A stretch of 64,000 nt of DNA from Mycobacterium botniense (GTDB lineage: Bacteria; Actinomycetota; Actinomycetes; Mycobacteriales; Mycobacteriaceae). The stretch is from assembly GCF_010723305.1 (NCBI RefSeq), contig NZ_BLKW01000002.1, positions 558,001-622,000 on the forward strand, given 5' to 3'. The notes beneath the pieces were generated by a model that saw nothing but the letters and a program-made list of their open reading frames with translations, was not told where the DNA came from and did no database searches. Both the position numbers and the translations under genes were made by a program. Below are positions 1 through 64,000 of the stretch, piece after piece. Every line of letters starts with the position of its first letter. Position 1 is the first letter of the stretch.

Positions 1-2547
1 CACCATGCGGGTCACCGCCGCGACGAACGACTCCGGCAAGTCATCGACCACCACCGCGGTCACCCGATTCAGCGGCGAGTCCACACTCCACAACGACCGC
101 CGCAGCAACCGCTGGGCTTTCTGCACGATCGGGTGCCCGAGATGCACATATACCAGATCGCCGCGGCCCTCGGCCGCGGTGGGGTCAAACGTGATCGGGC
201 GCAGCACACCGGGTTTCAGGCGGGTGTCCAAGCCTTTGAGGGCGTCGTGCCAACCCGGGCTCAGCGTCGGCACCTCGAACACCTCGGCGTCACTGCGTTC
301 GTCACCGATCGGGATCAGCGGGGGCTGGTGGTTGATCCGCAGCGCGGTGTCCACGACTCGCCGCAGATTACCCGGCTCCAGATGCAACTCGGCCCGGGAG
401 GTGCCAAAGCCCTGCTCCAGCTGGGTGAGCCGGGCATTGAGCTCCACCCCACCCGCCAATGCGGTGTTGATCACCTCGTTGGCGTCGACGCGTTTCGCCG
501 TGCGTTTGACTGGTTTCCCGCGGGTGAAGTGGTGCTGGATCTCCTCGCCGATCACCTGGTTCACCGAGCCGAGATCCTGTTCGACCTGCGCCACCTTTTT
601 GGCGATGCGGGCCATGAAGCCGGCGTCGGCCCCATACGTCGACGATTTCTCGTCGGGCACGAAGTGAAACACTTCCGGCTCGTGGGTTTGCCCCCAGCGG
701 TCGATGCGGCCGATCCGCTGCTCCAGCCGCGACGGGTTGAACGGGATGTCGAAGTTCACCAGCCGGTGGCAGTGGGTCTGCAGGTCGATGCCTTCGCCGG
801 CGGCGTCGGTGGCCAGCAGCACCCGCACCGGCTCCGTCGCCGGGTCTGTGGTGAACTGGGCGCGGATGTATTCGCGCTCCTCGGTCGGCGTCGAGCCTTG
901 GATGACCGCCAGCCGCTCGGCGTAGCCGCGTTGAGTCAGCACTCGTTCGAGCCAGTCGACGGTGTGGGCGTATTCGGTGAACACGACAACCCGCTCGTTG
1001 GACCAGAAGCTGGTGTCGATGCGGCACACCCCGTCGAGAAAACCGATCAGCGCCTCCAGCTTCGAGTCCGGGCGGCTTTCAAAGCTCAGTCCCCACTCGG
1101 CCAGCTTTTCCAGCTGCCCCGGCCCGGCGGCACTGAGCGGATCGGAGCCCTTCGACTCACGCAGCCGCTGCGCCTCGTCCTGGTCCCACAGCCCCTCTTC
1201 CTCATCGGCCTGACCTTCGCCGAAGATCTCGTCGTAGTCGTCATCGCTCAGCCCGCGGCCCGCCTTAGCGCTCAGGTAGTGGCTCAGCGTCATCCCGAAC
1301 GCGAAAGGGCTGGACAGGAAGCGCTTCTTGAGCAGCATTGTGACGATGTCGCCGCCGGGCTTGGCGCCGTTGCGTTTGGCGCTTGTGGTGACGATCTCGT
1401 CGAGCAGGGCGAACATTTGCTGCTCGTCATCGCCGGGGGTGAAGGGCAGGATTTTGACCCGGCGTTCCTTGAATCCCTTGGCTTTGAGGTCCCTCTTGAG
1501 CCGGCGGACGGTGACGTCCTTGAGTGCGGTGGAGTCCAACATCGCGCCGCGGGAGAACCGGCACGGGTCGATCATCTCCATCAGCGCGGTGAACGACTCC
1601 GGGTGCCCATTGTGGGGGGTCGCGCTCAGGAAGAGGCGGTGCTCGCATTTGTCGGCGAGCTGGCGGACGGCGATGGTGCGCTGGGTGTCCACCGCGTAGC
1701 CGCGGCCGCTGGCGATTGCCGATGGGCTTGACGGCGCGACGTGGTGGGCCTCGTCGACGATCAGCACGTCGAATGCGAACCGCTTGCCCGACTTCGGGTT
1801 TGAGGTTTGTGCGTACACGTCGCGCAGCAGCCGTTGCGCGCGCACCTGCGGTAGCCACGCCATGCTGACGATCACCCGCGGGTAGAGCAGGAACGGGTTG
1901 GCGTGCAGGCCGTGGCTGCGGCGTACCTGGGCCATCAGCTCACTGTTGACGATGGTGAACTGCAGGCCGAACTTGTCGCGCATCTCGTCTTGCCATTTCA
2001 GCGCCAGGCTGGGCGGGCACACGATCACCGCCGTGCGTGCCCGGTGCCGTAAGAGCAGCTCTTGAAGGACGAGTCCGGCCTCGATGGTTTTGCCCAGCCC
2101 CACGTCGTCGGCCAGCAACAGGTTTGCCCGCGGGCTGGCCAGTGCGCGGCGCAGCGGTTCGAGCTGGTAGGCCTCCACCGTGACACCCGACCAGAACGGC
2201 GCCTGGTAGCGGTTCGGGTCGGCCGAGGTCACCGCGCCCCAGCGCATGGCGTCGATGAACCCCGCCAGCGTGACCGGGTCATCGAAGCCCTCCGGGTAGA
2301 TCAGCTCGGGCGGCCCGGCCGCCGGGGTGACGGTGTGGCCGACTTCCAGCTCCCAGATCACCGACAGCTGCTCGCCCAGCCGGTCCTCGTCGAGGGATTG
2401 CAGCTCAACCACGTGGTTCAGCTGCGCGGTAGCCTCGTCGGCCGGGCTGCGGGGCAGGCCCTGCGCCTGAACGTTCGCGACCGCCCACCTGGACCCGCGA
2501 ACCTCGACAACCTGGCCGGGTTCGGGAGGAGAAATCGCCACGGACAC
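1..2547 (-). CDS. drmD: DISARM-type SNF2-like helicase DrmD, 3' end beyond window
   Basis: SNF2-family superfamily 2 helicase, 849 codons visible with no stop up to the window edge. The N-terminal 130 residues hold a small domain (reading PEPGQVVEVRGSRW near residue 6). Walker A DVGLGKT lies near residue 150, the DEAH box (VDEAHH) near 265, SATPHNG in motif III, and motif VI QRIGRIDRWGQ near 610. The layout and N-terminal wording fit DrmD, the first gene of class 1 DISARM (drmD-drmMI-drmA-drmB-drmC), an anti-phage system combining DNA methylation with restriction of incoming DNA. The GTG at 2547 is chosen because AGGG lies about 10 nt upstream; GTG 2541 is an alternative. Transcription runs leftward, so the rest of the system would lie outside this window. 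The helicase class is certain; the DrmD label is by recognition. Confidence 0.8.
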   Translation of the reverse strand, partial: MSVAISPPEPGQVVEVRGSRWAVANVQAQGLPRSPADEATAQLNHVVELQSLDEDRLGEQLSVIWELEVGHTVTPAAGPPELIYPEGFDDPVTLAGFIDAMRWGAVTSADPNRYQAPFWSGVTVEAYQLEPLRRALASPRANLLLADDVGLGKTIEAGLVLQELLLRHRARTAVIVCPPSLALKWQDEMRDKFGLQFTIVNSELMAQVRRSHGLHANPFLLYPRVIVSMAWLPQVRAQRLLRDVYAQTSNPKSGKRFAFDVLIVDEAHHVAPSSPSAIASGRGYAVDTQRTIAVRQLADKCEHRLFLSATPHNGHPESFTALMEMIDPCRFSRGAMLDSTALKDVTVRRLKRDLKAKGFKERRVKILPFTPGDDEQQMFALLDEIVTTSAKRNGAKPGGDIVTMLLKKRFLSSPFAFGMTLSHYLSAKAGRGLSDDDYDEIFGEGQADEEEGLWDQDEAQRLRESKGSDPLSAAGPGQLEKLAEWGLSFESRPDSKLEALIGFLDGVCRIDTSFWSNERVVVFTEYAHTVDWLERVLTQRGYAERLAVIQGSTPTEEREYIRAQFTTDPATEPVRVLLATDAAGEGIDLQTHCHRLVNFDIPFNPSRLEQRIGRIDRWGQTHEPEVFHFVPDEKSSTYGADAGFMARIAKKVAQVEQDLGSVNQVIGEEIQHHFTRGKPVKRTAKRVDANEVINTALAGGVELNARLTQLEQGFGTSRAELHLEPGNLRRVVDTALRINHQPPLIPIGDERSDAEVFEVPTLSPGWHDALKGLDTRLKPGVLRPITFDPTAAEGRGDLVYVHLGHPIVQKAQRLLRRSLWSVDSPLNRVTAVVVDDLPESFVAAVTRMV

Positions 2548-2808
2548 TGCTATATCACCCTGCGCATCGGCCTCACGCGGACACTATCGCACCGGCCGGT
2601 GACTATGGGCGGATTTTGAGGCATGAGGCAGACGCCCGCCGGTGCACGCCATCCGACGCGGGCTATGCAAACGCGACTGCCTGGGATGACCGCTTCGATG
2701 AGAACATCCGAGAACCCCACGCCGGCCGCCGGTATGGCCCGGGTAGCGGACGACGACGAGCACCCCAGGTATACGCAATTCGTGACGCCCAGCTGACATA
2801 ATTGCGGC

Positions 2809-4020
2809 GTGACGCAAGCGGGACCGGCCTGGACCGCGCGGACGGAAGCCGAACTGCGGGCAGCGCTAGACAACGGTCTTACCGAAAGCCATTACCTTGA
2901 CTTCAAGCGCGAACTGCCCCGCACCGATTCAGCGAACAGAAACCTCGCGATTGACATCGCCTCGCTGGCAGTGGACGGAGGCATACTCATCATCGGCGTG
3001 GACGACGCTACGTCGCCACCCTCGCTCACACCGATAGACCTGACCAACTTGGCCGAGCGGGTCACCCAGGTTGCGCTGACCCGACCGGATGAAGGTGTGC
3101 CAGTGCGAACCTTCCCGATCGAATCAGCCAGTCAACCGCAACTCGGGTATCTGCTGATCCACGTGCCCGCATCACCGCGTGCTCCGCACATGGTGGACGG
3201 TCGGTATTACGGCCGCGCCGACAAGACGAACCGCATTTTGTCCAACGCCGAAGTTGTTCGGCTCCATGCACTCCAGCACGCGGCGCAGCGTGACGTCCTT
3301 GCGGATGCGCGCAACGCCCTGAAGGCTCTTCTTGGGGACACACCCGACCCGCCGCCCATGTTGCTGCTTCTTGCTGAGCCGACAGGCGCTCACCACGACC
3401 CGCTAGTCGCCCTGACAGGATCACAATCGTTTCAGCAAACGGTGCGAGAGCTCATAGGGGCAGCGGTGATAGCCGAACACCAGCAGTTCTCACCCAGTCT
3501 TCGATCGCCAGCGCAAGTCATCCGCCGCGCTGGCGCTGTAGCAGCAACCACGGAATTCCATGAGGGCGAACCATTCCCGGGGAGCGAGCACACCGCGGAA
3601 GTTCGCCTTTATGAATCGGGCGAAATCGTCGTCGCCTCCCGTAGAGCGGTGGTGTTTCCTAACTCCGTCGACGAGCCGCAAGCCTTTGAGCCGTTGATCA
3701 TTGGGCACACTGACCTCCTTGCCCGCTTAGCTGCGCTTGTTTCGGAGCGATATGGTTTTGGCGGTTCTTGGCGGTTTGGATTAATCGTCACTGGGCTGCG
3801 TGGCGCCATCTCGTACACGCTCGCGACTCAGCCCTTCTCCGATCGAGTTCCGGTGTTTACCGACCCCGTCTACGAAAGAGCGACGATCGCATCGCTTCTG
3901 GAACTCGCACAGTCACCCCAGGTGGTGGTTAATCGACTCGTGGGCAGCCTGCTGCGCAGTTTGGGTAGTCATGAGCGTTGGCCTTGGCTCGGACAGCCTT
4001 CGTCTAGCGGACAGGAGTAG
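2809..4020 (+). CDS. AlbA_2/Schlafen-like putative DNA-binding protein
   Basis: A 403-residue protein starting at GTG. The N-terminal 150 residues look like an AlbA_2 (Schlafen-type) domain: an ESHYLDFKRELP motif near residue 26, then a helix (NLAIDIASLAV), a glycine-rich DGGILIIGVDD strand, and HMVDGRYYGRADKTNR near 135-150. The C-terminal 250 residues are not recognised. AlbA_2 domains occur in nucleic-acid-binding regulators and in many defence proteins; the exact activity here is unknown. The gene is divergent from drmD and followed after 27 nt by the DUF4238 gene, so the two probably form an operon. Codon use is less GC-biased than in the flanking helicases, which suits acquired DNA. Confidence 0.65.
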   Translation: MTQAGPAWTARTEAELRAALDNGLTESHYLDFKRELPRTDSANRNLAIDIASLAVDGGILIIGVDDATSPPSLTPIDLTNLAERVTQVALTRPDEGVPVRTFPIESASQPQLGYLLIHVPASPRAPHMVDGRYYGRADKTNRILSNAEVVRLHALQHAAQRDVLADARNALKALLGDTPDPPPMLLLLAEPTGAHHDPLVALTGSQSFQQTVRELIGAAVIAEHQQFSPSLRSPAQVIRRAGAVAATTEFHEGEPFPGSEHTAEVRLYESGEIVVASRRAVVFPNSVDEPQAFEPLIIGHTDLLARLAALVSERYGFGGSWRFGLIVTGLRGAISYTLATQPFSDRVPVFTDPVYERATIASLLELAQSPQVVVNRLVGSLLRSLGSHERWPWLGQPSSSGQE

Positions 4021-4047
4021 CGAGCACGAGCCGGTAACCTGGGGTCT

Positions 4048-4941
4048 ATGGCCCAGATCTCCCGCGCTCACCACACGGTGCCGCGGTTTTACTTGAGCGG
4101 CTTCGCAGACGACCGGCAATTCGTCGGAGTCGTCCGGCTCCCTGGGAACGCCCGCTATCGGCAGTCCGTCGGGAAGGTGTCGGTGATCAACGATTTCTAC
4201 ACCGTCAACAGCGCAGCCGAAAGGGACGTGATTGAGAAGCTCATCGCCGATCAGATCGAGGCGCCCGCCGCTGAGATCTTCCGGAAGGTGCTGGTTGACC
4301 AGGTCTGGCCGCTCGATGAGGCGGAGCGCGCCATCCTAGCGACCTTTCTTGCCCTGCAGCACGCTCGGGGATCGAATAAGCGCAGGGCGCTTGACGAGAT
4401 TGCGAAGACTATCGCAAATACGTTGGGTGACAGCAGTGGATTCGATATTTCAGCGGTGGATTGGCCGGAAAAGCTTAAGGCCGCCCATATCACGTCGATG
4501 CTCGATTTCGGTCAAACTGGGCCGTGCTTCTATCTGCGTCCTTGGACGTTGATTCGCTTCAATCGCAAACGCCTTCTCACCTGCGATACGCCTATCAGTC
4601 TGCATCCGTTTCCAAATGCGCCGGCTGGGTCGGCGGTGGGGACCGGCACGGCGTGGCGCATCACCTTTCCGATGTCTCGCACGACCGGGCTGGCGATGCT
4701 CGGTCATCTCATAGGAAGCGAGGCAGAGGCTGCAGAGATAGCGTCCGGACGCCTCGACTCCGTCGAGCGAGGCACAGCAGCCTTAGCAAAAGACTTCAAC
4801 GACGCGACGCTGCACAATGCACGCGAATGTGTTTATCACCACCCAGAAGATGGCGGCCTGGTTCCAACTCAACTACCAGAGCCGCGGGCGAATGAAATCG
4901 TGACTGGGCACCCGGCCGTGACTCAGCAGCGACCTCTTTAG
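4048..4941 (+). CDS. DUF4238-family protein
   Basis: A 297-residue protein that opens with the DUF4238 signature: an HHTVPRFYLSGF motif at residues 8-19, then a block reading VSVINDFYTVNS near 49-60. No catalytic motif, membrane segment or signal peptide is visible. DUF4238 proteins are uncharacterised but recur in defence-rich accessory regions (general knowledge). It follows the AlbA_2 gene by 27 nt on the same strand and converges on the PLD-helicase gene with only 29 nt between stop codons. The tight pairing suggests the two plus-strand genes act together; that is inference. Confidence 0.65.
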   Translation: MAQISRAHHTVPRFYLSGFADDRQFVGVVRLPGNARYRQSVGKVSVINDFYTVNSAAERDVIEKLIADQIEAPAAEIFRKVLVDQVWPLDEAERAILATFLALQHARGSNKRRALDEIAKTIANTLGDSSGFDISAVDWPEKLKAAHITSMLDFGQTGPCFYLRPWTLIRFNRKRLLTCDTPISLHPFPNAPAGSAVGTGTAWRITFPMSRTTGLAMLGHLIGSEAEAAEIASGRLDSVERGTAALAKDFNDATLHNARECVYHHPEDGGLVPTQLPEPRANEIVTGHPAVTQQRPL

Positions 4942-4970
4942 CTGGCCGACACGGTCGCTGAATCACGACC

Positions 4971-7900
4971 TCACGCCGCCGCGGCACGCGAGGCCATAAA
5001 CACCTCGGTCGGCATCGGTCGCTGCAGCCGCCAGGTGATCGCCATCGGCCGGTCGCCCTCGTGGGAGACGTAGTGGACCGGCCCGAGGAACACATACGGG
5101 GCGGTGCCGAGGGCGTTGGTCTTGGTTTCCCGAACGAACAGCAGAATGTGTGAGCCGCGTTCGCGGTGGTGGATATAGCGCTGCCCGGTCGGCGAAGCCG
5201 CCGAGGTGGTCGATTGCGATTCCCAATGGAAAAGCTCTGCGCTGAGCGCGAAGTCACGGTACATCGTCGTCGGCGAGTAGTCGGTTTCGGTCTTTTTCAG
5301 CGTGACCAGAAACGCGTCGGTGTTGATCGCGTCGCACCACAGCACACCTTCCCGAAAGGTGCTCGGTCGCCGCCGCGATGCCACACCAAGGGCGGCGAGG
5401 ATTTCTTCTCGGGAGTAGCTGGCGTGCACCGCCAGTGGCACATCGCTGAGTGCCGGGATCAACTCACCCAGCGGTTGGGTGCTGCGCCGCGCCGCGTCGA
5501 AGGCGATGTCGATCACCTGGCGCATCTCGTCGAGCACCGGTTCATCGCCGATCGCGGCCAGCGCGTCTGCGGCGCTGGTGAATTCGCCACCGTCGGGAAA
5601 CAGCGAATAAAACAGCATCTCGGCCAGCCGTTGCTCGGTCGGGCTCTGAGCCGACATCTCACCATTGAAGATGGCCCGATAGCCGGTGTGACGCTGCCGA
5701 TCATCGACGTGGGCGAGCGCGCGGACCCGGTTGACCAGTTCACGTTCACGCGGCCCAGGCTGGACGGGCAGCTTGCCGGCGTCGCGGCACAGCGTGGTCC
5801 ATGAGCGACCCGAGCGCAGCACATCCTCCAAGCCGCGACCAGAGGCGTCGAGATAGGAGGCGAGGTCATTATTGGGATGATCCCGGATCTCCGAGACCAA
5901 CGCCGCCCAGCGCGGCTGGACTTGCTGGCGGACGTTTTCTAGCACCAGATCCCGCGCTATCGGGTCGAGCACAATCTGGCTACCCGAGGGCAGGAAGGGA
6001 AAACCCTGCTGCAGCTGGTGGACCAAAGCCGTGCGGCTAAGCCCCGTCAACGCACGGAAACGCTGATCGAACCGGAACTCGCGGCGTTGATTCCCAACGA
6101 AATCCATGGCGGTCAGCACGGTTTTGCCCGGTGTCAACCGCAGGCCGCGGCCGAGTTGTTGGAGGAACACGGTGGCGCTTTCGGTCGGGCGCAAAAACAG
6201 CACCGTGTCCACCTCGGGGATGTCCAGGCCTTCATTGAACAGGTCGACGGCGAACACGATGTTGATTTCCCTGTTGCGCAACGCGGTCAGCGCCGACTGG
6301 CGTTCGCTGCCCGGAGTTTCGGCGGAGATCGCACGCGCCGGAACACCCGCGGCGACAAACCGATCCGCCATGTAGCGGGCATGCTCGATGCTCACACAAA
6401 AACCCAGGGCACGCATCGCCGCCACATCAGCCACCTTGTCGCGCAGCTCCTTGAGCACGATGCGGGTACGCGCGTCATTGCCGGTATACAGACTGCTCAG
6501 CGCAGCCACGTCGTATCCACCACGTTTCCACTGCAATCCGCCCAAATCGACCCCGTCGTGAATACCGAAATAGTGAAACGGGCACAACAGGTTTTGTTCC
6601 AGCGCCTCCCACAGCCGCAGCTCCGCGGCAACCCGACCGCCGAAGAACTCCCGCACGTCGACGCCGTCACCGCGCTCCGGTGTTGCGGTCAGCCCCAGCA
6701 GTTCGATGGGTTGCACATGGTTGAGCAGCCGCCGATAGGTGGCGGCCTCGGCGTGGTGGAACTCGTCGATCACCACCACGTCGAAGTGGCTGGGGTCGAT
6801 GGTGGCGAGCCGTTGGGCCGATAGCGATTGGATGCTGGCGAACACGTGGCGCCACCGGGTCGGCCGGTCCCCGCCGACCAGCAGTTCGCCGAAAGCCGGA
6901 TCGGTCAACACCTCCTGATACAGCCGTCGCGCCTGGGTGAGGATCTCCTTGCGGTGAGCCACGAACAGCAACGTCAAGTCGCGGCCGTGCACCTCGCGGA
7001 CCAGCCGCCGATAGTCCAGCGCCGCGATGACGGTCTTGCCTGTGCCGGTGGCTGCCACGATCAGGTTGCGGTGCCGATCATGCAGCACGCGTTCCGCGTC
7101 GAGCTCTTCGAGCATCTCGGCCTGAAATGCCTTGGGCTGCACCTCCAGCCCCGATAGTGTGACCGTGAGCCGGTCACGCTGTCGCCCGCCTGCGGCAATG
7201 TCGAGCGCCGCACGCAGCCGCTCCCCGTCAGCCGACGGTTGGTAGGGCTCGAATTCGCGGTTTTCCCAATAGGACTCGAATGTCGCCCGGAACTTCTCCA
7301 GCAAATGTGGAGTCGAAACCGCCGAGAGCCGCACGTTCCACTCCAGCCCGTCCACCAACGCCGCATGCGACAGGTTGCTCGACCCCACATAGGCGGTGTG
7401 AAAACCGGTGTTGCGCCGCAACAACCACGCCTTGGCGTGCAAGCGGGTGCGCTCGATTTCGTAGTTGACCCGCACCTGCGCGCCGAACTCCTGCACCAAC
7501 GCGTCGAGTGCGCGGGCGTCGGTGGCCCCCAGATAGGTCGTGGTGATGACCCGCAGCGGCACCGCACGCACCCGCAGCTCGCGCAGTTCGTCTTCCAGCA
7601 GCCGCAGGCCCTGCCACTTCACGAAGGCGCACAACAAATCCACCTGATCGGCGCTGACCAGTTCAGCGCGCAGCTCGGCAGCCAGCGTGGGCTCGTTGTG
7701 CGCCGCGGTCAATAGCGCCGTATCTGATAACGGTGTCGCAGGCCGGGGTAACCGGGCCGCACCCAGCCGGTGGGCGGCCTGGATCTGCTCGAGACGCTCA
7801 ATGGTGCCGGGCTCGCGTTGATACAGCCCCTCAGCCATCGCGTCGGGGTCAGGGAGCGCGGCCAACACTCGGCGCACCAGCTCGGTGCGGGCCTGCGGCG

Positions 7901-8069
7901 TCGCCGCGACGCGCAGCGCGCGTACAATCACCGGCATCAAGTGCCTGGCAATCGTCAACGGCTGCTCGCCCTCATCAACCGGGCCGATCTCGGGGTGCAG
8001 GTCAGGACGCGCGGCCAGCGCCTGGTGCAGCCGCTCAGTCAGCAGTGACTCGTAGAGACCTTCCTGCAC
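4971..8069 (-). CDS. PLD-nuclease/SF2 helicase/DUF3427 fusion protein
   Basis: A 1032-residue three-part protein. Residues about 130-290 form a phospholipase-D-like domain with RLHAKAWLL and YVGSSNLSHAAL (an HxK motif and a downstream SSN). Residues about 330-650 form an SF2 helicase with Walker A ATGTGKT, DEFHH, GLTATPERGDG and QQLGRGLR. The rest matches the DUF3427 region that follows this class of helicase. A single HxK half-site suggests that the PLD part dimerises to make a nuclease. Such fusions are thought to act in defence against foreign DNA; no reaction is shown here. The start is GTG at 8069 with no strong ribosome site. It converges on the DUF4238 gene. Confidence 0.8.
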   Translation of the reverse strand: MQEGLYESLLTERLHQALAARPDLHPEIGPVDEGEQPLTIARHLMPVIVRALRVAATPQARTELVRRVLAALPDPDAMAEGLYQREPGTIERLEQIQAAHRLGAARLPRPATPLSDTALLTAAHNEPTLAAELRAELVSADQVDLLCAFVKWQGLRLLEDELRELRVRAVPLRVITTTYLGATDARALDALVQEFGAQVRVNYEIERTRLHAKAWLLRRNTGFHTAYVGSSNLSHAALVDGLEWNVRLSAVSTPHLLEKFRATFESYWENREFEPYQPSADGERLRAALDIAAGGRQRDRLTVTLSGLEVQPKAFQAEMLEELDAERVLHDRHRNLIVAATGTGKTVIAALDYRRLVREVHGRDLTLLFVAHRKEILTQARRLYQEVLTDPAFGELLVGGDRPTRWRHVFASIQSLSAQRLATIDPSHFDVVVIDEFHHAEAATYRRLLNHVQPIELLGLTATPERGDGVDVREFFGGRVAAELRLWEALEQNLLCPFHYFGIHDGVDLGGLQWKRGGYDVAALSSLYTGNDARTRIVLKELRDKVADVAAMRALGFCVSIEHARYMADRFVAAGVPARAISAETPGSERQSALTALRNREINIVFAVDLFNEGLDIPEVDTVLFLRPTESATVFLQQLGRGLRLTPGKTVLTAMDFVGNQRREFRFDQRFRALTGLSRTALVHQLQQGFPFLPSGSQIVLDPIARDLVLENVRQQVQPRWAALVSEIRDHPNNDLASYLDASGRGLEDVLRSGRSWTTLCRDAGKLPVQPGPRERELVNRVRALAHVDDRQRHTGYRAIFNGEMSAQSPTEQRLAEMLFYSLFPDGGEFTSAADALAAIGDEPVLDEMRQVIDIAFDAARRSTQPLGELIPALSDVPLAVHASYSREEILAALGVASRRRPSTFREGVLWCDAINTDAFLVTLKKTETDYSPTTMYRDFALSAELFHWESQSTTSAASPTGQRYIHHRERGSHILLFVRETKTNALGTAPYVFLGPVHYVSHEGDRPMAITWRLQRPMPTEVFMASRAAAA

Positions 8070-8498
8070 GCCGGCAGGCTAACGGATAGGTAAGACAAGG
8101 GGAGCCGAAATGGGACGATAACGCTTTCGGCGAAGCCGCAGCCGTCGGTGAACAGCTCTACAGCCAACCGAAGGGCGATCACGGCTGCTTTGGCTGCCGA
8201 GAGCGCCGCTAGCCTGACAGCGCGCCACGACCGTCGGGCTCGAAATCACCCGTTCCTCCGAAGGACCGCTTACGTCTTCGGCGTTGATACTCCCCCACCA
8301 GGCGGATTAGCGGTCGGACTTTGTGCCGGCTTCGGTCGACGACCCCCGGTTCGGGGACGACGGCCCCCTCCTCGGGGTTGGGGATTCAGGGGGCCATTAG
8401 CGGCGGGAGCCGATTCGGCACGTTCGGCCGCATCACGACGCGGCAAGTTACCCACGCCGCCGCCGCCCTTGGGCGGCTGCCGCAGTCAATTTCATGTG
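8070..8498. other. No gene recognised
   Basis: This 429-bp stretch upstream of the PLD-helicase holds only short proline/arginine-rich frames on both strands. None shows a recognisable motif or a good ribosome-binding site. It probably includes the promoter of the helicase gene and degraded accessory DNA. Confidence 0.4.
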
Positions 8499-8993
8499 TT
8501 ATGGCCTTCCGGACTCGCGTGGCTTCGCCGAGGGCCTAGGTCTGCCCGCCGCGTACCCCTTCGCTGGGCGCAAGGGCGGCACATTCGTCGGCGACGGCGC
8601 CCTGGGAACTAAATGGTCAGGATTCGTAACGTGGATAACGCGGCACTTGCGCTTCTCCTTGATCCCCCCGAGGCTAAAGACGTTGCTTGCCCCGTCCACC
8701 AGATCGCCGGTCGGCACGACGAGTAGATGGAAGTCGGGCTTCCACTGCGCGATTCCGACGCAACGCAGCAGCGCCGCTCGCACCAGTTCCGGGCGGTGAT
8801 TCCAGCACTGCAGCAAGAGCCCATCGCCCTGCAGGAGCAGCGCCCCATCGTCAGCGACAGAGGCGATGACCGGGATTATCGGCCCCGGTCTTCGCACCGA
8901 CAATTTGTATTGAATCCAGTGCACCCAATGGCCGGCCCCATAGGTGTGGCACCGGTTGTCGGTGCCGGAGAGGTTCCACCAAATTGCGGACAT
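8499..8993 (-). CDS. Hypothetical protein with a WNHRP motif; member of a small local family
   Basis: A 164-residue frame from ATG 8993. The middle (VADDGALLL, CWNHRPELVRAALL, then WKPDFHLLVVP) aligns with the short gene at 12436-12687 (VAVHEDGCIE, LWHHDPGRLW, RWKLKCP) and with a fragment at 18473. This indicates a shared family that I cannot name. The last 40 residues are proline/arginine-rich and look like read-through past a lost stop. The upstream sequence has no clear ribosome site, and a hairpin/start repeat (9029-9096) lies upstream in another frame. The gene may therefore be rearranged or dead. Confidence 0.4.
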   Translation of the reverse strand: MSAIWWNLSGTDNRCHTYGAGHWVHWIQYKLSVRRPGPIIPVIASVADDGALLLQGDGLLLQCWNHRPELVRAALLRCVGIAQWKPDFHLLVVPTGDLVDGASNVFSLGGIKEKRKCRVIHVTNPDHLVPRAPSPTNVPPLRPAKGYAAGRPRPSAKPRESGRP

Positions 8994-9028
8994 GAAGACT
9001 CCCGACAGATCGGGCCCCCGCAGGAGGC

Positions 9029-9096
9029 GCTCTTGCCGGCACCGGTTGGCGTCGGCCGCTTCGTCATCCGAGCCACCCACGAGCGTGGGGTTGGCG
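9029..9096 (-). repeat. Hairpin-plus-start repeat, copy A
   Basis: A roughly 68-bp sequence that recurs at 12669-12715 (partial) and 37282-37351. Read on the minus strand it is a GC-rich hairpin (ACCC/CACG arms around a CT loop), then GGTGGCTCGG, then an ATG (9067) followed by ACGAAGCGG. The arm-loop-arm core and the ATG context are shared by all three copies. Confidence 0.7.
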
Positions 9097-9438
9097 CGCC
9101 GTCCAGTCGGAGCTTGGCGACGGCGTCTCATGAAGCCAATTCAGGTTAGCGCACCGCTCCGACAACGTGCTCCGGGTTCACACTCGCCGCCATCGGCTTC
9201 GTCACCTACCGCCCGTGGCGCCCTGGCCGCAGCGGCCGTTGAAAAATGCGGACAGCGTCAACGCCCGCCGTCGGCGGTGTTTCGGGTGTGCTGTCCCGTC
9301 GGGTTCAGCACCCCCGCGGTGGCCGACGCCCAGGGCGAACAAGGGTATTTCGATTTTCCGCCTGAGGATTTCGGCTCCCAGCGCCGCAATGCTGGCTGGC
9401 CATTCAGCGGCGCAGTCAAGTGCGACCTCGAGGTCCGC
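9097..9438. other. No gene recognised
   Basis: 342 bp between the repeat and the vapC relic. No frame shows a motif or a plausible start. Probably degraded sequence. Confidence 0.35.
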
Positions 9439-9582
9439 TCAGCCCGTAGAGATCCGAACCGTGTGCCCTCAGCGAGCCGGTCGAACTCCTCTAATCACGC
9501 CGGCGCGCCGCGCCATGCGATACAGCGTGGCCGCGAGCACACAGTCATCAACGTTTCACACGCTGGTGTCAACGACGATCAC
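9439..9582 (-). pseudogene. vapC relic (two internal deletions)
   Basis: The start VIVVDTSV matches the intact VapC at 15225-15623. The next codon is TGA where the intact gene has TGG. The sequence then jumps in frame to NVDDCVLAATLYRMARRAGV, equivalent to NLDDFVLAATLYR in the intact copy, so about 67 codons are missing. A second deletion joins this to EFDRLA and the gene end. All catalytic carboxylates except the first are lost or unsupported. It overlaps the vapB relic by 4 nt as in the intact operon. Confidence 0.75.
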
Positions 9583-9777
9583 GAGCGGCCGCGACGATTC
9601 TCCGCCAAAGCGCCGTCCCAGTGCACCGTGCCCCGTAGGTCGAGTACGCCGATCTGGCGATGCCGGGCGACAAGTTCGCGCAGCGCACGATTCACCGTGT
9701 CGCGCTTCGTCCGGGTGCCGACCAGGCGCTGGGCCTCCCGTAGGACGTCGTCGATGTCGATATTGGTCCGCGCACCG
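9579..9777 (-). pseudogene. vapB relic lacking a start codon
   Basis: Encodes TNIDIDDVLREAQRLVGTRT and continues to ENRRGRS, nearly identical to the VapB at 15620-15823. The ATG-TGT-ATG start of the intact copy is replaced by unrelated codons (ACC GGT GCG) and one codon is deleted in the IDIDDDA stretch. Without a start and with a dead vapC beside it, this is a relic of a duplicated vapBC. Confidence 0.7.
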
Positions 9778-9849
9778 GTGATATCGCCTGTGATAGCGAG
9801 TTGGGAGCCGGCCCTTACTCCCGCGCGGTGGCTGGTGTGACCGATGTGG

Positions 9850-10069
9850 CTGCTGTGGGCTCGGGTCGTGCCGCGAGATCACCGCTGCCGCGCGTGGTTA
9901 CCACGATGAGCTCACCGGATTGAACGATGGCGGCACGGACGACACGGCTGTGCCCCACCTCGTGGTGGAGGTGGCGGAGAGCGACAACATCAGGTCGCCG
10001 CCGGCGCGCAGGATCGACTCCGGAAGAAACGTCTGATCGGTAGGCTTGCCGTCGACGCTGAGCGGTTAG
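9850..10069 (-). pseudogene. GH92 alpha-mannosidase C-terminal fragment (copy 1)
   Basis: The minus strand carries the GH92 tail coding for [15 protein letters not shown]. It is nearly identical at DNA level to 15945-16150 and recognisably similar to 22080-22170 in the large GH92 pseudogene. Only the C-terminal part is present. It sits next to the vapBC relic in the same order as at 15225-16589, so it belongs to the same duplicated block. Confidence 0.65.
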
Positions 10070-10075
10070 GAGAGT

Positions 10076-10510
10076 ATGAACACTGTAGGCGATATGGCGC
10101 GCGAGGAAATACTGCTCGACGGTCTTGTTGATTTGGTAAGTCTCAGTGCGGTCAATTGGAAAGTGAGACAACAGCTTCCGTTGGCCTCCCTTTCAGAAAT
10201 ACAGAACGAAACTCTGGAAGTAGTGCGTTTTTTAATCGAGGAGGGGCTGTTCGAACTCGGCAGACGCTCAGGCGAAGACGACCGCTTTGTGGCCTGGGAC
10301 GAGCCGCCCGATGTGTCGATGCAAAGGGTTCACGACGCCTATGTCACCCACCACGATGATCAACTGAGATGGGCCCACCGCTTCTGGCTTAAGCTGACGC
10401 CCAAAGGTGAACAGCTTGCGCTATCAACAGTAAACGGCAGGCATGTCGCGCAGGCCGTTGAAGAACAATTGAGGGAAATAAGGGCATTCAGCGATGGCGG
10501 TCGCGACTGA
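10076..10510 (+). CDS. Hypothetical protein, family shared with 36443-36784
   Basis: A 144-residue soluble protein with no recognised domain. It is mostly helical: an MAREEILLDGLVDLVSL N-terminus, an ETLEVVRFLIEEGLFELG helix, then a WDEPPDVSMQRVHDAYVTHHDD block and LKLTPKGEQLAL. The shape (a regulator-like winged or helical unit ending in a T-x-G-E motif) recurs in mycobacterial proteins of unknown role (recollection). A second copy at 36443-36784 is inactivated by two stop codons. The start is ATG 10076; it lies directly after a GH92 relic and stands alone. Confidence 0.6.
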   Translation: MNTVGDMAREEILLDGLVDLVSLSAVNWKVRQQLPLASLSEIQNETLEVVRFLIEEGLFELGRRSGEDDRFVAWDEPPDVSMQRVHDAYVTHHDDQLRWAHRFWLKLTPKGEQLALSTVNGRHVAQAVEEQLREIRAFSDGGRD

Positions 10511-10635
10511 TGCTGGATCGGTGCGATGGCTGCCGGTGCTCACCGATAACAAATGCGAGCGCCCGCCGATCTTTAAGTGGGACATCCCCGATCCAGTGCA
10601 ACCGGGGACAGGCTCGGTGACGGCACTTGACCAGT

Positions 10636-10975
10636 GACTAGCGCGAGCGAGGAGTGTGCGGCCGAGCAGCGTCGGCTAGCGGATGCCTCATCGGTGGTCA
10701 ACGTGGTGGCCCGCCACGTCGATGGGCTGGTTCAGCTTCGCCCTGAGCAGTTGCCGGGCTGGCCAAAAGACTTGGGCGTACCGCCGGGTTGAGCGATTGC
10801 TCTGGTGGAGGGCGGTAACGTTGCCCCGTCGCGGATCACGGTCAATGGCCCGCACTCCGATGGCCGCTGGGATGGCTGTGAAACGATCACCGTATTCGGG
10901 TTCACCGGCGAACCGCCGGAGGACGCCGTGACCCGGGTGACGACGAACGGGTTCACCTCGCCGAGGCACGCGCCG
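10636..10975 (+). pseudogene. Unidentified decayed coding region
   Basis: One plus-strand frame reads as protein on both sides of a TGA: ADASSVVNVVARHVDGLVQL and LPGWPKDLGVPPG, stop, then VEGGNVAPSRITVNGP and DGCETITVFGFTGEPPEDAV. The composition looks like mycobacterial coding sequence, but the family is not recognised. It ends against the convergent ADP-ribosylglycohydrolase gene. Likely a remnant with an internal stop. Confidence 0.3.
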
Positions 10976-10981
10976 AGGGCC

Positions 10982-12445
10982 TCACGACGCACCCCCGGGC
11001 TCGGGGTGCAGGCGGCGCAGCGCCGCGCGGAAACCGGGATTGGGATTCGCACCGGGCAGCGCGTCTAGCACGTCGCGCAAAGCCCTGTCGATATCGATAC
11101 GCCGCTTCCGCGCTCCGTAGAGCGCGGCCACGGTCGGCGTCCGCGTGTAGGCGTGAACGCCGTGGACAAACACCGTGCGGTCCTCGGCGCGCAGGTGCTC
11201 GATCGCCCGTACCGTGTCGAGCAGTACGAAGTCGAGGTTGGCGTTCTCGCCCTCCTGGTCGATCAGGCGAACGTCAAGCTGTATAGCGCCGGCGGGCAAG
11301 TGCCCGTCGGGGACCCGGCACAGCGATACGACCGCATCGATGGCCTCGGACAACTTCAGCAACCCTGCGATACCACCGATCCACACGTGCTCGTCGTGGG
11401 GGTGCCGAACTGGTTTGCGGGTTTCCGGAAAACCGCCATACGCCGACTCGAAAGCGTCAGACCCACCGTGATCAATGATCTGTTCAGCGAGTTGCACGAG
11501 GCCACGGCACCTCATGTTGGGCCAGCCCTGCAGCACTAACCGCCAGCGCGCCGGCACCGCCGAGGCGCCGTAGGCCGCCCCCAGCAGCCCACCCGCGATC
11601 GCGGCCACCGTGTCGGTGTCCCCGCCGCCGCGCACCGCGGCCTCAAGCGCCAGCCGCAGATGATCGACACCGAAGACTCCCGACGCCGGATCCTCCGCCG
11701 GGACAGGCGTCTTGACGATCGCCGACCAGGCGCCCTGCAGCGCGGCGACGACCCACCCATTGTTGGCCGCGAACGCCGCAGGCTCTAATTTCTCGGCCTC
11801 GTCCAGTCGCGCCGCCCATAGCTGGCGGCGTTCAGTGTCCAAGTGGGTCAATCCGATCCGCGCATCGAGCGTGCCGGTCAGGACGGCGTGGCGGATGGCG
11901 GAGCACCACAGCACGCAGGCGTCGCCGGCGTCGGGGTCAAAATGCGTCAGTTCACTGATTGTGCGGGCCGCCTCGATGAGTGCGACCTCGTCGTCGAGGT
12001 AGCCCAGCGCCACTGGCGCTGTGCGCATCAGCGACCCATTGCCTGCGGTTCGGCCGCTGCGTTCGTGTAGTGCTTTTGCCTCCTCACGAGCGGTTCGTGC
12101 CGAAATCCCGCGTCGCCCGGCGGCGGAAAGTACCGAACTGGTCTGCACACCAATGTCTTTAGCGGTTTGCGCCCATTCATGCCAGCGTTCGACCACATAA
12201 TCCAGCGCTGCGTCGTTACGTAGATCCGCCCCGGTGGCGGCGCTCTCGGCGATCGCTATAGCCATCGACGTGTCATCGGTCCACTCGCCGGGCTCGAAGG
12301 ACCCCAGTCCGCCGCCGATCATCTCGACCGGCTCATCGGGTCCAGGCGGTCGCGCGAATTCGTAGCCTGCGCCCAAAGCATCGCCGGCGGCGGTGCCGAG
12401 CAGGGCACCACAGGCCCGATCACGTTGCGCGGTCGTTAATTCCAT
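10982..12445 (-). CDS. ADP-ribosylglycohydrolase fused to a cysteine-less phosphatase-like domain
   Basis: 487 residues. Residues 1-340 are a DraG-type ADP-ribosylglycohydrolase: GTAAGDALG near 17, the metal ligands in EWTDDTSMA near 53, NGSLMRTAP near 135, and GGDTDTVAAIAGGLLGA near 260. Enzymes of this family remove ADP-ribose from proteins or small molecules with a binuclear metal centre, and all metal motifs look intact. The C-terminal 120 residues resemble a dual-specificity phosphatase: VFVHGVHAYTRTPTVAALYG keeps the loop arginine, but glycine replaces the nucleophilic cysteine of HCx5R. That domain should therefore bind rather than hydrolyse. The start overlaps the upstream short gene by 10 nt, suggesting translational coupling. 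Confidence 0.85.
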   Translation of the reverse strand: MELTTAQRDRACGALLGTAAGDALGAGYEFARPPGPDEPVEMIGGGLGSFEPGEWTDDTSMAIAIAESAATGADLRNDAALDYVVERWHEWAQTAKDIGVQTSSVLSAAGRRGISARTAREEAKALHERSGRTAGNGSLMRTAPVALGYLDDEVALIEAARTISELTHFDPDAGDACVLWCSAIRHAVLTGTLDARIGLTHLDTERRQLWAARLDEAEKLEPAAFAANNGWVVAALQGAWSAIVKTPVPAEDPASGVFGVDHLRLALEAAVRGGGDTDTVAAIAGGLLGAAYGASAVPARWRLVLQGWPNMRCRGLVQLAEQIIDHGGSDAFESAYGGFPETRKPVRHPHDEHVWIGGIAGLLKLSEAIDAVVSLCRVPDGHLPAGAIQLDVRLIDQEGENANLDFVLLDTVRAIEHLRAEDRTVFVHGVHAYTRTPTVAALYGARKRRIDIDRALRDVLDALPGANPNPGFRAALRRLHPEPGGAS

Positions 12446-12687
12446 CTCTTACCCATCCCTCGGGCTGTCGATCGAAATGAGATAGCCAAATTGCGGTTCG
12501 CCGACGTCGCCACCGGGTATCGCGCAGGGCATTTCAGCTTCCACCGGGCACGAGCCCCCACCACTGACCAAAGCCGGCCCGGGTCGTGATGCCACAGCGC
12601 CAGTTCCAGGTTATTACTTTCGGTTTCGATACACCCATCCTCATGAACAGCCACGGCCTTCACGCCGATGTCGGCCCGCTTCGCCAT
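12436..12687 (-). CDS. Small protein overlapping the ADP-ribosylglycohydrolase start
   Basis: 83 residues from ATG 12687, reading MAKRADIGVKAVAVHEDG at the start and LELALWHHDPGRLW in the middle. It shares this core with the 8499-8993 protein and the 18473 fragment; the family is not recognised. The ATG lies right after the hairpin repeat (copy B), whose GGTGG may serve as a ribosome site. The stop codon lies inside the first codons of the glycohydrolase gene, so the two are probably co-translated. This is the best-preserved member of its family here, although the arginine-rich C-terminus may be altered. Confidence 0.5.
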   Translation of the reverse strand: MAKRADIGVKAVAVHEDGCIETESNNLELALWHHDPGRLWSVVGARARWKLKCPARYPVATSANRNLAISFRSTARGMGKRWN

Positions 12688-12715
12688 CCAAGCCACCCAC
12701 GAGCGTGGGGTTGGC
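12669..12715 (-). repeat. Hairpin-plus-start repeat, copy B
   Basis: Shares the hairpin arms, the GGTGGCT spacer and the ATG-x-CG-AAG-CGG start context with copies A and C. Here the ATG (12687) opens the short gene upstream of the glycohydrolase, which is the only copy with a plausible in-frame gene. Confidence 0.65.
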
Positions 12716-13488
12716 CAACCAGATCGCCGATGTCGGTCCAATCGTACAAGCGTCGATCACTTCACTCTGACACATTCGAAGTGGCCGCGGTCGGTGTTCG
12801 TCGGCCGGCCGATAGACGCTGCAGCCGACCGGGTGACGTACACCGACTTGCCCCATCGATAACGGGCAGATCCGGTGATACATCAATGCCAATGCCCTCA
12901 CCACGCCGCCGCAATAACCACCAGCGACACACGGCCTGTGGTACGAGATGACGGCGCCCCCGAGCCCCGCCCACGCGCCCCGCCGTTCGGTGCGCGCTCA
13001 CCTGACCGGCACACTCCCTTACGAGGTTGGCGGCCCCGACGCCCGAGCTCTCAGCGCACGCACGATTTGTCGGTAGCCGTTGCACGTGCTGGCCACCGGA
13101 CTCCACCAGCTGGGCGGCCAATGCGAGAAGATCAGCGGCGAACTGACCGCGGCTGCCGCTCCCCCGAGATCGCTGCCTCGTCGTGGCAGTGCAACGCCGC
13201 GGCGGTGTACGTCGCGCCGCGGCGGCGGGTAAAGACCTGGGTGCGATCGCCGGCCGGGTGGGCAGCCGAAGCGCTGGCAACCACACAGCCGACACTGCGA
13301 CGAGGCGGTTCTGTACTACTGCCTCATCGATCTCGAAGAGGGCCGGGGCACCCCGGGAATGATTGCCGTGACGGCGCTGACGAGACCGAGCGAGCTGCGA
13401 CGCGGCCGGTGTCTCGGACCACTCACCGCCGCTGATCAACCCAGCGGCAGTCGGGTAGCGGTAAGGACAATCAATCGCAGCGGAACAG
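12716..13488. other. Degraded region without an intact gene
   Basis: Both strands are open over long distances because of high GC, but no frame gives a recognisable product. A short plus-strand stretch around 13310-13460 reads like true coding sequence (VLYYCLIDLEEGRGTPGM) with no start and no known family. I see nothing else that I can support. Confidence 0.35.
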
Positions 13489-13746
13489 TTAGTAGTGGTA
13501 TCGCGCCTTGAGCACTTTGACTTCCTTGTCGTCTGCCCGGTACACCAGCCGGTGTTGGTCATCGATGCGGCGCGACCAGTATCCGGACAGTTCTCCTTTC
13601 AGCGGTTCGGGTTTGCCGATCCCGGTGAACGGATCCTGTTGGATCTCGGCGATGAGGCGGACGATGCGGCGGGCGGTTTTACGGTCGGAGGCCAGCCAGA
13701 ACAGGAAGTCCTCCCAAGCGTCCGGGTCGAAGCAGATGCTTCTCAC
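13489..13746 (-). CDS. relK: RelK/YoeB-family toxin
   Basis: 85 residues from GTG 13746. It reads [18 protein letters not shown] at the N-terminus and ends [17 protein letters not shown], the typical YoeB fold with the C-terminal ARYHY catalytic segment. It is very similar to M. tuberculosis RelK (Rv3358) as I recall it. YoeB toxins bind the ribosome and cleave mRNA at the A site. The start codon overlaps the relJ stop (GTGA), so toxin translation is coupled to antitoxin. Length and motif are complete; it looks functional. Confidence 0.92.
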
Positions 13747-14027
13747 TGCTGGCCGCCGGCCATCTCCCTCAGCTCGTTTATCGATGTGCTGTGTACCGGG
13801 TGTCCGGATTTGTCGCGGGCGACGGCTTCCATCAACCGCCGGGCGTTTTCTGGTGAGCGCAACAGATACACCGTCTCTTGCCACGAGTCGTAGTCGTCGG
13901 CCGACATCAGCACCGCGTCACCGGCCCGGGAGGTGATGCGCACGGGCTCGTGATCGGTGTTGACTTGCTCCAGCAGAGGAAACAGGCGTTGGCGGGCTTC
14001 ACTTGCGCTGATGCTCACGTCGGACAC
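13743..14027 (-). CDS. relJ: RelJ/YefM-family antitoxin
   Basis: 94 residues, a Phd/YefM antitoxin: [17 protein letters not shown] at the DNA-binding N-terminus, then [20 protein letters not shown] and a C-terminal toxin-binding tail ending MAGGQQ. It closely matches M. tuberculosis RelJ (Rv3357). It neutralises RelK and represses its own operon by binding an array of TGTAC-type sites just upstream (14036-14082). First gene of the relJK operon. Confidence 0.92.
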
Positions 14028-14035
14028 TCCATAAT

Positions 14036-14082
14036 GTTGTACGATGATTCTGTACTGCAGTGGTACGAATCAATTGTACAGA
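14036..14082 (-). promoter_or_regulatory. relJK operator with four GTAC cores
   Basis: GTAC occurs at 14039, 14052, 14063 and 14076, with centre spacings of 13, 11 and 13 bp, immediately upstream of relJ. YefM-YoeB of E. coli binds paired repeats with TGTACA cores about 12 bp apart (established). The last site here is a full TTGTACAG. Confidence 0.65.
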
Positions 14083-14275
14083 TGTGTTCCAGACGGCTGC
14101 AACCGCGTACGACAGATACGAGACAGGTCAGCCGGCTACCCACGGCATGCTGAAAGCCCCTGTCGCACAGGTGTACTGCACCGGGTGCCGCGCTGGTATC
14201 TCGAATTGCCCTAAGCCCCCGTCCGCTGCCCTGCCACAAACAAATTCCCCGGCACTTAGTTCCCTGGCCTGCCGT

Positions 14276-14880
14276 TCAGCGTTCTTCGTGACGGGCGCGC
14301 TTGTTGGCCCATGGGAAGAAACGCGCCACCGCCGCGGCGATCACGCACTGATACGACGAGCCGCCGACCCGCGCCAGCACATCGAGGGCCTTGGCCTCCC
14401 AGCCGATCACCACGCGGGCGCGGCCCTTGCCGACGCCCTCGACGATCGTCTGCGCCGCCATCTCCGGCGAATGCATTGCCAGATACGTGTCGGAGAACTC
14501 CGCAACGCAACCAGCATGTGCTGGCGCAGCGCCTCTGTGAAGCCCCGCACCGCGAACTTCGCCGCGTGGTACGCGCTCTGGCCCCGCACCGCGATCAGCC
14601 CGAACAGGCGCGAGATGTTGACGATGTGCCCGTCACCCGACGCGATCACATGCGGCAGAAACGCTTTGGTGCCGTTGACCACGCCCCAAAAGTCAACGTC
14701 CATGATCCGCTCGATGTCCTTGAACTCCGACTTCTCGACCTCGCCGTGGTACGCGAGCCCGGCGTTGTTGTACACCTGATGAACCTGGCCGAAGTGCGCG
14801 ACGACGTCGTCGGCGTACGCCAACACCGCCGCCCGCGCGGCGACGTTGAGCCGGCCCGACTTCACCTGCGCGCCCAGCAT
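14276..14880 (-). pseudogene. Short-chain dehydrogenase relic
   Basis: The central SDR part is clear: NNAGLAYHG, then IVNISRLFG and the YHAAK active site (Y-x-x-x-K). The N-terminal Rossmann GxxxGxG segment is absent. After ALRQHMLVA about 40 residues are missing and the frame shifts. The C-terminal part resumes as AEFSDTYLAMHSPEMAAQ and ends at 14276. Truncation plus deletion plus frameshift make this a pseudogene. It lies back to back with an AraC remnant. Confidence 0.75.
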
Positions 14881-14974
14881 CTACAAGTTCAGACCGGCCG
14901 CCGTGACAATGATGTCTGCCTCGAGCTCCCGCCCCAACTTCAGCAAAATTCCTGCGTCCGTTACCTCACCGAAC

Positions 14975-15088
14975 CGGGATTGCATCAGCCAGATCGCCGG
15001 CCTGCTCGGCTACACCGAGCAGAGCGCGCTCAACCGTTCGTGTCGACGCTGGTTCGCAAAGACACTGCGGGGGTGCCGGGCGAGCGGG
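14975..15088 (+). pseudogene. AraC-family regulator remnant
   Basis: About 38 codons encode the second helix-turn-helix of an AraC/XylS regulator: ISQIAGLLGYTEQSALNRS followed by CRRWFAKTLRGCRASG. The sensing domain and first HTH are missing. It lies divergent from the SDR relic, the usual arrangement of an AraC regulator with its target. Confidence 0.65.
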
Positions 15089-15224
15089 CTGAGCGACGTG
15101 TCTACCCGGGTGCCTCGAGACATGACACACGCAAGCTTTCCCATGGCGCGAGCAACCATGAACGCGGGCAAGGTTTTTCACTGGAAGACGGCACGACGAC
15201 GTTCGGGAAAAGTGCGCGCCGCCG

Positions 15225-15623
15225 TCAGCCGGTCCAGATCCGAAGCGGTGTGCAGGTGGCGAGGCGGTCAAAGTCCTCGTCGGCGTGCAACAGTGGGGCA
15301 CCGGTGCGCACGCAGGGAGCGGCGATCAAACAGTCGAGAGTCTTACGGACGGTGACGCCGGCGCGCCGCGCCGCGCGATACAGCGTGGCCGCGAGGACGA
15401 AATCATCAAGATTCTGCAGGCGAAGGATCGGGAAAGCGCGCAGATGCCGCTCCACCAGCGCCGCCTCCCGATCCGACCGCAGCCCTTGCAGGATTTCGGT
15501 GAGGACGATGTCGGTGAGCGCGATAGGTTCTCCGGATTCAATAAGCTCGACACAACGCTGGGCCTGCGGTGTGGGGGTGTCGTTCAGGACGTCGATCCAC
15601 ACACTCGTGTCAACGACGATCAC
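15225..15623 (-). CDS. vapC: VapC ribonuclease toxin (PIN domain)
   Basis: 132 residues starting MIVVDTSVWIDVLND. PIN-domain carboxylates are present: D5, E in LTEILQGLR near 43, D near 93 (TLDCLIAA) and the D in HADEDFDRLA near 115. VapC toxins cleave specific RNAs (mostly tRNA or 23S rRNA). It overlaps the vapB stop by 4 nt. The tail is complete. A decayed duplicate lies at 9439-9582. Confidence 0.9.
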   Translation of the reverse strand: MIVVDTSVWIDVLNDTPTPQAQRCVELIESGEPIALTDIVLTEILQGLRSDREAALVERHLRAFPILRLQNLDDFVLAATLYRAARRAGVTVRKTLDCLIAAPCVRTGAPLLHADEDFDRLATCTPLRIWTG

Positions 15624-15823
15624 GAGCGGCCGCGACGACTCTCGGCCAGGTTGCCCTCCCAGTGCACCTTCCCGCGCAGATCGAGAATGCCGATCTGGCG
15701 ATGCCGGGCGACGAGTTCACGCAGCGCCAGGTTCACCGTGTCGCGCTTCGTCCGGGTGCCGACCAGGCGCTGCGCTTCGCGCAAGGCGTCGTCGTCGATG
15801 TCGATGTTCGTCCGCATACACAT
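15620..15823 (-). CDS. vapB: VapB antitoxin
   Basis: 67 residues: MCMRTNIDIDDDALREAQRL and continuing, a ribbon-helix-helix N-terminus, then a toxin-binding C-terminus ending RRGRS. Two ATGs are possible (15823 and 15817); MRTNIDID is the usual start of this family. It binds VapC and autorepresses. An inverted repeat sits over the start region. Confidence 0.9.
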   Translation of the reverse strand: MCMRTNIDIDDDALREAQRLVGTRTKRDTVNLALRELVARHRQIGILDLRGKVHWEGNLAESRRGRS

Positions 15824-15846
15824 TAACTTACACCATGTTGTGTGTA
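15817..15846 (-). promoter_or_regulatory. Possible vapB operator
   Basis: TACACA (15817-15822) and TGTGTA (15841-15846) form an inverted repeat with an 18-bp spacer overlapping the vapB start. Position fits autoregulation; the sequence alone does not prove it. Confidence 0.4.
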
Positions 15847-15944
15847 CCTTCCGGTCGCCGAGACCTGCGTGATGTCGTATGTGATAGCGAGTTGGGAGCC
15901 GGCCCTTACTCCCGCGCGGTGGCTGGTGTGACCGATGTGGCTGA

Positions 15945-16589
15945 TGTGGGCTCGGGTCGCCGCGAGATCACCGGTGCCGTGCGTGGTTACCACGATGAGC
16001 TCACCGGATTGAACGATGGCGGCGCGGACGACACGGCTGTGCCCCACCCCGTGGCGGGGTGGCGGAGAGCGACAACATCAGGTCGCCGCCGGCGCGCAGG
16101 ATCGACTCCGGAAGAAACGTCTGATCGATAGGCTTGCCGTCGACGCTGAGCCCATTGATGTACGTCAGACCGTTCGACGCGCCCGGCGCGAAGACCCTGA
16201 TGGATGTCCCTGCGGGAAGCGCGATTTCGGTGCGATCGAACGCGGTGTGCCGTCGAACCCCAGATAGCGGCCGTCGGCGTCGTGAAACGTGTTGGGATGC
16301 AACAGCGAATGCAACAGCGCGGTGTAGAACGTCTTCACCTGGTCGCCACGGGCACCCGCCCCGACTGCGCGACAGCGCGGCGTGCCACGCGCTCGATGCG
16401 GCGGCGCGCACCGCGTCGAAACCCGCACCACCCTCGGCGGCCAGGTTGGCTCGCGCCCCCTCCACACTCACGGAAGACAACGCGGTACGCACCTCGAGCA
16501 CCGAGCCGGGCGCAAACTCCACCCATCCCTTACTGCACACCCGCCACGCGCGTGGGCGTTTCGAGCCGCACCGGCAGGAGGCTAGACCT
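15945..16589 (-). pseudogene. GH92 alpha-mannosidase relic (copy 2, internal deletion)
   Basis: Reading the minus strand, the first part ([20 protein letters not shown] to [11 protein letters not shown]) is nearly identical to the start of the large GH92 pseudogene at 23612. It then jumps to [17 protein letters not shown] and [20 protein letters not shown] near the C-terminus, so some 350 codons are deleted. Both copies begin at the same point (TCTAGCCTCCTGCC), lacking the same N-terminal region. The 5' edge overlaps the stop codon of the adjacent vapC. Confidence 0.75.
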
Positions 16590-16989
16590 TGATGATCGTG
16601 AGACCGGCCGCGCCGTCGAGGGCGGCAAAGTCGTCGTCCCGGGTGATGACCGGCAGCGCCCGTGACGCAGCGACGGCGGCGATCCACAGATCGTTGATCC
16701 GGACTCGCCTGCCAGTTTCGGCCAGGTGGATGCGCAGCCGCGCCCACATCCGCGCCGCTTCATCGTCGACGGGCAGTGTTTCCATGTCGGCAACAAGCTG
16801 CAGGGTCGCGAGCCGTTGCGCTCGAATATCAGTCGTGCCGGCGGCCAGCACGCCGGCGGTGAGTTCGGCGAGGGTGACCACAGTCGTGGCCACCTCGGCG
16901 GGGATCAATCGCTCCTCGAGTTGACGACCCGTTTCGGTGGCAATGAACACCGACGTGTCGAGCACCCCCGCTGCGGGCGTCTCGCTCAT
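16582..16989 (-). CDS. VapC-type PIN toxin
   Basis: 135 residues. [14 protein letters not shown] starts the PIN domain; E in [10 protein letters not shown] in [10 protein letters not shown] near 100 and TRDDDFAAL near 115 complete the acidic site. RNase toxin of a Phd-VapC pair; ATGA overlap with its antitoxin at 16986. Its stop codon lies in the sequence joined to the GH92 relic, so the last residues may derive from that junction. Confidence 0.88.
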
Positions 16990-17246
16990 CGGAGAGGGCC
17001 AAGATCGTCGGTGGTGTCACCGGCCAGCGCCGCGAGGTCGTCGCGCAAACCCGGATCGGCTTGTGCACGAGGTAATCGCTGCAGGAACTCGGTTTTGGTC
17101 AACCAGCGCCGCCCCGATGGCCGAGCCGCGCTGAGCACTGCGACGGGCCGGCCCTTGACAGTGATGGTGATGTCTTCGCCGGCTTGGACGCGGCGCAGCA
17201 CTCCTGCCGTATCGTTGCGCAGGTCCCGGGACGCCACCTCCGTCAT
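16986..17246 (-). CDS. Phd/YefM-type antitoxin
   Basis: 86 residues from ATG 17246: MTEVASRDLRNDTAGVLRRV, then GEDITITVKGRPVAVL, the Phd/YefM DNA-binding fold, with an acidic C-terminal tail. Partners the PIN toxin downstream. The start lies inside the predicted operator, implying a very short or absent 5' leader. Confidence 0.88.
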   Translation of the reverse strand: MTEVASRDLRNDTAGVLRRVQAGEDITITVKGRPVAVLSAARPSGRRWLTKTEFLQRLPRAQADPGLRDDLAALAGDTTDDLGPLR

Positions 17247-17272
17247 GCTACAAGTGTAGCACTTGCGTAGCA
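17246..17272 (-). promoter_or_regulatory. Palindromic operator over the antitoxin start
   Basis: TGCTAC (17246-17251) and GTAGCA (17267-17272) flank a CAAGTG-TAG-CACTTG inner palindrome, directly abutting the ATG. The GTGCTAC/GTAGCAC half-sites resemble the operator at 17726-17743 of the neighbouring antitoxin operon. Confidence 0.55.
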
Positions 17273-17338
17273 TTCGCTGGCGCCCTCGCTCCCCCGCCAC
17301 GTCCGATCACTCTCCAGCGCTTCACCGGCCAATCGCGG

Positions 17339-17374
17339 TCAGCACACTTCGCCGCGAACCGGCAGGGCACTCAC
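17339..17374 (-). pseudogene. mazF stump (11 codons)
   Basis: GTG at 17374 overlaps the stop of the antitoxin at 17371. It reads [11 protein letters not shown] and then stops; the mazF at 19433-19764 begins [13 protein letters not shown]. Everything beyond the first strand of the toxin is missing. Confidence 0.65.
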
Positions 17375-17607
17375 GTCGCACCCGCCGCCCGAGGCCACGA
17401 TGCCAGGTCGCCCCACTCGTCGGGCTCTTCAGCCGGATGCTCGTCATCGGTGGCGTAGCCGGCGTCGAACTCGGCGGAGCGGTGCCGAGCCAGCAATACC
17501 GCAAGGGCTTCGTCAATGAGGGCGGCGTCGGTGCTTCCCGCCCGCACGTGCCGCGCACTGCTGAGGAGTTCAGCGTCCACAGTCGTGCTCAGCCGTATGC
17601 GATTCAT
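17371..17607 (-). CDS. MazE-type antitoxin, toxin lost
   Basis: 78 residues: [20 protein letters not shown] at the ribbon-helix-helix N-terminus, [18 protein letters not shown], and a toxin-binding tail [14 protein letters not shown]. About 80% identical by eye to the antitoxin at 19761-19997. Its own mazF is reduced to 11 codons, so this is an orphan antitoxin that might still bind related MazF toxins or act as a repressor (inference). Confidence 0.8.
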
Positions 17608-17725
17608 GCCATCGACGGTGGCCCAGCCACACGGGGTGACCCGCTGATCCGGCGGAAACTGTGTTGGTTACAGCGACGCAGCGATCCACTCGACGCCGAT
17701 CCGGAGGCGGCTGAGATGTTCGACC

Positions 17726-17743
17726 TGTAGCACTGGTGCTACA
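17726..17743 (+). promoter_or_regulatory. Perfect palindrome upstream of antitoxin
   Basis: TGTAGCACTGGTGCTACA, two 8-bp arms around TG, ends 8 nt before the GTG start at 17752. Likely autoregulatory operator overlapping the -10 region. Half-site similar to that at 17246-17272. Confidence 0.65.
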
Positions 17744-17751
17744 GTAGCGTT

Positions 17752-18006
17752 GTGGCCAAGCAGATCACCCAGCGGGAGCTGCGTAATAACAGCGGCGAGA
17801 TCATGCGCCAGCTTGATCAAGGCGAGTCGTTCGTCGTGACCAGGAACGGCGTCCCGGTCGGCGAGCTGTGCCCGCTGCGCCGGCATCGATTCGTCGCCGC
17901 CGAAGCGGCTGTCGCCGCGTTCAGGGGCGCTCCGCGGGTGGACTTCGACCGGTTCCGACAAGATCTCGATCGGGCAGCCAGCCAGGAGATCGCGCCTCGT
18001 GGCTGA
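17752..18006 (+). CDS. Phd/YefM-type antitoxin
   Basis: 84 residues from GTG: MAKQITQRELRNNSGEIMRQ, then GESFVVTRNGVPVGEL, a Phd-type DNA-binding unit, and a C-terminal helix DFDRFRQDLDRAAS that would wrap the toxin. It overlaps the PIN toxin gene by 8 nt. Only 8 nt separate the palindrome from the start, so the mRNA is probably leaderless. Confidence 0.88.
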   Translation: MAKQITQRELRNNSGEIMRQLDQGESFVVTRNGVPVGELCPLRRHRFVAAEAAVAAFRGAPRVDFDRFRQDLDRAASQEIAPRG

Positions 18007-18412
18007 GGCTGCGCGTGCGGCGCGGGGACTCATCGACACCTCGGTCGTGATCGATCTGGATCACCTCGACGCCGAGCAGCTCCCCAGGGAACTGGCCATC
18101 AGCGCCCTTACTATGGCTGAACTCGCCGCCGGTCCGCACGCAACGGCCGATGCCGGCGAGCGCGCACGACGTCAGGATCGCCTACAGCGAGCCGAGGCCA
18201 ACTTCGATCCACTGCCGTTTGACAGCGACTCGGCGAGGGCCTATGGACGCGTCTACGCCGCGATCGCCGCGACGGGTCGAAAGGCACGTGGTCCCCGAGC
18301 CGTCGATCTGTTGATCGCCGCCACCGCCGTGGCCACCAACCTGCCGCTGTACACACGCAACGTCGATGACTTCCAGGGGCTCGAACGCGTACTGACCATC
18401 GTCGGCATCTGA
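17999..18412 (+). CDS. VapC-type PIN toxin
   Basis: 137 residues: GLIDTSVVIDLDHLD at the N-terminus, E in TMAELAAGPH, D in RGPRAVDLLIAATAVA and TRNVDDFQGLE. All four acidic positions of the PIN nuclease are in place. Second gene of a Phd-VapC operon with the antitoxin at 17752; predicted RNase toxin. Confidence 0.9.
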   Translation: MAEAARAARGLIDTSVVIDLDHLDAEQLPRELAISALTMAELAAGPHATADAGERARRQDRLQRAEANFDPLPFDSDSARAYGRVYAAIAATGRKARGPRAVDLLIAATAVATNLPLYTRNVDDFQGLERVLTIVGI

Positions 18413-18472
18413 TTGCCGCGTGCTCGCGACTTCGGCGAGCGCCAATTCGCTGTCAGCCGCCGACTCGGAGTT

Positions 18473-18575
18473 GGTGTTCACCACCGCGCGGTGCCGCGAC
18501 GCGGTGTTTCGACTGGGTTGGAATCACCGTCCGGCACTGGTGCGAGCCGCGTTGCGGCGCGCGCCAAAGCACGTA
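18473..18575 (+). pseudogene. Fragment of the WNHRP family
   Basis: Encodes CRDAVFRLGWNHRPALVRAALRR, matching CWNHRPELVRAALL of the 8499-8993 protein at both protein and DNA level (about four in five bases over 40). No start or remainder of the gene is present; it lies between two toxin-antitoxin operons. Confidence 0.5.
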
Positions 18576-18618
18576 TATTGTCATCATTCGATGCTGAAAA
18601 ACGTGCCTGGAGGTAGGG

Positions 18619-18813
18619 ATGCGGACGACGATCGCCTTGGATGATGACCTCGTCCGAGAAGCGCAGCGCTTGACGGGAACCACCGAAAAGAGCGCGTTGG
18701 TTCGTGAGGCCCTGCGAGCACTGATCGAGCGCGAAAGCGCCCGACGTCTAGCCAAACTGGCGGGCAGCGAACCCACGCTGGAAGCCGTCCCGAGACGGCA
18801 GACAACACGGTGA
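18619..18813 (+). CDS. vapB: VapB antitoxin
   Basis: 64 residues: MRTTIALDDDLVREAQRLTG, a ribbon-helix-helix antitoxin, then EALRALIERESARRLAKLAG. A strong GGAGGT ribosome site precedes the ATG. Overlaps vapC by 4 nt. Represses and neutralises its cognate VapC. Confidence 0.92.
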   Translation: MRTTIALDDDLVREAQRLTGTTEKSALVREALRALIERESARRLAKLAGSEPTLEAVPRRQTTR

Positions 18814-19181
18814 TCCTCGTCGACACGTCGATTTGGGTTAAGCACCTGCGCGTCGGCGACCCACAGCTTGTCACCCTCCTGCAGGACGGACACGTGCTGA
18901 CCCACCCGTGCGTCATCGGCGAACTCGCACTCGGCCAATTGTCTCGTCGCAGCGAGATTCTCGGGCTGCTCCACAACCTTCCGCACGCACAGACCGCAAC
19001 CGACGCCGAGGTGCTGAACCTGGTCGAAAGCCGGCAGCTATTCGGGCTCGGCATCGGTTACGTCGATGCGCACCTACTGGCCGCGACGCTCCTAACCGCA
19101 GGAGCCCGCCTGTGGACAGGCGACAAGCGGCTCGCGACGGTCGCCGCACAGCTCAGACTTAGCGCGGAGCCGACGGCCTAA
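18810..19181 (+). CDS. vapC: VapC ribonuclease toxin
   Basis: 123 residues: MILVDTSIWVKHLRVGD, E in CVIGELALGQL, D in GIGYVDAHLLAATLL and TGDKRLATVA. A complete PIN domain of normal length, expected to cleave RNA when VapB is degraded. Starts within the last codon of vapB (GTGA overlap). Confidence 0.92.
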   Translation: MILVDTSIWVKHLRVGDPQLVTLLQDGHVLTHPCVIGELALGQLSRRSEILGLLHNLPHAQTATDAEVLNLVESRQLFGLGIGYVDAHLLAATLLTAGARLWTGDKRLATVAAQLRLSAEPTA

Positions 19182-19245
19182 GCGAGTGAACGCCGCTCAC
19201 GGCGTCGGTGGGTGGTCCTTAGCCAGTGGGCGCCACCCTTTGCTG

Positions 19246-19353
19246 GGGTTGTCGACGTGGGAGGAGTTCGGCGAACTGCCCCTCCGTCTTGAGCGTGCCG
19301 TCGTCGACGGCGAGCCGATGACGGATCTGGATTGGGCGCGAGTGCTGTTTTGA
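19246..19353 (+). pseudogene. C-terminal scrap of an unknown gene
   Basis: The frame reads GLSTWEEFGELPLRLERAVV and ends DLDWARVLF-stop. It resembles the end of a conserved mycobacterial protein that I cannot name. No start and nothing upstream continues it. Confidence 0.3.
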
Positions 19354-19432
19354 CTGAAGTCACGTGTGCCAGCGACCTAATCGGGCCAGGCCTGGACTTC
19401 GCGAGGATGACCGAATGCGGCTGCTTTGTGGA

Positions 19433-19764
19433 TCAGCCGGCGCAATCGACCGCGATCTCGAGGGCTGCGCAGATCTCGCGCATCCGGGCGTCGGCAAGCC
19501 GGCCAAGGCGGCTGACCAAGACCGCGACCGAGACGTTTTCCACCGAGTCCAGGTTGACCGCACAGTGGCGCGGGATCGGGTCGGAATCCGGTTCCAGGAC
19601 GACCTCGCTGGCGAGTCCCCGGGGATGGTCGTGGTGCACGGCGCGACGAGGGCACGCCGGAGCCGAGGGATCGCCGCGTCACGGGACAGCACAACGACTG
19701 GGCGGCGGCCGGTCTCGGCCGGCTCACACCACCTCACCTCCCCGCGAGCGGGCAACACGCTCAC
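19433..19764 (-). pseudogene. mazF: mazF toxin, frameshifted
   Basis: GTG 19764 overlaps the mazE stop. The first frame reads [20 protein letters not shown] to APCTTTI, the normal MazF N-terminus. At a CCCCGGGG run near 19620 the frame changes, and the remainder (RGLASEVVLEP to ICAALEIAVDC) continues in the next frame to 19433. MazF is an endoribonuclease toxin; as written the product is truncated after about 45 residues plus junk. A sequencing error in the run cannot be excluded. Confidence 0.8.
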
Positions 19765-19997
19765 GACGCGCCCGCCGCGCGCCGCCACGATGCCAGATCG
19801 CCCCACTCATCCGGCTCCTCGACCGGGTGCTTGTCATAGGCGGTATAGCCGGCGTCGACCTCGGCGGATCGGTGGCGAGCGAGCAATGCCGCGAGGGCCT
19901 CATCGATGAGGGCGGCGTCGGTGATTCCCGACCGCAGGCGCCGTGCACTGTCGAGGAGTTCGGCATCCACCGTCGTGCTGAGCCGTATGCGGCTCAT
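19761..19997 (-). CDS. mazE: MazE-type antitoxin
   Basis: 78 residues: [39 protein letters not shown]-terminal [14 protein letters not shown]. Ribbon-helix-helix antitoxin for the adjacent MazF, with 4-nt overlap. Intact although the toxin is frameshifted. A close paralog lies at 17371-17607. Confidence 0.85.
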
Positions 19998-20011
19998 GGC
20001 ATGAGTATGCC
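19998..20011 (-). promoter_or_regulatory. Palindrome at the mazE start
   Basis: GGCAT-GAGT-ATGCC directly upstream of the ATG. Likely operator for MazE autorepression; no leader would remain. Confidence 0.5.
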
Positions 20012-20097
20012 ACTAACACCACGGCCCGCTGCCGCGGCAAACCCGGCACGGATGTCGGTGCCACGATGCATACTGCCTCCTGTCGAAGGAGATGCAG

Positions 20098-21684
20098 GTG
20101 ACTACGGCCAGTTCGCGGGTTGGCCGCAGATTCGGCAAGTACAGCCTGTGCCGGTTGCTGGGCCGGGGCGGGATGGGTGAGGTCTACGAGGCCTACGACA
20201 CCGACAAGGGCAGAACCGTTGCCCTGAAAATCCTTGCCGAGCAGTACTCGCAGGACGAACGGTTCCGCACGCGCTTTCAGCGTGAGTCACACGCCGCGGC
20301 GATTCTACAAGAGCCACACGTCATTCCGATCCATGACTGGGGCGAAATCGACGGCAACCTCTACATCGATATGCGGCTGGCCAAGGGGCAAACACTGCAC
20401 GAGTTGCTCAAGAAAGGGCCGCTGGAACCCGAGCGCGCAGCGGCCATCATCAACCAGGTCGCCTCGGCGTTGGACGCGGCGCACGCCGAGGGACTGATTC
20501 ATCGCGACGTCAAGCCGCAAAACATCATCGTCACACCGGGCGATTTCGCCTACCTGGTCGACTTCGGTATCGCCGAGGCCAAGGGCGACACCCATCTGAC
20601 GATGGACGGCTACCACATCGGCAGCCTCGACTACATGGCGCCCGAACGATTCACCGACCAGCCGACCACGCCCGCGGCCGATGTCTATTCGCTGGCCTGC
20701 GTGCTGCACCAGGCGCTGACCGGACAAAGTCCCTTCCCGAGTCGCAGCCTCGAGCAGGCCATGGCGGCGCACATCACCTCGCCGCCGCCGCGCCCCAGCG
20801 TCATCAACCCGCTGGTGCCTGCGTCGTTCGACGACGTCATTGCCCGCGGCATGGCCAAAGAACCCGACGACCGCTACGGCAGCGCGGGCGCGCTGGGGCG
20901 CGCCGCCCAACGCGCACTGAAAGGAAACGGACACACGCCGTCTCAGACCGATACGATGCCGGCCCCCGGCAATGTGGGTCCTGGATGGTTCGGCGCGCAA
21001 CCAGGCGGTCCTGCAACGGCTCCCACGGTTGCCGCGCCTGCCGGGGCGATGCGCGGCGGCTCGGGGACGCGAACGCTATTGATCGTTGTCGCAGTTGCCT
21101 CGGCGCTGCTCTTGGGTGGCGTTGGTGTCGTCATCGGTCTTCTCGCCAACCAAAAGTCCGGACCCGAACCCAGCGCTGCACCCACGATCGCCTACCCCAC
21201 CCAGCCGTTTTCCGCCGCTCCTGAACCCGCCACCACCACCGAAATGCCTTCGGCGCCAACAGCGCCCACGTCCACCCCCGAGTCGCCGCCGGCGGATCCC
21301 GAGGCGGCCGCTCTGCAACGGCTGCGCCAACGCGCGCGCTCGGACCGCCCCTTTGTCGCCGCCGAACTTGCCGATCATTGGGTGCCGCAACTCAGTTCCA
21401 AGCGCCCGGGGGTCGTCGACGAGGGCGTGGTGTGGAATAACGCAATGATCCTGCAGGAGCATCTTGACCTGCGCGAGCAGTATCGCGATGTCCGACTGCT
21501 GTGGTCGGGCGACTGGTCGACATTCTCCGCGCCGGATTATTGGGTCACCGTCGTCGGCATCACCTACCCCGACGCGTCGGGTGCGCTGGCGTGGTGCAGA
21601 AGCCACGGTTTTGACCGCGACCACTGCATCGCCAAGCTGATCAGCGCAACGCACCCGGTGGCGGGCAGCACCGCGTACAACTGA
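20098..21684 (+). CDS. Membrane Ser/Thr protein kinase with extracellular sensor domain
   Basis: 528 residues. Cytoplasmic kinase domain (about 15-275): GRGGMGEVY P-loop, VALKIL lysine near 44, HRDVKPQN catalytic loop, VDFGIA, threonines in the activation segment, and APERF. A proline-rich linker precedes one membrane helix (about 323-347). The outer part has a Pro/Thr-rich stalk and a folded domain with HWVPQLSSKR, LLWSGDWSTF and two cysteines (CRSHGFDRDHC) that may form a disulfide. It belongs to the PknA/PknB-like class of mycobacterial receptor kinases; the ligand is unknown. GTG 20098 is preferred because AAGGAG lies 6-7 nt upstream; ATG 20092 is too close to it. Confidence 0.9.
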   Translation: MTTASSRVGRRFGKYSLCRLLGRGGMGEVYEAYDTDKGRTVALKILAEQYSQDERFRTRFQRESHAAAILQEPHVIPIHDWGEIDGNLYIDMRLAKGQTLHELLKKGPLEPERAAAIINQVASALDAAHAEGLIHRDVKPQNIIVTPGDFAYLVDFGIAEAKGDTHLTMDGYHIGSLDYMAPERFTDQPTTPAADVYSLACVLHQALTGQSPFPSRSLEQAMAAHITSPPPRPSVINPLVPASFDDVIARGMAKEPDDRYGSAGALGRAAQRALKGNGHTPSQTDTMPAPGNVGPGWFGAQPGGPATAPTVAAPAGAMRGGSGTRTLLIVVAVASALLLGGVGVVIGLLANQKSGPEPSAAPTIAYPTQPFSAAPEPATTTEMPSAPTAPTSTPESPPADPEAAALQRLRQRARSDRPFVAAELADHWVPQLSSKRPGVVDEGVVWNNAMILQEHLDLREQYRDVRLLWSGDWSTFSAPDYWVTVVGITYPDASGALAWCRSHGFDRDHCIAKLISATHPVAGSTAYN

Positions 21685-21713
21685 CCGCAGAATCGCCGGG
21701 CACACTCACCCAT

Positions 21714-23612
21714 TCACTCAAGCCCGGCCCGGCCGACTGCGACGATGAGCGTAAAGGTCCTGGCGCCCTCGCCGGCCGTTGTGGTGAGAACGACCGGGTA
21801 GTACCCGTCGAGCACGGATTTCGCCGCCGTGATCGTGGCGCTCTGGCTGGCTGATCCGTCGGCGGCGAATCGTCCGGACACCGGTGCCACCGCGATGGCC
21901 CCGCTGCTGTAGGAGCTGCCGGTGATGGCGTAGTCGGCACTGCCGTCGATCATCCGTTGCACATTGACGGTCACGGTACGCGCGGATCCGGGCGCGATCG
22001 CGACGATCGCCGGCGAGACGTTGATGGTCAGGGCCGAGTTGCCCCTGCCGAACGACGTTGGCGCGGAGGACTCGGCAGTACCCCAGAGCTTGCCGGGGAC
22101 GGCGGAGAGTGTGAACGTGAGGTCGCCACCGGTGCGGATGATTGACTCCGGAAGAAACGTCTGATCGGTGGGCCGGCCGTCGATCCCGGATGCCCCCGGG
22201 GCGGAGATCCGGATGAATCTGCCTGCGGGAAGGGCGATTCGGATGCGATCAAAAGTGGTGTGTTCACGGTGAGGATCGGCGTTCCCGGGGTGACCGGGTA
22301 CATGCCGAGCGCGGCCCACACGTACCAGCTCGACAGCGCACCCAGGTCATCGTTACCGGGCTCGCCGACCGGTGTCGGCCCGAACAGTTCGCTGCGCACC
22401 CGGGCCACCGTCTCCTGCGTCTTCCACGGTTGACCTAGATAGTTGTACAGCCACGGCACCGCGAAGCCTGGTTCGTTGCCGAGCCACAGATACGGCTCGT
22501 CCGGGCCGGCGTTGAGCTGCGTGGCGAAGCGGTCCAGCCGCTCGGCCGCCGCGTCGCGTCCACCGAGGGCGCCCACCAGGCCGGCGATGTTCTGCGGCAC
22601 CATCCAGGTGTACTGCGCGGCGGTGCCCTCGTCGAATCCGTCCTTCCCCAAATCCGAAGTGGGCCCGCTGGATCTTGGCCATAGCACGAACATCTCCTCG
22701 GCGCTGCGGGGCGTGATGTAACCGGTCAGGGGGGTTGAACACGTTCCGCCAATACTGCGCCCTACTGTGGAATTCGGCTGCAATCACAGGCTCACCCAAC
22801 GCGTCGACGAATCGAAAGATCGCGAAATCATCAACCGACCACTCCAGCGTGATCGAGGCGCCGTCGATGCCGTGATCACCGCGAAACGGCACGGTCTGCG
22901 GCGCATAACCATGCTCCAGACAGGTGGTGATCCCCGGCCGCTGCACATAGCCGCCCCGCTCGCCACCGCCGTCGCTCGCCGCCTTCAACATGTAATACAG
23001 CGCCCGCTTGACATCAAAGTCCTTGGCCCCGAATGTGTACAGGTTGACGATCAGCGGAACCACGCTGTCTTCGGTCATTTCCCCGCTCGCCGCATTGGTC
23101 AGCGCCCACCGCCGCAACGACCCGCTTTGCTCAGCGTCGTTGACCAGCGACTGGGCCATATCGCTGGCCCGTTGCGGAAATAGCAGCGCCTGCAGGGCGG
23201 CCAGGCAACGGTAGGTGTCCCAATCGGAGAAGTTCGCGTACTGGGTGTGCCCGCGCGCCACCGTGTGCACCACACCGTCGAACCCCAGATAGGCGCCGTC
23301 GGCGTCGTGAAACGTGTTGGGATGCAACCGCGAATGATACAGGGCGGTGTAGAACGTCTTCACCTGGTCGCCACGGGCAGCTGCCACCCGACTGCGCGAC
23401 AGCGCGGCGTGCCACGCGCTCGATGCGGCGGCGCGCACCGCGTCGAAACCCGCACCACCCTCGGCGGCCAGGTTGGCTCGCGCCCCGTCCACACTCACGG
23501 AAGACAACGCGGTACGCACCTCGAGCACCGAGCCGGGCGCAAACTCCACCCATCCCTTACTGCACACCCGCCACGCGCGTGGGCGTTTCGACCCGCACCG
23601 GCAGGAGGCTAG
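21714..23612 (-). pseudogene. GH92 alpha-1,2-mannosidase pseudogene (5' truncated, two frameshifts)
   Basis: The minus strand encodes the catalytic part of a GH92 enzyme in three frames. These are 23612 to about 22745 ([36 protein letters not shown]), then to about 22265 ([54 protein letters not shown]), then to 21714 ([13 protein letters not shown] and a Big-like tail). The first shift lies in a run of six C, the second near ACACACC. The N-terminal 300 or so residues, including the usual signal peptide, are missing. GH92 enzymes trim alpha-mannosides. Sequencing error could explain a shift in the C-run but not the 5' truncation. Confidence 0.85.
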
Positions 23613-23717
23613 ACCGAAGTTGCGACGTGCTCGGATCGGGGATTAGCCGTTTGAGCTTTGGGCCCACAACGGGTCAGCCCTTAGAGACGGCTTGGGTCGC
23701 ACCGACCCGAGCGACCG

Positions 23718-24443
23718 CTACTTGGCCCGGATGGCGGATTCAACCTCCTCGGCGGGTATTTCCTTAGTGCAAAAGTACCAGTCCTGGCACGTCATGCCCT
23801 CGGCGAGGGTTTCTTGTCGCTCTTTCATGCCGGTCATGTTTTCGGGAATGGGCAAGATGACGGGATCGCCGGGTTGCCAATCTGCCGGAGTGGCGACGCC
23901 GAAATGATCGGTGGTCTGCAAAGCCTTGATGACACGCAGCAACTCTGCGGAGTTGCGCCCGAGAATCAGCGGATAATAGATGATTGCGCGGATGACTCCT
24001 TTGGGGTCAATGAAAAAAACCGCTCGCACCGCTTTGGTGGAATCCTCGCCCGGCATGATCATCCCGTATTTCCGCGCGACCTGCTGAGACGCATCGTCGA
24101 TCACCGGAAAAGTGACATCGACATTCTTGTGATCACGGAAGGTGATCTTGTCTTTGATCTGCTGAAGCCAGGCGAGGTGGCTGGCGATCCCATCGACTGA
24201 GAGGCCCAATAGCTCTGTGTTGTAAGCCGCCAATTGTTGCTGCATCGAGGCAAAAGTCACAAATTCTGAGGTGCAGACCGGGGTGAAATCTCCCGGGTGC
24301 GAGAAAAAGATCACCCACTTACCTTTATAGTCTGCGGGAAAATGGATCTTACCCTGGGTGGTGACTGCAGTGAATTCCGGAGCCGGGTCACCGATACGCG
24401 GCATAGTTGTGGTGGCGCCCGATCCCTCGGCGGTGGTGGTCAT
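23718..24443 (-). CDS. 1-Cys (Prx6-type) peroxiredoxin
   Basis: 241 residues. GDPAPEFTAVTTQGK, then the peroxidatic site SHPGDFTPVCTSE near residue 55, DGIASHLAWL, and a long C-terminal arm with PVILPIPENM as in the Prx6 subfamily. Reduces hydrogen peroxide, organic or possibly persulfide-type peroxides using a single peroxidatic cysteine. Two more cysteines (CQDWYFC) lie near the C-terminus. A GGAAAGGA ribosome site precedes ATG 24443. The lower GC and rarer codons (many AAA, ATT) resemble the neighbouring sulfur genes, and the gene lies directly downstream of ctaD, so it probably belongs to the same acquired region. Confidence 0.92.
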   Translation of the reverse strand: MTTTAEGSGATTTMPRIGDPAPEFTAVTTQGKIHFPADYKGKWVIFFSHPGDFTPVCTSEFVTFASMQQQLAAYNTELLGLSVDGIASHLAWLQQIKDKITFRDHKNVDVTFPVIDDASQQVARKYGMIMPGEDSTKAVRAVFFIDPKGVIRAIIYYPLILGRNSAELLRVIKALQTTDHFGVATPADWQPGDPVILPIPENMTGMKERQETLAEGMTCQDWYFCTKEIPAEEVESAIRAK

Positions 24444-24503
24444 GGCGAACTATCCTTTCCAGTCTTGGGAAAACACAGCAGGTATGACAATTTTAGTGTT
24501 TCT

Positions 24504-26246
24504 TTAGTGTTTCGCGCTGAGTTCCGGGGCTCGCTCGTCAGCATCGGAGCGTCTGTTGCGACGACCGATATGGGCTTCGGCGCGTAACCGGGGGATCATG
24601 TGGGGGTAGTGCAGCTCGAACGCCGGGCGCTCGGAGCGGATTCTGGGCAGTTCGTAGAAGTTGTGCCGCGGGGGTGGGCAGGTGGTCGCCCACTCCAGGG
24701 AGTTGCCGTAGCCCCACGGGTCGTCGACGGTGACCGGTTCGCCGTAGCGCCAGCTTGTGAACACGTTCCACACGAACGGCAGCATCGACGCCCCCAGGAT
24801 GAACGCCCCGATTGTGGAGACCACGTTAAGCGGCTGGAAGCCGTCGCTGGGCAGATAGTCGGCGTAGCGGCGTGGCATGCCCATGTCACCGAGCCAGTGC
24901 TGCACCAAAAACGTGGTGTTAAACCCGATCAGCGTCAACCAGAAATGCAGTTTGCCCAGCCGCTCGTCCAGCAGCCGTCCGGTCATCTTCGGAAACCAGA
25001 AATAGATCCCGGCGAAGGTGGAGAACACGATGGTGCCGAACAGCGTGTAGTGGAAATGCGCGACCACGAAATAGCTGTCGGTGACGTGAAAGTCCAGCGG
25101 CGGGCTGGCCAACAGCACCCCGGAGAGCCCGCCGAGCAGGAAGGTGACCAAAAAACCGAACGCCCACAGCATCGGTGTTTCGAAGGTCAGCTGGCCCTTC
25201 CACATGGTGCCAGCCCAGTTGAAGAACTTCATTCCGGTCGGCACCGCAATCAGATACGAGGTCAAGCTGAAAAACGACAGCAGCACCGCGCCCGTGGCGA
25301 ACATGTGATGCGCCCACACCGTGATCGACAGCCCGGCGATGCCCAGGGTGGCATAGACCAGGGTGGTGTAGCCGAAGACGGGTTTGCGGCTAAATACCGG
25401 GAAGATCTCGGTGACGACCCCGAAGAACGGCAGCGCCACGATGTAGACCTCGGGGTGGCCGAAAAACCAGAACAGGTGCTGCCAGAGGATCGGACCGCCG
25501 TTGGCCGGGTCGTAGATATGCCCCCCGAGATGGCGGTCGTAGGCCAGCGCGAACAGCGCGGCGGTCAGCACCGGGAAAGCGATGAGCACGATGATCGAGG
25601 TCACCAAGATGTCCCAAGTAAAAATCGGCATCCGAAACATCGTCATCCCGGGTGCGCGCATGCACACCACGGTGGTGATCATGTTGACCGCGCCCAGGAT
25701 GGTGCCCAAACCGGCCACAATCAGACCCATGACCCACAGGTCGGCGCCAGCACCCGGGTTGTGGACGGCGTCGGACAGCGGGGTGTAGGCGGTCCAGCCG
25801 AAATCGGCCGCCCCGCCGGGGGTGATGAAACCCGCGAGTGCGATCAAAGCGCCAAACAAAAACAACCAGAACGACAACGCGTTCAGCCGGGGAAACGCCA
25901 CATCCGGGGCGCCGATTTGCAGCGGCAGCACCAGGTTGGCGAAGCCGAACACGATCGGGGTGGCATACAGCAGCAGCATGATGGTGCCGTGCATGGTGAA
26001 CAGCTGGTTGTACTGCTCATTGGACAAAAACTGCAAACCGGGTGCTGCCAACTCGGTGCGCATCAGCAGCGCCATCAGACCGCCGATGAAAAAAAGGCTC
26101 ATGCAGGTGACCACATACATGATGCCGATCATCTTGTGGTCGGTGGTGGTGATCAGCTTGTAGATCAACGCGCCCTTGGGGCCCAATCGGGCCGGAAATG
26201 GACGGCGCGCTTGCAGCTCGGTAGCAGGCGGCGCTTCTGCAGTCAT
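24504..26246 (-). CDS. ctaD: Cytochrome c oxidase subunit I
   Basis: 580 residues with about 12 membrane helices. Heme and copper ligands are visible: [11 protein letters not shown] (heme a His), [11 protein letters not shown] (Cu-B His plus cross-linked Tyr), WAHHMFATG (Cu-B His pair) and [10 protein letters not shown] (heme a3 and heme a His). Catalytic subunit of the aa3 oxidase that reduces oxygen. No ctaC or ctaE lies nearby, so this is a solitary, perhaps second, ctaD. It is divergent from the sulfur genes and shares with them an intergenic CsoR-type palindrome, suggesting use when sulfide would poison the main oxidase (inference). Confidence 0.96.
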
Positions 26247-26313
26247 AACCCCTCCATCGTCAGACGTTCCCGACGTCGGGGAACCTCAAACCCGAGATCG
26301 ATCGTTTCTACCC

Positions 26314-26333
26314 TAATACCTCGGGGGGTATTA
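26314..26333. promoter_or_regulatory. CsoR/CstR-type palindromic operator
   Basis: TAATACC-TCGGGG-GGTATTA, perfect 7-bp arms around a G-rich centre, between ctaD and yeeE. CsoR-family repressors, including persulfide sensors of the CstR type, bind ATACCC...GGGTAT sites. No csoR-like gene lies in the window. Confidence 0.65.
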
Positions 26334-26473
26334 TGCGAGGGAGTCGTTTCGTCGGTGAAATGGAGTCGCCCGGAGGACGGTGTGGCGTCTGATGAGATCG
26401 GTCGAGCCCGCAACGCACCGCAAGGACGCAGCCGGCTGATGATTGGCCGATCGTGGTGGGGGCCGGCGAACCG

Positions 26474-27688
26474 ATGATCGCAGTCACCGCTCCGTTATGG
26501 GTTGGTCTGGTTGTCGGGATGCTCTTTGGCGGCATCGGCGAGCTGTGGGGCATCGGAAACCCCGAGACCCTGATCCGGCTGGCGCGTTGGCAGGACCGAC
26601 TGGTGGTGGGTTGCATCGCCATCGTGTGCGCTATTGGTGCGGTGAGCGTCTATGGCCTGTACGCTCTGGGGTTCTCAATGCATTTTTCACCGAAGCCGAT
26701 ATATGTTGTCGGTGTGGTCATCGGTGGACTTCTCTTCGGTGCTGGAATGGCTATTTCCGGGTATGTGCCGGGGTCTGAATTGATGGCTCTTGGAGAAGGA
26801 CGACAGGATGCGTTCTATGCCTTTCCCGGCGGCCTCCTCGGTGCCGCGGCCTGGACAGTCTTATATCAAACCGGACTCGGCGATTGGCTAGTGCACACAG
26901 CCGATTACGGCGATCTCGTTGTTTCCGGGTCGATCCACCAGATTCGTCCGGCGTTCACGTTGCTCGTCGCGATTGCCTACGCCATCGCCCTTCTCGCCGT
27001 GGCGGCATTGCTGCCGCGTTATCGTGGTGGCACTAACTTTGTGACTCAAATGCTGCGGGGGAAAACCAATCAGCAGGATCGGGAATGGACGGCGGATACG
27101 GCGACATACTTGGCGGAAGGCGGTTTGGGCCAGCCGACATCCGGCTGGCTGCAGAACATAGTTGCCGATGTTCCTACGAGTAATTTTTATTCGCGGGTAA
27201 AACTGGGGACCAATATTTTCGTCGGCATCGTGATAACATTGGCGATTTTCCTGCATCAAATTTTTGGCGAATCGACGACATATTCGTGGTTCGCGGGTCA
27301 TTTATTTCTTTCTGATTTCGCGTACAGTAAATTAGTGTTCCGGGAGATCGGCTGGGAGCCTTTTTCGGATATCGGAACTTTTCTGGGCGCCTTGATCTCA
27401 GCCCTGTTTGTGAGTCGGTATTTTCAGAATTTCAGACCGGTCATCCCGCCGTCGTGGCGTAACCGGTTCGGGCCGAGTCAATCAAAGCGAGCTGTGGGCA
27501 GCTTCGCTGGTTTTTTCCTCCTGATGTTCGGTGCCCGGATGGCGGACGGCTGTACCAGTGGGCATATCCTCAGCGGGGGAGTGCAGATGGCCGTCAGCGC
27601 CTGGGTGTTCGCGATCGCCGTCTTCATCGCGATGATTGGGACCGCTCGCATCGTCTATGGGAACGCCAGCGTCAAGGTGTCCGGATGA
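26474..27688 (+). CDS. YeeE/YedE-family sulfur transporter
   Basis: About 404 residues, roughly 9-10 membrane helices, two YeeE/YedE halves. The C-terminal half keeps the cysteine motif DGCTSGHILSGG. In the N-terminal half the equivalent GYCPGT position reads SGYVPGSE, so its cysteine is lost. YeeE (TsuA) moves thiosulfate into the cell by relay between cysteines. ATG 26474 is chosen; GTG 26453 is in frame. First gene of a six-gene sulfur run; the next gene overlaps by 4 nt. The segment 27170-27430 is strikingly AT-rich, a sign of transfer. Confidence 0.85.
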   Translation: MIAVTAPLWVGLVVGMLFGGIGELWGIGNPETLIRLARWQDRLVVGCIAIVCAIGAVSVYGLYALGFSMHFSPKPIYVVGVVIGGLLFGAGMAISGYVPGSELMALGEGRQDAFYAFPGGLLGAAAWTVLYQTGLGDWLVHTADYGDLVVSGSIHQIRPAFTLLVAIAYAIALLAVAALLPRYRGGTNFVTQMLRGKTNQQDREWTADTATYLAEGGLGQPTSGWLQNIVADVPTSNFYSRVKLGTNIFVGIVITLAIFLHQIFGESTTYSWFAGHLFLSDFAYSKLVFREIGWEPFSDIGTFLGALISALFVSRYFQNFRPVIPPSWRNRFGPSQSKRAVGSFAGFFLLMFGARMADGCTSGHILSGGVQMAVSAWVFAIAVFIAMIGTARIVYGNASVKVSG

Positions 27689-27912
27689 CAAAACAGGAGA
27701 TACGGCTACTGGTCGTCGTCATGTGCGGTGCGGCAGCGACGTGTCTGGTAGCAGGATTGGTGACCCACAACCGCGCGTCGACTCCGCTGACGCTGGCTGA
27801 GGTGCTGATTCCAGCCCTGATTCCGGCCGGGCTCCTCGGCTACGTCACGGTCTACTACCGGTCGGGTACCTCAGACGGGCGCCGAAGCCGGTCGACAACC
27901 GAAGGGAGATGA
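27685..27912 (+). CDS. Small membrane protein of the sulfur operon
   Basis: 75 residues, two hydrophobic helices (LLVVVMCGAAATCLVAGL near 8 and VLIPALIPAGLLGYVTVYY near 40) and a basic tail. No family recognised. ATGA overlaps with the genes on both sides show that it is translated as part of the operon. It could be an accessory subunit of the neighbouring transporter. Confidence 0.7.
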   Translation: MTKQEIRLLVVVMCGAAATCLVAGLVTHNRASTPLTLAEVLIPALIPAGLLGYVTVYYRSGTSDGRRSRSTTEGR

Positions 27913-27914
27913 TC

Positions 27915-28196
27915 ATGCAGGATCAGCAGCAGGCGCCGATACCCCGCGGGGCGTTCGGGATGCCCAAGCCCCAGGGGTGGACGATTGAGCGAGTGGTCAA
28001 CCTGATGGCCGGTGTCATGGTGCTGCTTACCCTGGCCCTGGGGCGGGTAGTTTCTGGCCGCTGGCGCATTCTTACCGCGTTCGTCGGCGCAAATCTCATT
28101 TTCGATGCAGCGGTGGGGTGGTGCCCAGCCAGTGTGCTGCTGCATCGACTGGGGATTCCCACCGTCATCGAGCGCGCCCAGACCCGTGATAGGTGA
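27915..28196 (+). CDS. DUF2892 (YgaP-like) membrane protein
   Basis: 93 residues. Reads WTIERVVNLMAGVMVLL, then RWRILTAFVGANLIF and WCPASVLLHRLG, the DUF2892 pattern of two helices with a conserved GxCP. In other bacteria the domain is fused to rhodanese sulfurtransferases or encoded beside them. ATG 27915 is preferred because AAGGGAG lies 6 nt upstream. Overlaps the TauE gene by 11 nt. Confidence 0.8.
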   Translation: MQDQQQAPIPRGAFGMPKPQGWTIERVVNLMAGVMVLLTLALGRVVSGRWRILTAFVGANLIFDAAVGWCPASVLLHRLGIPTVIERAQTRDR

Positions 28197-29052
28197 TCCA
28201 ACCGCCGGTCTTATCGCTGCGCTGCCGTTAGGTTTTGTGATCGGGCTCGCATTGGGCGGTCTCGGCGGGGGTGGCTCGATTTTGGCGGTTCCGGCTCTGG
28301 TGTATGGGGTGGGCGAATCCGCCCACACGGCGACGACGACGTCGCTGGTGGCGGTGGGAGCCACCTCGCTGGTCGGAATGATGAGCTATTGGCGCGCGGG
28401 CCGGGTGCGGGTCGTCGCGGGGCTCACCTTCGGACTGCTCGGGCTGGGCGGATCGCTGCTCGGCTCCCTGACGAGCAGATCGATTCCCAACAACGTTTTA
28501 CTGCTGGCGTTTTCGGGTTTGATCCTGGTCGCCGGGTGGCGAATGCACATCCGCTACGCAGAGACGCCCTGCTGCGCGAAGCAGCTGGCTGCCGTCAGCG
28601 CGGGGCAGGACTCGGCAACCGGCGTGGGGGGTCCCGCGTTGACAGCGACGGATAAATCCGCCAGGCATAAGTCCTCGCGCTTCGCCGCCGCGGGCAAAGT
28701 GGTGATCGCCGGCAGCATCGTGGGTTTTCTTACCGGGTTGTTCGGTGTGGGTGGCGGTTTCGTGATCGTGCCCGCACTGGTCTTGGCGCTGGGCTATGAG
28801 ATGCCCGTCGCCGTCGGGACTTCACTGCTGGTCATCGCCATCAGTTCGGGTGAAAGTCTGCTGTTTCGTCTCTCGAGCGAAGAGATCGACTGGCAGGTGG
28901 CGATCCCGTTCACGGCGGCTGGACTGGTCGGTGTGCTCGTCGGGGGTGCGACCGCCACGCGGGTGCCGGCCGAGCGACTCACCCGGTGGTTCGTGTGGTT
29001 GCTCATCGCAGTCGCCACGTACACCGCAGTCCAGTCCCTGATGACCATGTGA
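28186..29052 (+). CDS. TauE/SafE-family sulfur anion exporter
   Basis: 288 residues from GTG 28186, about 8 membrane helices in two repeats (GLGGGGSILAVPALVYG and FGVGGGFVIVPALVLALG). TauE/SafE carriers move sulfite, sulfoacetate or similar anions across the membrane. A cytoplasmic loop holds CC (ETPCCAKQL). In this operon it would remove the products of sulfide or thiosulfate metabolism. Confidence 0.88.
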   Translation: MIGDPTAGLIAALPLGFVIGLALGGLGGGGSILAVPALVYGVGESAHTATTTSLVAVGATSLVGMMSYWRAGRVRVVAGLTFGLLGLGGSLLGSLTSRSIPNNVLLLAFSGLILVAGWRMHIRYAETPCCAKQLAAVSAGQDSATGVGGPALTATDKSARHKSSRFAAAGKVVIAGSIVGFLTGLFGVGGGFVIVPALVLALGYEMPVAVGTSLLVIAISSGESLLFRLSSEEIDWQVAIPFTAAGLVGVLVGGATATRVPAERLTRWFVWLLIAVATYTAVQSLMTM

Positions 29053-29096
29053 GCAAATGATTTCTCAAGAGTTACTAACGAGAGGAGCACCACATC

Positions 29097-29453
29097 ATGG
29101 CAGCATCCGAGCAGTCGACTCTGGTGGTGCTCACGACCGGCAAGGAGGCCTTCGTCCGGGCTAACGCGGTGTTGCAGATGACGTTGATGGTGCGCAAGAC
29201 CGGCGGGATGGCGGTGGAGTTGCTGCTGCTGGGTCCCGGTGTGGAGATTTTGCGTTCGAACCAAAAGAATTCTGCGCAGTTCGAGCAGCAGTTGGGCGAG
29301 CTGCGTCGGGCGGGTGTGCGGATCAGTGTCTGTGAGGTATCCCTGGCAAACCTGGGGCTCACTCGAGATCAGATGTTTGATGCTGATGTGGTGAAGGGTG
29401 GAGTGGAGGTGGGTACCCGGGTTGGGCAGGGCTGGAATGTTCTGACGTTTTAA
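29097..29453 (+). CDS. DsrE-family sulfur carrier protein
   Basis: 118 residues. STLVVLTTGKEAFVRANAVL start, LLLLGPGVEIL core, and one conserved cysteine in VRISVCEVSLANLGL near residue 79, followed by VGTRVGQGW. DsrE/TusD-like proteins carry sulfane sulfur on this cysteine. GAGAGGAG ribosome site. Placed between the exporter and the sulfide-quinone-reductase-like flavoprotein. Confidence 0.85.
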   Translation: MAASEQSTLVVLTTGKEAFVRANAVLQMTLMVRKTGGMAVELLLLGPGVEILRSNQKNSAQFEQQLGELRRAGVRISVCEVSLANLGLTRDQMFDADVVKGGVEVGTRVGQGWNVLTF

Positions 29454-29495
29454 AAGATCTGGTCATCTGAGGAAACCGACAGAAAGGACCTGCCG

Positions 29496-30770
29496 ATGGG
29501 CACGGCCAAACCGAAGGTGGTGGTGCTGGGCAGCAGCTTCGCCGGGCTGACCACGGCCCGTTTCATCCGGCAGCACGCCGGGGACCGGGTCGATCTCGTG
29601 GTCGTCGACCGTAACCCCTATCTGACGTTCGTGCCGAATATCCAGATGGAGGTCCTCGCCGGGCACGACCCGCTGGAGACGATGCTGCTCGACACCCCGG
29701 CTATCCACGTCAAGGACGGCAACACGTTTTTAAACGCCGAGGTCGTAGCGCTGGACCCGGATGCCCGCCGGGTGCAGATCGTGCCCAGCGACCGGCCCGG
29801 CTCGGCGGTGGAGAGCCTGGCCTATGACTATGTGGTGATCGCGCTGGGCAATCGGTTGGCCTACGACCGGATCGCCGGGTTCGGTGAGCACGGCGACGCG
29901 GTGTCCAGCGGCTTTTACGGCAACAAGCTGCGCCGGCGGCTGGCGGCCTACAGAGGGGGTCCGATCGCGATCGGTTCGGCCCGATTCCATCAAGGCCTGC
30001 AGGGTAAGCCCGACTGGCTGCCGGTGGGCCTGGCGGCTTGTGAGGGCCCGCCGCTGGAGCTGGGCCTGGCGATGGCGCACTGGCTTGAATCCCACCGTCT
30101 CGGCGATGCGCACAAGATCACGTTGTTCACCCCAGCGCAGATGATCGCCGAGGACGCCGGCGAGGCGATCGTCACCTCGTTTTTGCAGATGGCCGCCAAG
30201 AAGGGGTTCGGTTATCTCAACAACACCGTCGACGTGACCCGCCTGCACGCCGAGGGGATCGAGTTCGAATCCGGAGCCAGCCTGGAGGCCGAGATCAAGA
30301 TCGTCATCCCCGACTGGGTGCCCCACCAGTTCCTGGTGGAACTGCCGATCACCGACGAACGCGGTTTCGTGCTGACCGACCGGCGCATGCGCAACCCCAC
30401 CCATCCGGAGATCTTGGCAGTCGGCGACGCCGCCGCCCTGACCGTCCCCAAGCTGGGCAGCCTGGGGCATCAGCAGGCCGAGATCGCCGCGCGTCAGATC
30501 GCGATCGCCGTTGGGGCGCTCGGCCACGACGACGCCGGCCCCGAATATCACCCCGAAATCCTGTGCTTCGGCGACATCGGCGGCCACCAGGGCTTCTATA
30601 TCCACTCCGACACCTGGTACGGCGGCACCACCAGCGTGTTCAAGATGGGCCACGCGCCCTACGCAATGAAGCTCGCCTTCAAAGAGATGTACTTCCGCAC
30701 CGGCGGCAAACCCCCGGCCTTCGGGGTACCCGCCACCCACCTGCTGATGGACCACTTCCCCGGCGAATAA
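29496..30770 (+). CDS. Sulfide:quinone oxidoreductase-like flavoprotein
   Basis: 424 residues. FAD motif VVVLGSSFAGLTTARFI, VVDRNPYLTFVPN, the second dinucleotide site near 145, AVGDAAALTVPKLG for FAD, and a C-terminal membrane-associating part (FYIHSDTWYGGTTSVFKMGH). Cysteines occur in GLAACEGPPLELG near 180 and EILCFGDIGG near 357, the positions expected for the SQR disulfide or persulfide pair; the third SQR cysteine is absent. It would oxidise sulfide to polysulfide and pass electrons to the quinone pool. A type II NADH dehydrogenase relative is the alternative. Confidence 0.8.
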   Translation: MGTAKPKVVVLGSSFAGLTTARFIRQHAGDRVDLVVVDRNPYLTFVPNIQMEVLAGHDPLETMLLDTPAIHVKDGNTFLNAEVVALDPDARRVQIVPSDRPGSAVESLAYDYVVIALGNRLAYDRIAGFGEHGDAVSSGFYGNKLRRRLAAYRGGPIAIGSARFHQGLQGKPDWLPVGLAACEGPPLELGLAMAHWLESHRLGDAHKITLFTPAQMIAEDAGEAIVTSFLQMAAKKGFGYLNNTVDVTRLHAEGIEFESGASLEAEIKIVIPDWVPHQFLVELPITDERGFVLTDRRMRNPTHPEILAVGDAAALTVPKLGSLGHQQAEIAARQIAIAVGALGHDDAGPEYHPEILCFGDIGGHQGFYIHSDTWYGGTTSVFKMGHAPYAMKLAFKEMYFRTGGKPPAFGVPATHLLMDHFPGE

Positions 30771-30799
30771 TCCGGTCGCAACACCAGCCGAGCCGCGTC

Positions 30800-32206
30800 T
30801 CAGCCGACCAGGGTCCGGGCCGCTTTTCCGATGCCCTCTGCTGCGGTGGGATGCTGGTCGGCGAACCGGGCCAGGTCATAAGCGGTCAGTCCCGCTGCCA
30901 CCGACTCGCCGATCTGACCGATGAGCTGCGCTGCGTCAGCACCGACCACCCAACCACCGACCAGCCGCAAGCTCTGAGCGTCACAAAACAGCCGGATCTC
31001 CCCGTAGGTATCCCCGAGGATCTGGGCCCGCGAGTCATCGGCCATCGGGTAAGCGGCCTCCACCACCTGCCGTGCCTGCTCGGCGGCTTTAGCCCGGGTC
31101 AGCCCCACGTAGGCGCCCTGGGGAGCGGTGAAAATGGTGGCCGGCACGGAATCGAAATCCATCCGGTCGACCACCCGATTGCCCGCCAAGATGTTGTGGG
31201 CGGCCACCAGGGACTGGCGCACCGCCGAGTGAAAGAGCATGGATCGGCCGTTCACGTCGCCGGGCGCATACAGGTGGGGGTAGCCCGGTACCTGCATCGA
31301 CACGTCCACCGCCAAACCGTGACCGGCCCTCGGAAGACCCAGCTCTGTTGCCCCGTCGGGGATCACCGGTCGCCGGCCCACGGCCATCAGCACCAGGTCC
31401 GCGTCGACCGTGGAGTCGGCATCGCCGATGCGGTAGTGCACCGTGAAGCCGCCGCCGTCGCCCTTCGTGACAGCGGTGACCGACGCGGACAACTGGATGC
31501 TGATGGTGGGGTCGATTCCCGCGGCGAGCAACGTGACGAAATCCGGATCCATGCCGGCCAGCAACCCCGGCAGGGCCTCAATCACCGTGACCTGGCTGCC
31601 CAAAGCACGCAGCATGCAGGCCACCTCCAAGCCGACGTAGCCGCCGCCTATCACCGCGAGACGGGCAGGCAAGCTGGTGACCGTCGGCTCGAGCGCGAAC
31701 AGATCGCGGCTGGTGACACACAGCTGCGCGCCGGGGATGGGTGGCACGAACACATCGGCCCCGCTGGCGATGATGATCTGGGCCGCCTGAAACCGCTTAG
31801 CCGACCCGGTGGTGTTCACCTCGACGGTGTGGGAATCGATCAGTCGCCCGGTGCCGGGCACCAGACGCAGGTTGGCACTTGCCGCCTGCAGTTCCCCGTC
31901 ATGCTGGCGATAGCGATCCTTTTGTACCTGGTCTTTCCAGGCGACCACCTGTGCGTAGTCGGGGGGCCCGGTGAGCGCCCCGAGCGCCCGACTCATCGGC
32001 GCGGCGGTGACTCGCCGGTACAGCTCGGCGACTTCATAGACGGCCTTAGACGGTACGCACCCCTCGGCCAGGCAATTACCGCTCATCACGCCCTTCGGGT
32101 CGACCATCACCACCTGCTGACCGGCCCGGGCCAGCGCGAACGCGGCCGGGTAAGCGGCGCCCCCGGCGCCCAACGTGATCGTGTCGACCTTTTCGGGTTC
32201 GGTCAT
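30800..32206 (-). CDS. Dihydrolipoamide-dehydrogenase-like disulfide reductase
   Basis: 468 residues from ATG 32206 (GTG 32233 also in frame). GAGGAAYPAAFALA FAD site, the redox disulfide GNCLAEGCVPSKA, NAD site VIGGGYVGLEVACML, APGDVNG, and the C-terminal HPTAAEG with the catalytic histidine. A complete member of the Lpd/mercuric reductase family. No lipoyl complex genes are nearby. It converges on the SQR-like gene with only 29 nt between stops, so a role in reducing sulfur-carrier or persulfide species is plausible but not shown. Confidence 0.85.
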   Translation of the reverse strand: MTEPEKVDTITLGAGGAAYPAAFALARAGQQVVMVDPKGVMSGNCLAEGCVPSKAVYEVAELYRRVTAAPMSRALGALTGPPDYAQVVAWKDQVQKDRYRQHDGELQAASANLRLVPGTGRLIDSHTVEVNTTGSAKRFQAAQIIIASGADVFVPPIPGAQLCVTSRDLFALEPTVTSLPARLAVIGGGYVGLEVACMLRALGSQVTVIEALPGLLAGMDPDFVTLLAAGIDPTISIQLSASVTAVTKGDGGGFTVHYRIGDADSTVDADLVLMAVGRRPVIPDGATELGLPRAGHGLAVDVSMQVPGYPHLYAPGDVNGRSMLFHSAVRQSLVAAHNILAGNRVVDRMDFDSVPATIFTAPQGAYVGLTRAKAAEQARQVVEAAYPMADDSRAQILGDTYGEIRLFCDAQSLRLVGGWVVGADAAQLIGQIGESVAAGLTAYDLARFADQHPTAAEGIGKAARTLVG

Positions 32207-32291
32207 CGCAGTCACCAGTTCTCGGTAGTTCACGGTTCGTCGAGATCACAGGAAGGCTAGCCGCCACGGTCGGCCCCGCGTCAACCATCGT

Positions 32292-33380
32292 CTACCAGCG
32301 GAAGGGCCTGTCGAGAATGATCGTCTTTTCCGCTTTCGGATACCAGCCTTGGGGTGCATATTGACTGGTGTGCAGATAGCACTGCACACGGACACCCGGG
32401 CTACCCGGGGTGAACGTCAGTAATCGGCTCATCGGTAGCGTTGTCAGCGGCGCGTGATAGCGGCTCAACGATGCCGCGTTGATGAACCAAGTCCCCCACC
32501 GCTGCTCGATATGAGTCTTTCCGCCGTAAGCATCGCCGGGATTAGTGTGAGTGTGACCTGCGATCCACATCTGCACCCGAGTTGGATGCTCGCTCAAGAA
32601 ATCTTCGAATGCGCGCGAATCTGGTTTGCCGTCCACCCAATACAGATATGATGCGCCCTGCGGCGTACCTTGCTGGAAGTACCGGTGATAACGCTCCTGC
32701 CACTGCCCGTTTGCGCTTTTGCGCACGCCTTCCCACTCGCCGGACGCAACTGTGGTGTCTTTCAGGACATAATGATGAACCGAGATGATGACGGCCTCGG
32801 GATTATTGAGGACCATCGTCTTCCACCACTGGAAGGTTTCACCGCTCACCACTCCGCCAGGGTTACCGCCAAGTGTTCCCCGGCCGATTTGCTGTGTCGG
32901 TTCGTTGCGATCGCTCATCATCAAAAAAAGAAGATTCCCGATCCGGAATGAATACCGCTCCCACCTCCCCTCGATCGGGTACCGGCGGGCTGTCGCGTCA
33001 ACACCCGAGTAATAGGTGTGCTCACCGAGCGGATCGACCCACTTCTGCCACCACCAGGCCTCGGGTTCTGAGAGCCCGCTTCGGTCGTGATTTCCGCAGA
33101 CGCTGTAGATATCCTCACGCCGGTGCGTGCGAAGAACAGAGAATTGTTTTCTGATCTCTTCGCCCTCGGCATCGTCGGGCAAACTATGCTGGGCGCCGGA
33201 CATGTCACCCACGTCGATCGCGATGTCCCACGGAAACGAAGGCCCACCCTCCGATCCGCCGAATTCCGACTGCGAAATAGCGTCGGCCAGGCTACACCTG
33301 CCGAAGCGTTTGTCGGTCCCGACATGCGCATCACCGAATGCCCACAAACGCAACGGTCTTGACGCTGATTTGGTTGACAT
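32292..33380 (-). CDS. Metallophosphoesterase
   Basis: 362 residues. FGDAHVG near 14, DVGDM near 48, SVCGNHDRS near 85, SVHHY near 190, AGHTHTNPG near 270: the five calcineurin-like metal motifs in order. The physiological substrate is unknown. GGAGGT lies 10 nt before ATG 33380; the frame is open upstream but without coding character. No signal peptide. Stands alone. Confidence 0.88.
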   Translation of the reverse strand: MSTKSASRPLRLWAFGDAHVGTDKRFGRCSLADAISQSEFGGSEGGPSFPWDIAIDVGDMSGAQHSLPDDAEGEEIRKQFSVLRTHRREDIYSVCGNHDRSGLSEPEAWWWQKWVDPLGEHTYYSGVDATARRYPIEGRWERYSFRIGNLLFLMMSDRNEPTQQIGRGTLGGNPGGVVSGETFQWWKTMVLNNPEAVIISVHHYVLKDTTVASGEWEGVRKSANGQWQERYHRYFQQGTPQGASYLYWVDGKPDSRAFEDFLSEHPTRVQMWIAGHTHTNPGDAYGGKTHIEQRWGTWFINAASLSRYHAPLTTLPMSRLLTFTPGSPGVRVQCYLHTSQYAPQGWYPKAEKTIILDRPFRW

Positions 33381-33534
33381 CGTTTCGTGGAACCTCCGGT
33401 GAGTCCGCCTCGTCATCAGCCACGGTGCCGTTGACGTGAAAGGTGAGCTAAGACAACCATAATCGTACGTGCGCGGACCTATTGGTCGGCATCGGCGCCG
33501 CGGTATCGAACCATGCCGTTGACCGCGCGCTCCG

Positions 33535-34506
33535 TTAATTTTCGATATGCAACACCTCATCAAGGGGTCGCCGGGGTGTCGGCGGAGGGACTTCTTCGTG
33601 GGTGGGTACCACACCCACCCGCACCAACACTTGGGGCAGCGCCTCACGGTCGAGGAGCGTTGCGACGAGCTCACGGCTGGCCCGGACCTCGGTTACGTGG
33701 GTCACCGGGCAGGTGGCCAGACCGGCCATCGTGCATTCCAGCAAGACCGCAGAAAGCGCTTCACCGGTCGCTAACGCAGCCGTGCGCCCGTCGTCGTCGG
33801 TGGACAACACCAGAATCGTCGCATGGTCCTTGGAGATTTCCAGACGTCTTTCACTGTGATGTGGACGGGGGAACACTCGCTCGATATCGACGCGATGGCT
33901 CTCAGCCTCTGATGGTAAGGAACTATAGGGGATGCCTTCTGCCGCTTCGAATGACCCAGTCCACCAGTCTATTTCGTCATGATAAGATGAATCGTAAAGT
34001 CGTAGTGACTCCGCGAGCCGGGATGCCTCCACCAGTTGCGGGCGCGCATCGTCGGATATGACGTCCAGGTGCACGGCACCGGCGCCGATCACGTTGCGCA
34101 GCGCCGGTTCCAACAATTCCCAATCCGTTGGAGAAGCAAACGGCAACCTATCGGTTCGGCGTAGCAAGATCGCGTCGGCTCGGCGGCGGAAAACCTCGGT
34201 CACATCGATCGGGGTGAAACCGATGGAGGCCAGATGGGTCGGATCGTTCGGGTCGGGGAACCGGTCGACAACGGTCTGCCAACCGGCCGCAGCCATCGCT
34301 ACTCGAAGATGATCGAGCACCGCGCCGCAACTGATGAGAACCTCACGCCCCGACGGGTCACCGAGCATTGACCGGTTTGGATCGACGAATAGCCGCAGCT
34401 CGCCGCCACCAAACTGCCACTGCCACGGCTGACTGTTGTGTAGCGATGGGGCTCGGCACGCCAGGCCCACCGCTTTTTTGATGAGTTCGGTATCTGGCAT
34501 TGGCAT
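33535..34506 (-). CDS. Acg-family nitroreductase-like protein
   Basis: 323 residues from ATG 34506 (GGAGG 5 nt upstream). AVGLACRAPSLHNSQPWQW near 10, CGAVLDHLRVAMAAAGW near 60, RRTDRLPF near 115, GEALSAVLLECTMAGLA near 250. These match the mycobacterial Acg-like nitroreductase group (Rv2032, Rv3127, Rv3131), several of which belong to the DosR dormancy regulon. Probably binds FMN; activity is unclear for the family. A weak DosR-like sequence lies at 34527-34541. Confidence 0.85.
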   Translation of the reverse strand: MPMPDTELIKKAVGLACRAPSLHNSQPWQWQFGGGELRLFVDPNRSMLGDPSGREVLISCGAVLDHLRVAMAAAGWQTVVDRFPDPNDPTHLASIGFTPIDVTEVFRRRADAILLRRTDRLPFASPTDWELLEPALRNVIGAGAVHLDVISDDARPQLVEASRLAESLRLYDSSYHDEIDWWTGSFEAAEGIPYSSLPSEAESHRVDIERVFPRPHHSERRLEISKDHATILVLSTDDDGRTAALATGEALSAVLLECTMAGLATCPVTHVTEVRASRELVATLLDREALPQVLVRVGVVPTHEEVPPPTPRRPLDEVLHIEN

Positions 34507-34649
34507 CACAGCCTCCACTATCGCGTGTGCCGGGGGTCCGAGCCTGCTAAGAGCAACACTAAACGGGGCCTCTCTGTGTCAAGAGACTAGGGCTGGCCGG
34601 TTGTATGGTGGCTGGTGATAGATCCGGGAAATGACTTGTCCGAAGCGTC

Positions 34650-34870
34650 AGTGTGCGGGGTTTGCGCTGGCCGCGCTGGACGGTTGAGTTGGCGGTCTCC
34701 GGCGCGGGAGAGCCGTTGGCGGACAACGTCTCCGGAGGACAGGTCGATCGGTGCGGTACCGGTGTAGGTGGCGAACGCGGCGGCGGAACGGAATCGATCG
34801 ATGGTGCCAACCCGGCCGAGAATCTTGCCCGCGGCCAAGGCACCGATGCCGCACAGCTCGGTCAGAGGTG
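34650..34870 (-). pseudogene. IS110-family transposase C-terminal fragment
   Basis: The minus strand reads LTELCGIGALAAGKILGRVG, DRFRSAAAFATYTGTAPI and SSGDVVRQRLSRAGDRQLN, the transposase_20 part of IS110-type transposases. The catalytic DEDD half is missing. It abuts the truncated integrase at about 34880, so one element probably cut the other. Confidence 0.75.
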
Positions 34871-34899
34871 CTCGCGTTTGCCCACTGCAGCTGTGTCGA

Positions 34900-35617
34900 T
34901 GCCATGCTGGTGCTGCGCATCGCCGACGGTATCGAATACGACAAAGCCAAGGTCGTGCTCTACGCCTACCGGCACAGCTACGCTCAACGTCACGCCGACG
35001 CCGGTGTTCCCGTGGAGGTGCTGCGTGAACTGCTGTCGCACCGCAAGCTCGAAACCACCAGCGGCTACTACCGGGTCGGCGAAACCCGCCGCCGTGAAGC
35101 CGTCGACCGTGTCACCGCGATGCAGTTCGACCGGCACGGCAACCGCATCTGGCGGCAGGCCAAAGCGTTGTTGGACTGCGAGCACGCCCGCCGCGTCGTC
35201 GGCGAGGTCGCCGTTCCGTTCGGCGTGTGTGCCGAACCGTCCAACGTCAAGGCCGGGGGCGGTGCCTGCCCGTTCCGGTTCCGCTGCGCCGGCTGCGACC
35301 ACTTCCGCACCGACGTCTCCTGCCTGCCCGACCTGCATGCCTACCTCGACGACCTGCTGCGCACCCGCGAACGGCTGCTCGCCACCACCGACCTTGATGA
35401 GTGGGCTCGCGGCGAGGCGATGCCATCGGACGAAGAGATCCGCCGCATCCGCCGCCTGATCGCCCAGATCACCAACGGGCTCGACGAGCTCGAACCCGAA
35501 CAGCGACAACAACTTCAACAAGCCATCACCGTCGTGCGCCGCCACCGCAACGTCATGCTCGGCATGCCCAGCACCCGCCAACCCCTGCCCGACCTGCGCC
35601 CGGAGAGAACCCCATGA
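34900..35617 (+). pseudogene. Tyrosine recombinase of Tn554 TnpB type, 5' truncated
   Basis: Contains the C-terminal catalytic half of a tyrosine integrase: AYRHSYAQRHADAG (H-x-x-R box) and LLSHRKLETTSGYY (H and tyrosine nucleophile). A cysteine-rich part follows (GACPFRFRCAGCDHF), typical of TnpB-like recombinases. The arm-binding domain and first catalytic arginine are lost at the junction with the IS110 fragment. The tail overlaps the TnpC-like gene by ATGA. Confidence 0.75.
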
Positions 35618-36186
35618 CCACCAACACCACCCCTGCCGTCGACGCGATGATCGACGCACGACGAGCCGACTCCACCAGACGCCGCCAACGCGTTCTTTCC
35701 GCCCTCGACAACGCCATCAAAGACGGCGCAGAACTCAGCGTCACCGGCATCGCTCGCCGCGCCGGGGTCGACCGCACATTCCTCTACCGCCACCGCGACC
35801 TGCTCGAACGAATCCACGCCGCCGAAAACCAGCCACCCGACAAACCCGAAATCGGCCCCGGGGTCACCCGCGCCTCACTGCAAGCCGACCTGCTCGCCGC
35901 TCAGCAACGCTGCACCCGCATGGCCGCACGCACCCAACAACTCGAGACCCGCCTATCGGAACTGCTCGGCGAACAAGCCTGGCGCGCAACCGGACTGGGC
36001 GCATCCACCGATATCGACCAACTTCAGCAACGCATCGTCATGCTCGAACAACAAATCGTCGGGCTACGGCTGCAGCTGGAAGAACGCGACCAAGACCTCG
36101 CCGCCGCCCGCGCCGCGCGAACTCATGGCCCAGCCCAACGTCTCCCAGCCGACCGGCTGACACACCAGTGCCTGCACCACACCTGA
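35614..36186 (+). CDS. TnpC-like DUF6262 transposition protein
   Basis: 190 residues. An N-terminal helix-turn-helix-like part (ELSVTGIARRAGVDRTFLYR near 45) is followed by a coiled coil (LETRLSELLGEQAW, LQQRIVMLEQQIVGLRLQL). This matches the small third protein of Tn554-like elements that follows TnpB. Intact itself, but its partner recombinase is truncated, so the element is immobile. ATG 35614 overlaps the TnpB stop. Confidence 0.75.
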   Translation: MTTNTTPAVDAMIDARRADSTRRRQRVLSALDNAIKDGAELSVTGIARRAGVDRTFLYRHRDLLERIHAAENQPPDKPEIGPGVTRASLQADLLAAQQRCTRMAARTQQLETRLSELLGEQAWRATGLGASTDIDQLQQRIVMLEQQIVGLRLQLEERDQDLAAARAARTHGPAQRLPADRLTHQCLHHT

Positions 36187-36442
36187 TGCGCACCATATTC
36201 TTCACCAGCCAGCCGCGTGAACTGCGGAAACACACAGACACCACAGCAGCTCAGGCCGCGACCCCAAGAGAAACGACCTCGTTCTGGCTCCCAACCCCCG
36301 GCTCGCTACGCTGCCAGCCGCACCCACCGGTGAACGGCTCTCACCCAACATGCACCAATTCATGGGGCCCGGTCACGATTTCGGTTTCGACAAACTCATT
36401 GGACTAACCTAAGACTAATCCAAAGATTCCTGCTTACTTCCT

Positions 36443-36784
36443 TTAAGTGAGCGCGATCTTCTCGCCTTTTTCAGTGAGATTCAACCAGCATTCCCATGGC
36501 CACCACAGCTGATCGTCGAAATGGGTGGCATAGAGATCGTATATCCGTTGTATCGATTCGTCGGGTGGCGTGTTCCATACAACAAAACGTCCGCCCTCAC
36601 CCAATAGGTCACCTAATTCAACCAATCCGTCTCGTACCAGGGACCGAATCGTTAACAAGGTCTCTTGCCGCACGTCAGACCTAGACGCTCAAGGATTTTC
36701 CTGAGAGACATACCAGTGAACTTGACCCAAATCTACTCAGTCATCAAGGCCCTCGATGAGAATTTTCTCGCGCGCACTCATCAT
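36443..36784 (-). pseudogene. Paralog of the 10076 protein with two in-frame TGA codons
   Basis: From ATG 36784 the frame reads MMSAREKILIEGLDD-TGA-VDLGQVHWYVSQENP-TGA-ASRSDVRQETLLTIRSL and continues to EKGEKIALT, aligning end to end with the protein at 10076-10510. The reading frame is otherwise conserved. A GTG at 36673 could still start a 76-residue C-terminal part. Confidence 0.75.
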
Positions 36785-36813
36785 TCACTAATACCCTTGC
36801 TCGATGCGCTTGA

Positions 36814-37056
36814 ATTACCCTTACAGGGTACGGTACATCAGCGCGCAGCCTCAGTGGTAATGTCAAGGCGGATTCCAGTGAACGTCGCAACGGGACGGTT
36901 GCAACACTACTGGAGTTCTGCGACCCGACGCATCGCTCCTGGTCATTAGTTTGTGATCTCCGGCAGCTTGGGACTCACGCACTTGAGATGCTCGCCGCCA
37001 TGGTCACCGCCCAAAATCCTCGTGTCGGCTCGGTGATTGACACGCTTGGCCGGTAG
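36814..37056 (+). pseudogene. Open stretch of coding character, no start
   Basis: Frame reads NGTVATLLEFCDPTHRSWSL, LRQLGTHALEMLAAMV and SVIDTLGR-stop. The composition is protein-like, but no family, start codon or ribosome site is visible. Probably the end of a lost gene. Confidence 0.3.
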
Positions 37057-37139
37057 ACGCTGCGTGGCGATTCAAACATTGCGGCTAGCGCCATCCGATT
37101 GCCGATCCGCAGTTCTGACCCAGTTGTCGCCGCCGTTTC

Positions 37140-37247
37140 TTAACAATCTGCGGGTGACCGCATCCGCAGGCCACCTGGATCATCGACGTGCGGCTGCGCC
37201 AAAGCGTCCTCGATGATATCCCACAGGTCGGGGCGAGTCTCGGCCAT
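37140..37247 (-). CDS. Possible 35-residue protein
   Basis: ATG 37247 with GGGAG 8 nt upstream; reads MAETRPDLWDIIEDALAQPH and ends in a cysteine. Acidic, helical N-terminus. Family unknown. It lies just downstream of hairpin repeat copy C. Confidence 0.3.
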   Translation of the reverse strand: MAETRPDLWDIIEDALAQPHVDDPGGLRMRSPADC

Positions 37248-37281
37248 TGCAGGACTCCCGTTGCCGAGCCGGCCGCAGCGG

Positions 37282-37351
37282 GCACTCTTTCCGGCACCGG
37301 TTGGTGTTCGCCGCTTCGTCATCCGAGCCACCTACAAGGGTGGGGTTGGCG
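37282..37351 (-). repeat. Hairpin-plus-start repeat, copy C
   Basis: Nearly identical to copy A (9029-9096), including the ATG (37322) and following ACGAAGCGGCG. The loop and inner arm differ (CTTGTA), yet CCACC/GGTGG arms still pair. Confidence 0.65.
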
Positions 37352-37468
37352 CCGCGGGGCACCGACACCGAAGTGTCTTTAACGGCAGGCGGATTCATAC
37401 CCGCGGGCACAAATTTGAAAACTCTGCGCTGGGCGCGCACCAGACGGATGTCCGAAAGCGCAGGTGCT

Positions 37469-38347
37469 TTAAGCGGTATTCGACTGCCGCAGCGGTGTTT
37501 TCGTCGGTTCGGGATCGGCTGCTTCACCGAATCGGGCCAGCGCCAGTGTTCCAGCGACCGCTATGGCGAATCCCGTGACGACCATCCAGCCCAAGCCGTC
37601 GCGGGTGCGGTCACCGAGCCATCCCACTCCGACGAGCGCAGGCCCGATCGTTTCCCCGACCACCATTCCGGCGACAGCCGTGGTCACCGAGCCGCGACCC
37701 AGCGCAGACGTGAGCAACACATACCCGGCGACCCCGCCCGCGGCCACCGCGTACAAGGCCGGGTTGATGTACCACGCGGCGCTGGTGGGATCGATTACAT
37801 CGATCAGGCGCACGCCGACCTCCACCACACCAAAGCCGCCGCCGGCCGCTAAGCCCAGCACGAGAGCCCGCCAGCGGTCGCCCAATCGGCCGGCCGCCGC
37901 ACCGGCGAGGAATACCGCCGCAACCATACCCAATAGCGCCCAGCCCAGTCCAGTCGGGCCGTGGCGGGAACCCTCTGGGCCGGCAGCAAGCCCGAGCATC
38001 GCAAGGCCCACGCAGACCACGCCCACTGCGACCCGCTCGACCGGCGCCAGCCGCGCCGAAAGCACCCACGCGGCCCCGACGGCGGTGACCGCGAGCGAGG
38101 CGGCTAACGCCGCAGCGACAACGTAGATCGGCACCAAGCGCAGCGCCACCACTTGCAGCAGAAAGCCGAGCCCGTCAAGACCAAGCCCCGCAAGATAGCG
38201 CCACTGGCGAACAGCGCGCACCAGCAACATGGCGTCGACACCCGAGCCGCTGCCGGCGTTGACCGATCGTGTCGCGGCAGCCTGCCACACCGACGCCGTG
38301 CCGTAACACAGCGAGCAGCCCAGCGCCAGCAGCAACCCAATGAGCAC
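37469..38347 (-). CDS. DMT-superfamily (EamA-like) membrane protein
   Basis: 292 residues, about 9-10 hydrophobic helices. GLLLALGCSLCYGTASVWQA start, LVPIYVVAAALAASLAVTAV in the middle, and VAGMVVGETIGPALVGVGWL late, the two-repeat layout of drug/metabolite transporters. Substrate unknown. Similar integral membrane proteins are common in mycobacteria. No operon partner. Confidence 0.75.
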   Translation of the reverse strand: MLIGLLLALGCSLCYGTASVWQAAATRSVNAGSGSGVDAMLLVRAVRQWRYLAGLGLDGLGFLLQVVALRLVPIYVVAAALAASLAVTAVGAAWVLSARLAPVERVAVGVVCVGLAMLGLAAGPEGSRHGPTGLGWALLGMVAAVFLAGAAAGRLGDRWRALVLGLAAGGGFGVVEVGVRLIDVIDPTSAAWYINPALYAVAAGGVAGYVLLTSALGRGSVTTAVAGMVVGETIGPALVGVGWLGDRTRDGLGWMVVTGFAIAVAGTLALARFGEAADPEPTKTPLRQSNTA

Positions 38348-38571
38348 ACACCGACCATACGAGCCGAAACCACGATGATGTGCATCAACAAGCGCGTTGA
38401 AATCATCAAGTTCACGACACCGGCGGTGGCGATACTGCGGCCACGGGGTCTGTCGTCCGGGAATCGTCGTCGGCGAAGGCCTCAGATCTCGCCGCAGCGA
38501 TCACACCCATCCGCCGGTAAACCGATTGTCTGCTGTCACCACATATCTTCGGGCGCAACCGAATTCAGCAT

Positions 38572-38775
38572 GTGTCCCGGTGCTTCTGCTCGGTGATGAG
38601 CGGCGAGATCGTGCCGACGCTTTATGGGGCCGATTTGCGTGCGGGTGCACTGCCGGAGACGTGTCAAGTGCTGGGAGGGCGGGCCACCACCACCTGGTCC
38701 ATCATTGGTCCCATCACGGTGCTGATCGGCGTCGTGATTGCGGTATTCAGTTGGCGGAAACTCTCGGCGAAATAG
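38572..38775 (+). CDS. Small membrane protein (uncertain)
   Basis: 67 residues from GTG 38572 or 59 from ATG 38596. The C-terminus has one membrane helix (TWSIIGPITVLIGVVIAVFS) followed by WRKL. The stop lies 3 nt from the convergent oxidoreductase stop. No family recognised; no clear ribosome site. Confidence 0.4.
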   Translation: MSRCFCSVMSGEIVPTLYGADLRAGALPETCQVLGGRATTTWSIIGPITVLIGVVIAVFSWRKLSAK

Positions 38776-38777
38776 CT

Positions 38778-40325
38778 TCAGGTCTGCGCCACGCTGAAGT
38801 CCACCGTGTGCCAGCCGGTGGCGCCGTCGGGGAAAGAACCAACCCGAGCCGGCGTCTGCACAGCCCCGGTGTTGTCGACGGCGCGCACCGTGATGGTATG
38901 TCTTCCAGGGCTTTTCGCCTGCCAGGAAAAGCTCCACAACCGCCACGTCTGGTTGGAATAGTGCGCGCCCAGTTGCGCGGGCTGCCACACCCCGTCGTCG
39001 ATGCGGACCTGCACAGCGCGCACGCCACGATTTTGTGCCCACGCGACACCGCCGAACACCACGGGCCCCGTCGGCACCGTCTGACCCGCTTTCGGCACGT
39101 CGATCCGCGACTCGGTCTTGACGGGTCCGCGCGGTGCCCAGCCCTGCCGCGTCCAGTAGGCCCGTGCTTTGTCGAAGCGGGTCAGCTCCATGTCGACGAC
39201 CCACTTGGTGGCCGACACGTACCCGTAGAGCCCGGGCACTACCAGCCGGGCCGGGTAGCCATGCTCGATCGGCAGCGGCTGACCGTTGAGGCCGATGGCC
39301 ACAAGCGCGTCGCGGCCATCGGTGAGCGTCTCCACCGGGGTGCCGGCGGTGAACCCATCGATCGACGTCGAGAGCAGCATATCGGCGTCCGGGTGCACAC
39401 CGGCCGCCGCCAGCAGATCAGCCACCCGGTACCCCGTCCAGATTCCCGTCGAAATCAATTTGCCCCCAACGGGGTTGGATACACAAGTTAGCGTTATTAC
39501 CGTTTCGACGACGTCGAAGCCGGCGAGATCGTCGAAGCTGTAGGTGACGTCGCGGTCCACCATGCCGTGGATGCGCAGCCGCCAGTCGCCGTGGCTGAGT
39601 TGGGGGACACTGAGCGCGGTGTCCACCCGGTAAAAGTCGGCGCTGGCGGTGATAAAGCTCGGTAGCGCAACGCCCTTCGGTTGCACGGCGGCAGGTATCG
39701 GTGGCGCTGATATGCGCGGACGGGGAAGTGTGAAGCCGTTGCGGTCAGCGGCCACCGAATGCGCCCGCCGCGTGATGAGCGCACCCAGCGCGCCACTGAC
39801 GACGCCGAATCCGAGCAACCCGAACATGACCACCCTGCGCCTGCCGGCATCCGGCTGGTCGTGGCCGGCGCCGCCTTCCGGCGCTCCCGGGCCGGGCCGG
39901 AACCGAGGAGTGAGCAAACGTAGGGTCGCCACGCCGCAGGCGGCGCCCGCGACGGTGGGGATCGTGTCGAGTGCTGTCGCACCAGGCCGCGACAGCACTG
40001 CGAGACCTCCGAGCAGGCACGCCGCGGCGATCACGACGCTGCCGAGCGGGCGGTGCTGAGTCTCGAGGGTCCCGGCGATGGCGGCGATGGCAGCGATCAC
40101 CACAAGCAGCACAACGGCCAGAAAAGGTTTGTCCACAAAACCCAGGGTCGAAATCGCCCACTCTTTGACGGGCCCCGGTGTCAGGTCGATGACCACTGCG
40201 CCGATCGCAGCACGCGCATCGGCCCGCGCACCGAACGGGATGCCCACCAGTTGGGCCACCCCCAACGCGACGGACGCGGCGGCGACCCCGGCGATCATCC
40301 GCTCATTCGACGGGGTGACAGCCAT
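38778..40325 (-). CDS. Membrane-anchored molybdopterin oxidoreductase (Rv0218-like)
   Basis: 515 residues from ATG 40325. Four to five membrane helices come first (VAAASVALGVAQLVGIPFG, LAVVLLVVIAAIAAIAG). A sulfite-oxidase-type molybdopterin domain follows, with VVETVITLTCVSNPVGG carrying the Mo-ligand cysteine, IEHGYPARLVVPGLYG and KWVVDMEL. The C-terminus is an Ig-like dimerisation domain. Layout matches M. tuberculosis Rv0218. The catalytic part would face the periplasm; electron acceptor and substrate are unknown. Confidence 0.88.
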   Translation of the reverse strand: MAVTPSNERMIAGVAAASVALGVAQLVGIPFGARADARAAIGAVVIDLTPGPVKEWAISTLGFVDKPFLAVVLLVVIAAIAAIAGTLETQHRPLGSVVIAAACLLGGLAVLSRPGATALDTIPTVAGAACGVATLRLLTPRFRPGPGAPEGGAGHDQPDAGRRRVVMFGLLGFGVVSGALGALITRRAHSVAADRNGFTLPRPRISAPPIPAAVQPKGVALPSFITASADFYRVDTALSVPQLSHGDWRLRIHGMVDRDVTYSFDDLAGFDVVETVITLTCVSNPVGGKLISTGIWTGYRVADLLAAAGVHPDADMLLSTSIDGFTAGTPVETLTDGRDALVAIGLNGQPLPIEHGYPARLVVPGLYGYVSATKWVVDMELTRFDKARAYWTRQGWAPRGPVKTESRIDVPKAGQTVPTGPVVFGGVAWAQNRGVRAVQVRIDDGVWQPAQLGAHYSNQTWRLWSFSWQAKSPGRHTITVRAVDNTGAVQTPARVGSFPDGATGWHTVDFSVAQT

Positions 40326-40844
40326 CGCAGCTACTCTACTCGCGTTCCCCGCAACCAGCGTAGACCCCTTGCGGGGCAGGCGAATACATCGGCATGCCGG
40401 GAGCAGGGCACGTGCACGTCGAAAAACGCTGTGCATGAAGCTATGTCGTCGATGAGCACCGGCGTGCGCAGCCGTCGGGACCAGCAGCAGATGGGACGAC
40501 ACGTCGCCGTCTTCGGGCCGCCCAGCTGCTCAGCTGAGCACAGCCCCAGCAACCACGGGCGCCGACCCAAGGCGGTGACACATCTCACCTCATGCGGCCG
40601 GTGAACGGTTCATCAGTTAGGCTGTAGGCAACGTTGGTGTCAGCACCGCAGATGCCGACACGTCGTGGAACGCTCCGTCATCCACCGGCACCCACCGGGT
40701 CCCGATGGTTCGTGCATCCAGCACAAGCTTTTCTCACGGCGATTCGATTTTGCCCACCGGCAATCTCGCCACCTTGTGCTCACCGCCGCACGACAACGCG
40801 GTCGCGGCAACACAGCACACCCGATGCTGAGAGGCACCGAAAAC
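40326..40844. other. Long divergent intergenic region and rhlE leader
   Basis: 519 bp with no convincing gene. A TTAGGCT-like -10 lies near 40616-40624, which would give rhlE a leader of about 215 nt. Such long leaders are common upstream of cold-inducible DEAD-box helicases; the structure is not resolved here. Confidence 0.4.
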
Positions 40845-42113
40845 GTGACCACCCAAACAACTTTCGCCGATCTCGGCGTCCCCGAACCACTGATCAACGT
40901 GCTCGCGGCACGTGCGATCACCACCCCGTTCCCGATCCAAATCGACACCCTGCCCGACGCCCTGGCCGGCCGTGACGTGCTCGGGCGCGGCAAAACGGGC
41001 AGCGGCAAGACGCTGGCCTTTTCCATTCCGCTGGTTGCCCGGCTCGCCTCGGGCAAGCGGCGGCCCTCGCGCCCGTCGGGCCTGGTGCTCGCGCCCACCC
41101 GTGAGCTGGCGACGCAAATCGCCGCTGTGCTTGCCCCATTGGCCGGCGCCGCCGACCTGAAGGTCGCCACGATCTTCGGCGGAGTGTCGCAAACCCGTCA
41201 GGTGGCCGCGCTGAGATCAGGGATCGACATTGTCGTCGCCTGTCCGGGCCGGTTGGAGGATTTACTGCGGCAACGCCTGATCAGCCTGGACTTCGTGCGG
41301 ATCACCGTGCTCGACGAAGCCGATCACATGGCGGATCTGGGTTTTCTGCCGGGTGTGACCCGCATCCTGGCCGCCACCCCGGCCGGCGGTCAGCGGCTGC
41401 TGTTCTCCGCGACGCTCGACAACGGCGTCGACACGCTGGTCGGGCGGTTCCTCCGCAACGACGCGGTGTCGCACTCCGTCGACGAGGCGCACTCGCCGGT
41501 GGCTGAGATGACCCATCACGTCTTCCAGGTCGCCAGTGCCCACGCCAAAAAGGAGCTGATACACCGGCTCGCTTCCGGCACCGGCCGCCGAATCCTGTTT
41601 ATGCGCACCAAGCATCAGGCTCGCAAACTGGCCCGCCAGCTCACCGAGGCCGGTGTGCCCTCAGTTGACCTGCACGGCAACCTGTCTCAGCCCGCGCGTG
41701 ACCGCAACCTCGCCGCGTTCAGCGCCGGCGCTGCACGCGTGCTGGTGGCCACCGACATCGCCGCGCGCGGGGTGCACGTCGACGAGGTCGAGCTGGTGGT
41801 GCACGTCGATCCCCCGGCCGAGCACAAGGCCTATCTGCACCGCTCCGGGCGCACCGCGCGCGCCGGCAGGGCCGGCGCCGTCGTCACCGTGGTGCTCCCC
41901 GAGCAGCGCAAAGACTTCTCAGCGCTGATGCGCAAGGCCGGCATCAACGTCCGCCCGCAACAGGTGACAGCCCACTGCGAACCGGTCACCACGCTGGTCG
42001 GCGATGTCGCCGCCTACCAGGCGCCCGCTCCCAAGGCCACACCGGGGTCACGCGCCGGGGCCATCAGGGCGCGGGGGCGCCGATCCGCGCGCGGGCCGCA
42101 GCGGCGCAAGTAG
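40845..42113 (+). CDS. rhlE: DEAD-box ATP-dependent RNA helicase RhlE
   Basis: 422 residues from GTG 40845 (GAGAGG 10 nt upstream; ATG 40824 is an alternative). Q motif FADLGVPEPLINVLAARAI, GKTGSGKT, PTRELATQIA, VLDEADHMADLG, LLFSATL, then ATDIAARGVHVDEV and HRSGRTARAGRAG. The basic C-terminal tail (RARGRRSARGPQRRK) binds RNA. Closest in layout to mycobacterial RhlE (Rv3211), part of RNA turnover and cold adaptation. Confidence 0.92.
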   Translation: MTTQTTFADLGVPEPLINVLAARAITTPFPIQIDTLPDALAGRDVLGRGKTGSGKTLAFSIPLVARLASGKRRPSRPSGLVLAPTRELATQIAAVLAPLAGAADLKVATIFGGVSQTRQVAALRSGIDIVVACPGRLEDLLRQRLISLDFVRITVLDEADHMADLGFLPGVTRILAATPAGGQRLLFSATLDNGVDTLVGRFLRNDAVSHSVDEAHSPVAEMTHHVFQVASAHAKKELIHRLASGTGRRILFMRTKHQARKLARQLTEAGVPSVDLHGNLSQPARDRNLAAFSAGAARVLVATDIAARGVHVDEVELVVHVDPPAEHKAYLHRSGRTARAGRAGAVVTVVLPEQRKDFSALMRKAGINVRPQQVTAHCEPVTTLVGDVAAYQAPAPKATPGSRAGAIRARGRRSARGPQRRK

Positions 42114-42321
42114 GGTCAGGTGTCGCGAATCTGGCCTTGACATACGCGCTGGCGTACCCGATCTCGGCACGACACGACATCGATAACCCACTCGCCATGC
42201 CCCACGACGGTCACCGTTTCGCGGGCATTCTGACCTGAGGCACCGCAGCTGTTTCGCGGGCAGTTTTCGTCAGTCAAGTCGCCGGTTACACCCGAGCCTG
42301 GTTTCCGGTTAGGCTTCCCCC

Positions 42322-42618
42322 ATGCCCGCGCTGCTGGCCTTCGACCCTGCTGAGCTGCGGTGGCGGGCGTCGCGATGCGAGGCGTTGGCCGCCGAGGTGG
42401 GCAGCTGCGGCGAGACCCCGCCCGGCCAGCTGCCCACCGGACAGCCGAGCGCGGCGGCGGCGCACACCGCCCGATTGGCGGCCCACCATGCCACGACGGC
42501 GATGGCGGACTGGCTGCGGGCCGCCGCCAGCGGGGTCAGCGGCTAAACCGACCGGATGCTGGCCAACGAGGCCCTGTCCGCCGCCACCCTGCGCGCGGTG
42601 GACCCGAAGGCGGGGTAG
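42322..42618 (+). pseudogene. Small alpha-helical (ESX-like) protein interrupted by TAA
   Basis: Starts MPALLAFDPAELRWRASRCE, an alanine-rich helical protein of about 98 residues like those placed before alpha/beta hydrolases of this type. At 42544 a TAA follows AAASGVSG. The same frame continues TDRMLANEALSAATLRAVDP to a TAG at 42616, as expected for the original C-terminus. A TAT or TAC codon for tyrosine may have become TAA. The 74-residue product could still be made. Confidence 0.65.
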
Positions 42619-42620
42619 GC

Positions 42621-44183
42621 GTGCCCGCGGTGCCGGGCGGTCTGCCGCCGCTTCCGGAGGTGCGGTTCTGGTCGGTCTCCCCCCTGCTCTCGCTTGCCGC
42701 GGATGTGCAGGCGAAGGCAGAGCGCTGCCAGGCGTGCTTTTCTGAGGCCTACACGGTGCTGTCGGCGCCCGGCTGGAAGGGCGCCTTCCGCGACACCACC
42801 GTCGAGCGCGCGGCGATCGCCAAGACGCGGGTGGACGGGGCGGCTGATCAGCTGCGGGAGACCGCGAACACGGCCCGCCGTGGCGCGGAGCGCATCAGGG
42901 CAGCCAAGAAGTACGCGCTGGAAAAGGTCAGCGAGGCGGAGCGCGAAGGCTTCGAAGTCGGTGAGGATTACAGCGTCACCGACACCCACCGTGGCGGCAC
43001 CGAGCAGCAGCGCGCGGCCCGGGCGCAACAGGGCGCGGTGCTGCGGGCCGACATCCGCCACCGGGTGGCGCTGTTGGTGGCCGCCGACCGGGAGGTCGGT
43101 GAGCAGGTCACCGCGGCGTCGGCCGGGCTGGCCGAATTCGGCTTCCCCGAAGACATACCCGGCACCGGCGGGAACGAGCACGCAGACCCGGCGTCCGGCG
43201 CGACCGACATGTCTTCGGGTGACATCACCGCCATCGATAAGGCCAACCGCGGCCTGCTCGACCAACTCGAGCGGGAATACCGGGCGCTGCCCGACGGCCA
43301 AATCAAAACCGACCGGTTGGCCGACATCGCGGGCATCCGCTCGGCACTTCAGGTGCCCGACTCGCACCTACTGTATCTGGCCCGCCCCGACGACCCCTCG
43401 CAGATGATCCCGGCGGCTGTCGCCATCGGCGACCCGTTCACCGCCGACCATGTGTCGGTGACCGTGCCCGGGGTGTCGGGCACCACCCGGGAAGCCCTCC
43501 CCACCATGACGCAGGAAGCCCGTGACCTGAGACGGGAAGCGCAGGATATCGCAGGTAAAGTCGGCGAAAAATATCCAAGTGTCTCGACGATCGCGTGGAC
43601 CGGATATCAGCCCCCGCCGACGCTGGTCTCGGGGGACACCCCCTTCGCCGATTTGGCGCACGCCGGGGCGCTCAGGCTGGAGTCGTTCCTGGCGAACCTG
43701 AACGCGGCGTCGCACAACCCGAACCACACCACGGCGTTGTTCGGGCACTCTTACGGGTCGCTGGTCTCGGGGATCGCGCTGAAAGACGGCGCCAGCTCGG
43801 CGGTGACCAACGCGGTGATGTACGGTTCGCCGGGCTTTGAGGCGACCTCCCCGGCCAAGCTGGGCATGACCGACCACAACTTTTTCGTCATGACCGCCCC
43901 CGACGACCCGATCCGGCTCATCGCGGCCACCGCCCCGTTGCACGGCTGGGGCGCCGACCCCAACGACATCATCGACGGCCCGCCCGTGCCGCGCTACCGA
44001 TTCACGCACCTGCAGACCGAGGCGGGCTGGGTGCGCCTGGGCGGTGAGGACATCTACGAAAGCGCCTCCCATGGGCACGGCGGATATCCCCACGACCCGA
44101 TGCACCAGATGACCGGCTTCAACCTGGCGGCGGTGCTGTTGAACCGGCCCGACCTCACCGTGCAGGTGCAACCCCACCAATGA
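42621..44183 (+). CDS. Alpha/beta hydrolase (DUF1023-type)
   Basis: 520 residues from GTG 42621. The N-terminal 190 residues are helical and coiled (AADVQAKAERCQACFSEAY, LRETANTARRGAERI). The C-terminal part holds VSVTVPGVSGTT, STIAWTGYQPP and the nucleophile elbow LFGHSYGSLV (GHSYG), then FVMTAPDDPI (acid) and ESASHGHGGYP (His). Such proteins follow a small ESX-like partner and occur in pairs with lipoproteins in mycobacteria; substrate unknown. The stop overlaps the first lipoprotein gene (ATGA). Confidence 0.85.
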   Translation: MPAVPGGLPPLPEVRFWSVSPLLSLAADVQAKAERCQACFSEAYTVLSAPGWKGAFRDTTVERAAIAKTRVDGAADQLRETANTARRGAERIRAAKKYALEKVSEAEREGFEVGEDYSVTDTHRGGTEQQRAARAQQGAVLRADIRHRVALLVAADREVGEQVTAASAGLAEFGFPEDIPGTGGNEHADPASGATDMSSGDITAIDKANRGLLDQLEREYRALPDGQIKTDRLADIAGIRSALQVPDSHLLYLARPDDPSQMIPAAVAIGDPFTADHVSVTVPGVSGTTREALPTMTQEARDLRREAQDIAGKVGEKYPSVSTIAWTGYQPPPTLVSGDTPFADLAHAGALRLESFLANLNAASHNPNHTTALFGHSYGSLVSGIALKDGASSAVTNAVMYGSPGFEATSPAKLGMTDHNFFVMTAPDDPIRLIAATAPLHGWGADPNDIIDGPPVPRYRFTHLQTEAGWVRLGGEDIYESASHGHGGYPHDPMHQMTGFNLAAVLLNRPDLTVQVQPHQ

Positions 44184-44860
44184 GGGCCCGGTCGGTGCGT
44201 GCGCGGGCGGCTGCGGCCCTCGCCCCGGTCCTCGCTGTCGCCCTGCTAGGGCTGTTGGGTGGCTGCGCGCTGTATGAGAAGGCAAGAAAGGCAGGCAAGG
44301 AGTTGAGCAACCCCTATGAGACCCAGCACCTGACCGAGCAGCAGGAGATCGCGCTGATCGACAGCATGCGCGCCAAGGGCTCCTACGAGGCCGCGCGCCA
44401 GCGCCTCAACAACACCGCGCGTGTGATCGGCGAGCGGATCAGCGCCGCCGTGCCCGGGCAGACCTGGAAATTCGACGACGACCCCAACTTGATCGAGTCC
44501 GCCCGGGCCGGATTATCGTGCTACAAGCTTAGCGATGACATCGCCACTCGTCCGATCGCTGACACGGTCAGATTCGGGCGCACGTTCACAGCGAACGAGT
44601 TCACCACCGCCGCCGGCATCGTGCGTGAGGAAGCCGCCAAGTACGGCGCCACCGACCAGTCCTCGCTGTTCAATGAGGCGTCCAAACGCGACTACACCGT
44701 GTCGGGCAACGGCTACGACTTCAACCTGGGGCAGATCAATTTCGCCACACTGAACATCTACGGCGCCTGTTTCCTGCATCAGAGAGTCCTTGACTCGCCG
44801 CCCGGTCGGCTGCCCCCGCCGACAACCACCGCGCCGGGCGCCCCCACACCATCCCCCTAA
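44180..44860 (+). CDS. LppA/LppB-family lipoprotein, copy 1
   Basis: 226 residues. Signal peptide with lipobox LLGGC near residue 29. LTEQQEIALIDSMRAKGSYEAA, AAVPGQTWKFDDDPN, RRE-type helix EEAAKYGATDQSSLFNEASK and GNGYDFNLGQI match M. tuberculosis LppA/LppB. Lipid-anchored on the cell surface, function unknown. Two cysteines after the lipobox (SCYKL and ACFLHQ) may form a disulfide. Translationally coupled to the hydrolase. Confidence 0.88.
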   Translation: MRARSVRARAAAALAPVLAVALLGLLGGCALYEKARKAGKELSNPYETQHLTEQQEIALIDSMRAKGSYEAARQRLNNTARVIGERISAAVPGQTWKFDDDPNLIESARAGLSCYKLSDDIATRPIADTVRFGRTFTANEFTTAAGIVREEAAKYGATDQSSLFNEASKRDYTVSGNGYDFNLGQINFATLNIYGACFLHQRVLDSPPGRLPPPTTTAPGAPTPSP

Positions 44861-44891
44861 GCGATTCCGCAACGCGGGAAGCGGTGAGCCG

Positions 44892-45572
44892 GTGAGGGCC
44901 CAGTCGGTGCGTGCGCGGGCGGCTGCGTCCCTCGCCCCGGTCCTCGCTGTCGCCCTGATAGGGCTGCTGAGCGGCTGCGCGCTGTATGAGAAGGCAAGAA
45001 AGGCAGGCAAGGAGTTGAGCAACCCCTATGAGACCCAGCACCTGACCGAGCAGCAAGAGATCGCGCTGATCGACAGCATGCGCGCCAAGGGCTCCTACGA
45101 GGCCGCGCGCCAGCGCCTCAACAACACCGCCCGCGTGATCGGCGAGCGGATCAGCGCCGCCGTGCCCGGCCAGACCTGGAAATTCGACGACGACCCCAAT
45201 GAGCTGGAGTCCGCTCAGCAAGGCGGGCTGTGTGACAAACTCGAGGCCGACATTGCGCGTCGTCCCATCGCTGACACGGTCAGATTCGGGCGCACGTTCA
45301 CAGCGAACGAGTTCACCACCGCCGCCGGCATCGTGCGTAAGGAAGCCGCCAAGTACGGCGCCACCAACCAGTCCTCGCTGTTCAACGAGGCGTCCAAACG
45401 CGACTACACCGTGTCGGGCAACGGCTACGACTTCAACCTGGGGCAGATCAATTTCGCCACGCTAAACGTCGAGGGCGACTGTTTCCTTTTGCAGCGGGTG
45501 CTTGACTCGCCGCCCGGTCGGCTGCCCCCGCCGACCACCACCGCGCCCGACGCACCCACACCATCCCCCTAA
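44892..45572 (+). CDS. LppA/LppB-family lipoprotein, copy 2
   Basis: 226 residues from GTG 44892. Lipobox LLSGC. About 90% identical to the gene before it; differences cluster at ELESAQQGGLCDKLEADIAR and VEGDCFLLQ. M. tuberculosis also carries lppA and lppB in tandem. The duplicate keeps signal peptide, lipobox and both later cysteines, so both copies look functional. Confidence 0.88.
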   Translation: MRAQSVRARAAASLAPVLAVALIGLLSGCALYEKARKAGKELSNPYETQHLTEQQEIALIDSMRAKGSYEAARQRLNNTARVIGERISAAVPGQTWKFDDDPNELESAQQGGLCDKLEADIARRPIADTVRFGRTFTANEFTTAAGIVRKEAAKYGATNQSSLFNEASKRDYTVSGNGYDFNLGQINFATLNVEGDCFLLQRVLDSPPGRLPPPTTTAPDAPTPSP

Positions 45573-45806
45573 GCGATTCCGCAACGCGGGAAGCGGTGAG
45601 CCGGTGAGGGCCGGTGAGAATAGCGACTCATATTGACTGACAGAGCAATTCGCACGCCACAGCCGTGCGGCATTGCGCCAAATTGGCTGTTTCCGAACGG
45701 TGGCCGGCCCCGCTCCGCGGGGGGAATCGACGAAATCGAACGGTGGGGGCAGAAGAAGCCGAGCTGGTTCGGTGAGGTGCCCGACTCGTAACCAATCCGG
45801 CGACCG

Positions 45807-46286
45807 CTAGCCGGGGCGGACCAGACGTGGTCGCAGCCGCTCCGAGGTGATTTCGGCACCCGCCTTCAGGTCATCGATCAACGCGTCGGCGAAGGCCACC
45901 AAACCGGCGACGTCGACGCCGTAACGTGCCGGGCGGTCGCCATGAGCAAGGCGGGTTGATGCGTTGCGCAGCAGACTCATCGCACCCTTGACGTTGCCGC
46001 GCTGGATGTGAGTGATACCAACCGCAAGTTGTGTCAGCCCCTGCCACAGCATCCGCTCGTCGGGCGGACCGTGCTTCCACGCGGCCTCGAGCACCTCGTG
46101 CGCGTTGAACGCCAGGCCCCGGTCGAGCAGCTGCTGAGCATAGGCCAGGGTTTCGGCCGGCGCCAGCTCAAGGTCGTCCGGGATCGGTGGGATACCTGCA
46201 CTGCCACGGGCAAGCGGTCGCCCAAGCGAATCGCGCGGGCGCGCACTGCGGGGGCGGCCGGACTCGTCGCGATCACGGTTGACCAT
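45807..46286 (-). CDS. DUF309-family protein
   Basis: 159 residues from ATG 46286. A basic N-terminus precedes the DUF309 core FNAHEVLEAAWKHGPPDERM and LWQGLTQLAVGITHIQRGN. All-helical, cytosolic, function unknown. No signal or operon partner; the next gene upstream (46351) is 64 nt away. Confidence 0.8.
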   Translation of the reverse strand: MVNRDRDESGRPRSARPRDSLGRPLARGSAGIPPIPDDLELAPAETLAYAQQLLDRGLAFNAHEVLEAAWKHGPPDERMLWQGLTQLAVGITHIQRGNVKGAMSLLRNASTRLAHGDRPARYGVDVAGLVAFADALIDDLKAGAEITSERLRPRLVRPG

Positions 46287-46350
46287 GCACCCATCATGGC
46301 AACCTGCAGCGGCGCGGCACACCGAAGCCACCCGCAGCGGCGGCGCATGC

Positions 46351-46857
46351 TCAGCGGATCGTGCGTTTTGCCACCTGCTCGTAGGCTTGCGTCGCCCCCG
46401 GGGACACCGCCGCGGAAAACACCAGCACCACATCCTCTATTTGGAACATGCGCGGCACCGAGGCGGCATACAGTTCTGCTTCGCCGGTGCTGGGAAACTT
46501 CAGGATCGACACGGTGTCGGTGTCCACGGCGTCAACACAGCCGATACGCGGACATTTCTGCGGCCCAACATCGTGGGCGTTGGGCACCGCGAGCCCGGCA
46601 TGGGTGAAGGCCGCCAGGAGATCCGCGGGGGTCGTCGTATTGAGGATCGCCGCACCGCTGGGGTGACCGGTCTGGTGGTCACCGCCGGAAGTTTGCGCGC
46701 CGCAGTCCCCAACCACCAGACCGGCCGCCGAAACCACCATGGCCACAAGCCAACTGGCAGTGTGTGACTGTGCTTTGGCGCGGCGCCACGGCCCTGGCGC
46801 CCCCCTCGCCGCGCCATCATCGCCACCCGTTGCAAGTGAGTGGTCTTTAGTGGTCAC
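46351..46857 (-). CDS. Hypothetical membrane-anchored or exported protein
   Basis: 168 residues. One hydrophobic helix (SWLVAMVVSAAGLVVG near 35) is followed by an exported domain with cysteines (KCPRIGC). No lipobox in the usual form (VVGDC). The GTG start at 46857 overlaps the last codon of the tnpB relic, so insertion of the IS element may have replaced the natural start. Family unknown. Confidence 0.55.
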   Translation of the reverse strand: MTTKDHSLATGGDDGAARGAPGPWRRAKAQSHTASWLVAMVVSAAGLVVGDCGAQTSGGDHQTGHPSGAAILNTTTPADLLAAFTHAGLAVPNAHDVGPQKCPRIGCVDAVDTDTVSILKFPSTGEAELYAASVPRMFQIEDVVLVFSAAVSPGATQAYEQVAKRTIR

Positions 46858-47810
46858 GCGACTTGCACCCCGTCTCGGGGTTGTTCGGCAGCCTTGCGGC
46901 TGCGTCCCTTCCGCGCTTCACGGCCACCCGCCGGGCGAGGCCCGGTCTTAGGGTCGGCTCCACGCTTGACGGCGGCCCCGACTGGGCCGACGACGCTAAT
47001 GGTTTCCTGGTAGCGCGCGAGGGTCACGGCGGCGTTGTCATCACGCTGATGCGACGCCAAGCAAGCGTCGCATAGCCAATGGTCGTCCCAGCCGATGTCT
47101 CGCACATGCCCGCAGGCGTGGCAGGTTTTCGATGACGGGAACCAGCGATCGGCGACCACGAGTTGTGATCCGTACCAGACCGTCGTGTAGGACAGGTGCC
47201 GACGCGGGTGCCCAAGGCGGCATCGGACAGTCCGCGCCGCCTGGCGCGGGCACCCGGCAGGCCCTTTTGCCGCAGCATCCCCGCCGCGTCCAAACCTTCG
47301 ACAACGATGCGGCCGTGGGTTTTGGCCAATCGTGTTGTCAGGACGTGCAGGTGATGGGTGCGGACATCGGTGACCCGGCGATGCAGCCGGGACATCTCGG
47401 TGGTGCGCTCACGATATTGTCGTGAACCTTTCACGCAGCGCGACCGGGCACAGCAGACATGCCGCAACTCGCCCAGCGCGGCATCAAGCCGGCGCGGGTT
47501 GGGCACTCGCTCGATCACCGTGCCGTCCACGGTAGCCACCGTGGCCAGTCGGCGGACCCCGACATCAACACCCACCCGTGAGTCGGGCTGCGCAACCTTG
47601 GGTTGCTGGGGGCGGTGGACAACAACTCGCACGCTGGCATCGATCCGGGTGCCGTTACGGCGCACACTGATCGCCAGCACCCGCGCCCGGCCTGTGGTGA
47701 TCAGCCGCTCAACCCGGCGGGTGTTCTCATGGGTGCGCACCGTGCCGATCACCGGCAGCGTCAGGTGTCGCCGGTCTGGTTCAACCCGCCTAACAGAGTA
47801 AGAAACTTGC
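46854..47810 (-). pseudogene. IS607-type TnpB relic, frameshifted and 5' truncated
   Basis: RuvC-like RNA-guided nuclease of the TnpB group. The first frame has GVDVGVRRLATVATV (first Asp) and IVVEGLD (Glu). After about 47210 the frame shifts to VADRWFPSSKTCHACGHVRD, a zinc finger (CxxC...CxxC), and DDNAAVTLARYQE with the last Asp. The N-terminal recognition part is missing. All three acidic residues survive but not in one frame. Confidence 0.8.
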
Positions 47811-47934
47811 GGCGATGCCCGCCCAGCGCAGAACCAACCTCGGTCACCCCCTTGTCGACGGCGACCTGCTGGGTCGTGGCGCACGCGCTCACCCGCGCCA
47901 CACCGTTTCGCTCCGCCCACGCCGCCAGATTCAT
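47761..47934 (-). pseudogene. IS607-type TnpA (serine recombinase) relic
   Basis: Starts MNLAAWAERNGVARVSA, the MerR-like head of IS607 TnpA, then jumps to KGVTEVGSALGGHRRKFLTLL from its catalytic part. The serine nucleophile region is deleted. Lies directly before the TnpB relic, as in complete IS607 elements. Confidence 0.7.
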
Positions 47935-48118
47935 GCTTCTGTTCCTCCAGCACACCACCGACAACTACCGACCACTCAACCCGCCACAGCTAGCAACCCC
48001 TAATCTTTCCAGTGACGCCACAGCGCTGCCGGACCGCACTTCGACGTGATGTAGCGATCTCGGAGGGAAGGATTCGCGCCGCCGGATCGCTCACGGCGCC
48101 AGTAGATAGCCCGCGATA

Positions 48119-48520
48119 TCACCGGTCAAGCAGAAGTTCTTGTGCATGAAAGCCGGGCCGCACGGCGGCGATGCGCTGGTAATCGCGGTCGTGGTGCAAC
48201 ACGCCGGCGCGGTGGTGGATCGCGGTTTCGGCGATAAACAGATCGGGAAGTGGTGTCCGATGCCACATGCCACGGTGGTGGGCCAGGTCGCGCTGAAGAC
48301 GGCGAACGCGTTCGAAGATATCGCTAGGCGCATGAAGTATCCGGTACGCGCGCAGCGACTCTTGTTGATCGTCGTAATCGGATGCCGAGCGCGCCGAATA
48401 GAGCCATTCGAGTTCACCGATATCGCATATCGCGAGGTCGGTGAGATCGATGTTCGGCGGCGGTGTGGCACCGGCGAGAAGTCGGACGTGGGCGCTTTTA
48501 TCCAGAATCCAGGTGCTCAT
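48119..48520 (-). CDS. vapC: VapC toxin (PIN domain)
   Basis: 133 residues from ATG 48520, which overlaps the vapB stop (ATGA). WILDKSAHVRLLAG carries the first Asp, ICDIGELEWLYSARS the Glu, PLPDLFIAETA the next Asp, and HHDRDYQRIA the last. Complete PIN nuclease; target RNA unknown. Longer than the vapC copies at 15-19 kb and from a different subgroup. Confidence 0.9.
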   Translation of the reverse strand: MSTWILDKSAHVRLLAGATPPPNIDLTDLAICDIGELEWLYSARSASDYDDQQESLRAYRILHAPSDIFERVRRLQRDLAHHRGMWHRTPLPDLFIAETAIHHRAGVLHHDRDYQRIAAVRPGFHAQELLLDR

Positions 48521-48744
48521 CGCCACGCGTGGTCCGACAACAGCACGTCCGCGTCGATGTGAGCGCCGGCACGGGCGAGGTGGTCGGCGATCTGCTGTCG
48601 GCGAGTGGCAGCTTGCTCGCCCGCGCCCGCCACTAGTTCACGAAGCGCACGTTCGACCGTTGCTCGCAGCGTGCCCCCGGTAACCGCTCGGGCCGCCCGC
48701 ACCAGATCCTCGTCCAACTCGATAGTGGTCCGTCTCAGCGCCAT
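48517..48744 (-). CDS. vapB: VapB antitoxin
   Basis: 75 residues: MALRRTTIELDEDLVRAARA, ribbon-helix-helix, then LRATVERALRELVAG and a toxin-binding tail. ATG 48744 lies at the edge of a perfect inverted repeat, so the mRNA is likely leaderless. Partner of the VapC that follows. Confidence 0.9.
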   Translation of the reverse strand: MALRRTTIELDEDLVRAARAVTGGTLRATVERALRELVAGAGEQAATRRQQIADHLARAGAHIDADVLLSDHAWR

Positions 48745-48770
48745 ATGTACATACTATTTCGCTGTACATA
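48744..48770 (-). promoter_or_regulatory. vapB operator
   Basis: TATGTACA (48744-48751) and TGTACATA (48763-48770), perfect 8-bp arms with an 11-bp spacer, starting at the vapB ATG. Confidence 0.65.
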
Positions 48771-48865
48771 AAACTCGGCGTTGCTCACCGTCCGGCTAAT
48801 AGGTACGTTACAGCTACCTAAAAGCAGCCTGAGAAATAGTGGGACGCTCTCAGGAAGGTCGGGCG

Positions 48866-51631
48866 ATGGCTCATCAGCACTGCAGCAGGCGAAATACCAA
48901 GCCGCGCACCACCAAGAACCGCCGTCGCCGGGTGAGCGGCCTGGGTTCGGGTGCCGCTGCGGTCCTGGCCGCGGGGATCAGCCCCCTGGCCTGCGCGCCC
49001 ACCGCCCGCGCCGACATCATCGACCTGATCGTCGACCCCATGATCGACGCGGCCAGCGCCGCGGCCGGTGCGGTACCCCTCACCGATCCCCTCACCGGGG
49101 TCGATCCCCTCGCGGGTGTGAATCTGGGCAGTCTTGTTGACCTCAGCGGTCTTGGCCTGGGTTCGGGTGACCCGGCGCTGGCTGTGCCGTCCTTGCCGGC
49201 CGATGCCCTGGCCGGTCTCGCGGCGCCGCTCGATCCGGCGGCCAGTGCCGATTCCGTCGCCGCCAATCTGGTCCAGGCGATCTGGCTCCCGCTGCACGGG
49301 ATCGGCGAAGCGTACATCACCAGCCCGGTCGGTCAGTTTGCCGACCAGTTCATCAATTTCCCGTTCCTCCTTCTGTTCCACCGTGATCTGATCGGCAACG
49401 GCGTCGCCGGGACACTGTCCGACCCCAACGGCGGTCCTGGCGGGTTCCTGTTCGGTGACGGCGGAGCCGGTTACGACGCCGCCGGTCACGCCGGTATGGC
49501 CGGCGGTGACGGCGGGCCGGCCGGGCTGATCGGCAACGGCGGTGCCGGCGGTAATGGGGGTGACGGCGCGGCCGGCCAGGCCGGGGGCGCCGGTGGAGCC
49601 GGCGGCACCGGTGGATTCCTGATCGGCAACGGTGGCCCCGGCGGCAACGGCGGCGACGGCGGGGTTGGCGGCAACGGCGGCGACGGCGGGGCCGGCGGGG
49701 CTGCCGGTCACTTCATCTTCGGCTTCGGCAACTTCTTCGGCAACGCCGGCGCCGGCGGCAACGGCGGCAACGGCGGAGCCGGCGTCCCCGGTATGGACGG
49801 CACGGCCACCAGTCCCGGCGCCACCGGCGGCGGCGCGGGCGGCGCCGGTGGGGCCGGGGGTGCCGGTGGCGCTGCCGGGTTGCTGTTCAGCCTTGGCGGC
49901 AACGGCGGCCACGGCGGTGACGGCGGGGCCGGCGGCGCCGGCGGCGACGGCTTCGATGCCAGCACCGTCGCGGGCATGAACGGCGGCAACGGCGGCAATG
50001 GCGGCAACGGGGGCAACGCCGGGGCGGGCGGGGCCGGTGGTGTGGGCGGCCTGTCGGGCGGGGGAGGTGACGGCGGGGCCGGTGGCACCGGCGGCGCCGG
50101 CGGGATAGCCGGCACCGGCGGCGACGCCGGGGCCGGCGCGGTCGGCGGCAATGGTGGCAACGGCGGGGCCGGCGGTAACGGCGGCGCCGGCGGGAATGCC
50201 GGCCCAACCGGCTATACCCACCCCGTGGGTGTCAACGGTGACGGCGGCGACGGTGGCGATGGCGGGGCCGGCGGGGCACCCGGAACCGGGACCACCCCCG
50301 GCATTGGCGGAGCGGCCGGCAACGGCGGGGCCGGCGGGGCGGCCGGCACCACTCCCGGCGGCGGCGGAACCGCGGGCGCTCCAGGCACCCCCGGCGCCGC
50401 ATCCCGCACGGGTGTGGGTCTCAGCGGTGTTGGCGCGGGGTCAGCTGATCCGGTGTTGGCTGCGCCATCCCTGCCCTCCGATACCCCGGCCAGCCTTGCG
50501 GCGCCGACCGACCCAGCGGCCCTCGGTTCCCTCGTCAGCAGGGTGGTCCAGGGCATCTACCTCCCGTTGCACGGGCTCGGCGAGGCATATATCGCCAGTC
50601 CGCTCGGCAAGCTGATCGACCCGATTATCAATGCGCCCACCCAGTTGCTGTACGGCCGTGGCCTGATCGACAACGGTGCAGCCGGAATCGCGGGCGGAAC
50701 GCTGGCACAAGCCAACGGCGCTCCCGGCGGGTTCATCTTCGGCGATGGCGGGGCCGGGGCGACCGATGCGGCCGGTGTGGGCGGCGCCGGCGGGGGTGCC
50801 GGGCTGATCGGCAACGGCGGCGCCGGCGGTGCCGGGGCCGACGGCGGGGCCGGCGGCGCCGGCGGCACCGGCGGGTTCCTGATCGGCAACGGTGGCCCCG
50901 GCGGCAACGGCGGTGACGGCGGCATTGGGATGAACGGCGGGGCCGGCGGCGCTGGCGGCAACAGCGGGTTCTTCTTCGGCTTGGGCGGCACCGGCGGTGA
51001 CGGCGGGGCCGGCGGGGCCGGCACGGTCGGCGCACCGGGCACCGCAGACTTTCCGGGCACCGCCGGCGGCAACGGTGGTCTGGGCGGGCCCGGCGGCGCC
51101 GGTGGCAACGCCGCGCATCTGTTCAGTGTCGGCGGCAACGGCGGCGATGGTGGCGCCGGCGGGGCCGGCGGGGCCGGCGGCGACGGCTTCGACGCCAGCA
51201 CCGTCGCGGGTATGAACGGCGGTAACGGCGGGGCCGGCGGTAACGGCGGCACCGGCGGTGCCGGTGGGGTCGGCGGCGAAGGCGGCCTGTTGAGCCTGGG
51301 CGGCAACGGCGGGGCCGGCGGTAACGGCGGCACCGCCGGCATGGCCGGCAGCGGCGGCGACGCCGGGGCCGGCGCGGTCGGCGGCAACGGCGGCAACGGC
51401 GGGGCCGGCGGTAACGGCGGCACGGGCGGAAATGCCGGCGAACTCGGCCTTTTGGGCAACCCGGGCGGCAACGGCAACGGCGGCGACGGCGGGGTCGGCG
51501 GGGCCGGCGGCGCACCCGGGACCGGGACCATCACCGGCAGCAGCGGGGCGGCGGGTGCCGGCGGGACCGGCGGGCCGGCCGGTGCCGGGGGCAGCGGCGG
51601 CACCCCCGGCACCCCCGGCACGCCCGGCTGA
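48866..51631 (+). CDS. PGRS-repeat protein with signal peptide, no PE domain
   Basis: 921 residues from ATG 48866 (AGGAAGG upstream). A basic N-terminus ([16 protein letters not shown]) and hydrophobic stretch ending PTARAD look like a Sec-type signal. Two linker-plus-PGRS units follow. Linker 1 (about 95-180) contains [20 protein letters not shown]; linker 2 (about 540-620) contains [20 protein letters not shown]. Each leads into Gly-Gly-Ala/Asn repeats with [12 protein letters not shown]. No PE or PPE head is present. GGX repeats can bind calcium in PGRS proteins. Likely exported and surface-exposed. Confidence 0.85.
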
Positions 51632-51694
51632 AATCCGGCTACGCCCCATCAGCGCCCACGGCCGGCTCGCCCGCTGCAGACCCCGCGCGCGGTG

Positions 51695-52516
51695 CTAGGT
51701 ACCGGGGCCATCCGGAGTCGGCGCGGTAGCCGCGGGGTTGCCGCCACCGGCCGAATCGATGAGCTGCACGGGACGCCCGAGGACGCCCAGGGGATGCGCG
51801 TGGTCGACGAGCCCGTAGATGTTGAGGAACGCGTCGTAGCCGATGAGCCGCAGAATGTCGTCGGGGAGTTCTCGTGCCGTTTCCCGGGGGATCGCCAGGT
51901 ATTGGTTCTCCTGCTGTCGCAGCCAGGCACAGTTGTAGTTCACGTTGAGGCCCAGCCGGGCATGCACGGAGTGGTTCGCACCGCCACCGTGAAACAGCCC
52001 GCCGTTCCAGAGCAGCACCGAGCCCGGGTCCATTTCGGCGCTGACGCTCTGATACGTCTCGGGCAGCGCGGCGAGGTCTTGGCTCTTGGGGACCAGCACC
52101 GTGGCACCGTTCTCCCGGGTGAACTCGGTGATCGCCCACATCGTGTTCACGATGAGCGGCGGATGCGGGCGGGCGATGGGAAACAGCACATCGTCTTGGT
52201 GAAACGGCTGCGCCGTCTCACCGGGGTGGATCTCGATCGCATTGACGATCGAGACCTGGGGATGGCCCAGCACGGCGCGCACCAGCTCGACAACCGCCGG
52301 ATGGTTGACCAGGTCATCGGTTGCGCGAGTTTTCGCCAGGACGTTGTGCAGCCGGCGGGTCCGGGAGCCGAAGAACTCACCTCGCGCCCACGGCTGTCGG
52401 GCGAGCAGCGGAGTGAGGGCGCCCTTGATCTGTTCGACCTGCGACGAAGAAAGCAACCCTGGCAGGATCACGTAGCCGTCGATGTGCAATTGCCGAAGCG
52501 CCTCGCTCATCGTCAT
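51695..52516 (-). CDS. Phytanoyl-CoA dioxygenase family protein
   Basis: 273 residues from ATG 52516. LHIDGYVILPGLLS near 10; iron ligands in PFHQDDVLF (H-x-D) near 130 and GGGANHSVHARLG (distal His, then Arg for 2-oxoglutarate) near 200. Fe(II)/2-oxoglutarate oxygenase fold; substrate unknown, perhaps a fatty-acyl or small alkyl compound. Convergent with the PGRS gene and divergent from the next gene. Confidence 0.85.
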   Translation of the reverse strand: MTMSEALRQLHIDGYVILPGLLSSSQVEQIKGALTPLLARQPWARGEFFGSRTRRLHNVLAKTRATDDLVNHPAVVELVRAVLGHPQVSIVNAIEIHPGETAQPFHQDDVLFPIARPHPPLIVNTMWAITEFTRENGATVLVPKSQDLAALPETYQSVSAEMDPGSVLLWNGGLFHGGGANHSVHARLGLNVNYNCAWLRQQENQYLAIPRETARELPDDILRLIGYDAFLNIYGLVDHAHPLGVLGRPVQLIDSAGGGNPAATAPTPDGPGT

Positions 52517-52753
52517 CGCCTTTGCTCCTCTGCCGGCGCGCCGATCCGGGCGTGTCCTTGGCTCCATCATTCCCGGCGCTGGGCGCGGGTTGGTCGCCAC
52601 CACGTCTCTTTCTGCCACCGAGGGGCGCGTAGTCGTCACCTCCGGCGGCCCTCACCCCACCCAGACGATCATGGCGGTCGCACGGCGCATCGCCCTTGGC
52701 CAGCATCTCCGGTTAAGTTGTGGGCGGGCTGAGACACACGATCGGGTTGGACC

Positions 52754-55129
52754 ATGCGGGTTGACGGGCGTGAAATCACCGTTTCCGGCAGCTTGCTGCA
52801 GCCGCTGACCCGACGGACCAACGACATCCTGCGGCTCATGCTGGCGGCGGTGTTCCTGGCGACGGTGATCGCCAGTTCGGTGATCACCCGGCCGCGGTGG
52901 GTCGCGCTCGAAAAATCCATCTCACAAATCGTCGGGGTGCTCTCCCCCGCCCAATCCGATCTGGTCTACCTCATCTACGGCATCGCCATTCTGGGGTTGC
53001 CGTTCGTGATCCTGATCGGGCTGATCCTCGCCCGGCAATGGAGACTGCTCGGCGCCTACGCCGCCGCGGGGCTCATCGCGATTCTCCCGCTGTCGATCAG
53101 CGGCAAACGTCTCGCGGCGCCCCGATGGCACTTCGATCTGTCCGACCGGCTCGGCACGCTGCCGTCCCAGTTCCTCGACGACCCACGGTGGATCGCGATG
53201 CTCGCCGCGGTGCTGACGGTGTCGGGCCCCTGGCTGCCCGCGCGCTGGCGACGCTGGTGGTGGGCCCTGTTGCTGGCCTTCGTGCCGATCCACCTGGTTG
53301 TCAGCGCCGTGGTCCCGGCCCGCTCACTGCTGGGGCTGGCGGTCGGGTGGTTCGTCGGCGCGCTGGTGGTGCTCGTTGTCGGGACGCCGGCTCTGGAGGT
53401 CCCGCTCGACGGGGCGGTGCGGGCGATGGCCCGGCGCGGGTTCGTGGTGTCGGGGCTCACGGTGATCCGCCCGGCCGGGCCGGGGCCGCTGGTTCTTTCG
53501 GCCACCTGCCCGGATCCGGGCGCCACCGCGGTGATCGAGCTCTACGGCCCGCACCAGCGCAGCGGCGGCGCACTGCGCCAACTGTGGGGCAAGCTGCGGC
53601 TGCGCGACACCGAGACCGCGCCACTGCAGACCTCCATGCGCCGCGCTGTCGAGCACCGCGCCCTGATGGCCATCGCCATCGGCGATCTCGGTGTCGCCAA
53701 CACCTCAACACTGACCGTCGCTGCGCTGGACCGGGGCTGGACGTTGTACGCGCACCGGCCCGTTCGCGGAGTTCCGATCACCGAGTGCGCGACGACGACC
53801 CCGGTCACCCGGGTGTGGGAAGCGCTGCGGCTGCTGCACGATCACCGGATCTCGCACGGTGATCTGCGCCAGGCGAAGATCACCGTCACCGACGGCAGCG
53901 TGCTGTTCGGTGGTTTCGGCAGCGCCGAATACGGCGCGACCGACGCCCAACTGCAATCCGACATTGCCCAGCTGCTGGTGACGACGTCGGCGCTTTACGG
54001 CGCGCCGTCCGCGGTGGGTGCGGCGATCGGCACGCTCGGGAAGGACACCGTGCTGGCCGCGTCTCGTCGGCTCACCAAATCCGCTGTGCCGAAACGTATC
54101 CGGGACTCAGTACCCGACTCGAGTGCCGTCATCGCCAGCAGCCGTGAGGAGGTGAAGCGGCAAACCGGCACCGATCAGATCCGGACCGAAACGATCAGCC
54201 GGTTCAGCACCGCCCAGCTCATCCGACTGGTGCTGCTGGTGGCGCTGGTCTATGTCGCCTACCCGTTCATCAGCACCGTGCCGACGTTCTTCTCCGAGCT
54301 GAGACACGCCAACTGGTGGTGGGCGCTGCTGGGGCTGACGGTGTCGGTGTTGACGTATCTCGGTGCGGCAGCCGCGCTGTGGGCCTGCGCCGACGGGGTG
54401 GTGAGTTTTCGCAACCTGTCGATCCTGCAGGTGGCCAACACGTTCGCCGCAACCACCACCCCGGCCGGTGTGGGCGGGCTCGCGCTCAGCACGCGTTTCC
54501 TGCAGAAGGCCGGGCTGAGCCCGATGCGCGCCACCGCGGCGGTGGCGCTGCAGCAGTCAGTGCAGGTAATCGTCCACATCGTGTTGCTGATCGTGTTCAG
54601 CACCGCTGCGGGCGCCGGCACCGACCTGTCGCACTTCGTCCCCAGCGCCACCCTGCTCTACCTGATCGCGGGTGTGGCGCTGGGCATCGTCGGCACAGTC
54701 ATTTTCGTGCCCAGGCTGCGACGCTGGCTGGCCACGGAGGTGCGCCCGAAGTTGCAGGAGGTGACGCGCGACCTCGCCGAGCTGGTCCGCGAACCACAAC
54801 GGCTGGCGTTGATCGTCCTCGGCTGCGCCGGAACGACTCTCGGTGCGGCGTTGGCGTTGTGGGCCAGCGTCGAATCCTTCGACGGGCACGCCACGTTCGT
54901 CGCTGTCACCGTGGTGACCATGGTGGGCGGCACCCTCGCCTCGGCGGCCCCTACTCCCGGCGGTGTGGGGGCCGTGGAAGCGGCGCTGATCGGTGGGCTG
55001 GCCGCCTTCGGCGTCCCGGCGGCCGTCGGGGTGCCTTCAGTGCTGCTGTATCGGGTGCTCACCTGCTGGCTGCCGGTGTTCATCGGGTGGCCGGTCATGC
55101 GGTGGCTCACCGCGAACGGCATGGTCTAA
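52754..55129 (+). CDS. Flippase-like membrane protein with pseudokinase-like middle
   Basis: 791 residues. An N-terminal membrane block (about 6 helices to residue 215) is followed by a soluble part. There HGDLRQAKITV replaces HRDL..N and VLFGGFGSAEYG stands where DFG is expected, so a degenerate kinase-like fold that cannot be active as a kinase. The C-terminal 320 residues form the lysylphosphatidylglycerol-synthase-type flippase domain (ATTTPAGVGGLALSTRF, ASAAPTPGGVGAVEAALIGG). Probably moves or makes a membrane lipid; mycobacterial homologs of this three-part form exist. Confidence 0.8.
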   Translation: MRVDGREITVSGSLLQPLTRRTNDILRLMLAAVFLATVIASSVITRPRWVALEKSISQIVGVLSPAQSDLVYLIYGIAILGLPFVILIGLILARQWRLLGAYAAAGLIAILPLSISGKRLAAPRWHFDLSDRLGTLPSQFLDDPRWIAMLAAVLTVSGPWLPARWRRWWWALLLAFVPIHLVVSAVVPARSLLGLAVGWFVGALVVLVVGTPALEVPLDGAVRAMARRGFVVSGLTVIRPAGPGPLVLSATCPDPGATAVIELYGPHQRSGGALRQLWGKLRLRDTETAPLQTSMRRAVEHRALMAIAIGDLGVANTSTLTVAALDRGWTLYAHRPVRGVPITECATTTPVTRVWEALRLLHDHRISHGDLRQAKITVTDGSVLFGGFGSAEYGATDAQLQSDIAQLLVTTSALYGAPSAVGAAIGTLGKDTVLAASRRLTKSAVPKRIRDSVPDSSAVIASSREEVKRQTGTDQIRTETISRFSTAQLIRLVLLVALVYVAYPFISTVPTFFSELRHANWWWALLGLTVSVLTYLGAAAALWACADGVVSFRNLSILQVANTFAATTTPAGVGGLALSTRFLQKAGLSPMRATAAVALQQSVQVIVHIVLLIVFSTAAGAGTDLSHFVPSATLLYLIAGVALGIVGTVIFVPRLRRWLATEVRPKLQEVTRDLAELVREPQRLALIVLGCAGTTLGAALALWASVESFDGHATFVAVTVVTMVGGTLASAAPTPGGVGAVEAALIGGLAAFGVPAAVGVPSVLLYRVLTCWLPVFIGWPVMRWLTANGMV

Positions 55130-55144
55130 CAGCGTCTGGCGCGG

Positions 55145-56086
55145 TTATGACCGGCGCGCCGACACGAACAGGCTGGGCGGTGCCGCGTCCTGGACGCCTT
55201 CCGGCGGCCTGCGCTCGTAGCGGGCCATCAACTCCTCAGCCGGGACGACCGACACCGTCCAGCCGTGGCCGCGCAACCAGTCACCGACATCGGTGCGCTC
55301 CTCGAGGTACCACAGATCCTGCACATCGGGGATCTCGCGCTGCTGGCCGAGTCTGGCCATGATGGCGCGGACCCGCTGCATCTGCTCGCGCCGACGGGCA
55401 TGGGCCTCGTGGTCGGGGAAACCCGGGCCGGGCGCCTCGACAGCGATCCGGCTGCCGGTCGCGGCCAGCGTCTGCACCCGCTCGAACAGCAGATCCTGGG
55501 CGGCCGCCGGCAGAAACGGCAACAGCCCCTCAACCGACCACACACTCGGCGCAGACACGTCAAAACCGTTCTGCCGCAACGCTGCCGGCCAGTCCTGGCG
55601 CAGGTCGACGGGAACGTCAACCAGTGAACATCTGGGATAGACACCGCGCTGTTTCAGTGTCGACGATTTGAACTCCAGCACCTTGGGCTGGTCGAGTTCG
55701 TAGACTGTCGTGCCGCCCAGCCACGGCAACCGCCACGCGCGTGCGTCCAGGCCCGCCGCCAAGATCACCACCTGCCGGATGCCGGCGTTGTTCGCGTCAA
55801 GAAAAAATTCATCGAAAAACGCTGTGCGGCAAGCCATATAGTCGATCATGGAGCGCATCCGCGGTTGCAGTTCCGGTTCGGCTTCGATCAGCTCGGCGGG
55901 CAGTTCGCCGGGCGAGAACCAGTTCCACATGCCCTCGCCGGCGGCGTCGAGAAACACCCGGGCGAACGGGTCGGAGATCAGCGGGCTTTCGCTTTCGGTT
56001 TCCGCGGCCCGGGCCGCCGCGACACCCAGCGCCGTCGCGCCCACACTCTCGGTGATCTCCCACGTGTCGTCATCGGTTCTCGCCAC
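55145..56086 (-). CDS. SAM-dependent methyltransferase (mycobacterial TIGR00027 type)
   Basis: 313 residues from GTG 56086 with AGGAGGG upstream. [20 protein letters not shown] start, [29 protein letters not shown] (SAM site), [12 protein letters not shown], and [18 protein letters not shown]. This is the large mycobacterial family related to leucine carboxyl methyltransferases. Substrate unknown. 84 nt from the Mut7-C gene on the same strand. Confidence 0.92.
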
Positions 56087-56170
56087 GATTTGTCCCTCCT
56101 GTTTTCCCTGCTGCACGCTCACTTTCCCTGGACGGTACGCGAGCATCCTGAAAAAACGGTGGACAGCCGT

Positions 56171-56917
56171 TCAGAGCTGCTCGCGGAGCCGTTCGACGAG
56201 ACGCATCAACCGTGTGTAATGCGAACCTGCCCAATAGATTTGCTTGCACTGGCTGCATCGGCTGAACTGGTTGTAGTAGCGGCGGGTCAACGGCTCCAGC
56301 TGCGCGATCACCTCGTCTTTGGTGACGGTGGCCAGGCTGCCGTTGCACCGCACGCAGCGCGTCAACGGCGCCAACCGTTGCCGCAGGTCCAGCCGCCGGA
56401 TCACCTCGAGAGTCTGCTGCTCGGGGTGTTCGGCGTGCACGAACAGGCCATGTGTGAGCACACGCCGCTTGAGCAGCCCGCGGTCGCGGGTCAGCAGGAT
56501 CCGCTGCTGCGAAAGGCTGATGTCCACCAGGGTCTGATCGTCGGCGGTATTGGACCACCACACGTCGAATCCGAGCAGCCGCAGCAGCCGCGCCAGCCGG
56601 CCCAGGTTGATGTCGACGACGAAACGCGGATCGCGCAGCGGTACCGGGCGCAGCCTGGCCGTCGCACCGATGTCCAGCGCCTCGAATACCGGGTAGGCCG
56701 CGATGCGGTCGCCGATGGCCGGGCGGTGGGCGAAGTGCACCGGATCCCCGTTCACCAGGATCAGGTCGACTTCGGTGTGCGGGATGCCCATCGCCTCCAG
56801 GACGTCTTTTACCGTCTGATGGGTCCGGAACGGCTGGCGTACGGTCATTCCCCGCCACTCGGGTTGCAGGAAGTCGTTGAGCTCGGCATATGCCCGCACG
56901 TCCACATAGCCGGCCAT
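56171..56917 (-). CDS. Mut7-C RNase-like protein with ubiquitin-like N-terminus
   Basis: 248 residues from ATG 56917. A ThiS/ubiquitin-like part (ELNDFLQPEWRG to ILVNGDPV) is followed by the Mut7-C PIN-like part: FVVDINLGRLARLLRLLGFD (Asp), DDQTLVDISLSQQRILLTRDRGLLKRR in pieces, and a zinc ribbon (CVRCNGS...CSQCKQIYW). A likely RNA nuclease. M. tuberculosis Rv0579 has this layout. Directly follows galK by 47 nt. Confidence 0.85.
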   Translation of the reverse strand: MAGYVDVRAYAELNDFLQPEWRGMTVRQPFRTHQTVKDVLEAMGIPHTEVDLILVNGDPVHFAHRPAIGDRIAAYPVFEALDIGATARLRPVPLRDPRFVVDINLGRLARLLRLLGFDVWWSNTADDQTLVDISLSQQRILLTRDRGLLKRRVLTHGLFVHAEHPEQQTLEVIRRLDLRQRLAPLTRCVRCNGSLATVTKDEVIAQLEPLTRRYYNQFSRCSQCKQIYWAGSHYTRLMRLVERLREQL

Positions 56918-56964
56918 GCCCCATACTCTCGCGCGGGCTTGACGCCGGCAATTGCCGGCCGGCG

Positions 56965-58050
56965 TCAACCCAGCACGCCCGCTCCCACGGCCGCATGTGT
57001 GCGGGTGAGCACCGGCTGCTGGTAACCGGCCGCGCGCACCGCCTGGCGCACCGCCTGCCCGACGACCTGTGCGTGCGCGGCCGGTACCAGCGCGATCACG
57101 CAGCCGCCGAAGCCGCCCCCGGTCATCCGGGCGCCCAGCGCGCCGGCGCGCACGGCGGTCTCGGCGATCAGGTCGATGTGGGCGGTGGTGATCTCGAAGT
57201 CGTCGCGCATGGAGCGGTGTGAGGCGCTCATAATGTGGCCAGCTTCGGCGAAGTCCGTGTTAGTCAGTGCGGCAACGAAATCCAGCACTCGTGTGTTCTC
57301 GGTCAGCACGTGGCGGGCGCGGCGCGCGGTGATCGGGTCACCGAGCGCATCCAGGGCCGTGAGATCGTGCACATCCCGCAGTGACGGCACACCCAAAGCG
57401 GCCGCCGCCCGGTCGCAGGACGCGCGGCGGGCCGCGTAGTCGCCGCCGGCATGGGTGTGCCGGGCCCGCGAGTCGATCAGCAGCAGCGCCACGCCGCAGG
57501 CGTCCGGGTCGAACGGCACCGGCCGCACGCTCAGGTCGGCGAAGTCGATCAGCAGCGCGGTCGCGGGCTGGCCGCACAGCGCGGCCAGCTGGTCGAGCAA
57601 ACCCGTTGGGGCGCCGACGTAGTCGTTCTCGGCGCGCTGCGCGAGCCGGGCATGCTCGAGGCGGTCGAGGTGCACCTCCGCGGCCGAGGTGATCGCGCCC
57701 AGCACCGCGCAGGTCAACGCCGCCGACGACGCCAGGCCCGACCCCTGCTCGACATCGCTGCTGATCGAGAGCGCACCGCCGGGCACCGGGTGCCCGGCGG
57801 TGCGCAACGCCCAGATCACCCCGGCCACATAACCGGCCCAGCCGGTCACCTCACCGGGCGTGGTGTCCAGCGGAATGCGGGCGGCGCCGTTGACCTGGTC
57901 GCTGCGCACGGTAATGGCGTCGGTGCACGCGGGGGTGAATGTCGCCACGGTGCGCTGCGGCAGCGCGATCGGCAGCGCCAACCCGAGGTTGTAGTCGGTG
58001 TGCTCACCGATCAGGTTGATCCGGCCCGGGGCGGCGTAGCGCACCGTCAT
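56965..58050 (-). CDS. galK: Galactokinase
   Basis: 361 residues. [22 protein letters not shown] (galactose binding), [20 protein letters not shown] (ATP loop), [15 protein letters not shown] (catalytic Asp), and [15 protein letters not shown]. Phosphorylates galactose at C1 in the Leloir pathway. Overlaps galT by ATGA and is transcribed after it. Confidence 0.95.
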
Positions 58051-59135
58051 CGCAGTTCTCGCAGCCGGTGGGCCACACTTTCGGGCGTGACGTCGCTGAT
58101 GAACGCGTCCATCGCCGACTCGGAGGCCGCCAAATACTTGAGCGCGCCGGCGCTGCGCCGGATCGACATCAGCTCGACGTGGAAGTAGCCCTCCTGCTGG
58201 GGTTCGGTGTCGGCGAACTGGTGCAGCGCCGAAATGTAGGGCAGCGGCGCCGAATACATTCGGTCGAAACGGCGCAACACGTCGAGGTAGATCCGCGCGA
58301 ACCCGTCGAGCTCGGCTGTGTCGAACTCAACAAGGTTGCGCACGAACCTATTCGGATAGATGTGCACCTCAACCGGCCAGCGCGCGGCGAACGGCACAAA
58401 CGCTGTGAACAGCTCGTTGCGTGCGATCACCCGGCTGCCCTCGGCCACCTCCCACTCGAGAAGATCTTGAAAGAGGTTGCTGCCATGCCTTTTTCGATGC
58501 GAGCGTGCCTGGTGAAGCATGGCGACGGTGCGCGGGGTCAGATACGGGTAGGCGTAAATCTGGCCGTGCGGGTGTGTGAGCGTCACGCCGATCTCCTCGC
58601 CGCGGTTCTCAAAGCAGAACACCTGCTCGACCCCGGGCCGGGCCATCAGCTCCGCGGTGCGGTGCCGCCACGCCTCCACCACCAGCCGGGCATGCGCCGC
58701 TGTCAACTCGGCAAACGAACCGGTGTGGTTGCTGGAAAAGCAGATCACCTCGCAGCGGCCATAGGCCGGCGCCGACACGAAACCCTCGGGGACGGGTCGC
58801 AGTTCACCGGTGCCGGACAGGGCCGGGAAGCGATTCTCGAACACCACGACGTCGTAGTCGGGTGCGGGCACCTCGCTGGTGAGCCCGGTCGGCCCCGGGC
58901 ATAGCGGGCACTGATCCGGTGGCGGTTTGTAGGTGCGGTCTTGGCGCTGCGCCGCGATGATGACCCACTGCCCGGTCGAGCGGTCGAAGCGTAACTGCGG
59001 GGGATTGGTGTCGCGTGGCGGCAGCGGCCGCCGGTCGGCGACAGGTGCCGGGCAGTGCCCGGGCAAACCAAAAAACAGCAGGTCACGGCCGTCGGCCAGG
59101 TTCACCCGCGTCGGCGCTGTCACGATGTCGAACAC
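58047..59135 (-). CDS. galT: Galactose-1-phosphate uridylyltransferase
   Basis: 362 residues from GTG 59135. CPLCPG zinc pair near 77, [18 protein letters not shown] near 255, and the active site [11 protein letters not shown] (nucleophilic His) near 185. Moves UMP between glucose- and galactose-1-phosphate. Intact in a single frame. First gene of galTK; the promoter lies before the tRNA-Tyr gene. Confidence 0.95.
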
Positions 59136-59196
59136 TAACGGACACCCGCATTGTCAGCGGCTGCCCCGGTGGAGTCCACGCGGACTGAGGCCCTGG

Positions 59197-59279
59197 TGGC
59201 AGGTGCAGGATTCGAACCTGCGTAGGCATACGCCGACGGATTTACAGTCCGCTCCCATTGGCCGCTCGGGCAACCTGCC
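59197..59279 (-). tRNA. tyrT: tRNA-Tyr (GTA)
   Basis: Minus strand: acceptor GGCAGGT pairs with ACCTGCC; anticodon loop CTGTAAA with anticodon GTA; long variable arm (class II) around CGGCGTATGCC; T arm GCAGG-TTCGAAT-CCTGC. 83 nt without CCA, which is not encoded. Confidence 0.95.
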
Positions 59280-59350
59280 GTGTAGCAGACTACAACGAGA
59301 AGCCGGCCCGGCCACACATGGCCAACACCGACGGGAAGGGGACGAATCCA

Positions 59351-59842
59351 ATGGCGGATTCATCGTTTGACATCGTCAGCAAGGTTGACCGCCAAGAGGT
59401 CGACAACGCCCTCAACCAGGCCGCCAAGGAGCTGGCCACCCGGTTCGACTTCCGCGGCACCGACACCACGATCGCCTGGAAAGGTCACGAGACCATCGAG
59501 CTGACCAGCTCCACCGAGGAACGGGTGAAGGCCGCCGTCGACGTGTTCAAGGAAAAGCTGGTGCGGCGAGATATCAGCCTGAAAGCCTTCGCTGCCGGCG
59601 AACCCACTCAGTCCGGCAAAACCTTCAAGGTCACCGGCACACTGAAGCAGGGCATCAGCGCCGAGAACGCCAAAAAGATCACCAAACTCATCCGTGACGA
59701 GGGCCCCAAGACCGTCAAAACCCAGATCCAAGGCGACGAGGTCCGCGTCTTCAGCAAAAAAAAGGACGATCTGCAGGCCGTCATCGCGATGCTGAAGACC
59801 GCCGACCTGGACGTCGCGCTGCAGTTCGTCAACTACCGGTAA
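59351..59842 (+). CDS. YajQ-family nucleotide-binding protein
   Basis: 163 residues from ATG 59351 (GGAAGGGGA upstream). [52 protein letters not shown], and [19 protein letters not shown], all as in YajQ/Rv0566c. Binds nucleotides; homologs bind cyclic di-GMP. Located as in M. tuberculosis beside the monooxygenase and gpsA. Confidence 0.93.
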
Positions 59843-59912
59843 CGCGCTGGCCCGTTCACCCTGTGGTTGCCTAGGGTGGTGAGCATCACATCCACCCTGA
59901 AGTGAGGTTGCC

Positions 59913-61457
59913 ATGACCGTGATGCCGCAGGATGCCGCCGACACCGCCGTGACGCCCGAGGACGCCGGCTACTTCGACGTCGTCATCATCGGCGCCGGCA
60001 TCTCCGGGCTGGGCGCGGCCTACCGGATCACCGAGCGCAACCCCGGCACCAGTTACGTGATCCTGGAGCGGCGCGGGCAGATTGGCGGCACCTGGGACCT
60101 GTTCCGCTACCCGGGTGTGCGCTCCGACAGCAGCATCTTCACGCTGTGCTTCCCCTACGAACCGTGGACCCGCAAAGAAGGCGTGGCCGACGGTGTGCAC
60201 ATCCGCGAATACCTGATCGCCACCGCACACAAATACGGTATCGACCGTCACATCCGTTTCAACAGTCACGTCCGCTCGGCGGACTGGGATTCGTCGACCG
60301 ACACCTGGACGCTTTCCGTCGAACAGGGCGGCACGACACGGGTTTACCGGTGCCGGTTCGTGTTCTTCGGCTCCGGCTACTACAACTACGACGAGGGTTA
60401 CACTCCCGACTTCCCCGGCATCGACCAGTACCGCGGCACGCTGGTGCACCCCCAGCACTGGCCCGAGGACCTCGACTATGCCGGCAAGAAAATCGTGGTG
60501 ATCGGCAGTGGCGCAACGGCGATCTCGCTGATCCCGTCGCTCACCGAAAAGGCTTCGAAAGTCACCATGCTGCAACGCTCGCCGACGTATTTGTTCTCGG
60601 CGTCGCGCTACAGCCCGTTCGCCGATATGCTGCGAAAAGTGTTGCCCAACAGGGTTGCTCACCCGATTATTCGGCTGCGCAACGCCTTGTTGGAAGGGGC
60701 AATCTGGTTTTTGGCCCGCAAGACACCGGGCTTCATGAGGTGGTGGATCCGCCAGATCGCGATCCGCAACCTGCCGCGCGGATACGACGTCGACACCCAT
60801 TTCAAGCCGCGCTACAAACCATGGGATCAGCGGCTGTGCCTGATTCCCGACGCCGACCTCTACATTGCGATCAGCGAGGGCCGCGCCGAGGTGGTCACCG
60901 ATCACATCGACCACTTCGACGACACCGGCATCGTTCTGAAATCCGGTGGGCACCTGGACGCCGATATCGTCGTCACCGCCACCGGATTGCAGTTGCAGGC
61001 GCTCGGCGGCGTGCGGATCAGCTTGGACGGCACCGAGATCAAACCGCAGGACCGCTTCGTGTACAAGGCGCACATGCTCGAAGATGTGCCCAACCTGTTC
61101 TGGTGTGTCGGCTACACCAACGCGTCCTGGACGCTGCGGGCGGATATGACGGCCCGCGCGACCGCGAAACTGCTGGCGTATATGAAATCGCATGGCTACA
61201 CCCACGCCTATCCCCATCGCGGTGACGAGCCGATGCCCGAGAAACCCTCCTGGGACATCCAGGCCGGCTATGTGCTGCGCGCGCTGCATGCACTGCCCAA
61301 GTCGGGGACCAAGCGGCCCTGGAATGTCCGGCAGAACTACTTCGCCGACGCCATCGACTACCGGTTCGACCGGATCACCGAGGCGATGGTGTTCGGGCGC
61401 GCTTGCTCGCCGGCCGCCGCGACGCTGCGGCATGTTCGTCAACTGCCAGTGAACTAG
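59913..61457 (+). CDS. Flavin-containing Baeyer-Villiger-type monooxygenase (Rv0565c-like)
   Basis: 514 residues. FAD site IIGAGISGLGAAYRI near 26, GTWDLFRYPGVRSDS, the BVMO fingerprint YRGTLVHPQHWP near 175, NADPH site VVIGSGATAISLIP near 195, and TATGLQLQALGG. Inserts oxygen into ketones or activates thioamide drugs in related enzymes. Same neighbours as Rv0565c. 25 nt before gpsA on the same strand, so a likely operon. Confidence 0.92.
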   Translation: MTVMPQDAADTAVTPEDAGYFDVVIIGAGISGLGAAYRITERNPGTSYVILERRGQIGGTWDLFRYPGVRSDSSIFTLCFPYEPWTRKEGVADGVHIREYLIATAHKYGIDRHIRFNSHVRSADWDSSTDTWTLSVEQGGTTRVYRCRFVFFGSGYYNYDEGYTPDFPGIDQYRGTLVHPQHWPEDLDYAGKKIVVIGSGATAISLIPSLTEKASKVTMLQRSPTYLFSASRYSPFADMLRKVLPNRVAHPIIRLRNALLEGAIWFLARKTPGFMRWWIRQIAIRNLPRGYDVDTHFKPRYKPWDQRLCLIPDADLYIAISEGRAEVVTDHIDHFDDTGIVLKSGGHLDADIVVTATGLQLQALGGVRISLDGTEIKPQDRFVYKAHMLEDVPNLFWCVGYTNASWTLRADMTARATAKLLAYMKSHGYTHAYPHRGDEPMPEKPSWDIQAGYVLRALHALPKSGTKRPWNVRQNYFADAIDYRFDRITEAMVFGRACSPAAATLRHVRQLPVN

Positions 61458-61482
61458 CCGTCGCGGCAATACGCTGATCGCC

Positions 61483-62508
61483 ATGTCAGCTGCTACGCGC
61501 GAACCGAAAGTCGTCGTGCTCGGCGGAGGCTCCTGGGGTACTACCGTGGCGTCCATTTGTGCGCGCCGCGGGCCCACGCTGCAATGGGTGCGTTCGACGG
61601 CAACCGCCAACGACATCAACAACAACCACCGCAACACCCGCTATCTCGGCCACGATGTCGTCCTCAGCGACACCTTACGGGCCACCACCGACTTCGCCGA
61701 GGCAGCCGGCTGCGCCGACGTGGTGGTGATGGGCGTGCCGTCGCACGGATTCCGCCAGGTGCTCACCGAGCTGGCGGCCGAGCTGCGGCCCTGGGTGCCG
61801 GTGGTGTCCCTGGTCAAAGGTCTCGAGCAAGGCACCAATATGCGGATGACCCAGATCGTCGAGGAGGTCTTGCCCGGTCACCCCGCGGGCATCTTGGCCG
61901 GGCCGAACATCGCCCGCGAGGTGGCCGAAGGCTACGCGGCCGCAGCCGTGCTTGCCATGCCCGACCAGCATTTGGCCGCCCGGCTCGCACAACTGTTCCG
62001 CACCCGGCGCTTCCGCGTGTACACCACCGACGACGTGCTCGGCGTGGAAATGGCCGGGGCGCTGAAAAATGTGTACGCGATCGCCGTCGGCATGGGTTAC
62101 TCCCTGGGTATCGGCGAAAACACCCGCGCCATGGTGATGGCACGCTCGGTGCGCGAGATGTCCAAACTCGGCGAGGCGATGGGCGGGCAGCGCGACACTT
62201 TCGCCGGTTTGGCCGGCATGGGCGACCTGATCGTCACCTGCACCAGTCAGCGCAGCCGCAACCGGTATGTGGGTGAACAACTGGGAGCGGGCAAGCCGAT
62301 CGACGAGATCATCGCGTCGATGAACCAGGTCGCCGAGGGCGTGCGCGCCGCCAGCGTGGTGATGGAGTTCGCCGATAAATACGGGCTGAGCATGCCGATC
62401 GCCCGCGAAGTCGACGCCGTGATCAATCACGGCTCCACCGTGGAGCAGGCCTACCGCGGGCTGATGGTGGAGGCCCCTGGGCACGAGGTCCACGGGCCGG
62501 GCTTCTAG
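61483..62508 (+). CDS. gpsA: Glycerol-3-phosphate dehydrogenase (NAD(P)+)
   Basis: 341 residues. VVVLGGGSWGTTVASICA near 10, SLVKGLEQGTNMRMTQ near 107, AGPNIAREVAEG, LKNVYAIAVGMGYSLGIGEN (catalytic Lys) near 190, and AGMGDLIVTCTSQRSRN. Makes sn-glycerol-3-phosphate for phospholipids. Matches gpdA1 (Rv0564c) context. Convergent 4-nt overlap with the next gene. Confidence 0.95.
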   Translation: MSAATREPKVVVLGGGSWGTTVASICARRGPTLQWVRSTATANDINNNHRNTRYLGHDVVLSDTLRATTDFAEAAGCADVVVMGVPSHGFRQVLTELAAELRPWVPVVSLVKGLEQGTNMRMTQIVEEVLPGHPAGILAGPNIAREVAEGYAAAAVLAMPDQHLAARLAQLFRTRRFRVYTTDDVLGVEMAGALKNVYAIAVGMGYSLGIGENTRAMVMARSVREMSKLGEAMGGQRDTFAGLAGMGDLIVTCTSQRSRNRYVGEQLGAGKPIDEIIASMNQVAEGVRAASVVMEFADKYGLSMPIAREVDAVINHGSTVEQAYRGLMVEAPGHEVHGPGF

Positions 62509-63533
62509 CGTGCGTTCATCAGACCGGGCGAGCATTCGGTGATCAGCGCGTTCAGGTTTTCCTGAACGCGTTGGGGCGCAATGCCGATCGACGGGGCGTA
62601 CAGCATGATGTGATCCAGGACGCCCGTGTACCGGCGCAGCCCGTCACGGACCTGCGCGGCTGTGCCGGCCACTCCCATGGTGTCGATCATCTCGTCGGAG
62701 ACGGCGTCGAACATCGCCGCAAAGTCGCGCCGGGCGAAAGCCTCGCGAATGGCTTGCCCTTCTTTGGTGAAGCCGTTCACGTCAAGCACCAGATCGTAGG
62801 TCTTCACCGAAGCGTAAAAGGCGATCTGCTGGGCGAGTTCGCGGCGAGCCACCTCCGGGTCGTCGTGGATGGAGCACATCACCATGGAGATGATCTCGAT
62901 ATCGTTTGGGTCCCGCCCGGCGTGCGCGGCCCCTTTGGCGATGGCGGGCTTGACGATTTCCTCGACGTAGGTCGTCGTGAACAGCGGGTGACCGGCCAGG
63001 CCGTCGGCGACCCGGCCGGCGGCTTCGCACATGCGGGGGCGCACACCGGCGGTGACGATCGGGATGTTGCGTGCCGGAGGTTTGACCGCCTCGGTGGGCA
63101 CCAGGTTCATCCGGTAGAAACGACCCTCGTGCCGGATCGGCCCCTCGTGCAGGTTCCAGATGCGGCGCACCAGCGGAACAAGTTCCTCCATCCGCAGCGC
63201 CGGAGCGGACGTGTCGGCCACACCGTGCCAGTCGCTCATCATGCGTTTGGTTCCGTTGCCGATACCGAGCACCACCCGGCCGCCGGACAGCTCGTCGAGG
63301 TCGCGGGCTTCGGTGGCCAGCACCAGTGGGCTGCGGCCGATGCCGTAGAGAATCGACGAGCCCACCCGGCAGGTGCGCGTCGCGGCGGCCATCGCGGCCA
63401 TCGAAATGGTGCCCGACCGGGAATAGAATTCGGAGGCCCACACGGCGTCGAAGCCGGCCCGGTCGGCGGCCTCGGCGGTCTCGGCCAGTGCTCTGAGGTG
63501 CGGGCTCAGGATCGCTACACCATACGTGCTCAT
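62505..63533 (-). CDS. LLM-class F420-dependent oxidoreductase
   Basis: 342 residues. AETAEAADRAGFDAVWASEF start, SILYGIGRSPLVLATEARDL, LSGGRVVLGIGNGTKR near 85, MEELVPLVRRIW, PIVTAGVRPRMCEAAGRVADG near 160. Luciferase-like TIM barrel; mycobacterial members use F420. Substrate unknown. The start is ATG 63533. Confidence 0.9.
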   Translation of the reverse strand: MSTYGVAILSPHLRALAETAEAADRAGFDAVWASEFYSRSGTISMAAMAAATRTCRVGSSILYGIGRSPLVLATEARDLDELSGGRVVLGIGNGTKRMMSDWHGVADTSAPALRMEELVPLVRRIWNLHEGPIRHEGRFYRMNLVPTEAVKPPARNIPIVTAGVRPRMCEAAGRVADGLAGHPLFTTTYVEEIVKPAIAKGAAHAGRDPNDIEIISMVMCSIHDDPEVARRELAQQIAFYASVKTYDLVLDVNGFTKEGQAIREAFARRDFAAMFDAVSDEMIDTMGVAGTAAQVRDGLRRYTGVLDHIMLYAPSIGIAPQRVQENLNALITECSPGLMNAR

Positions 63534-63677
63534 CGCCCCATTACAACCCGCTGCGTCGCGCGGATGGTGCGCGGGTCACGCCAATGTGTGATCCCAGCAG
63601 AAACAGAAGTTACTTCACCCACACCAGCACCTGGACGGGGCCTGACACCGTGCTGCGAAGCGATGGCGTATCCGATA

Positions 63678-64000
63678 TCACCAGTCGAGGAGACTGCTTG
63701 GCTGCCGGCCTGCCAGTTTCTGGATTACCAACTGGTTCATCGACACACCCTGTTCGGCGGCCTCGACGGCGAGGCGCGCGTGCAGCGCGGGTGAGGTCCT
63801 GACCACGAACGTGCCGCTGTATTTGCGTTCGGTCAGTGGTGCGGGCACCTCGTCCCCGGCTGCTTGCCTCTCGGCGATCACCTCGTCGACGGCTTGCTCG
63901 ATGGCGGCAATCGCTTCCCTTAGGGTCGGCGCCCACCGGGACAACCGTGGGAACTCCAGGCAGCGTCCCGCGTATTCGCCGTGCTCAGGCCACCATTCAG
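63678..64000 (-). CDS. HicB-family antitoxin, 5' end beyond window
   Basis: 107 codons visible. The N-terminal part reads EWWPEHGEYAGRCLEFPRLS, typical of the HicB antitoxin fold, then TLREAIAAIEQAVDEVI. The C-terminal ribbon-helix-helix is KYSGTFVVRTSPALHARLAV and EQGVSMNQLVIQKLAG. A TTG at 63944 could be read as a start, but the HicB domain continues upstream to the window edge. A HicA partner, if any, would lie outside. Confidence 0.8.
   Translation of the reverse strand, partial: EWWPEHGEYAGRCLEFPRLSRWAPTLREAIAAIEQAVDEVIAERQAAGDEVPAPLTERKYSGTFVVRTSPALHARLAVEAAEQGVSMNQLVIQKLAGRQPSSLLDW

Follow-up and report, generated by a model that had tools for sequence, protein, structure and literature searches.

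A putative divergent sulfide-response island with a candidate CstR-type operator and an extra ctaD in Mycobacterium botniense

Described sulfur-responsive circuits and the mycobacterial locus

Several bacterial circuits that handle sulfide and sulfane sulfur resemble a locus of Mycobacterium botniense in the window analysed here (the whole stretch of 64,000 nucleotides). The circuit of Streptomyces coelicolor is governed by ScCsoR, a CsoR-like sulfane-sulfur repressor that binds ATACCn6GGTAT sites, two of them in a single promoter, and has a sulfite transporter among its targets, features with likenesses in M. botniense (PMC7533328, in excerpt). It includes a dioxygenase and a rhodanese, whereas the M. 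botniense island holds an SQR-like flavoprotein, DsrE, YeeE, a peroxiredoxin and an extra ctaD, and its candidate repressor gene is unlinked to it (PMC7533328, in excerpt). The cst operon of Staphylococcus aureus likewise combines a CstR-type dithiol repressor, SQR and TauE, but the island has no counterpart of CstA or CstB and adds the divergent oxidase subunit, peroxiredoxin, DsrE and YeeE (PMC5480029, in excerpt). In Methylacidiphilum fumariolicum SolV an SQR and a DsrE-type carrier are sulfide-induced together with a dedicated terminal oxidase; that oxidase is a separate, sulfide-insensitive ba3 enzyme, whereas the island encodes an ordinary aa3 subunit I paralogue behind the same promoter region (PMC10205796, in excerpt). 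TTHA1953 of Thermus thermophilus, like the M. botniense candidate, is a two-Cys CsoR-family repressor unlinked to the sulfur-oxidation genes that it controls; it differs in its site, TACNNTACNNNNGTANNGTA, and in its targets, the Sox genes (PMC10318464, in excerpt). The FisR/BigR operons of Acinetobacter baumannii also bring SQR and TauE together, a YeeE/YedE gene lies in a sulfide-response operon and cydAB is sulfide-induced, but the regulators belong to other families, persulfide dioxygenases are included, and no oxidase genes are described within the operons (PMC7315123, in excerpt). The parts of the island are of known kinds; their combination makes a new variant. The best reading, to which we give a probability of about two in three, is that an imported sulfide-oxidation module, placed under a native CstR-type repressor, forms with a ctaD–peroxiredoxin pair one divergent sulfide-response island.

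Gene content and base composition

The original prediction described a run of six co-directional genes from YeeE to the flavoprotein, and all six indeed lie on the plus strand with overlaps or short gaps, their families assigned by Pfam (Table 1). YeeE overlaps the 75-aa gene by 4 bp, as does the latter the YgaP-TM gene; 44 bp separate TauE from DsrE and 42 bp DsrE from SQR. A GTG start of TauE at 28186, overlapping the YgaP-TM stop, is more likely than 28105. The reported genes are real, but the island had been drawn too small: the divergent ctaD–peroxiredoxin pair (23718-26246, minus strand; peroxiredoxin second, after 60 bp) and the convergent Lpd-like gene had been missed. In several other genomes a relative of the Lpd-like gene adjoins SQR, and M. 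botniense itself has a further copy that sits behind a palindrome. Overall, the earlier interpretation is partly supported.

Table 1. Features of the island, with positions in the window
Feature	Position	Strand	Basis
Peroxiredoxin, AhpC/TSA and 1-Cys Prx C-terminal domain	23718..24443	-	PF00578, PF10417 (Pfam); NF009668, 314.7 bits vs 211 (NCBIfam)
Extra ctaD, aa3-type cytochrome oxidase subunit I	24504..26246	-	PF00115 (Pfam); NF050116, 996 bits vs 880 (NCBIfam)
Palindrome TAATACC-N6-GGTATTA, candidate CstR-type operator	26314..26333	.	exact pattern match
YeeE/YedE-family sulfur transporter	26453..27688 (start 26453 or 26474)	+	PF04143 (Pfam Sulf_transp), 88.3 bits, cut-off 27
75-aa putative membrane protein	27685..27912	+	no Pfam/NCBIfam family
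YgaP-like transmembrane protein (DUF2892)	27909..28196	+	YgaP-like_TM PF11127, 41 bits vs 25.3
Predicted TauE/SafE-family exporter	28186..29052 (ORF opens 28105)	+	TauE PF01925, 158.5 bits
DsrE-family protein, single Cys (Cys79)	29097..29453	+	PF02635, 48.6 bits
SQR-like flavoprotein, Cys182 and Cys357	29496..30770	+	Pyr_redox_2 PF07992; 3h8i match
Lpd-like disulfide reductase, convergent to SQR	30800..32233	-	NF004943, 579 bits vs 432

The set had been credited with thiosulfate import and sulfur-anion export, a claim left unsupported: the directions are guesses, and YeeE, which matches 6lep at 1.5e-7, reaches only 53 bits against 400 for the TsuA thiosulfate transporter model NF052577 and was filed as a YeeE/YedE-family member. 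Nor is the composition special in all its parts. Because the YeeE/75-aa/YgaP-TM/TauE cassette recurs in the genus, complete in five other genomes and partial in a sixth, only the full set with DsrE and SQR is special; the 75-aa protein, too, adjoins YeeE elsewhere. In the genome G319 the genes run in one direction as ctaD-YeeE-75aa-YgaPTM-TauE-cydA-cydB, with a repressor gene about 1.1 kb further on. Against our reading, three (G165, G230 and G282) of seven cassettes with YeeE identities of 67-100% show no operator, be it before YeeE or before an adjoining ctaD, and a site in the 500 bp upstream is present at only 4 of 20 YeeE loci.

The island had also been called AT-rich. This is so for YeeE (56.9% GC) and DsrE (59.4%), and, beyond the span first described, for ctaD (61.6%) and peroxiredoxin (55.6%), but not for TauE (65.3%) or SQR (66.2%), the window standing at 65.6%. 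The stretch singled out, 27170-27430, is the poorest in GC of its size (44.4%; none of 1275 sliding windows at a step of 50 is as low). In 14/14 other YeeE copies (15 entered, 14 measured, L094 having no value) its counterpart has a lower GC content than the remainder of the gene, so that the dip owes much to the protein segment encoded there; the patch is weak evidence of insertion, which is not our main reading.

The palindrome and its candidate repressor

The proposed operator is exact (TAATACCTCGGGGGGTATTA, 26314-26333); it is the sole match with up to two mismatches in the window, and none of 100 dinucleotide-shuffled windows contains one. It lies in the divergent promoter region, where the ctaD start is 67 bp away and the earliest candidate start of YeeE 119 bp, its right edge overlapped by a weak promoter-like match toward ctaD (26359-26330; 9/12, shuffle mean 0.1). 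That it is of CsoR type is borne out by its form, which equals the site of a proven sulfane-sulfur repressor (ScCsoR; PMC7533328, in excerpt). The 4.34-Mb genome contains six ATACC-N6-GGTAT sites, against none for a reversed-pattern control, and five of them adjoin sulfur, redox or repressor genes: this island, an AhpD-like gene leading to ctaD2, the interval between YeeE2 and a peroxiredoxin, an Lpd-like gene and the repressor gene. The sixth precedes an MmpS-type gene and counts against our reading. A second SQR-like gene follows a one-mismatch site by 57 bp. Twelve relatives, picked by the analyst, hold 64 sites against 3 for the control; of 18 retrieved as loci, nine adjoin sulfur, redox or repressor genes, two MmpS-like genes and seven no recognised neighbour.

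The genome search for a CstR-type CsoR protein that had been recommended was successful. The protein, with two Cys and a Gly for His, is encoded at C4:1704980, on another contig than the island, and matches the CsoR family (PF02583) at 80.7 bits (cut-off 22.8). Three CsoR-family proteins occur in the genome; this one carries Cys39, Cys68 and Gly64, and both copper-type paralogues have His at the Gly64 position. The Cys/Cys/Gly pattern is the same in 20/20 best-scoring repressor loci, 18 of which have a TACC-N6-GGTA site in the 400 bp before the gene, and the M. botniense gene itself is preceded within 80 bp by two palindromes, one exact and one with a mismatch. Among PDB matches, however, InrS comes first (2.6e-12) and 7mq1 only second (1.3e-10), which speaks against the assignment; 7mq1/7mq2 is the CstR entry, and 7MQ2 is so named in PMC9774590 (in excerpt). 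The protein is a good candidate for the CstR-type repressor of the island, whose probable switch is thus a sulfur-sensing repressor widespread in the genus: 168 of 198 genus genomes sampled hold relatives. The analysis names a candidate persulfide sensor of mycobacteria and its likely operator. Literature titles and abstract openings, subscription papers aside, yielded neither a mycobacterial CstR nor a sulfide-linked ctaD.

The palindrome might instead be bound by RicR or CsoR, the sulfur genes being passengers or handling copper–sulfur chemistry. CtaD is a copper protein, and since the divergent ctaD is a copper-enzyme gene, the island would on that argument be tuned by copper. Two of the three CsoR-family proteins do carry the Cys-His-Cys copper pattern, the operators of copper-CsoR proteins are similar in form and share the TACC/GGTA halves (S. 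lividans consensus ATATACCCCTNAGGGGTATAT; PMC3902906), and the ScCsoR site has been likened to the M. tuberculosis RicR site (PMC7533328, in excerpt). However, the upstream region of RicR here has ATACC-N7-GGTAT, one base longer, that of CsoR has a different, GC-rich palindrome, and it is the CstR-type gene that has two N6 sites. N6 sites of the genome stand before genes for a peroxiredoxin and for Lpd-like, AhpD-like and SQR-like proteins, and no copper gene was recognised beside the relatives' 18 loci, 7 of which lack any recognised neighbour. No copper regulon emerged by spacing, as TACCC-N5-GGGTA gave 3 sites in the genome scan against 2 for the control. We rate copper control as unlikely.

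Sulfide oxidation and the divergent oxidase subunit

The flavoprotein matches 3h8i, which we take to be the Acidianus SQR, over residues 7-404 (2.1e-47), and 3hyv, a 'Sulfide-quinone reductase', at 5.5e-11. Cys182 and Cys357, the putative redox-active pair, both match Cys residues of 3h8i and are invariant in 13/13 aligned sequences, and the third Cys of 3h8i is replaced by Ser137, also invariant in 13/13. To our knowledge the third Cys is not present in every SQR, so that membership stands at the level of the SQR family, no subtype being assigned. That the flavoprotein is instead a type II NADH dehydrogenase or some other enzyme of the Pyr_redox_2 kind, within an island for thiosulfate or sulfite handling only, would agree with the generic Pyr_redox_2 match in Pfam, with the label NADH oxidase that 3h8i bears in the PDB, and with the NCBIfam SQR model (type III, selenoprotein subtype), where the protein scores 65.8 bits against 525, far under the cut-off. 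Yet after 3h8i the entries for SQR and flavocytochrome c sulfide dehydrogenase outrank the NADH-dehydrogenase-like 4nwz and 5na1, and this ranking, with the kept Cys pair, makes such an enzyme very improbable and favours the SQR-like rather than NDH-2-like character originally predicted. SQR was found in 6/396 sampled genus genomes, with relatives in 'Ca. M. methanotrophicum' (Sulfur Cave) and Mycobacterium sp. SM1, and looks laterally acquired; row L047 of its tree is a wrong-frame ORF that inflates the count of changes and is to be ignored. As to a plasmid origin, which was rejected, tblastn against 72,556 plasmid records (E <= 1e-50) returned one match, from Thioclava (51.9%).

What the sequence itself establishes is the parts of the island, the palindrome, the candidate repressor, the repeated occurrence of such sites and the positions in the trees. 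In the course of events that we infer for the sulfide-response island, every binding, catalytic and transport step is a prediction. With reduced cysteines the repressor would bind the palindrome; persulfide or polysulfide would link these cysteines, release the DNA and open both divergent transcripts. SQR would oxidise sulfide and pass electrons to the quinone pool, and DsrE would accept sulfane sulfur on Cys79 (invariant in 6/6 aligned sequences). YeeE, the 75-aa protein, YgaP-TM and TauE may carry sulfur species across the membrane in either direction, TauE most likely exporting sulfite or thiosulfate, while the peroxiredoxin would clear excess sulfane sulfur or peroxide. The extra CtaD could enter the ordinary aa3 oxidase, keeping or raising its capacity while sulfide is present. 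The DsrE-SQR part probably came by lateral transfer from other actinobacteria, the repressor, ctaD and operator being presumably mycobacterial. A persulfide dioxygenase-rhodanese is missing from the island, no orthologue of the dioxygenase-like MBL-rhodanese protein of G013 was found in the genome (best match partial, 30%), and among 10 of the 12 Lactamase_B matches in the genome no convincing persulfide dioxygenase was found. Three of these proteins fall under the cut-off of NCBIfam hydrolase models and reach at most 63.3 bits against 625 for the sulfur-dioxygenase model Blh.

Because the same switch precedes the sulfide genes and the extra ctaD, sulfide removal and respiration may be jointly controlled, which would tie the former to an additional copy of an oxidase subunit. 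It is quite possible, if in our view short of even odds, that the island serves only to protect against occasional sulfide, with ctaD as a dosage copy and no gain of energy. Two things speak against protection alone: electrons from the SQR reaction enter the quinone pool, and the cassette is repeatedly accompanied by oxidase genes, among them cydAB in G319. The regulons under CstR-type control in S. aureus and Streptomyces, on the other hand, have been described as sulfide- or sulfane-sulfur-clearing circuits (PMC5480029, PMC7533328, both in excerpt). Protection alone overlaps with the sulfide-response island as we read it, the difference lying in the benefit.

This oxidase subunit is a known target of sulfide. 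A bolder and rather doubtful proposal sees in the extra CtaD a form of the ordinary aa3 subunit I that tolerates sulfide, is produced solely upon detection of sulfane sulfur by the genus-wide CstR-type sensor and is exchanged into the oxidase, so that these mycobacteria could respire sulfide for energy in acidic, sulfidic places. If true, a native mycobacterial persulfide sensor would rewire sulfur metabolism and terminal oxidase together. The island may help to explain mycobacteria of acidic, H2S-rich caves; 'Ca. M. methanotrophicum' tolerates low pH and high sulfide according to a commentary (PMC12542659, in excerpt). The island copy is one of three ctaD copies in the genome, and neither ctaC nor ctaE lies in the island. 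In the tree, five island copies from four genomes share one branch (91/94), nested with three peroxiredoxin-linked copies in a branch of 8 rows (84/85) apart from one of 15 rows, all with supports below 95; the copy from the G319 cassette is placed elsewhere, which rules out a single branch of six island rows. As a sequence hint at sulfide resistance, all five core island copies have Thr309, four residues before His313, which is presumably a CuB ligand, where 15/15 others have Ala; yet the three copies linked to a peroxiredoxin have Ala at this position too, as has that of the G319 cassette.

Layout of the island and its surroundings

The original prediction of a sulfide/persulfide island described a co-directional run that begins with YeeE and a small membrane protein (75 aa), continues with DUF2892 (a YgaP-like TM protein), TauE/SafE and DsrE, and ends in an SQR-like flavoprotein. 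This run is real: all six genes lie on the forward strand and overlap or are separated by gaps of 44 and 42 bp. The claimed CsoR-type palindrome, TAATACCTCGGGGGGTATTA, is likewise present and is the sole match in the window with up to 2 mismatches allowed; none of 100 shuffles gave a match. Two parts of the island had been overlooked, ctaD (aa3-oxidase subunit I) and a peroxiredoxin gene, both divergent from the run, and the edge of the palindrome is overlapped by a weak promoter-like match directed at ctaD. The observation stands, while its interpretation holds only in part and is extended here. The island parts are of known kinds; their combination, which would place the YeeE-TauE-DsrE-SQR run and, on its other side, a spare ctaD plus peroxiredoxin behind one divergent promoter with a candidate CstR-type operator, was not found described in the literature searched.

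Features of the island, the genome's palindromes and other observations (window coordinates unless a contig, C, or fetched locus, L, is named)
Feature	Position	Remark
Palindrome, exact site 1	26314-26333	Window island
ctaD	24504-26246	Start 67 bp from palindrome
Peroxiredoxin gene	23718-24443	60 bp after ctaD
Exact site 2		Upstream of AhpD-like gene leading to second-island ctaD
Exact site 3		Between second-island YeeE and its peroxiredoxin
Exact site 4		Upstream of Lpd-like gene
Exact site 5		Upstream of repressor gene
Exact site 6	L071 1501-1516 (C4:1201627)	Upstream of MmpS-type gene (PF05423)
Candidate CstR-type repressor	C4:1704980	Cys39, Cys68; Gly64 replaces His
Second-island YeeE	L013 11629-12852 (C2:843631-844857)	One in-frame stop, TAG
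[NiFe] hydrogenase run	L014 2661-6820 (C4:1695660-1699819)	Sulfhydrogenase-subunit matches below cut-off (ShyA 276.7 of 700 bits)
Second GC minimum, about 48%	36300-36900	Short ORF resembles ORF at 10076-10510
VapB/VapC-type toxin-antitoxin-like ORFs	13743-14027, 16582-17300, 17999-18412, 18810-19181, 48517-48744	By eye
ORFs with common 26-aa stretch	16165-16467, 22353-23567	Resemble broken copies of one gene
Tandem lipoprotein-like ORFs	44180-44860, 44790-45572	Very similar; both contain GCALYEKARKAGKELSNPYETQHLTEQQE

The candidate operator and its candidate repressor

Exact ATACC-N6-GGTAT occurs six times in the genome (4.34 Mb, 4 contigs) against no hit for the reversed control. The palindrome at the MmpS-type gene, ATACCGGGTAGGGTAT, is identical in two other sampled genomes (G083 C4:664941 and G251 C22:241427), and this gene is possibly a further regulon member. 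A one-mismatch site lies 57 bp upstream of a second SQR-like gene, whose product matches solved SQRs (2.8e-33). Twelve relatives of our own selection hold 64 exact sites versus 3 control hits; among the 18 of these retrieved as loci, nine adjoin sulfur, redox or repressor genes, two MmpS-like genes and seven no recognised neighbour. One relative, G013, has two sites between a rhodanese-TauE pair and a gene for a metallo-beta-lactamase-rhodanese protein, a gene set typical of CstR or ScCsoR regulons; a search of the M. botniense genome found no orthologue of the G013 dioxygenase-like protein.

Three CsoR-family proteins are encoded in the genome. A Cys-His-Cys pattern marks two of them, and one of these scores 188.9 bits against the RicR model, above its cut-off of 175; the search for a CstR-type member that the original prediction had proposed yielded the candidate in the table. 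Its top PDB match is InrS, followed by 7mq1/7mq2, and the review PMC9774590 gives 7MQ2 the name CstR. Relatives were found in 168 of 198 sampled genus genomes; the 20 best-scoring loci, our own included, all share the cysteine pattern, and 18 carry TACC-N6-GGTA within 400 bp upstream of the repressor gene (absent in L057 and L068). According to a section of PMC7533328, ATACCn6GGTAT is bound by ScCsoR and one promoter has two such sites; copper CsoR sites are similar in form (part of PMC3902906). Because the ScCsoR site form matches, whereas the RicR upstream region in this genome has N7 spacing, the CstR-type protein is, on sequence, the leading candidate for binding the island operator. Against a tight link between cassette (YeeE to TauE) and operator count the YeeE loci, only 4 of 20 having a site within 500 bp upstream, and the cassettes of G165, G230 and G282, with no site ahead of YeeE or adjoining ctaD. 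The exact operator is absent from ten non-mycobacterial loci (132 kb). The [NiFe] hydrogenase run, a few kb from the Lpd-like and repressor genes, is possibly linked to polysulfide reduction.

Predicted sulfide oxidation and the terminal oxidase

The flavoprotein best matches 3h8i (2.1e-47), labelled NADH oxidase in the PDB and which we take to be the Acidianus SQR, followed by chains of SQR and of flavocytochrome c. Two residues, Cys182 and Cys357, are matched by cysteines in 3h8i and are invariant in all 13 aligned relatives; the third cysteine of 3h8i is replaced by Ser in each of the 13. DsrE has a single Cys (invariant in 6/6), and YeeE is a Sulf_transp family member, yet scores far under the TsuA cut-off. 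A Synechococcus peroxiredoxin uses a Cys pair to convert S8 to H2S (passage in PMC9426444), but Pfam assigns the island peroxiredoxin to the 1-Cys type, which makes the parallel loose.

The genome has three ctaD genes. One belongs to a rearranged second island (C2:839-846 kb; AhpD-like gene, ctaD, TauE, YeeE, peroxiredoxin) with two exact palindromes, where TauE, ctaD and peroxiredoxin, the neighbours of the interrupted YeeE, remain open; the third has no island-type neighbours within flanks of about 1.2-1.5 kb. In a tree of 27 copies from 10 genomes, with moderate branch supports, five island copies group together (91/94). They are nested in a branch of 8 rows (84/85) whose other three members are each followed by a peroxiredoxin gene; 15 others form a separate branch (88/93), and four copies, among them that of the G319 cassette, belong to neither. 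TACC-N6-GGTA lies within 1.5 kb upstream of four of six island copies (window, second island, Mycobacterium sp. SM1, G319), one of three peroxiredoxin-linked copies (an imperfect site) and none of the 15. CtaD residues 51, 309 and 329 are uniform among core island copies and unlike the 15 others; Thr309 is four residues ahead of His313, presumably a CuB ligand. The peroxiredoxin-linked and G319 copies have Ala309. In G319, ctaD, YeeE, the 75-aa protein, YgaP-TM, TauE, cydA and cydB are co-directional, with a repressor gene about 1.1 kb beyond.

The bd oxidase is described as refractory to sulfide (part of PMC7315123), and in Methylacidiphilum SolV sulfide increases not only SQR and DsrE2 but also a ba3 oxidase that is insensitive to sulfide (section of PMC10205796). 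On this evidence (ctaD branch, sites, cydAB, SolV and bd oxidase), the best reading is that the island would serve sulfide oxidation and respiration jointly; the whole explanation, with control of both sides by the CstR-type repressor, has a probability of about two in three. A narrower proposal, that the extra CtaD is a sulfide-tolerant aa3 variant made under a CstR-type sensor, letting sulfide be respired, seems unlikely. The Ala309 copies and the scarcity of sites at YeeE loci make both this proposal and the whole explanation slightly less secure.

Distribution and origin

SQR is present in 6 of 396 and YeeE in 30 of 392 sampled genus genomes, our own included in each. The SQR relatives comprised 17 loci from named genomes: the mycobacteria SM1, M. 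helveticum and 'Ca. M. methanotrophicum' (Sulfur Cave), a fragment in MAG Bu41, Aciditerrimonas, Conexibacter and unclassified actinobacterial MAGs, and, more distantly, Bacteroides, Akkermansiaceae and Granulicella MAGs. Two actinomycete MAGs that are close relatives of each other (L024, L035) have TauE, DsrE and SQR side by side. In the SQR tree (one invalid row, L047, disregarded) the window protein clusters with those of SM1, 'Ca. M. methanotrophicum' and two others (100/98); because the remaining mycobacterial copies are placed elsewhere, SQR was likely transferred several times. 'Ca. M. methanotrophicum' has a comparable set (peroxiredoxin, ctaD, YgaP-TM, TauE, DsrE, SQR, Lpd) dispersed over about 19 kb, with ctaD, DsrE and SQR in pieces and peroxiredoxin and Lpd open. 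In MAG Bu41 the SQR part is decaying and the transporter part is kept: ctaD and SQR lie in pieces amid ORFs that look transposase-like by eye (L038, L098), adjoined by an open YeeE-75aa-YgaPTM-TauE-Lpd run.
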